Part shown: one piece after another, positions 1-22,166 of the stretch
Numbering within the stretch: position 1 is the stretch's first letter
Layout: each line of letters opens with the position of its first letter
IMG/VR virus record: IMGVR_UViG_3300042296_000918
Coordinates: 1-22,166 of that record
Length of the DNA: 22,166 nt
Direction: 5' to 3' (one strand)
Origin: a virus
Notes under the pieces: model-generated
Told to the model about the DNA's origin: nothing
The model's database searches: none
The model's input: only the letters and a program-made list of their open reading frames with translations
Made by a program: the position numbers and the translations under genes

Positions 1-24
1 GCAACCCAAACCCAAACCCGCACT

Positions 25-123
25 ATGAATCTAGAAAGCGCACTCACTCTGATGCTGGTGACCTTCATCGTCATCATCATCTCTGGAGTCCTCTCGAAGG
101 ACGACGATAACAGATACTCATGA
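25..123 (+). CDS. 32-aa single-pass membrane peptide
   Basis: ATG at 25 opens a 32-codon frame ending in TGA at 121-123. The first residues are polar (MNLESAL). They are followed by an uninterrupted hydrophobic stretch of about 17 residues containing TFIVIIISG, and then a charged tail ending KDDDNRYS. That is the layout of a one-helix membrane peptide with a short acidic tail. It follows an A/C-rich leader (gcaacccaaacccaaacccg) of the type seen before other genes here. I recognise no family. Two other micro-membrane genes (380-454 and 5746-5856) sit on the same strand, so this looks like a habit of this phage arm rather than a chance frame. The short length leaves real doubt that it is translated. 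Confidence 0.5.
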   Translation: MNLESALTLMLVTFIVIIISGVLSKDDDNRYS

Positions 124-128
124 TGCCC

Positions 129-148
129 GTATCCTGCACGATGGATAC
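129..148. other. Short inverted repeat in 74-nt intergenic gap
   Basis: GTATCC at 129-134 is mirrored by GGATAC at 143-148, an 8-nt loop lying between the 32-aa and 58-aa genes. No T-run follows, so it is at best a weak RNA hairpin or a protein site. No clear promoter hexamers were found in this gap. Confidence 0.25.
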
Positions 149-197
149 TGCGTAGCTTACCGCATAGTTGGAGCCTTAACCACCAACAAATACACAT

Positions 198-374
198 ATG
201 AACAACGACATGACCGCTATTGAAGAACTAATCCACACCATCACCTCACTAGAAGCCCTTGTTGAAAGTGCTTTAGATCTTGTTGATGAGTACTCTGGCG
301 GGGATTCTGAATCCGCTGACTGGTTGCGCGATTCGCTCACCAAAATCATGGAAGCCCACCACGCCAACGACTAA
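198..374 (+). CDS. 58-aa acidic helical protein, paralogue of the 1217-1390 product
   Basis: ATG at 198 follows the leader aatacacat, the same sequence found just before the giant gene start at 18221. The 58-aa product is acidic and looks helical throughout. It shares a block with the 57-aa product of 1217-1390: ITSLEALVESALDLVDEYSG here against ISELANLTEEALELAEEYSG there. A weaker C-terminal match follows (D-W-L-R-D-S-L-T-K-I against D-L-L-W-E-T-I-R-K-I). Both begin MN-x-D. The two genes therefore look like an old duplication within this arm. No known family or function is recognised. A small helix-bundle or oligomerising protein is plausible, but that is inference. Confidence 0.7.
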   Translation: MNNDMTAIEELIHTITSLEALVESALDLVDEYSGGDSESADWLRDSLTKIMEAHHAND

Positions 375-379
375 CCACC

Positions 380-454
380 ATGGATCCCACACTCATATTC
401 CTCCTTGTGTACATGACAATCGGTGTCATGGCAAGCATAGCAATCCACCACTAA
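380..454 (+). CDS. 24-aa hydrophobic membrane peptide
   Basis: This very short frame begins 5 nt after the stop of the 58-aa gene. After MDPT it is almost all hydrophobic (LIFLLVYMTIGVMASIAI) and ends HH. It would make one membrane helix with almost no tail. Its tight placement between two genes, and two similar micro-membrane frames on this strand, argue for it. Its 24-codon length argues against certainty. Confidence 0.4.
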   Translation: MDPTLIFLLVYMTIGVMASIAIHH

Positions 455-477
455 CCCACAACCCCAACTGAACAAAC

Positions 478-816
478 ATGAAGGCGACACAGAAACAATA
501 CGAAGAAGCGATCAAGCACTACGATAGTGCTGGCCCATCCGCTGTCTATGCTTACGCATTAGACATTGGAATAGACGAGCAGTCTTATTGCATTGACTGC
601 GAAGAGGACACACCAGACTGCGATGACGATTGCTGTCTGGTGTGTGGAATACACAAGCCATCTAACCCGAAACGAAAGTACCGCAAACACGAAGAGATTC
701 AGAGAATACAGAACTCCCTCCGCGATTTGAGGGACTCCGATCCAGAAGACAACGACCCGCAATGGTATGCAATCATCGATGCCATTGCAGATTTAACAGG
801 AATCAAACCACAATAA
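478..816 (+). CDS. 112-aa Cys-rich, probable zinc-binding protein
   Basis: The start at 478 follows the leader caaccccaactgaacaaac, which resembles the one before the 1428 gene. The protein has a Cys cluster at residues 38, 41, 48, 52, 53 and 56. The outer C-x2-C pairs (38/41 and 53/56) are spaced like a small zinc ribbon, with acidic residues between them. A basic segment (KRKYRKHEE, about 66-73) and a helical C-terminus follow. The metal-binding reading rests on Cys spacing only. I do not recognise the family, and DNA or RNA binding would be a guess. The stop TAA (814-816) is one base from the next ATG, so the two genes are probably co-translated. Confidence 0.75.
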   Translation: MKATQKQYEEAIKHYDSAGPSAVYAYALDIGIDEQSYCIDCEEDTPDCDDDCCLVCGIHKPSNPKRKYRKHEEIQRIQNSLRDLRDSDPEDNDPQWYAIIDAIADLTGIKPQ

Positions 817-817
817 C

Positions 818-1111
818 ATGAACAATACGAATATGAATACGAGCGACGAAGCATATAAACTAGCGGCATCATTCTACCTGTCATCATGCCATGACGACTG
901 GACTGGTGAGAGACTACGCAAAGCGATACTTGCAGATGCAAATAGTGAGGACAAGCAAGCACTTGCTGACCAGCAGGAACTCGAAGTGTGGGAGCCTATC
1001 GAACGGCACATCTGTGCGACTTGTTCCATGGATGATCCTAATGTGGAACTCGATGACCTCATCGACAATCTTGCTGATGCCTTCATGCAGTTTGCGAAGG
1101 GCAACCACTAA
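818..1111 (+). CDS. 97-aa acidic hypothetical protein
   Basis: The ATG at 818 lies one base after the upstream stop; an in-frame ATG at 833 (residue 6) is an alternative start. The product is acidic, with a predicted helical N-terminal half (DEAYKLAASFYL, ERLRKAI) and a C-terminal acidic helix (ELDDLIDNLADAFMQF). It has a C-x2-C pair (CATC) near residue 66, too little on its own for a zinc-site call. No family recognised. Its stop codon is the first triplet of a 98-bp repeat that carries a promoter, so transcription is likely renewed immediately after this gene. Confidence 0.7.
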   Translation: MNNTNMNTSDEAYKLAASFYLSSCHDDWTGERLRKAILADANSEDKQALADQQELEVWEPIERHICATCSMDDPNVELDDLIDNLADAFMQFAKGNH

Positions 1112-1206
1112 TCCGTACTACCATAGCACAAACTTACTCCGTAAAAAAGAACTTGACTATTCCACAACTGCCATTATTGTAGTGGCTCAACTCTGAAACA
1201 AACAAC
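1109..1206 (+). repeat. 98-bp promoter-bearing intergenic repeat, copy 1
   Basis: This segment starts at the TAA of the 97-aa gene and matches 2127-2225 with only two substitutions and one single-A length change by hand alignment. It contains GTACTACCATAGCAC (1115-1129), an A-run, a TTGACT promoter and the first part of the A/C-rich leader. Copy 2 also begins exactly at a stop codon, so the repeat is a movable intergenic unit rather than shared coding sequence. Confidence 0.95.
1153..1180 (+). promoter_or_regulatory. Sigma-70-like promoter before the 57-aa gene
   Basis: TTGACT at 1153-1158 is followed after 16 nt by TATTGT at 1175-1180, 36 nt upstream of the ATG at 1217. The -35 matches five of six consensus bases and the -10 four of six. 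The whole element is repeated identically at 2172-2199. Confidence 0.65.
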
Positions 1207-1216
1207 GAACAAACAT

Positions 1217-1390
1217 ATGAACATCGATATTAAACAACTGCGAAAGTCCATCTCCGAACTTGCAAACCTAACTGAAGAAGCACTCGAACTCGCAGAGGAA
1301 TACTCTGGCGAACAGACGGAAGCCTCTGAAGGAATCCGCGACTTGCTTTGGGAAACGATCCGCAAGATCGAGAAACAACTCAAAGCATAA
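1217..1390 (+). CDS. 57-aa acidic helical protein, paralogue of the 198-374 product
   Basis: Fifty-seven residues, mostly charged and helical. The conserved block ISELANLTEEALELAEEYSG matches the 58-aa protein encoded at 198-374, and so does the C-terminal D-L-L-W-E-T-I-R-K-I segment. The start at 1217 follows a 24-nt leader that is repeated exactly before the next gene; the identity runs from 1193-1223 against 1404-1434 and includes the ATG. It is the first gene after repeat copy 1 and is probably transcribed from that repeat's promoter together with the 1428 gene. Function unknown. Confidence 0.7.
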   Translation: MNIDIKQLRKSISELANLTEEALELAEEYSGEQTEASEGIRDLLWETIRKIEKQLKA

Positions 1391-1427
1391 CCCCCAACCC
1401 CAACTGAAACAAACAACGAACAAACAT

Positions 1428-2129
1428 ATGAACAAACTAGTAATCAACGACAGCTCCATGACACTCATGCTCCCACAGGAAGACTCCTATGAGGCACGAT
1501 ACAGAAGTCTTCCTGCCTTCAAAGGCGAAGACGAGTGGTTGCACATCTCATGGCTCCTCGACCTCAATGTATGGGAAGAAGGCGAAGAAGGCGAGGAGAT
1601 CACTAAAGCCGCACTCTATCTGGTACATGATGGCTCAACCCAAACAGAGCATGGAATGCCTGTGCAAGTCATCGACAACCGCACAAAGCAGGAGAAGATC
1701 GGCGAGTTCGGACACTACCCCTCGAAGCTGAAACGCTATCATCAACTCATCTCGAAGCTACCAGCGGAACCAATCCTTGATTGGGCGTTGCCGCTGTTCC
1801 TCGACGACGAGCAACTCACCGACTTCATCGACGAACTCGAAGAACTCAAAGAGAAGATCGATGGCGAAGAACAACTCAAGTCGCTTGCACCATGCCGTGC
1901 CGTTGTAGTCGAACACGATATCGTATCGCTCGATGATGTGGACATTAGGTTTCCCGTGAAGATCATCCCCGCATCAGACTTCAAAGCGGACTTCAACAGG
2001 TTCGCTGGACAGACGCTCATCTTCGACGATGGCATGAGGGAGTGTGGCACACTCGTCTCCTACAAGCAGACCTTCCTCCGTACCCACAAGACGGATAGAG
2101 AACTGATTTACGAATATCGTCATCGCTAA
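1428..2129 (+). CDS. 233-aa acidic hypothetical protein
   Basis: The start at 1428 follows the duplicated A/C-rich leader. The product is strongly acidic. A Glu-rich patch (EEGEEGEEITKA) lies near residues 51-61, and a Glu/Lys helix (DFIDELEELKEKIDGEEQL) lies near 131-149. The C-terminal third looks like a beta-rich domain (RAVVVEHDIVSLDDVDIRFPVKIIP onward). It may be two small domains joined by a helix. No catalytic motif or family is recognised. Together with the 57-aa gene it forms a two-gene cassette bounded by the two 98-bp repeats. Its stop codon begins repeat copy 2. Confidence 0.85.
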   Translation: MNKLVINDSSMTLMLPQEDSYEARYRSLPAFKGEDEWLHISWLLDLNVWEEGEEGEEITKAALYLVHDGSTQTEHGMPVQVIDNRTKQEKIGEFGHYPSKLKRYHQLISKLPAEPILDWALPLFLDDEQLTDFIDELEELKEKIDGEEQLKSLAPCRAVVVEHDIVSLDDVDIRFPVKIIPASDFKADFNRFAGQTLIFDDGMRECGTLVSYKQTFLRTHKTDRELIYEYRHR

Positions 2130-2225
2130 TCCGTACTACGATAGCACAAACTTACTTCGTAAAAAAAGAACTTGACTATTCCACAACTGCCATTATTGTA
2201 GTGGCTCAACTCTGAAACAAACAAC
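2127..2225 (+). repeat. 98-bp promoter-bearing intergenic repeat, copy 2
   Basis: This is a near-exact copy of 1109-1206. The differences are C to G in the GTACTAC-ATAGCAC motif (2133-2147), C to T in ACTTCG, and one extra A in the A-run. It begins at the stop codon of the 233-aa gene and ends in the leader of the ATPase gene. Confidence 0.95.
2172..2199 (+). promoter_or_regulatory. Sigma-70-like promoter before the AAA+ ATPase module
   Basis: TTGACT at 2172-2177, 16-nt spacer, TATTGT at 2194-2199, 30 nt before the ATG at 2230. It is the same promoter as at 1153-1180, so the ATPase module and the upstream cassette should be expressed at the same time. Confidence 0.65.
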
Positions 2226-2229
2226 AAAC

Positions 2230-3315
2230 ATGAAAGCACCTAAAGCATCCATCAAACAACTCGAAGCACTCGCCGCCGCCGCTGTGGCAAGCAACCGCTG
2301 GCTAGCCGTATTCGGCAAAGGCGGAATCGGAAAGACGAGCGTTGCCAAAACAATCGTAGCCCCTGCGATGGGCATCGATCCCGCTGATGTGTGGATCGTC
2401 AACTTGAGTGGGTCTGGCCCACAAGAAGCGTTGGGCTATGGCATTCCAGACAGCGGGTCGAGAGACCTCTGGTTCAGCTCACCAGAGCAATGGCCCACAG
2501 CAGATCGTGTCGGCTCGACGCCGACTCTGCTGGTGTTGGATGAATTTCCAGAGTGGGATGTGCAGATCCAGTCTCTGTGCAGATCCCTGTTCCAACCAGA
2601 CGGGAGTCAGCCAATGATCGGAACCCACAAGTTGGGCAAGAATGTACGAGTCATGTTGACTGGCAACAGGCGGAGTGACGGCACTCGTTCCGCTGTGCCA
2701 GCGGCTCCGATCATCGAGCGTTGCATGACCTTCACTATCGAGCCGACTCTGGACGAGTGGCTCAAGTGGGCGGCGATTGAGGGTCTGGCAGACTCGCCAG
2801 TCTATACCTTCCTCAAGTACGCCAATGGTGTAGAGGGTGTGGATCACTTCAATCCAGATGTACCCTCTCCGTGGGACGGCTCACCCCATCCTTGTCCCCG
2901 CCAATGGGAAGCGGCTTGCCGTGTTGCATCTGGAGACCTGCTCCATGAACCCGCCATCCTGTCCCTGTCCCTTCGAGGACTAGTGGGCGAAGCGTCTGGC
3001 TCCGCCGCCTATGCCTTCTGCCAAACGGTTGCAGGTATGCTACCCAAACTCCGTGCCATCTGCGATGGGGACGAGAAGATGCCAGCAGATAGGGCAGAAC
3101 AATATGCCCTCTCATTCGCCGCCATCAGGAAGGCGAAGCAAGTTGCTGGCAACGATCCACAAGCAAGCGTAGCCAGCGGGGCACTCGACTGGCTCGTCAA
3201 CAATGTCATCTGTGCATCCTCTGGAGAGATCCGCAAGTGGACATATGACAGCGCAGTCCGTAACGGAATCCCCCTCCACCAACATGCCAGACGCTCCGCG
3301 ATGCAGGGAATCTAA
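2230..3315 (+). CDS. MoxR-type AAA+ ATPase
   Basis: A 361-aa P-loop ATPase. Walker A is GKGGIGKT at residues 29-36. Walker B is LLVLDEF at 100-106, with D104 and E105. A sensor-1-like TGN lies at 144-146, and a possible arginine finger at R164 in IIERCM. A C-terminal helical region follows. This order fits the MoxR/CobS branch (AAA_5), whose members act as ATP-driven remodelling chaperones together with a VWA-domain partner. The partner is present two genes downstream (4356-5744), with a third protein between, which supports this assignment over a generic ATPase. The start at 2230 is the first ATG after repeat copy 2 and puts the Walker A at a normal distance. The substrate is unknown. MoxR-VWA pairs elsewhere insert metals or remodel protein complexes. 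Confidence 0.85.
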   Translation: MKAPKASIKQLEALAAAAVASNRWLAVFGKGGIGKTSVAKTIVAPAMGIDPADVWIVNLSGSGPQEALGYGIPDSGSRDLWFSSPEQWPTADRVGSTPTLLVLDEFPEWDVQIQSLCRSLFQPDGSQPMIGTHKLGKNVRVMLTGNRRSDGTRSAVPAAPIIERCMTFTIEPTLDEWLKWAAIEGLADSPVYTFLKYANGVEGVDHFNPDVPSPWDGSPHPCPRQWEAACRVASGDLLHEPAILSLSLRGLVGEASGSAAYAFCQTVAGMLPKLRAICDGDEKMPADRAEQYALSFAAIRKAKQVAGNDPQASVASGALDWLVNNVICASSGEIRKWTYDSAVRNGIPLHQHARRSAMQGI

Positions 3316-3322
3316 ACACTCT

Positions 3323-3353
3323 GGCTTGCCGTGCTATGGTAGTACGGCAAGCC
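3323..3353 (+). other. Strong intercistronic hairpin after the ATPase gene
   Basis: GGCTTGCCGTGCTA (3323-3336) pairs with TAGTACGGCAAGCC (3340-3353), giving 14 pairs with one G-T pair around a TGG triloop. It begins 7 nt after the ATPase stop. No T-run follows (CACTAATG), so it is a poor intrinsic terminator. An RNA-stability or processing element is more likely. Its core (3331-3345) is the exact reverse complement of GTACTACCATAGCAC from repeat copy 1. Confidence 0.7.
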
Positions 3354-3389
3354 CACTAATGAAATAACAACAAACAAACAACAGATAGT

Positions 3390-4274
3390 ATGAACAACGA
3401 TATGTACAACCTCACCTCCATCAACTCCGTCATCATGGTTCGCTTGATCACGGGCAAACCGAAACTCTCCGCTACGCTGGAGACAACCCACAAGCAGATC
3501 GCCTTCGCCAAAGGGGCTGACAAGGACTTCGTCCGTGCCCCATCCGCGAAGCTCTTCAAGACGAAGGACAACGCCATCGCAGAGATCAACAACACGATCA
3601 ACGGGATGGGCGTCTATCTCAAGAAGAAGGGTATGTCTGTGCCAGACTTTGAAGGCACGACCTACCAGCAAGCGACTAACGCTGACGAGATCCAGCAGGA
3701 GTTCGATGCTCGCCGCGACAAGATCGATGCGCTCCTCAAGGAAGTGTATGACAACTACCAGTCATTCGTTAACGAAGGGCACAAGCACATCAACGGATTC
3801 CGTGACGAAGTGCAATGGCCCACAGCCGACGAGTTCATCAGCGGCTACAAGTTTGAACTCAAGTGGTTGGGTCAACCCCAATCCATCGAAGGTTCCATCC
3901 TGTCTGCCGTCTCTGATGAGACTGCCGCCAGAGTCCGTGCCAGTAGCGAGAAGGCTGTGTCACAGATGTTGCTTGAGGCACACGGAGAGTGCATCGAGAA
4001 TGCCATCAACGAGATGGGCAAGACTATCGAGGCACTCACGAAAGGCAGTCGCCTTCATGGTTCCCGATTCACCCATCTGGAATCCTGCGTCAACGACCTG
4101 CGCCAGAAGAACTGGCTCAAGCTTCCCGAACTTGATCTGGTTATCGATGCACTCAAGCCCTGCATCGTCGAGGCAGATACACTACCCGAAAGCTACCAGC
4201 GTCTGGAGCATGCGAAGAAACTCGAAGTCGCCAAACGCACAGCAGAAAAGACCTTGACTGATTTGGGTCTGTAA
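3390..4274 (+). CDS. DUF3150-like partner of the MoxR/VWA module
   Basis: A 294-aa protein with no catalytic motif I can see. It is mostly helical and charged. Tentative landmarks are a central aromatic patch (QWPTADEFISGYKFELKWLG, about 146-165) and a helical C-terminal half (ASSEKAVSQMLLEAHGECIENAINEMGKTI). Position, length and the central tryptophan-containing segment resemble the DUF3150 proteins that often sit between a MoxR ATPase and a VWA protein in phages. This was judged by eye and is uncertain. It would be the third subunit or adaptor of the module. The start at 3390 follows a G-poor A/C leader; ATG at 3402 is an alternative. The stop is 8 nt before another strong hairpin. Confidence 0.6.
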   Translation: MNNDMYNLTSINSVIMVRLITGKPKLSATLETTHKQIAFAKGADKDFVRAPSAKLFKTKDNAIAEINNTINGMGVYLKKKGMSVPDFEGTTYQQATNADEIQQEFDARRDKIDALLKEVYDNYQSFVNEGHKHINGFRDEVQWPTADEFISGYKFELKWLGQPQSIEGSILSAVSDETAARVRASSEKAVSQMLLEAHGECIENAINEMGKTIEALTKGSRLHGSRFTHLESCVNDLRQKNWLKLPELDLVIDALKPCIVEADTLPESYQRLEHAKKLEVAKRTAEKTLTDLGL

Positions 4275-4282
4275 CATATGCT

Positions 4283-4315
4283 GATTCCAGTAGGGCTGAC
4301 TGCCCTACTGGAGTC
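4283..4315 (+). other. Strong intercistronic hairpin before the VWA gene
   Basis: GATTCCAGTAGGGC (4283-4296) pairs with GCCCTACTGGAGTC (4302-4315) around a TGACT loop, giving 14 pairs with one T-G pair. No T-run follows. It occupies the gap between the middle gene and the VWA gene, 41 nt before the VWA start, and has the same 14-pair size as the hairpins at 3323 and 6802. Confidence 0.7.
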
Positions 4316-4355
4316 ATCCAACCCCCATCCAACTTACATCCAACTAACTGAACCT

Positions 4356-5744
4356 ATGAAAATTGATTACGACATAAACGGAAACTGCCTACTTGCCAGA
4401 GCAATGCGTAGAGTGCGATGCTATTGGCCGCTCGCTTACAGCAAACTGCTGGCGATGAAGTGGGAGGAAACAAACGACACTCCGTACGGAGCGACTGACG
4501 GCATCAAGCTTGTGCTCAATCCAGCAGGGCTTGAGCGCATCTCGAAGACTAGCGATCCTGTAGGACATTGTGCATTCTTGCTAGTCCACGAAGCACTCCA
4601 TGCTATGCTGTCCCATGGCTCACGACTGGCGAAGTACACAGATCGTGACACAGCCAATCGTGCGGCGGACTATGTCATCAATGCGATGATCGTCCACAGA
4701 AACAAAGAAGCGTTCGCAAAAGTTCCGATGATTCCATTCCCGCTTATTCCAAATGTGCTTATCGACGAAGCATTGAGCGGGGACAAATCAGTCGAGCAAC
4801 TCTACGACGAGCTATTCAAATCACCCGAACCAGATAAGCAACCGCAAAGCGGACAGCAGGATGACCCGCAAGACAAGTCTGATGACCCGCAAGACCAGTC
4901 GGCTGATCAGTCAGACGATGCTGGCGATGCTGGCGATGCTGACGACCAACCCACTAACGACGACTCGTCGGATAGTTCTCCGACAAAGGGTAAGTCAGAC
5001 TCCGAAATTTTGGGAGACGATTGGGTTGGTGCTGGTTCTGATGATACCTTCGAGCCAGAAGCAGACGCCGATTCTGGCATGAGTCAAGAGGATGTAGTCC
5101 GCCAGATCGAAGATCAAAACGAGCAGATCATTCTGACGGAACAGATGAACTCCCGTGCCGAACTCGACGGAGCTACTGGAACTAGAGAACTCGACAAGCT
5201 CCGCTCGTTCCGTGAGGGAATGGATTGGGCAGACTACTTGAAGCAATGGTTCACCGCTCGTTGCCAGTCTGGATGGGACAAGCCGTTCAACGCCCCGATC
5301 TTCACGACGACTGGACTTGTGTCCGCTGGTCGCCAGAAGAAAGATATCAACGAGCTTGCTGTTATCATCGACACTAGTTGCTCTGTCCCGCAAGCCATTC
5401 TCCGTGAGATGCTCGAAGCTGTACAGGATGCGCTGGATACACTCCGCCCCGATACGATCTACCTGCTCTCCGTTGACCACAAAGTGGAGCAAGTGATCGA
5501 ACTCCGCCACGGAGATCAAGTACCCACATCCATCAAAGGTGGGGGTGGCACACTCTTCAAGCCAGCGTTCGACTGGATCGAGGAGAACGCGAACCACATC
5601 GATGGTGCTGTGTACCTCACAGATGGATATGCCTACGATTGGGAAGAGCTACATGAGCCTAACTATCCAGTCCTCTGGCTTGACTATGGCTCGAAGCCAG
5701 AGCTATACAAATTCGGCGAGCGAGTCAAAGTATCCAACCGCTAA
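4356..5744 (+). CDS. CobT/DUF2201-like zincin-VWA protein (MoxR partner)
   Basis: I chose the ATG at 4356 (462 aa). The upstream in-frame ATG at 4278 lies before a hairpin, while 4356 follows a typical A/C leader. The N-terminal domain has a zinc-metallopeptidase signature, HEALH at residues 78-82. It is followed by AADYVIN near 103-109, whose D105 is the likely third ligand, as in DUF2201_N proteins. Residues about 155-245 form a very acidic low-complexity linker rich in D, Q and S, like the CobT linker. The C-terminal VWA-like domain shows a complete MIDAS: D339-x-S341-x-S343, T399 in GGGGTL and D423 in LTDGY. MoxR ATPases act through such VWA proteins, so this gene and 2230-3315 are a functional pair. 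Whether it cuts peptides is open, because many relatives are non-proteolytic. Confidence 0.87.
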   Translation: MKIDYDINGNCLLARAMRRVRCYWPLAYSKLLAMKWEETNDTPYGATDGIKLVLNPAGLERISKTSDPVGHCAFLLVHEALHAMLSHGSRLAKYTDRDTANRAADYVINAMIVHRNKEAFAKVPMIPFPLIPNVLIDEALSGDKSVEQLYDELFKSPEPDKQPQSGQQDDPQDKSDDPQDQSADQSDDAGDAGDADDQPTNDDSSDSSPTKGKSDSEILGDDWVGAGSDDTFEPEADADSGMSQEDVVRQIEDQNEQIILTEQMNSRAELDGATGTRELDKLRSFREGMDWADYLKQWFTARCQSGWDKPFNAPIFTTTGLVSAGRQKKDINELAVIIDTSCSVPQAILREMLEAVQDALDTLRPDTIYLLSVDHKVEQVIELRHGDQVPTSIKGGGGTLFKPAFDWIEENANHIDGAVYLTDGYAYDWEELHEPNYPVLWLDYGSKPELYKFGERVKVSNR

Positions 5745-5745
5745 C

Positions 5746-5856
5746 ATGGAACACCAAAACTCGCCAACAGATCCGCTGTCATCAGGCCAATGCCTGATGA
5801 TGGTGGGACTCCCAATAGCATCACTAATCCTAATCATAATCTTATTATCACAATGA
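5746..5856 (+). CDS. 36-aa single-pass membrane peptide
   Basis: ATG at 5746 comes one base after the VWA stop. The stop TGA (5854-5856) overlaps the next ATG (5853-5855) as ATGA, a typical translational coupling. The first 19 residues are polar to mildly hydrophobic. Residues 20-35 (VGLPIASLILIIILLS) would form one membrane helix with essentially no tail. The coupling on both sides makes it the best supported of the three micro-membrane genes. It could tether or signal for the VWA module at the membrane, but that is a guess from position only. Confidence 0.6.
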   Translation: MEHQNSPTDPLSSGQCLMMVGLPIASLILIIILLSQ

Positions 5857-6116
5857 ACGAACAAACTGTAGTATCACTTGAAATCAACGGAACTGAAGTC
5901 GAACTGAAAAGCAGGAGGGAATCTGGCAGTCCATCTGGATGGGCGTTGATCGCCTTCACTCCCTGTTGCTCACTCCGAACAACACGAATCCACATCCCCT
6001 CGAAGCTTACATCTTTCGCTAGTGCCATTGCCGCCGCTGTGGATGACTACGAAGATGAATCCGTTGACCAACTAGAATCCGCCATCAAGTCCATAACGCT
6101 TGACCACGATATGTAA
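5853..6116 (+). CDS. 87-aa hypothetical protein
   Basis: The start is at 5853, overlapping the previous stop. A further in-frame ATG at 5790 would extend the frame into the membrane-peptide gene and is less likely. The product looks like a small beta-rich domain (VVSLEINGTEVELKSRRE...WALIAFTP, then TTRIHIPSKL) ending in an acidic helix (AVDDYEDESVDQLESAIKSI). Two adjacent Cys lie at about residue 38. No family recognised. Confidence 0.7.
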   Translation: MNEQTVVSLEINGTEVELKSRRESGSPSGWALIAFTPCCSLRTTRIHIPSKLTSFASAIAAAVDDYEDESVDQLESAIKSITLDHDM

Positions 6117-6139
6117 TCTCCCCCAAACCAAACAAACAA

Positions 6140-6598
6140 ATGAAACAAAAATTGAGAAACAAAATACTAACTGCATACCACACAACTCCATACATTACAC
6201 ATATGATCGCACAAAAATTAAAACTGAACTTCAATAGCTGCAAGAACCAGAACGCTATCCAGACGCTTATGCCCTATGCCTTTGCTGGTGGGTGGGTGTT
6301 CGATGACGAAGCGACTGGACTTGTCCGTGAAGCCTTCGTCTGTGGCATGGATGACATAATCACAGAGATGGTTGAGCGAGCTGGAATCGAGGACGCCGCT
6401 AACGGATTCCGCCTTACCTTCTCTGCCACTCCGTTCCCGAACTATACCCACTCGTTTGAGTGGCTCCGTCCAGAGATGGGCGGCAACATGTACCATTGTC
6501 CAGAGAATAGCATCACTGGTTGGCTGTGCCCTGCACTCTTCAAGTACTTCAAGAAGGCTCCGAAGATGTTGTATGCCAGAGCTGACGCCGCAAACTAA
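6140..6598 (+). CDS. DUF6717-like protein
   Basis: A 152-aa protein. Residues from about 42 to the end have the conserved look of DUF6717. The landmarks are GGWVFDDEATGLVREAFVCG, then GFRLTFSATPFPNY, an EW pair, GGNMYHCPE and GWLCPALFKYFKKAPKMLYAR. Function of the family is unknown to me. It occurs as a stand-alone small protein in phages and bacteria. The start at 6140 follows ccaaaccaaacaaacaa. A second in-frame ATG at 6203 follows attacacat, which closely matches the leader before the 198 and 18221 genes. A 131-aa product starting there is therefore possible, and would still contain the whole conserved domain. Confidence 0.75.
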   Translation: MKQKLRNKILTAYHTTPYITHMIAQKLKLNFNSCKNQNAIQTLMPYAFAGGWVFDDEATGLVREAFVCGMDDIITEMVERAGIEDAANGFRLTFSATPFPNYTHSFEWLRPEMGGNMYHCPENSITGWLCPALFKYFKKAPKMLYARADAAN

Positions 6599-6609
6599 TT
6601 GAACGATAA

Positions 6610-6789
6610 ATGAAATTCGACACACTACGACAAGTTGTTGTACTCAAGTGGTCAGACGGATCGAGGAACCTGTTCCTTACAGGAGACTTCGAGATGGAAG
6701 ACTTCATCTTGTGGAAGCAGAGTAAGAATCCAGACCTTACTTTTCAAACAGAAGTAATGTCCATCGATGATTACAAACTCAAGTTCTGA
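6610..6789 (+). CDS. 59-aa hypothetical protein
   Basis: This frame begins 11 nt after the DUF6717-like gene and ends 12 nt before the terminator. The sequence MKFDTLRQVVVLKWSDGSRNLFLTG suggests a short beta-hairpin start. A helix with EMEDFILWKQ follows, and the C-terminus is SIDDYKLKF. It is compact and balanced in charge, with no low complexity. No family recognised. It is the last gene of the + strand arm. Confidence 0.6.
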   Translation: MKFDTLRQVVVLKWSDGSRNLFLTGDFEMEDFILWKQSKNPDLTFQTEVMSIDDYKLKF

Positions 6790-6801
6790 TTAACAAATTA
6801 G

Positions 6802-6840
6802 CCCCCTGTACTATGATAGTCCATAGTACGGGGGGTTTTT
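6802..6840. terminator. Strong intrinsic terminator between convergent arms
   Basis: CCCCCTGTACTATG (6802-6815) pairs with CATAGTACGGGGGG (6822-6835), 14 pairs with one T-G pair and a 6-nt loop. TTTTT follows on the + strand. The giant gene's stop codon on the other strand is at 6843-6845, so the same stem can also stop leftward transcription, although the tail on that side is less T-rich. The stem contains GTACTATGATAG, a variant of the intercistronic motif seen at 1115, 2133 and 3331. Confidence 0.9.
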
Positions 6841-6842
6841 AT

Positions 6843-9800
6843 TTACTCCTCTACGAACATGTAGCGTGGATAGTTATCCAGTTGATCGAGCAGGACTTGT
6901 GCTCTCTCTAATCCGTACTCTTTCTGGACTAGACCTTGAAGGAATGCCTTGTTGATATCTGGACGATCCATGATGTTGCTGAACAAGAGAGCGGCACGAC
7001 GCTTGCTGATACCACCACGCTCAACCATGTTGGTGAAGATCTGCTCCTTCGACATTCCCAGACCCTCGAAGCCTCGCGAGATCTGGATTAGATCTTGATT
7101 GAGCAACTTGCGGTTCTTGACTTCGTCGTCATACAGCTCGCGGATCGTATCCTCATTGACGGGACGCTCTCCATATAGGGCGTACTTCTCTTTAATAACC
7201 CGATCAAATTGTTCCTTCTTCTCTTTGAGATAGCGGCTATATTGTTTGTTCAGATCTATCTCATGGATACGAGCAGGATATACGCCACTCAACATTACTC
7301 CCAATGGACTATCGTCGAACTCTTTGTAGTCCCCACCTGTAGCCTCATAGGCTTTAATAGCGTCAGATAGAATCCGTGGGGAGTAGGCTTTGTTCATCAG
7401 ATAGCCTGTTGCTTTTGTCAGTACTCCACCAACCCCATCGATATCCTTCTCCCAAATAGGTTCTCCAGTCGTGGAGTTCTTGTTGTTTTTGAGATCGGAA
7501 TACGCCCCCGCGAAGATCTGATCTTCGAGATACTGGTTGAAGATCATTCCTTGAACGAACTGCGAAGCGGATTCTGCAAAGTTACCTCTGGAGATTTGCT
7601 CGAACGCTCGCATAGTTGGGTCTGCCAACATGCTGAATGGGTTGATGAAGGTAAGGTTCATCGACTTGAGGTTATCTCCCTTGCCGAAGTAATAGAAGGT
7701 GTTGCCCCTCAAGTACTCTGGAATCGAGTTCCTCAAAGCTTCGTCCTCATCGTCGCCAATGCCGGATACCAGAACCCGAAGTGCTGTTGGAAGAACACTA
7801 CTGAACACTCCCAACATCGTAGTCATAGACGCAAAGCGCATCTGTCCGCGACGTTTAATGTTCGGATTGGCATCCTTCATTTCCTTTCTAGCCAACTTAT
7901 AAGTATTGATTACGATCCGTGGGACTTCCGCTTTGAAGCGGAGGAACGGAGCAAACATCAATCCTAATCCAGACTTTGTAATTTCAGATACAACTGGTGG
8001 AGCCTGACTTGCGGATTGGGCAGTCATCAGAATCTTTTGCGCCGCCATCCGTTTAAGCTGGTACTCACTCATATTGGCAACGCTCCCTGTATTGGAAGAC
8101 TTCTGCGCTTCTTTCAAGTTGTTCAACTCATACTCGAAGTAGGCAATCTTGTAGATCGCGTCAGCGTGGGCGGCTAGACGGCTGGCTTTATCGACGACCA
8201 GTTCCAGAGCAGCCTTGCCTTTAGAGAGTTTTGATTTCTCCATCAAGTCATCAAGCTGTTTCATGATGCCAGTAGCTTCGACTTTTCCATTGAGCAGATC
8301 TCGAATAACATTCGATTGGATCTCATTTCCAATGACGTCCAAAGCGGTAAGCTCTGCGATGTAGCTGTCGATTCTATTCTGGTCTTTAAGCCCCTTCCAC
8401 GATTGCTCTGCCGCTACTTTGAGCATCTTATCTACGCGCATGAATCCTTGTGATGGGCCAAAGAACAGCATGTTCGATACGACGTTACGGAAGTAGAAGC
8501 CAACCGAACCCAATGTCTTTGCCGCCATCGCGTAGCCCGATGCCTTGTTCAGAACCTTCATAGTGTTGTCCACGACTCCGATTGCGCTATTCGTATTGCG
8601 GCGAATAGTGTTGGCATCGAATGACTTCTGGAATCCTTCGACCATTTCTTTAGGCCCGAACATTCCCAACAACGGATCGTGCTTCGATGTTGTTGAGGAA
8701 CGGAATGGAACGAACCCTTCGTATTTGGCAGGATCTTTGTAGTACTCTTCTGAAGTTACTAGAAATCCATTACGCTCTCCCAATGTGCGGACATTGTTGA
8801 GGAACGATTGGTTCGACGCCATCGTAGCTACTGTGACAAAAGTGCGGAGCAGGTTATTAGTACCCTCTTCAGAGTTCTTGTACTCGCCCAATATGTCACG
8901 TAGTTCTGACGGGATATCCTTCTTCTGCTTCAAGTTATCGAGCATAACCCGATAGCCTTCGCCTAATTTAGATCCACCGAATCCAGCATCGTTCTTCGTA
9001 GCGTAGCTTTCGATAAAGGCGGCGAGTGCTTGTTGTCCGTAAGACTCTCCATTGCTGGAGCGTTTGTTGATAAGCTCGTCTTCAGCCTGTTTTTTAGCCT
9101 GTGCTGGAAGCATTCCATCGAGTCGAAGGCGACGGGTCTCCTGTTTGACAAACTCTTTATCGAAGAACTCTATCGCTTTTTCGCGAGCTTTAGCATACAG
9201 CGGATCTTGTTTAACCCGTTCGGCGAACCCAACTTCGTTGAACATGCGGTATGCGCGGGTCATGTAGATTCCCAATTGGCTATCGATGTAGACTCCGAAC
9301 TCTTCTGTGAGTCCGTAATCCTTTTTGAGTCTCTTCGAGAGTGGGTCGATGAGCTTCTCACGGAGATCAACAATGTGCTTCGCAATCTCTGGAGCTTTAG
9401 AAGTAAGCTCCGTAAGTGCTGCATCTTTGCGCTTAACGATTAGATCACGCGCAGTAGTTCTAGCGGAAGCGAGTGCCTCATCACGGAGTCTGGCAGAATC
9501 GTAGATCGCCGCCGACCTCTGGTCATCTGTGAGTGATGCGTTACTCCTGATGTTGATCAACCGTTCTGTGTGGTCGTCTTCGATTCTGTCATAGACAGAT
9601 TCGTCAAGCTCGACGCCTGTGCTACCCATCGCTTCAGCGATAAGCTCGTTAGGGGCATTGGCGATTGAGCCATATCGTTTCTCGACGAGCTTATCCAGAG
9701 TGCCTTTGTATCTTTCAACGAGGAGGGCAGCGGCTCGCGCAAAGGCATTTCTATTGTCGTCAAGTCTCTGGAAACGTGGATCGAGTTCGCCCATGAAGGC

Positions 9801-12800
9801 TCGCATGAATCCGCTTGCCGGAGCTTTGTAAGTGCCAGCTTCAAATAGCGGCATCTCCAGCATTTCAAGTAGCCCATCGAACTTGATCGACGAACCGCTG
9901 AACGCAGTGCCACTACCCAAACTGGTGAGCAAACGATCTGGATTGACCCCTAACTTGTTGAGTTGTTGAACATAATTATCTCTGATCTGTTTTTCTCTAG
10001 TTTCTTTTTCGGCATCAGAGAGTTCGAGTTTTGGTAGGCTTTTTAGCTTGCGTGAATACTCTTTGCGGAGAGGTTTGATTTCTTCGACAAGTCCTTTAAT
10101 TTTAACATGCTGCTCAATCATTTCGCCGAAAGCCCGAAGGCTTCTGCTGCCAGCAGTGAGATCAAATTTCATGTGCTTGCCCCTGCCACCATTCGACCAG
10201 AGTTTTTCGCCATATGACGGGTTATCACTCAAGTGGACAAGTTGCGTTACGGTGTGTATACCATATTCGTCTTGTGCCAGACGATCAATATCGGACGCAA
10301 GTTCCCCCTTATCCGTCCCATATTTTGCATGCAATTCGTCTACCATACTCGATATATCGTAGCTGGATAGCATCGCATCAAAACCTAATTTTGCCCACGC
10401 TTTGAAACCTTTATAAACCATGCCTGATTTTTTCTCATATTTCTCACCACGGGCAGCTGCTAGTGCTTTCGCTCTAGCGACTCTCTCAGTTTCCTCTCTA
10501 ATTTCAGTCGAAGATCCAGCCGCATAAGTAGAAACTTCTTTCGCGCCAATTAAATGGTTATTTGAAGTCAGTAGCAGCATTAACTCTATGCCGAAAGAAT
10601 CATTGGAAAATGTTTCACCAGAATTTTCTTCAGTTTCTATAGGTACTAAATCACCCACAGAAATATTTCCGTCGCTATAGGCTCCAAAAGATAAGGTATA
10701 GTTTTTACCACCTCTAGAAATTTTAGCGGATATTGAATCTGGACTGGAGGAAATAATAGTCAACCCATCTATCTGAGGGAGAACTTCTATGAGCTTGCCT
10801 ATGTTAAATTTTGGAGAAGATATATCGCCACTTTTAAGTACTGTTAGTGCATCTTCGTAGTCAGACATATCTGAAGATAGTATCACTTGTGGTCCACCAC
10901 CATAATCTGCCGCATCTACAATAACGGCTTTAGTAAACTCATCGACAATAAAATCAATAGAATCGACGTCAATATTATTAGCCGTAACATAAACTGAAAT
11001 ATAGGGGCGTAGACTTCTCCTGACAAATTCTTTAGCTGCTCTATAAATAACTTCATCTGGATCATCTGCTGGTCCAGTGAGGCTACCATAATCTTCAAAT
11101 TGAGCCTCACTAGTAGGGATTGCATAAAATTCTGGTGCTGCAAATTCGTCTAAGTCATATGTGCCAAACTCAAACTCATCATCAAATTCTGATTCAATAG
11201 ATTTTAAATAAGCACTAATATTTTTTCTAGATAATCTTTCTATTGTGTCGATTATATCACCAACTTGTACCTCGAATTTTTCTTGTTGGATTTCGGGTTC
11301 TTCTGTTTCCTCCGCTGTTTTTGGTCTACTTAATTTTTGAATCCTCTTGAAGTCTTCAAGATTGATCTGCGTGTACATCGCTTCAGCGAGATCTTCTCCA
11401 AACCCGTCCATTTCAATTTGATCCAGATTATCGAGTCCTGTCAGCACACGGAAGACTTCTGTAGAAGCTGTCGGGTTATTCGGATCGAACTTCAATACGG
11501 ACGGGCCCATGCGGTAGCCCATCTTGAGTGCCCGCATTTCTGTAAGCATACGAGTGAGGGCGTTATCAATCATTGGATTTCCTGTTCTCGTTGAAGTCAT
11601 TCGGCGGAAGACCCCACCGATATAGCGGAGCATGATCTTGAACAAAGACGGGTTCGTCCTTAAAAACGCTGCGTTCTCTTCAGTAGTATGACCAGTTGTT
11701 ACCCGTTGCAGGTGTGCGCGGAGATGCTCCTCGACCAGTCTGCGTTTTTCCTTCAGCGCATCCTGTTCGTTTTCGGAACGAACCAAAGCTTTGGAAACTT
11801 TGCGGTCTTCTTCATTCTGGTAATAGCTGTCAGCAACTGCATCGAATTCAGACTGATTAAACGAATTAACGATTTCGTCGATAGCAGATTGTGGGAGCGA
11901 GTTGTAAGAGGCTACGTGTCCCAACTCTTCGATCATTACACTTTCCACCAGCATGTTAGTGGTGAGATCATCCATACCATCGACAAAAGCCATAAGGCGT
12001 CCCATATCGATCTCGATTAGATCACCAGTAGCAGACGCTATGAAACGTCGTCCTTCCCCGATTGCTGCAATCTCTTTAGGAGTGAGATATTTAATACGAA
12101 CTTCAAACGGAACGATAGACCTGATCAATGCCTGAAGATTGCGAGCCCTTTTAAGTTGGTCAGCATTAGTTTCAGTATCTGATTTCGGAACGTTCTCTTC
12201 CGTAATCTTCTGCTGTTGCTGGACTAGCTCGTTGTTAGCAGCATCGATTGCTTCCTGTCTCGCAGCAGTCACAGCTTGTTCTGCTGTTTCTGGAGTTGCA
12301 ACTTGTGTGACCCTACTCTTAACCGATTCAGGGAGAGCGTCGCGCACATCCGCAGCTCTGTTCAGGATATCGGAAGCGTCTTCCGAAACTGAAGACAACA
12401 GGCTGGCAGAAGTATTACGTTCAGAACCCATCGCTGATCGGCTGAGTTCAATGATGTCCTTGAGGGCTTCTGTGTAAGCGTCCTTTTCTTTAGCAGTTAC
12501 TCTGCGGAACATGCTAACGAGTGCGTCAACGATCCGTCCGAAGAATCCACGCTGACCCTTTTGGGGCTCAACAGATTTTACGAGCGACTGGAACTTCTTC
12601 GAGAGGAGGAAGCTCGCTACAAACTCATCGATGTTGGCGAGACCATCCATGAGGGATGGATCAGTAATGCCATTCAGATCCGCTTGTTTGCGGACGAGTT
12701 CCATCAGTCCGTTCAAACGAGTTACTGCTGTTCTCTGTGCTTCGTTAAGCAGTTCTTTTGGCTTGTTAAGCGTGTCAGAAACAAACGCGTGGACATATTC

Positions 12801-15800
12801 TTCGAGCATCACGTTCGCAAGACCCCGTCCGTTGTGGCCATTAAGATTGAGGAACACGCTATGTGATCCGTCAGTAAGGCGATTGTACTCACCAGCAATG
12901 GATAGATCTGCTTCGCCTATTTCAAATCTAATTGTCTTGATAAAGGCTTCGTCTTCCAGAAGTAGTTCTGCCGCAAGTTTGTGCGACTTGTTTTTGGAAC
13001 TCTTCGCAATGTTCTTGAGGGCAGTGATTACAGATTCGGGATCGCCAGATACAAGACCCATCGTTTCAACATCAGCTGTGTTAACTTGTTTAGCGACGGT
13101 TGATTGCGCCTGAGTAATGTGCGAACGAGACATCCGTTTGCGGATGGACTTATCAATGGCTTTGATAAAATCCTTTGCGTGTCCTACAGGAACATCACGA
13201 CCCAATGAGCGACTAATTTCTGATTGGACAGCAGAAACAAATTCTGCGTCTTCAGTTGGGTTTTCGGTCGCGTTAGCTCGCGACGAAAGACGCATGAGCG
13301 TAAGTGCTGACCTCAACTCATATCCAGAAGCGAACTCACCGTCACGAAGACTCCGTTCAAAAGAAAGAATTCCGTCGTTATTGTAATTTCCTTTAGCAAT
13401 CCAGTTTGCCAGTGTGCCGAAGGCATCCGCTGTCGTCATGCTAGTGACGCGAGTAACTTGTGTCGTAGATGGGTTCTTATAAACCGACTGGAACAACAAG
13501 TCATTGAGGGCGTCCCGCAAATCTGGATTCTCATCGATTGCGTTAAGGGCATTAAACTCTGCCCCCTTCAAGATCCGCGAGACCTCAGAGGCAGACATTC
13601 TATCCGAACCAGAAATCGAAGGTTCGCCGATGTAATTAGCATCTTTCGAGATGTCATCAAAAGCAACTTGATCCATGATAGTCGGGTCCATCGAAGTAGT
13701 CGCCTTGACCTTCTCTTCAATTTCTCGCGTCTTCTGTTGGTCGGCGTAGCGTCCTTTGATTGTGTCTGCCAACTGATCAAGCGTAGGCATCGTGTTTCCC
13801 TCGAAACGTCCATTGTTTAGAACTTCCGAATCGAGGAATTTGAGCATGACTTTATCAGGACTTTTCCTGATCTCTTGTGCACTCGTATCAATGAATGGTG
13901 CGAGCCGTTCTGCGATTGTCGTCTTTTGTTCTGGACGAAGACGATTCATGAATAGCTTCACAGCTCCCTTTTGTTTAGCTGGATTGATCTTGTATCCAGT
14001 AGGAGTTTCAACAGCAATCTTAGAAGAGATCAAGGATGACCTAATCTCAAACAGGTTGGCAAAATTAATGTACTCCGTATGCAAAGCCTGAAGCGCAGTA
14101 TCAAAGAATCCCGATTCGAGATCCGTTCCGTTCCTCAGCTTGAGCGTCTTTTTAATCTTGCTCGCTGCTGCAATACGCATACCGTTAATAACGCCTGATA
14201 CACGTGCGCCTTCCTGAACTTCAGGCATTGTTGCGTTTAAGATAAACTGATTGAAGTTACTCAGCATTTCTCCAACACTTGTAGCCATCGATCCGATATT
14301 GGTAATCTTACCAGTTTGATCAATCACAGGGGCTCCAGAAGGAATGACTCGTTCTGCGTTTACGTCGTCTAAGAATAGGGTAGCGAGATTGCCCGCCTCA
14401 AACAAAGATGTGTAATCAGGTTCACTGGTTGTCGAACGCTCAATAGGAGCGGTCATTGAAACAAGACCAGCTTTGCCATCAGGGCGTGGGCCCAATACAT
14501 CAACGACGCGCCTGTTGCGGATAACGAAAGACGGGTTAATATTCTCAGCAAAGCCGCGAGGAACTTTGACTGGAACGCCGTCACGGATCATTTCCGAAAT
14601 AAGAACTGGATCATTGTTAAATACTCCGTTTCCATCAGCGTCGAGTGCTCCCTTAATTGGTTTTGATTCTACTCTAGTACCAGATATGGGATCAAAATAA
14701 GTTATCTTACGCCCACTAGAATATTCGCTGCCATTTGCAGGAACAGTTGGTTTAGTAACGGGGAAGTTCTTGTAAACAAGATTGGCGAGATCATTAGACC
14801 TATTGATGTAATAAGACTCCTGACCAGTGGCTTTCTTTGAAATGTTTCTGGCGGGCATTCCAAATCGAGCCTTCGACTGGAACGAGATCGGGAATCCAAC
14901 TCTGAGTACGCGATTAAAGGCAGAAAGTTCTGCTTCTTTAATTGGTTCTTCTCCTGCGAATTGGGCTATAGAACCCTCGACCATGACATTATTGTCAGGT
15001 GCAGATGGTAGTATGGCTTTAGGGGTGCGAGTCGGACTTGCAGCATGTTCACTAATTTCGGATTGGACAACGTCTGTGAAATCAAGTTCCAGTTGTTCCA
15101 TTATTTGTTTTGATCTACCGAAATCAAGAGCACTGAACGGAACCATAAGAGGCTCTTTAGCCGCATCACTACTCCTGATGTACATTCCAAAATCCATTTG
15201 GCCCGTCTCATCAACTTCCTCAGGGCGAATGACAGAGATCAATTCCTCAACAGCTTCTGGTGTTACGCCAGAAAGACCTTCGACAATAGACTCTGGAGTT
15301 GGTTCTTTTGGTCTAATCGCATATGTGACTGGTGCTCCAGTCAACGGGAACGGAAGTTCAAGTTGTCCAGTAGGTGTTTTTTCAGCAGGTGCGCCTTCAG
15401 TCAAAGACAACTCAAGTTGTTCAGCAGTTGGTGCTCCTTCAGCGGGTGCTTCTCCAGTAAACGGAAGTTCAAGTTGTTGAACTGCTTGTCCTCCAGTCAA
15501 CGGAAGTTCGAGCTGTTCTGGTGCTTGTGCCCCTTCTATAACAGCAGGTTCAGCAGGAGCCGCTTCTGCTGGAAGGTTGAGCATCTGGCGTTTGCGTAGA
15601 GCCTCTGCCATTGCTTGCTGGCGGCGGACAGGACCAGTAAGTAGTGTGCCAACGATCTCAGCTGTGAGGGGACTACCCGATTCATTGAGTTTGCTCGTCA
15701 CATTTTTGATCGCCTCAAACTCCAGATTGCGGGCAGCTGTATTACGGACATCACGATTCACGGATCCGGTTACAGATTGAATCGCAGGAACTCCCGCGCC

Positions 15801-18221
15801 CATTACTCCGCCGATGACAAAAGCGTGGAAGGTTTGATTGAGCCGTTCCAGCATTGAAGTGTTCTCGTTCAATGTAGCATCTTGAACGAAGCTGTTTACG
15901 AATTGGTCGAGTGCTTCTTCAGTACCTTCATCAAATGCTTCTTTTGAGATATTCTTTCCGATACTGGCATAACCGTATTTCTTAAAGGTATCTTTAAGAG
16001 ATGTCTTGATTACGTCATTAAATACTTTATTTGGGATGTTGTCCGCTGAATTAGACAGACGGCTAAAGATAGTTTTCATCTCTCGATAAGAGAGACCTCT
16101 AGTGAGCGCAGTTTCAAGACCACCTTTACCGAAACCAGAGAAGGCAGAAGTAATCAAGCCTGTCACAATGCCGCTTGTAATAGCTCCACCTAATGCGCGT
16201 TCGTGAGCTTCTTCGCGCGTAAGGTTAGGATCTTTCTGGAGTTGATTGAACATCGCCCCGTAAGAAGCTCCCATAGAACGGTTAGCCGCTGGTATGAAAG
16301 ATGTCGCAGTGATGTTGAGCCTATTAGCAAGTTGCCCGCTATAGCCATTGATCGCTGCCATCGCGCCATTAACGCCGCCGTCTTTGACAGACTGTTTGAT
16401 AAGACCTTCAGCAACTAGTCTTTTACCAGCAGCTTCGATAGATTCTCCAGCTAATGGCTTGAACACATTACTAACAAGTCCTTTCGCGATACCTTTAACA
16501 GTAAGGCGGGCTCCTTGTTTTGCTGCAAGATATCCAGCTCCACCAATACCAGCAACTGGTGAGGTAAGTGCTGCTAGAATAGTACTAGCGGTCATATCGA
16601 CCAGCATAGGTGAAAGTGACTCTGCAACTTCTTGAGTAACGCCCATATCGACGCCAAACAAATTGGCGAGTTCACGCCTATCTGAAGTCTGTTGGGCGAC
16701 GTTAGACAGATAATCTTGTGCGAATTCTACATCTAATATTGCTGGCAAAGCAGCGGCAAGTTGCCCGAAACCATCGATGATGGACATGCCAACTCCTTTT
16801 GCCCGTTGGGCGAACTCGCTGTAGTTATCAGGATTCGACAAAAAGGTTTCCAGAGTTTGTCTATCCTTTTGTCCAGCAGCTCTAGCTTTCTGGAGTTCAT
16901 TCTGCCACTCATCACCAACATCTGTACGGGATAGAAGATCACTGATCTCAGGAAATTGTTTATCGAGGAACTGTTGGCGTTGTCCCTCCATTTGTTTTTT
17001 GATTGTGTCAGAAATATCTGTTCTAGCCGCAAGTGCTTGATCAAATTTTTCTTTGTTCGCCATCAACGCTGGAGAGGCGACTGGAAGTCCAATACCATAA
17101 TTGCGGATATTCTTCCCAATTTCTTCTGCTCCGTCGTGGAATTGGAAGTACCCTTTATTAGAAGCCGTACGCAGACCGATTTCATTCATCGCCTGTTGGA
17201 CTTCACCAACTGTGAAGGCTTCGCTTTCTCGAAGGGCTCCACTTGTATTAAGTTTTCTAGCGATGGATTCCGCAGTAGAAGAAAATTCAGACTGCGCGAT
17301 TGCGTCAGACTTCTTCTGGAACGCCTCTTTCGCATCGATCTCTTTACCTTTGCCCATTACTCTGCCAGCAAAATTGACAATAGTCTGTCCAGCTGCGTCG
17401 AACATCTCTCCAGCTACATCGCCAAAATCATACTCAGTGCGAGCGAGCCTACGCGCATATCCATCAACGCTTGACTTAACATCGTCGTCTTCTTTTGCGA
17501 GAGTCTCAATCATCGAAGCGGCTTCGCCAATCCGCTTCAATTTATAATTCGGGACAGTATAGCCTTCCTGAGTTTTTAATTCTTGCTGTGCCCAATAGGC
17601 GTCCGCAAGACCAACTCCAGCATTTTTGGACTGCTTGATTGCGTCCTTCAGTGGAAGTTTAGTTGCAAGATCACTGGCGATAATTTGTGTTTTGCCATCT
17701 TCACCCGTTACTTTTGCAAATGGGATTTCATTATTGCGGATTTTTGATCTGAGTACATCGTCGTAACTTCTAGACAATGCTTCTTCAGCAGCTACTCGAT
17801 ACTCTTCTCCAGAGGCTTTAAAAGATTCTACTGCATCTGGATTGTCCGCAAGCGTTTGTTTGAATGCGCGATATTTAGTTACCGCTTCCCAATCTGGTGA
17901 TGAAGTGGGGAGAGTATTTTCAGCGTCTTTAAGTTGTTCATCAATTGAGACAGGCTTTGTCTGAAACAGAGCTTGTTTCGCTAGTTCATCTTCTGGATCA
18001 ATTTGTCCGGTTTTCTTAACTGACTCATATAGACCCTCCCTAATTTCATTCTCTACAGTCTCGTCATATGTTCCGTTGTCTAGATTAGTTGAACGGAGAT
18101 AGTCCGCATATTCCTTACGGCTCTCGACTGGATCTGCGATTTGATTACCCTCTGACCATTGTGAATAGGGGAGGAGTTCTTGTTGGGGTTTCTCACTCAG
18201 GAGAAAGTCAAACTGTGACAT
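6843..18221 (-). CDS. 3792-aa giant polyvalent/internal virion-type protein
   Basis: One uninterrupted frame takes up half the window. ATG at 18221 follows aatacacat, as at 198. The architecture fits giant phage polyvalent proteins (modules named by Iyer and Aravind), which are packaged and thought to enter the host. Visible parts, by approximate residue: charged helical N-terminus (1-520); hydrophobic segments near 538-561 and 798-814; a linker with four QLELxF/L motifs (903-958) and a fifth at 1043; a metallopeptidase-like region with EEYVH near 1808; a second with EELGH near 2099; and a low-G+C insert at about 2295-2574. Next comes a conserved module with FKAWAKLGFDA and KFDLTAGSRS (about 2600-2760). 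Long coiled coils follow, then a C-terminal LPD38-like region with hydrophobic stretches near 3228-3257 and 3458-3480. It ends the late operon at the terminator. Overall class is fairly sure; enzymatic activities are not shown. Confidence 0.88.
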   Translation of the reverse strand: MSQFDFLLSEKPQQELLPYSQWSEGNQIADPVESRKEYADYLRSTNLDNGTYDETVENEIREGLYESVKKTGQIDPEDELAKQALFQTKPVSIDEQLKDAENTLPTSSPDWEAVTKYRAFKQTLADNPDAVESFKASGEEYRVAAEEALSRSYDDVLRSKIRNNEIPFAKVTGEDGKTQIIASDLATKLPLKDAIKQSKNAGVGLADAYWAQQELKTQEGYTVPNYKLKRIGEAASMIETLAKEDDDVKSSVDGYARRLARTEYDFGDVAGEMFDAAGQTIVNFAGRVMGKGKEIDAKEAFQKKSDAIAQSEFSSTAESIARKLNTSGALRESEAFTVGEVQQAMNEIGLRTASNKGYFQFHDGAEEIGKNIRNYGIGLPVASPALMANKEKFDQALAARTDISDTIKKQMEGQRQQFLDKQFPEISDLLSRTDVGDEWQNELQKARAAGQKDRQTLETFLSNPDNYSEFAQRAKGVGMSIIDGFGQLAAALPAILDVEFAQDYLSNVAQQTSDRRELANLFGVDMGVTQEVAESLSPMLVDMTASTILAALTSPVAGIGGAGYLAAKQGARLTVKGIAKGLVSNVFKPLAGESIEAAGKRLVAEGLIKQSVKDGGVNGAMAAINGYSGQLANRLNITATSFIPAANRSMGASYGAMFNQLQKDPNLTREEAHERALGGAITSGIVTGLITSAFSGFGKGGLETALTRGLSYREMKTIFSRLSNSADNIPNKVFNDVIKTSLKDTFKKYGYASIGKNISKEAFDEGTEEALDQFVNSFVQDATLNENTSMLERLNQTFHAFVIGGVMGAGVPAIQSVTGSVNRDVRNTAARNLEFEAIKNVTSKLNESGSPLTAEIVGTLLTGPVRRQQAMAEALRKRQMLNLPAEAAPAEPAVIEGAQAPEQLELPLTGGQAVQQLELPFTGEAPAEGAPTAEQLELSLTEGAPAEKTPTGQLELPFPLTGAPVTYAIRPKEPTPESIVEGLSGVTPEAVEELISVIRPEEVDETGQMDFGMYIRSSDAAKEPLMVPFSALDFGRSKQIMEQLELDFTDVVQSEISEHAASPTRTPKAILPSAPDNNVMVEGSIAQFAGEEPIKEAELSAFNRVLRVGFPISFQSKARFGMPARNISKKATGQESYYINRSNDLANLVYKNFPVTKPTVPANGSEYSSGRKITYFDPISGTRVESKPIKGALDADGNGVFNNDPVLISEMIRDGVPVKVPRGFAENINPSFVIRNRRVVDVLGPRPDGKAGLVSMTAPIERSTTSEPDYTSLFEAGNLATLFLDDVNAERVIPSGAPVIDQTGKITNIGSMATSVGEMLSNFNQFILNATMPEVQEGARVSGVINGMRIAAASKIKKTLKLRNGTDLESGFFDTALQALHTEYINFANLFEIRSSLISSKIAVETPTGYKINPAKQKGAVKLFMNRLRPEQKTTIAERLAPFIDTSAQEIRKSPDKVMLKFLDSEVLNNGRFEGNTMPTLDQLADTIKGRYADQQKTREIEEKVKATTSMDPTIMDQVAFDDISKDANYIGEPSISGSDRMSASEVSRILKGAEFNALNAIDENPDLRDALNDLLFQSVYKNPSTTQVTRVTSMTTADAFGTLANWIAKGNYNNDGILSFERSLRDGEFASGYELRSALTLMRLSSRANATENPTEDAEFVSAVQSEISRSLGRDVPVGHAKDFIKAIDKSIRKRMSRSHITQAQSTVAKQVNTADVETMGLVSGDPESVITALKNIAKSSKNKSHKLAAELLLEDEAFIKTIRFEIGEADLSIAGEYNRLTDGSHSVFLNLNGHNGRGLANVMLEEYVHAFVSDTLNKPKELLNEAQRTAVTRLNGLMELVRKQADLNGITDPSLMDGLANIDEFVASFLLSKKFQSLVKSVEPQKGQRGFFGRIVDALVSMFRRVTAKEKDAYTEALKDIIELSRSAMGSERNTSASLLSSVSEDASDILNRAADVRDALPESVKSRVTQVATPETAEQAVTAARQEAIDAANNELVQQQQKITEENVPKSDTETNADQLKRARNLQALIRSIVPFEVRIKYLTPKEIAAIGEGRRFIASATGDLIEIDMGRLMAFVDGMDDLTTNMLVESVMIEELGHVASYNSLPQSAIDEIVNSFNQSEFDAVADSYYQNEEDRKVSKALVRSENEQDALKEKRRLVEEHLRAHLQRVTTGHTTEENAAFLRTNPSLFKIMLRYIGGVFRRMTSTRTGNPMIDNALTRMLTEMRALKMGYRMGPSVLKFDPNNPTASTEVFRVLTGLDNLDQIEMDGFGEDLAEAMYTQINLEDFKRIQKLSRPKTAEETEEPEIQQEKFEVQVGDIIDTIERLSRKNISAYLKSIESEFDDEFEFGTYDLDEFAAPEFYAIPTSEAQFEDYGSLTGPADDPDEVIYRAAKEFVRRSLRPYISVYVTANNIDVDSIDFIVDEFTKAVIVDAADYGGGPQVILSSDMSDYEDALTVLKSGDISSPKFNIGKLIEVLPQIDGLTIISSSPDSISAKISRGGKNYTLSFGAYSDGNISVGDLVPIETEENSGETFSNDSFGIELMLLLTSNNHLIGAKEVSTYAAGSSTEIREETERVARAKALAAARGEKYEKKSGMVYKGFKAWAKLGFDAMLSSYDISSMVDELHAKYGTDKGELASDIDRLAQDEYGIHTVTQLVHLSDNPSYGEKLWSNGGRGKHMKFDLTAGSRSLRAFGEMIEQHVKIKGLVEEIKPLRKEYSRKLKSLPKLELSDAEKETREKQIRDNYVQQLNKLGVNPDRLLTSLGSGTAFSGSSIKFDGLLEMLEMPLFEAGTYKAPASGFMRAFMGELDPRFQRLDDNRNAFARAAALLVERYKGTLDKLVEKRYGSIANAPNELIAEAMGSTGVELDESVYDRIEDDHTERLINIRSNASLTDDQRSAAIYDSARLRDEALASARTTARDLIVKRKDAALTELTSKAPEIAKHIVDLREKLIDPLSKRLKKDYGLTEEFGVYIDSQLGIYMTRAYRMFNEVGFAERVKQDPLYAKAREKAIEFFDKEFVKQETRRLRLDGMLPAQAKKQAEDELINKRSSNGESYGQQALAAFIESYATKNDAGFGGSKLGEGYRVMLDNLKQKKDIPSELRDILGEYKNSEEGTNNLLRTFVTVATMASNQSFLNNVRTLGERNGFLVTSEEYYKDPAKYEGFVPFRSSTTSKHDPLLGMFGPKEMVEGFQKSFDANTIRRNTNSAIGVVDNTMKVLNKASGYAMAAKTLGSVGFYFRNVVSNMLFFGPSQGFMRVDKMLKVAAEQSWKGLKDQNRIDSYIAELTALDVIGNEIQSNVIRDLLNGKVEATGIMKQLDDLMEKSKLSKGKAALELVVDKASRLAAHADAIYKIAYFEYELNNLKEAQKSSNTGSVANMSEYQLKRMAAQKILMTAQSASQAPPVVSEITKSGLGLMFAPFLRFKAEVPRIVINTYKLARKEMKDANPNIKRRGQMRFASMTTMLGVFSSVLPTALRVLVSGIGDDEDEALRNSIPEYLRGNTFYYFGKGDNLKSMNLTFINPFSMLADPTMRAFEQISRGNFAESASQFVQGMIFNQYLEDQIFAGAYSDLKNNKNSTTGEPIWEKDIDGVGGVLTKATGYLMNKAYSPRILSDAIKAYEATGGDYKEFDDSPLGVMLSGVYPARIHEIDLNKQYSRYLKEKKEQFDRVIKEKYALYGERPVNEDTIRELYDDEVKNRKLLNQDLIQISRGFEGLGMSKEQIFTNMVERGGISKRRAALLFSNIMDRPDINKAFLQGLVQKEYGLERAQVLLDQLDNYPRYMFVEE
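10501..11340. other. A+T-rich island inside the giant gene
   Basis: A hand count gives about 37% G+C over these 840 bases, with some 60-base lines at 28%. Sampled lines elsewhere in the same gene are 45-52%. The frame stays open throughout. It encodes about residues 2295-2574, including an acidic stretch (ESEFDDEFEFGTYDLDEF) and a domain with VIVDAADYGGGPQVILSS and NYTLSFGAYSDGNISVGDL. The change at the left border is gradual. Confidence 0.7.
15348..15515 (-). repeat. Degenerate QLELxF/L repeats in giant-protein linker
   Basis: Four imperfect coding repeats lie at 15498-15515, 15459-15476, 15402-15419 and 15348-15365. They encode QLELPL, QLELPF, QLELSL and QLELPF, at about residues 903, 916, 935 and 953. 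They are separated by Pro/Ala/Gly/Thr-rich spacers. A fifth motif, QLELDF, is at 15078-15095 (residue 1043). The conserved unit is the peptide rather than the spacer length. Confidence 0.8.
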
Positions 18222-18239
18222 ATGTGTATTAGTTAGTTG

Positions 18240-19187
18240 TTATTCTTCAAACAGAGATTTTGTTGACGTTGTAGTAGATGGGAAATATGTTTTGCGTTTA
18301 CGAGACAGTGCCCTAAATGCGTACTTATAGATTTCTTCAGGCGGGACTGCATCAAGTTGTTCAGGATTAGACTGCAATGATGGGTTAAGATCAAGCATCA
18401 TTTCCTTCAATTGGATTACTTGAATTGGATTAAATTGCGGAGTCGCCCCAACTTTTTCTGGAGCAGTTCCAGATTTGATCGCAGCAATAAATGCGTCGTC
18501 GCCCAATTCTTTTGGAGCCATCGAGCGGAGAGCGGATTCATGTCCTTTAAGGATATCAAGATCAATTTTGCGAAGTTGTGTTTGTTGCTCCGCCTGAAGT
18601 TTTTGGAAGGCGGCATTTTTGGAAAGCTCTTCTTCCTTTTTCTTTTCTGTGCCGATAGCTGTGGCAGAGTCAAAGAATTGCTTTGCAGATCCAGAATCGA
18701 CGTTACCGCCGAACAATGCCTTAACTGCTTCCGGTTGCCCCAATTGTGTGAGGTTCGCCGCAAGAGCATTTCGTTGTGATTCCTGTTGGTCCTTAACAGT
18801 AATCGCAGAGGAAGCAGCGTTGAAGATATTGTTGATCGCAGGATTGGCAAGTGTGGCCGCACCAAATTCTGTTCGGGCTTTCTCAAGCTCTGTAACCCTC
18901 GTCACAGGATCTTTAGTCTGATCGTTCAGGATTCCCGTTATGCGTTCGGAGATCTTAGGATAAAGGTTCTCAGCCTCGATTTGCTGACGAGTCTCGCGTT
19001 TAGCTGCCTCTAATTGAAGTCTTGTTTTTTCAAATTCCAATTCTTGGATTCGGTTTCTTGAGTCTTTATTGACCAATGATTTCATGGTCAAAAAACGCTG
19101 ATAGTCACTGCCGACTGGAACGCTTCCAGAATAAAAATTACCGCCACGCATCGGGGCGATATCAGATTCATATGAAAATTCAGCCAT
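18240..19187 (-). CDS. 315-aa coiled-coil probable virion/internal protein
   Basis: A 315-aa protein with an N-terminal Gly/Ser-containing segment (MAEFSYESDIAPMRGGNFYSGS). Long charged helices follow, rich in Q, E, K and A (RIQELEFEKTRLQLEAAKRE near 46-65, and KKKEEELSKNAAFQKLQAEQ near 187-206). The C-terminus is KSLFEE. No enzyme motif is visible. It lies 18 nt upstream of the giant gene and 15 nt downstream of the Pro/Thr-rich gene, so the three are one transcription unit. A structural or internal-ejection role beside the giant protein is the natural inference. No named family is recognised. The start at 19187 has no SD-like sequence. Confidence 0.75.
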   Translation of the reverse strand: MAEFSYESDIAPMRGGNFYSGSVPVGSDYQRFLTMKSLVNKDSRNRIQELEFEKTRLQLEAAKRETRQQIEAENLYPKISERITGILNDQTKDPVTRVTELEKARTEFGAATLANPAINNIFNAASSAITVKDQQESQRNALAANLTQLGQPEAVKALFGGNVDSGSAKQFFDSATAIGTEKKKEEELSKNAAFQKLQAEQQTQLRKIDLDILKGHESALRSMAPKELGDDAFIAAIKSGTAPEKVGATPQFNPIQVIQLKEMMLDLNPSLQSNPEQLDAVPPEEIYKYAFRALSRKRKTYFPSTTTSTKSLFEE

Positions 19188-19202
19188 GGTGATTCTTTAA
19201 AA

Positions 19203-19778
19203 TTATTGATTGATTTCGCGACGCCTCTCTTGCGCGGCATTAAACAGCAATCTTTTTGTAATATCATATTGCCGCTGTTCCGTACTGGCTGGAGAAATTC
19301 TCCGTGAATTGGGATTAACTGGAGCATCGGGACGCCCACCAAAAGCCTTATTAGCTATATTTCCAGCTAATATCGTGTCTGCACGTTCGCCGCGTTTAAT
19401 AGCGGAAAAATTTGCTCGATCCCTTTGCTTTTTCTCTTCCTCTGCTTTTCTCTCAGCTTCTCTTTTAGCATCTTCTTCTCTCTTCTTCGCATCCGACTCC
19501 ATTTGTGGGGCAGTTGTTTGGAGTTTACTACGCTCTGAAGCAGCCGCTTGATCAAAATACGATCCAGTAGGCAGCGGTGGAAACGGCTTAAATTCAGTGG
19601 CTGGAGCAGGTAAAGCTGGTGCAGTCGCGGATGGTGTAGTCGCGGATGGTGTAGTCGCGGATGGTGTAGGTGTGCCGCGCTGTGATGGTTTTACAGGCAG
19701 TGTCCTCTTTAAGAAATCAGCTAATAATGGGTCAAGTGTAGTGTCTTGATTGTAGCTTGTTGGTGTGCCGTTAGCCAT
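19203..19778 (-). CDS. 191-aa Pro/Thr-rich charged probable virion protein
   Basis: The N-terminal third is Pro/Thr/Ser/Ala-rich and contains three exact PSATT-type units. The middle (about 95-127) is a highly charged single-helix segment (DAKKREEDAKREAERKAEEE). The C-terminal third is basic and less repetitive, ending FNAAQERRREINQ. The mixture of extended linker and charged helix is typical of phage scaffold, tail or internal proteins, but none is recognised. It is the first gene of the three-gene unit with the coiled-coil and giant proteins, and it has its own promoter immediately upstream. The start at 19778 is fixed by the promoter position (-10 at 19785-19790). Confidence 0.72.
   Translation of the reverse strand: MANGTPTSYNQDTTLDPLLADFLKRTLPVKPSQRGTPTPSATTPSATTPSATAPALPAPATEFKPFPPLPTGSYFDQAAASERSKLQTTAPQMESDAKKREEDAKREAERKAEEEKKQRDRANFSAIKRGERADTILAGNIANKAFGGRPDAPVNPNSRRISPASTEQRQYDITKRLLFNAAQERRREINQ
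19624..19668 (-). repeat. Three exact 15-bp tandem repeats (PSATT units)
   Basis: The + strand reads GTCGCGGATGGTGTA three times in a row (19624-19638, 19639-19653, 19654-19668). On the coding strand this gives repeated Ser-Ala-Thr-(Thr/Ala)-Pro in the linker of the 191-aa protein. Perfect identity at the DNA level suggests recent slippage expansion. Confidence 0.95.
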
Positions 19779-19784
19779 GACGCA

Positions 19785-19813
19785 ACTCTAAATTAAATCG
19801 AAACAAGTGTCAA
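19785..19813 (-). promoter_or_regulatory. Promoter for the 191-aa/315-aa/giant gene unit
   Basis: On the - strand, TTGACA (19813-19808), 17-nt spacer, TAGAGT (19790-19785). The ATG is only 6 nt beyond the -10, at 19778. Transcription would start at or next to the start codon, giving a leaderless mRNA. The -35 is perfect; the -10 matches four of six bases. Confidence 0.55.
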
Positions 19814-19820
19814 CACACTA

Positions 19821-20114
19821 TCACCACAAGTATTTACAAGCCCAATGGCGAGCGGTCGTTTTGTCGTTTGCCGTCTGGCAATTGTGGCGCGAACGGAAAT
19901 TGGCCCGCCTTTTGGGGTCTTTGTGTTGGGTGAAATCTTCGTAGCCTCTCGCGCCAAACGAAACCTTTTTGACTTTATCACCTTCCTTACCCAAAACCAC
20001 GAACTTCTTTGGCGAGCCAGCAGGTGCTTTCTTCGGCTTATTGAATCCGGCGTACTTCTCGCCCATATACTGAATCTGTCCTGAAGGTAGCCGCTTAAAT
20101 CGTGAGGTAGCCAT
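19821..20114 (-). CDS. DUF5754-like small phage protein
   Basis: A 97-aa basic protein starting MATSRFKRLPSG. The C-terminal core reads SPKKFVVLGKEGDKVKKVSF, then GARGYEDFTQHKD, PKRRANFRSRHNC and KTTARHWACKYLW. I recognise this as the DUF5754-type core common in phages, with invariant-looking R-x-R-H-N-C and W-A-C-x-x-W. Function unknown; the two Cys and His could bind metal. I chose the ATG at 20114, not the longer frame from 20150, because the family core fits and because the upstream ATG lies inside a promoter -35. It sits between terminase and the virion-type genes with its own promoter, so it may be regulated separately. Confidence 0.78.
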   Translation of the reverse strand: MATSRFKRLPSGQIQYMGEKYAGFNKPKKAPAGSPKKFVVLGKEGDKVKKVSFGARGYEDFTQHKDPKRRANFRSRHNCQTANDKTTARHWACKYLW

Positions 20115-20122
20115 ACAGCTGG

Positions 20123-20150
20123 ATTTTACTCTACCCGCCAAAAATGTCAA
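20123..20150 (-). promoter_or_regulatory. Promoter for the DUF5754-like gene
   Basis: On the - strand, TTGACA (20150-20145), 16-nt spacer, TAAAAT (20128-20123): a perfect -35 and a five-of-six -10. The start codon at 20114 is 8 nt downstream of the -10, so the transcript would have a leader of at most one or two bases. Confidence 0.7.
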
Positions 20151-20225
20151 TATTTGAACGGACAGAAATCAAATAAGTCAAGAATTTTTCATACAAGATA
20201 TATAAAAGTGTTTTCTAGCTTTGTC

Positions 20226-20250
20226 ATTCATTAAGCCCCGCTTAATGAAT
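20226..20250. other. A+T-rich perfect hairpin in terminase/DUF5754 gap
   Basis: ATTCATTAAGC (20226-20236) and GCTTAATGAAT (20240-20250) form 11 perfect pairs around CCC. No T-run follows on either strand. The surrounding gap (20115-20310) is markedly A+T-rich. It could be a back-up terminator, an operator or an RNA-processing site. Confidence 0.5.
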
Positions 20251-20284
20251 TCCATCATTATAAAAGACTTTTTACTTTGCCCAA

Positions 20285-20312
20285 ATGCAAAATCAAACGG
20301 TCGTTTGGATTT
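20285..20312 (-). terminator. Probable terminator after the large terminase gene
   Basis: Directly at the terminase stop, the - strand folds as TAAATC-C-AAACG / CGTTT-GATTTT with an AC loop and one bulged base. The 3' arm ends in TTTT followed by GCATTT. This is a modest stem with a short U-rich tail, so termination may be partial. The core CAAACGGTCGTTTG (20294-20307) is also an operator-like near-palindrome. Confidence 0.45.
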
Positions 20313-22089
20313 AGTCGATTGAGTCCACCGTCAAAGCTTGCCTGAGCCCCGAAATCGTAACCTGTCTCCTGAATCCTGTACTCGCATCATCGTTCGGTGG
20401 CTCGACTGCCACTAGACCTAACCGCTGACGGGCGCAGTCCAGCGCAAGAAAGGCTGCGTCCGCTAAGTCAGGCGACCTCCCGAAACGGGATTTGAACTCT
20501 GGCTTCGATTCGATCTTCACTTTGAGGGAACCGCCTTTGACCAGATCGTAGTTTCGGGCGCAGATCTCCTGTGCCAGATCAGCAGAGATTCCAAACACCT
20601 GTTTAGTTCGCATCAGTTCCTTGCCCACGAACCAGAGTTCGGATACACGGTTCACGTAAAGTTCTTCGCCCGTCAGCTTGCTGTTTGCGCTGACCCGCTT
20701 GTCAGAGGGCTTGCCGCCGAAACTCACACGGAAGATCGATGGCGACCACTCGCCAGCCAGAACGTCACAGAACGGTGCGCCAGCACCAGTGGCATCGACC
20801 GCCACATTCTCTGGCAGGATGCCCTTGCGGACGCAGTGGTCCTTGATCTGGCGCACGATCTGGTACGTACGTGGAACCGCCTTATTAGTGGCGTCGTCGT
20901 TCAAGTGGATCGCCTCGTCGAATTCCAGTACGTAGTGACCCCCCTTATTATATCCGACTTTGGCTGTGTAGAGGATCGTCCTGTCTCCGCCATTTGTGAA
21001 CGCCGGATCTAGTCCCGCCACTAATAGCGGCTTCGCGGCCCACTCGACTTTGCTCATCGACTTGCTGGACGCGATCTCCGACTCGCTGTAGATTCCCTGT
21101 GTTTCGTCGCTGTCAAAGAACACAGCCCGTACCATCCGCATGTAGCCTCTGGACTCCTGCCCTAAAAGGGCTCTGTCTTCTGCCAGCTTTTCCTCAGTAG
21201 GGAGCCATGGATAGAGTGTCTCGCCAGCTAGAATGTTAGGCGAGCGTTCGCCGTCCAGCCTCAAATAATGGCCATTCCACTTCGTGTCCCAATTGTCCGC
21301 CGTATTAGTATCTACAGACTCCCAACCACTTTTCGGCTCCGCCCATACGCCAAACGCGTCGAAACGACTGTTGGGGTTGGACATCCCGATCATCTGGAGG
21401 AACGGGTTTTTCGACAAGTTTGTCAGACCAGCATGGAGAATAGCCTCCGACAATTCGGAAAGCTCGTCCGCAATTACGATGACCCGCTTCTGCTTGATAC
21501 CGATGAACTTGCCCACAGCTTCGCGAGTCTTGCTCTTTTCAGCAGCGATCAGCATTAGGCCCGCCCGTTCGATCAGATCCCCGTTCTCGTTGACGTAGGC
21601 TACGCTTCCGATTGAATCCCGAATCTTGCACGGTGCTTCCTGAATCACAGTCAGGAGCGAGATGACAGAACCCCAAATACGGCGTCTGGCTTCTCGTAGT
21701 GTAGTACTGGTCATCATGACCAGCGTGTCCTGTGGCTCCGACAACCAGTTGATGATGCCCCACGCCGCCATCGTGTGGGACTTACCGGAACTGGCAGATC
21801 CGCCAATTGCCAGATATTTATTACGTATCGCTGCGCGGATCATTTCCTCCGCCCACGGATGCCGGACCATCAGAGGTTCTGGCATTTCGGGATTATTCCA
21901 GAGTTCGTCGCAACATCTCCAGAAATAAAATTCCTTCGCTTTTGCGTTCGTGTGGTTCGCAAACCCGTACAAAAGTGCTGTAATTAAGTTAGTGGGTGGG
22001 ATCAAAAGACCGCCGACATCCATCTTCTTTGTTGTCGGATCGATCCGTGGCTCCAACAATTTTTTACTTTTTTCTGCTGTAGTACTCAT
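20311..22089 (-). CDS. terL: Phage terminase large subunit
   Basis: The 592-aa DNA-packaging motor. Its N-terminal ATPase has Walker A GGSASSGKS (residues 96-104) and Walker B VIVIADE (203-209, with D208 and E209). A coupling-like segment (IGMSNPN) lies near 234-240. The C-terminal RNase H-fold nuclease has its acidic residues in GLDPAF (D361), AVDATGAG (D432) and RSPDLADA (D541 and D544). In tailed phages this protein cuts concatemeric DNA and pumps it into the prohead through the portal. The start at 22089 overlaps the end of the preceding frame by 26 nt, which points to translational coupling; M23 is a weaker alternative. Length and motif order are normal, with no sign of damage. No small terminase is recognisable in the window, although the partial upstream gene could be it. 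Confidence 0.95.
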   Translation of the reverse strand: MSTTAEKSKKLLEPRIDPTTKKMDVGGLLIPPTNLITALLYGFANHTNAKAKEFYFWRCCDELWNNPEMPEPLMVRHPWAEEMIRAAIRNKYLAIGGSASSGKSHTMAAWGIINWLSEPQDTLVMMTSTTLREARRRIWGSVISLLTVIQEAPCKIRDSIGSVAYVNENGDLIERAGLMLIAAEKSKTREAVGKFIGIKQKRVIVIADELSELSEAILHAGLTNLSKNPFLQMIGMSNPNSRFDAFGVWAEPKSGWESVDTNTADNWDTKWNGHYLRLDGERSPNILAGETLYPWLPTEEKLAEDRALLGQESRGYMRMVRAVFFDSDETQGIYSESEIASSKSMSKVEWAAKPLLVAGLDPAFTNGGDRTILYTAKVGYNKGGHYVLEFDEAIHLNDDATNKAVPRTYQIVRQIKDHCVRKGILPENVAVDATGAGAPFCDVLAGEWSPSIFRVSFGGKPSDKRVSANSKLTGEELYVNRVSELWFVGKELMRTKQVFGISADLAQEICARNYDLVKGGSLKVKIESKPEFKSRFGRSPDLADAAFLALDCARQRLGLVAVEPPNDDASTGFRRQVTISGLRQALTVDSID

Positions 22090-22166
22090 TTTTTACTTGC
22101 GCGAGCATCTTACGTGCTTTAAACAAATCGTCAACATCCAATGAACGACGACTCAGAAACTGAAAA
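22064..22166 (-). CDS. 3' end of an unidentified gene, overlapping terL
   Basis: On the - strand a frame enters at the window edge and runs 33 codons to TAA at 22066-22064. It reads FQFLSRRSLDVDDLFKARKM and ends QVKNEYYSRKK, a charged, helical, normal-looking C-terminus. It overlaps the terminase start by 26 nt in another frame. By position it could be a small terminase or a short head-completion-type protein. The visible part is too short to decide. Confidence 0.55.
   Translation of the reverse strand, partial: FQFLSRRSLDVDDLFKARKMLAQVKNEYYSRKK

Follow-up and report, generated by a model that had tools for sequence, protein, structure and literature searches.

Probable sigma-70-type promoters placed for leaderless or nearly leaderless mRNAs on the virion strand of an uncultured phage family

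Introduction

Work on leaderless initiation has mostly dealt with a handful of genes or with Thermus, Deinococcus and actinobacteria. The locus described here raises the question of whether a phage family can place the promoters of its virion-strand genes so close to the start codons that the mRNAs carry little or no leader. It lies in a 22,166-base IMG/VR virus record (the whole stretch analysed, hereafter the window), in which two consecutive minus-strand genes are each preceded by promoter-like boxes that end a few nucleotides before the ATG. A sequence-only reading of these boxes proposed a deliberate leaderless start, differing from long A/C-rich leaders on the opposite arm and possibly marking an early/late switch in initiation mode. 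Our preferred reading, to which we assign a probability of roughly 80%, is that sigma-70-type promoters give rise to mRNAs that are leaderless or have a leader of 1-2 nt for promoter-proximal genes of the virion strand, in a host that does not rely on Shine-Dalgarno (SD) sequences.

The locus and its two predicted promoters

The minus strand of the window encodes the terminase large subunit (20311-22089), assigned by a PHROG match (phrog_2), followed by a DUF5754 gene of 97 aa (PF19058/phrog_7595; 19821-20114), a 191-aa gene without a family match (19203-19778), a 315-aa gene (18240-19187; present in 9 of 13 clustered records) and the gene of a giant protein of 3,792 aa (6843-18221), which ends the minus-strand run. 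Homologues of the giant protein, about 3,600-4,300 aa long in relatives, occur in 13 of 13 clustered records, every one on the terminase strand; the protein matches nothing in PHROGs, and its best Pfam hit, Methyltransf_5, stays below the cut-off. On the plus strand ten small to medium genes were called, including those of an ATPase (phrog_1297) and of a DUF2201 metallopeptidase/VWA protein.

Promoter 1 (20123-20150, minus strand; 11/12 matches) precedes the DUF5754 gene and consists of TTGACA (20150-20145), a spacer of 16 nt and TAAAAT (20128-20123), which ends 8 nt before the ATG at 20114. Promoter 2 (19785-19813, minus strand; 10/12 matches) starts 7 nt past the DUF5754 stop codon and leads the 191-aa gene, with TTGACA (19813-19808), a spacer of 17 nt and TAGAGT (19790-19785), which ends 6 nt before the ATG at 19778. 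These boxes, spacings and start codons agree with the sequence-only reading at every coordinate and gap. The 315-aa gene downstream has no promoter of this type. The distance from the -10 box to +1 is usually 6-7 nt, so gaps of 6-8 nt between the -10 box and the start codon would give a leader of 0-2 nt; for promoter 1, the transcript is predicted to start at about 20114-20117. The proposed sequence of events is that host RNA polymerase with a sigma-70-type factor would begin transcription on the start codon or 1-2 nt ahead of it, and that ribosomes of a host not dependent on SD sequences would take the 5'-terminal AUG or GUG directly, without SD pairing. Genes further downstream would be read by coupling, their starts lying within 10 nt of the preceding stop codon in most far relatives, or from a promoter copy of their own.

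Between the terminase gene and promoter 1 lies a long, imperfect dyad (20204-20272, minus strand) made of an A-tract, a hairpin and a T-tract, with a predicted fold of -18.6 kcal/mol (z = -3.2; -1.7 for a longer stretch). Folded elements with z <= -2.0 stand at this position in 29 of 34 loci; in relatives the stems, some of them very long, are unrelated in sequence. Rfam gave no match within window positions 20000-20400. The dyad may be a two-way terminator, and a terminator, a packaging signal and a replication signal are all candidate roles for it in the window and in relatives. If, as is probable, it ends the terminase transcript, the next genes need a promoter of their own.

As to chance, promoter-like sites are as frequent in shuffled DNA as in the window (7 in 15000-22166 against 7.4 +/- 2.8; at a threshold of at least 10/12, 4 in the whole window against about 2.6), so the boxes alone prove nothing and it is their position that is informative. 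Specifically, a site of at least 10/12 whose -10 box lies 6-8 nt ahead of the start codon precedes 2 of the 15 window genes, whereas among 4,000 dinucleotide shuffles of the upstream stretches of these 15 genes one such gene was seen in 22 and two in none. The recurrence of this unusual spacing at two consecutive genes is thus beyond chance.

Conservation in relatives

Conservation was assessed upstream of the DUF5754 gene. Two scans, with 80 loci taken from each out of 430 and 491 confirmed relatives, located the gene in 122 loci (window copies included), which yielded 68 distinct upstream stretches. Four loci (L024, L054, L121 and L123) whose match started past residue 1 were left out, and in all four a TTGAC box with a TAnnnT-like or GATAAT box is visible by eye near the start; 64 stretches remained, one of them that of the window. 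A promoter site, defined as at least 9/12 matches with a gap of 4-10 nt between the -10 box and the start, is present in 59 of these 64 distinct sequences, the other five falling short, and in 22 of the 26 divergent ones, those with less than 70% identity. Shuffled sequences gave 0.96 and 0.26 sites for the two sets, and control positions slid by 8, 16, 24 and 32 nt gave none. The gap is 6 nt in 26 of the 59 sites, 7 in 13, 8 in 15, 5 in four and 10 in one; 55 have TTGACA as their -35 box, the spacer is 17 nt in 45, 16 in 10 and 18 in four, and nearly all -10 boxes fit TAnnnT. The sigma-70-type pattern (TTGACA, 16-18 nt, a TATAAT-like box) is kept while the flanks diverge widely, which indicates that the boxes are under selection, and in the window, as in 59 of the 64 sequences overall, the -10 box lies such that +1 would fall at or beside the start codon, the placement expected for a leaderless mRNA in the broad sense (leader of about 0-8 nt).

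This placement is meaningful only if the start codon is correct. The DUF5754 start is GTG in 47 of the 64 sequences and ATG in 17. Among 65 distinct, ungapped genes of 97 codons, variation at codon positions 1, 2 and 3 is 0.168, 0.095 and 0.573 in codons 2-16 and 0.124, 0.070 and 0.514 in codons 17-97. The first codons thus vary like the rest of the gene, mainly at third positions, indicating that they are translated and that the assigned start is right. Many relatives have His or Leu at codon 17, where the window protein has its next Met. In-frame stops within 48 nt upstream of the start, found in 49 of 64 sequences, exclude a far upstream start there. Together with the shuffles, the conservation in 59 of 64 sequences and this codon test give the leaderless or nearly leaderless start strong support at the level of sequence.

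The arrangement behind promoter 2 was followed at 66 distinct junctions 3' of the DUF5754 gene. In near relatives (DUF5754 identity of at least 83%), a promoter with a gap of 5-9 nt precedes the next gene at 17 of 19 junctions, and it is kept although the protein encoded by that gene differs between many of them. Far relatives mostly show another layout, with the next gene starting within 10 nt of the DUF5754 stop at 38 of 47 junctions; a promoter occurs at two of the 47 and neither arrangement at seven.

Bias toward the terminase strand

The spacing recurs before other genes of what the sequence-only reading took to be the late side. In a scan of 12 relatives of 28-65 kb plus the window (sites with at least 5/6 matches in the -35 box and 9/12 in all), the terminase strand carries 35 sites with a gap of 6-8 nt, against 2 on the opposite strand, which encodes the replication proteins (helicase, exonuclease, DNA polymerase, primase and resolvase); the Fisher p of 2e-8 serves only as a guide, since the sites are related by descent. 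Other classes of site split about evenly between the terminase strand and the other, with 17 and 21 at gaps of 9-50 nt, 42 and 42 at 51-300 nt, and 78 and 84 with no gene within 300 nt; at 0-5 nt the counts are 7 and 2. The 37 sites at gaps of 6-8 nt, one or more of which are likely false (inside a polymerase gene in G003), correspond to about 12 per nt, against 0.34 per nt for the 84 sites at gaps of 51-300 nt. In ten further records, some of them closely related to the 12 used first, the same criterion gave a weaker bias (12 against 2; Fisher p = 0.02), the 14 sites being spread over six records and G004, G014, G015 and G017 having no site at gaps of 6-8 nt. These distributions bear indirectly on the label 'late': the sites do stand on the strand of the terminase and the giant protein, opposite the replication genes, and late timing of expression would fit this layout.

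In gene families found in six or more records, sites of at least 10/12 within 120 nt of the start nearly all have gaps of 6-10 nt (the exceptions, 47 and 76 nt), and none precedes a replication-strand family. Families led in this way include DUF5754, the gene following it, a 740-aa protein and a protein of about 318 aa, among others, mostly without assigned functions. The 740-aa protein has such a site in 9 of 11 records (at least 10/12; gap 7-10 nt) and the ~318-aa protein in 6 of 11 (at least 9/12). For the 740-aa protein, searches of PDB and PHROG gave no match and Pfam none above the cut-off; its predicted fold (mean pLDDT 42.6) was unusable.

A second flavour of site was noticed in one relative (L154, about 2671-3609, 9830-10207 and 11772-12050), where a shared spacer resembling CCCTTaaTCCTGTA precedes several structural-strand genes, perhaps reflecting a different regulator or sigma preference.

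Ribosome recognition and the presumed host

SD strings were counted before 545 genes of at least 100 aa in the 12 relatives and the window. They are found in place before 5.2% of genes and at a control place before 6.6% (terminase strand, 6.5% and 7.7%; opposite strand, 5.4% and 5.4%), compared with 41 and 12% in E. coli, 38 and 7% in lambda, 39 and 12% in phiYS40 and 54 and 9% in P23-45. SD sequences are thus absent on both strands, initiation looks SD-independent everywhere, and the contrast between the arms lies in the leader. The upstream regions of these 13 records are G-poor. The last 30 nt before ten genes of the window's plus-strand arm are 72% A+C, but across relatives the difference between the strands is small (60% and 58%), so that the A/C-rich leaders claimed for that arm hold for the window and hardly beyond it. 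A similar division applies to the proposed switch in initiation mode: what is left of it is a contrast between putatively leaderless and leadered genes, not one between leaderless and SD-led genes, both arms being SD-independent. With this change, an early/late switch in the uncultured family is plausible.

A terminase profile search found four contigs in three metagenome-assembled genomes, called Opitutae (two contigs), Blastopirellula and Altibacter. The Opitutae bin is itself SD-less (8.8% against 8.8%), which fits an SD-less phage family, with a binning error being possible; in 372 genomes of its order there was no further full terminase match and two weak partial ones. Full -35/-10 sites at the leaderless spacing form no clear peak in three partial genomes of Opitutae, the presumed host group, and comparison of the relatives' tRNA with the bin's order gave partial matches only, in 16 of 177 genomes.

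Bacterial initiator tRNAs are marked by an unpaired 1:72 position and by an anticodon stem with three G:C pairs, C1/A72 being the classical mismatch. Three relatives carry a CAT-anticodon tRNA gene with an unpaired 1:72 (L024, 8262-8336; L054, 8264-8338; L177, 9014-9090), the mismatch being A1/C72 twice and C1/A72 once, and none of the three has the three G:C pairs. In L024 and L054 the tRNA gene is flanked by the DUF5754 gene and the next gene of the leaderless type, the TTGACA of the latter directly following the CCA end. Such a tRNA is absent from the window and from most records scanned. Leaderless mRNAs are reported to be favoured when initiator tRNA is more abundant (PMC9031893). It is conceivable, if rather improbable, that these elements form a late programme of 5'-end initiation, in which virion-strand transcripts would begin as leaderless mRNAs in an SD-independent host and some members would bring an initiator-like tRNA of their own, the tRNA supply and the leaderless messages increasing jointly and out-competing host mRNAs.

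A point against the leaderless reading is the frequency of GUG as the DUF5754 start (47 of 64). Initiation at a leaderless GUG is described as poor in E. coli, with Mycobacterium smegmatis and some other actinobacteria using it more efficiently (PMC9031893); a host tolerant of such starts is therefore to be expected.

Relation to known systems

The closest known case is phiYS40, a phage of Thermus thermophilus whose middle and late mRNAs are reported to be mostly leaderless, so that non-early genes are likewise read from such mRNAs, and whose infected cells are reported to show more IF2 and less IF3 (PMC3594737). In our scan, phiYS40 gives a -10 peak at a gap of 6 nt and 8 full sites at gaps of 6-8 nt in 100 kb; the gap-6 peak is absent from lambda, P23-45 and E. 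coli. Unlike the uncultured family, phiYS40 keeps SD sequences before many of its genes, whereas the opposite-strand genes of the family show no excess over control. Its host is Thermus; for the window terminase, no cultured phage gave a match. In Deinococcus-Thermus, a TAnnnT motif placed a few bp ahead of the coding region has been shown experimentally to give leaderless mRNA, with a -35 box raising expression (PMC12340547); that report concerns cellular genes and stresses the -10 box, whereas the phage family nearly always has a near-consensus TTGACA. The cI mRNA of lambda is leaderless as well (PMC9031893), a phage gene similarly read from a 5'-terminal start codon, but it is a single repressor gene in an SD-using phage, as opposed to a set of structural-strand genes.

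Another phage that resembles the family is the elemovirus vB_FspP_elemoA_1-5B of Flavobacterium (MT497074), whose genome of about 60 kb includes an 11-kb structural gene and a DUF5754 relative and shows no SD usage. It differs in that 50 kb of it hold a single gap 6-8 site, whose -35 box is imperfect, and its DUF5754 gene adjoins groEL, which lies on the opposite strand. Since phiYS40 is positive and the SD-less elemoA nearly negative, the scan detects a known leaderless phage, and SD loss alone is not enough to produce the signal. The 11-kb elemovirus gene is similar in size to the giant gene of the window (6843-18221). According to the gene tables of other cultured DUF5754 phages, the gene begins 8 nt past the end of the previous gene in CRP-2 and abuts or overlaps it in CRP-6, CRP-603 and HTVC008M. 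No report of leaderless late genes in such phages was found, in a search mainly of titles and abstracts that covered few of the subscription journals. The arrangement is real, conserved and new in this phage family, and of a kind known from phiYS40.

Alternative explanations and implications

That the boxes are chance matches in AT-rich upstream DNA, over-read in one contig, would agree with a site count no higher than in shuffles, but their position, strand bias and above all conservation upstream of the DUF5754 gene refute this account, to which we attach next to no weight. It is also unlikely that the promoters are true but the RNA start is shifted, so that translation, by ordinary SD-less initiation, would use a short leader (5-10 nt) or a start codon inside the gene. 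Gaps of 5-10 nt do not oblige transcript start and start codon to coincide, and the family is SD-less everywhere; yet gaps of 6-8 nt point to a leader of 0-2 nt, and an internal start is contradicted by the coding character of codons 2-16 and by a codon 17 that is often not Met. Similarly doubtful is the idea that TTGAC-N17-TAnnnT serves as the operator of a phage regulator or is recognised by an RNA polymerase that the phage encodes: a same-strand subset of sites shares spacer bases (e.g., CCCTTaaTCCTGTA) beyond a plain sigma-70 consensus, but the spacer of 16-18 nt, most commonly 17, and the TAnnnT boxes resemble sigma-70 promoters, and a comparison of 34 proteins, less than a whole genome, with PHROGs found no RNA polymerase family.

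The most serious alternative, which we hold at slightly less than even odds, is that the leaderless spacing has nothing to do with the time of expression and reflects the need for promoters in a compact strand behind a terminator. Both promoters in the window sit in tight gaps, the second almost directly behind a stop codon, and the general absence of SD sequences makes a switch in ribosome mode unnecessary. However, replication-strand families also have gaps of at least 30 nt (95 genes) and lack strong sites there. Compactness is compatible with sigma-70-type promoters yielding leaderless mRNAs in every respect except the 'late' part.

If the preferred reading of leaderless or 1-2 nt-leader mRNAs is right, an uncultured family with hundreds of members (430 terminase relatives confirmed), SD-less throughout, appears to use leaderless starts for genes of its virion strand. 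It would be a natural experiment with replicates on whether initiation directly at the start codon, GUG included, can carry the structural-strand genes of a phage, and it also allows one to ask whether phages tune initiation by gene class. Additionally, gene finders that rely on ribosome-binding sites may choose wrong starts in such phages.

Inserts in relatives

Two further observations concern coding genes of relatives. The terminase gene on an Opitutae-bin contig (L192, 4319-7117) contains an in-frame insert similar to Pfam Intein_splicing (E = 6.7e-8, slightly below the curated score), and the DNA polymerase gene of another relative (L153, 14212-16845) contains an endonuclease-like insert.
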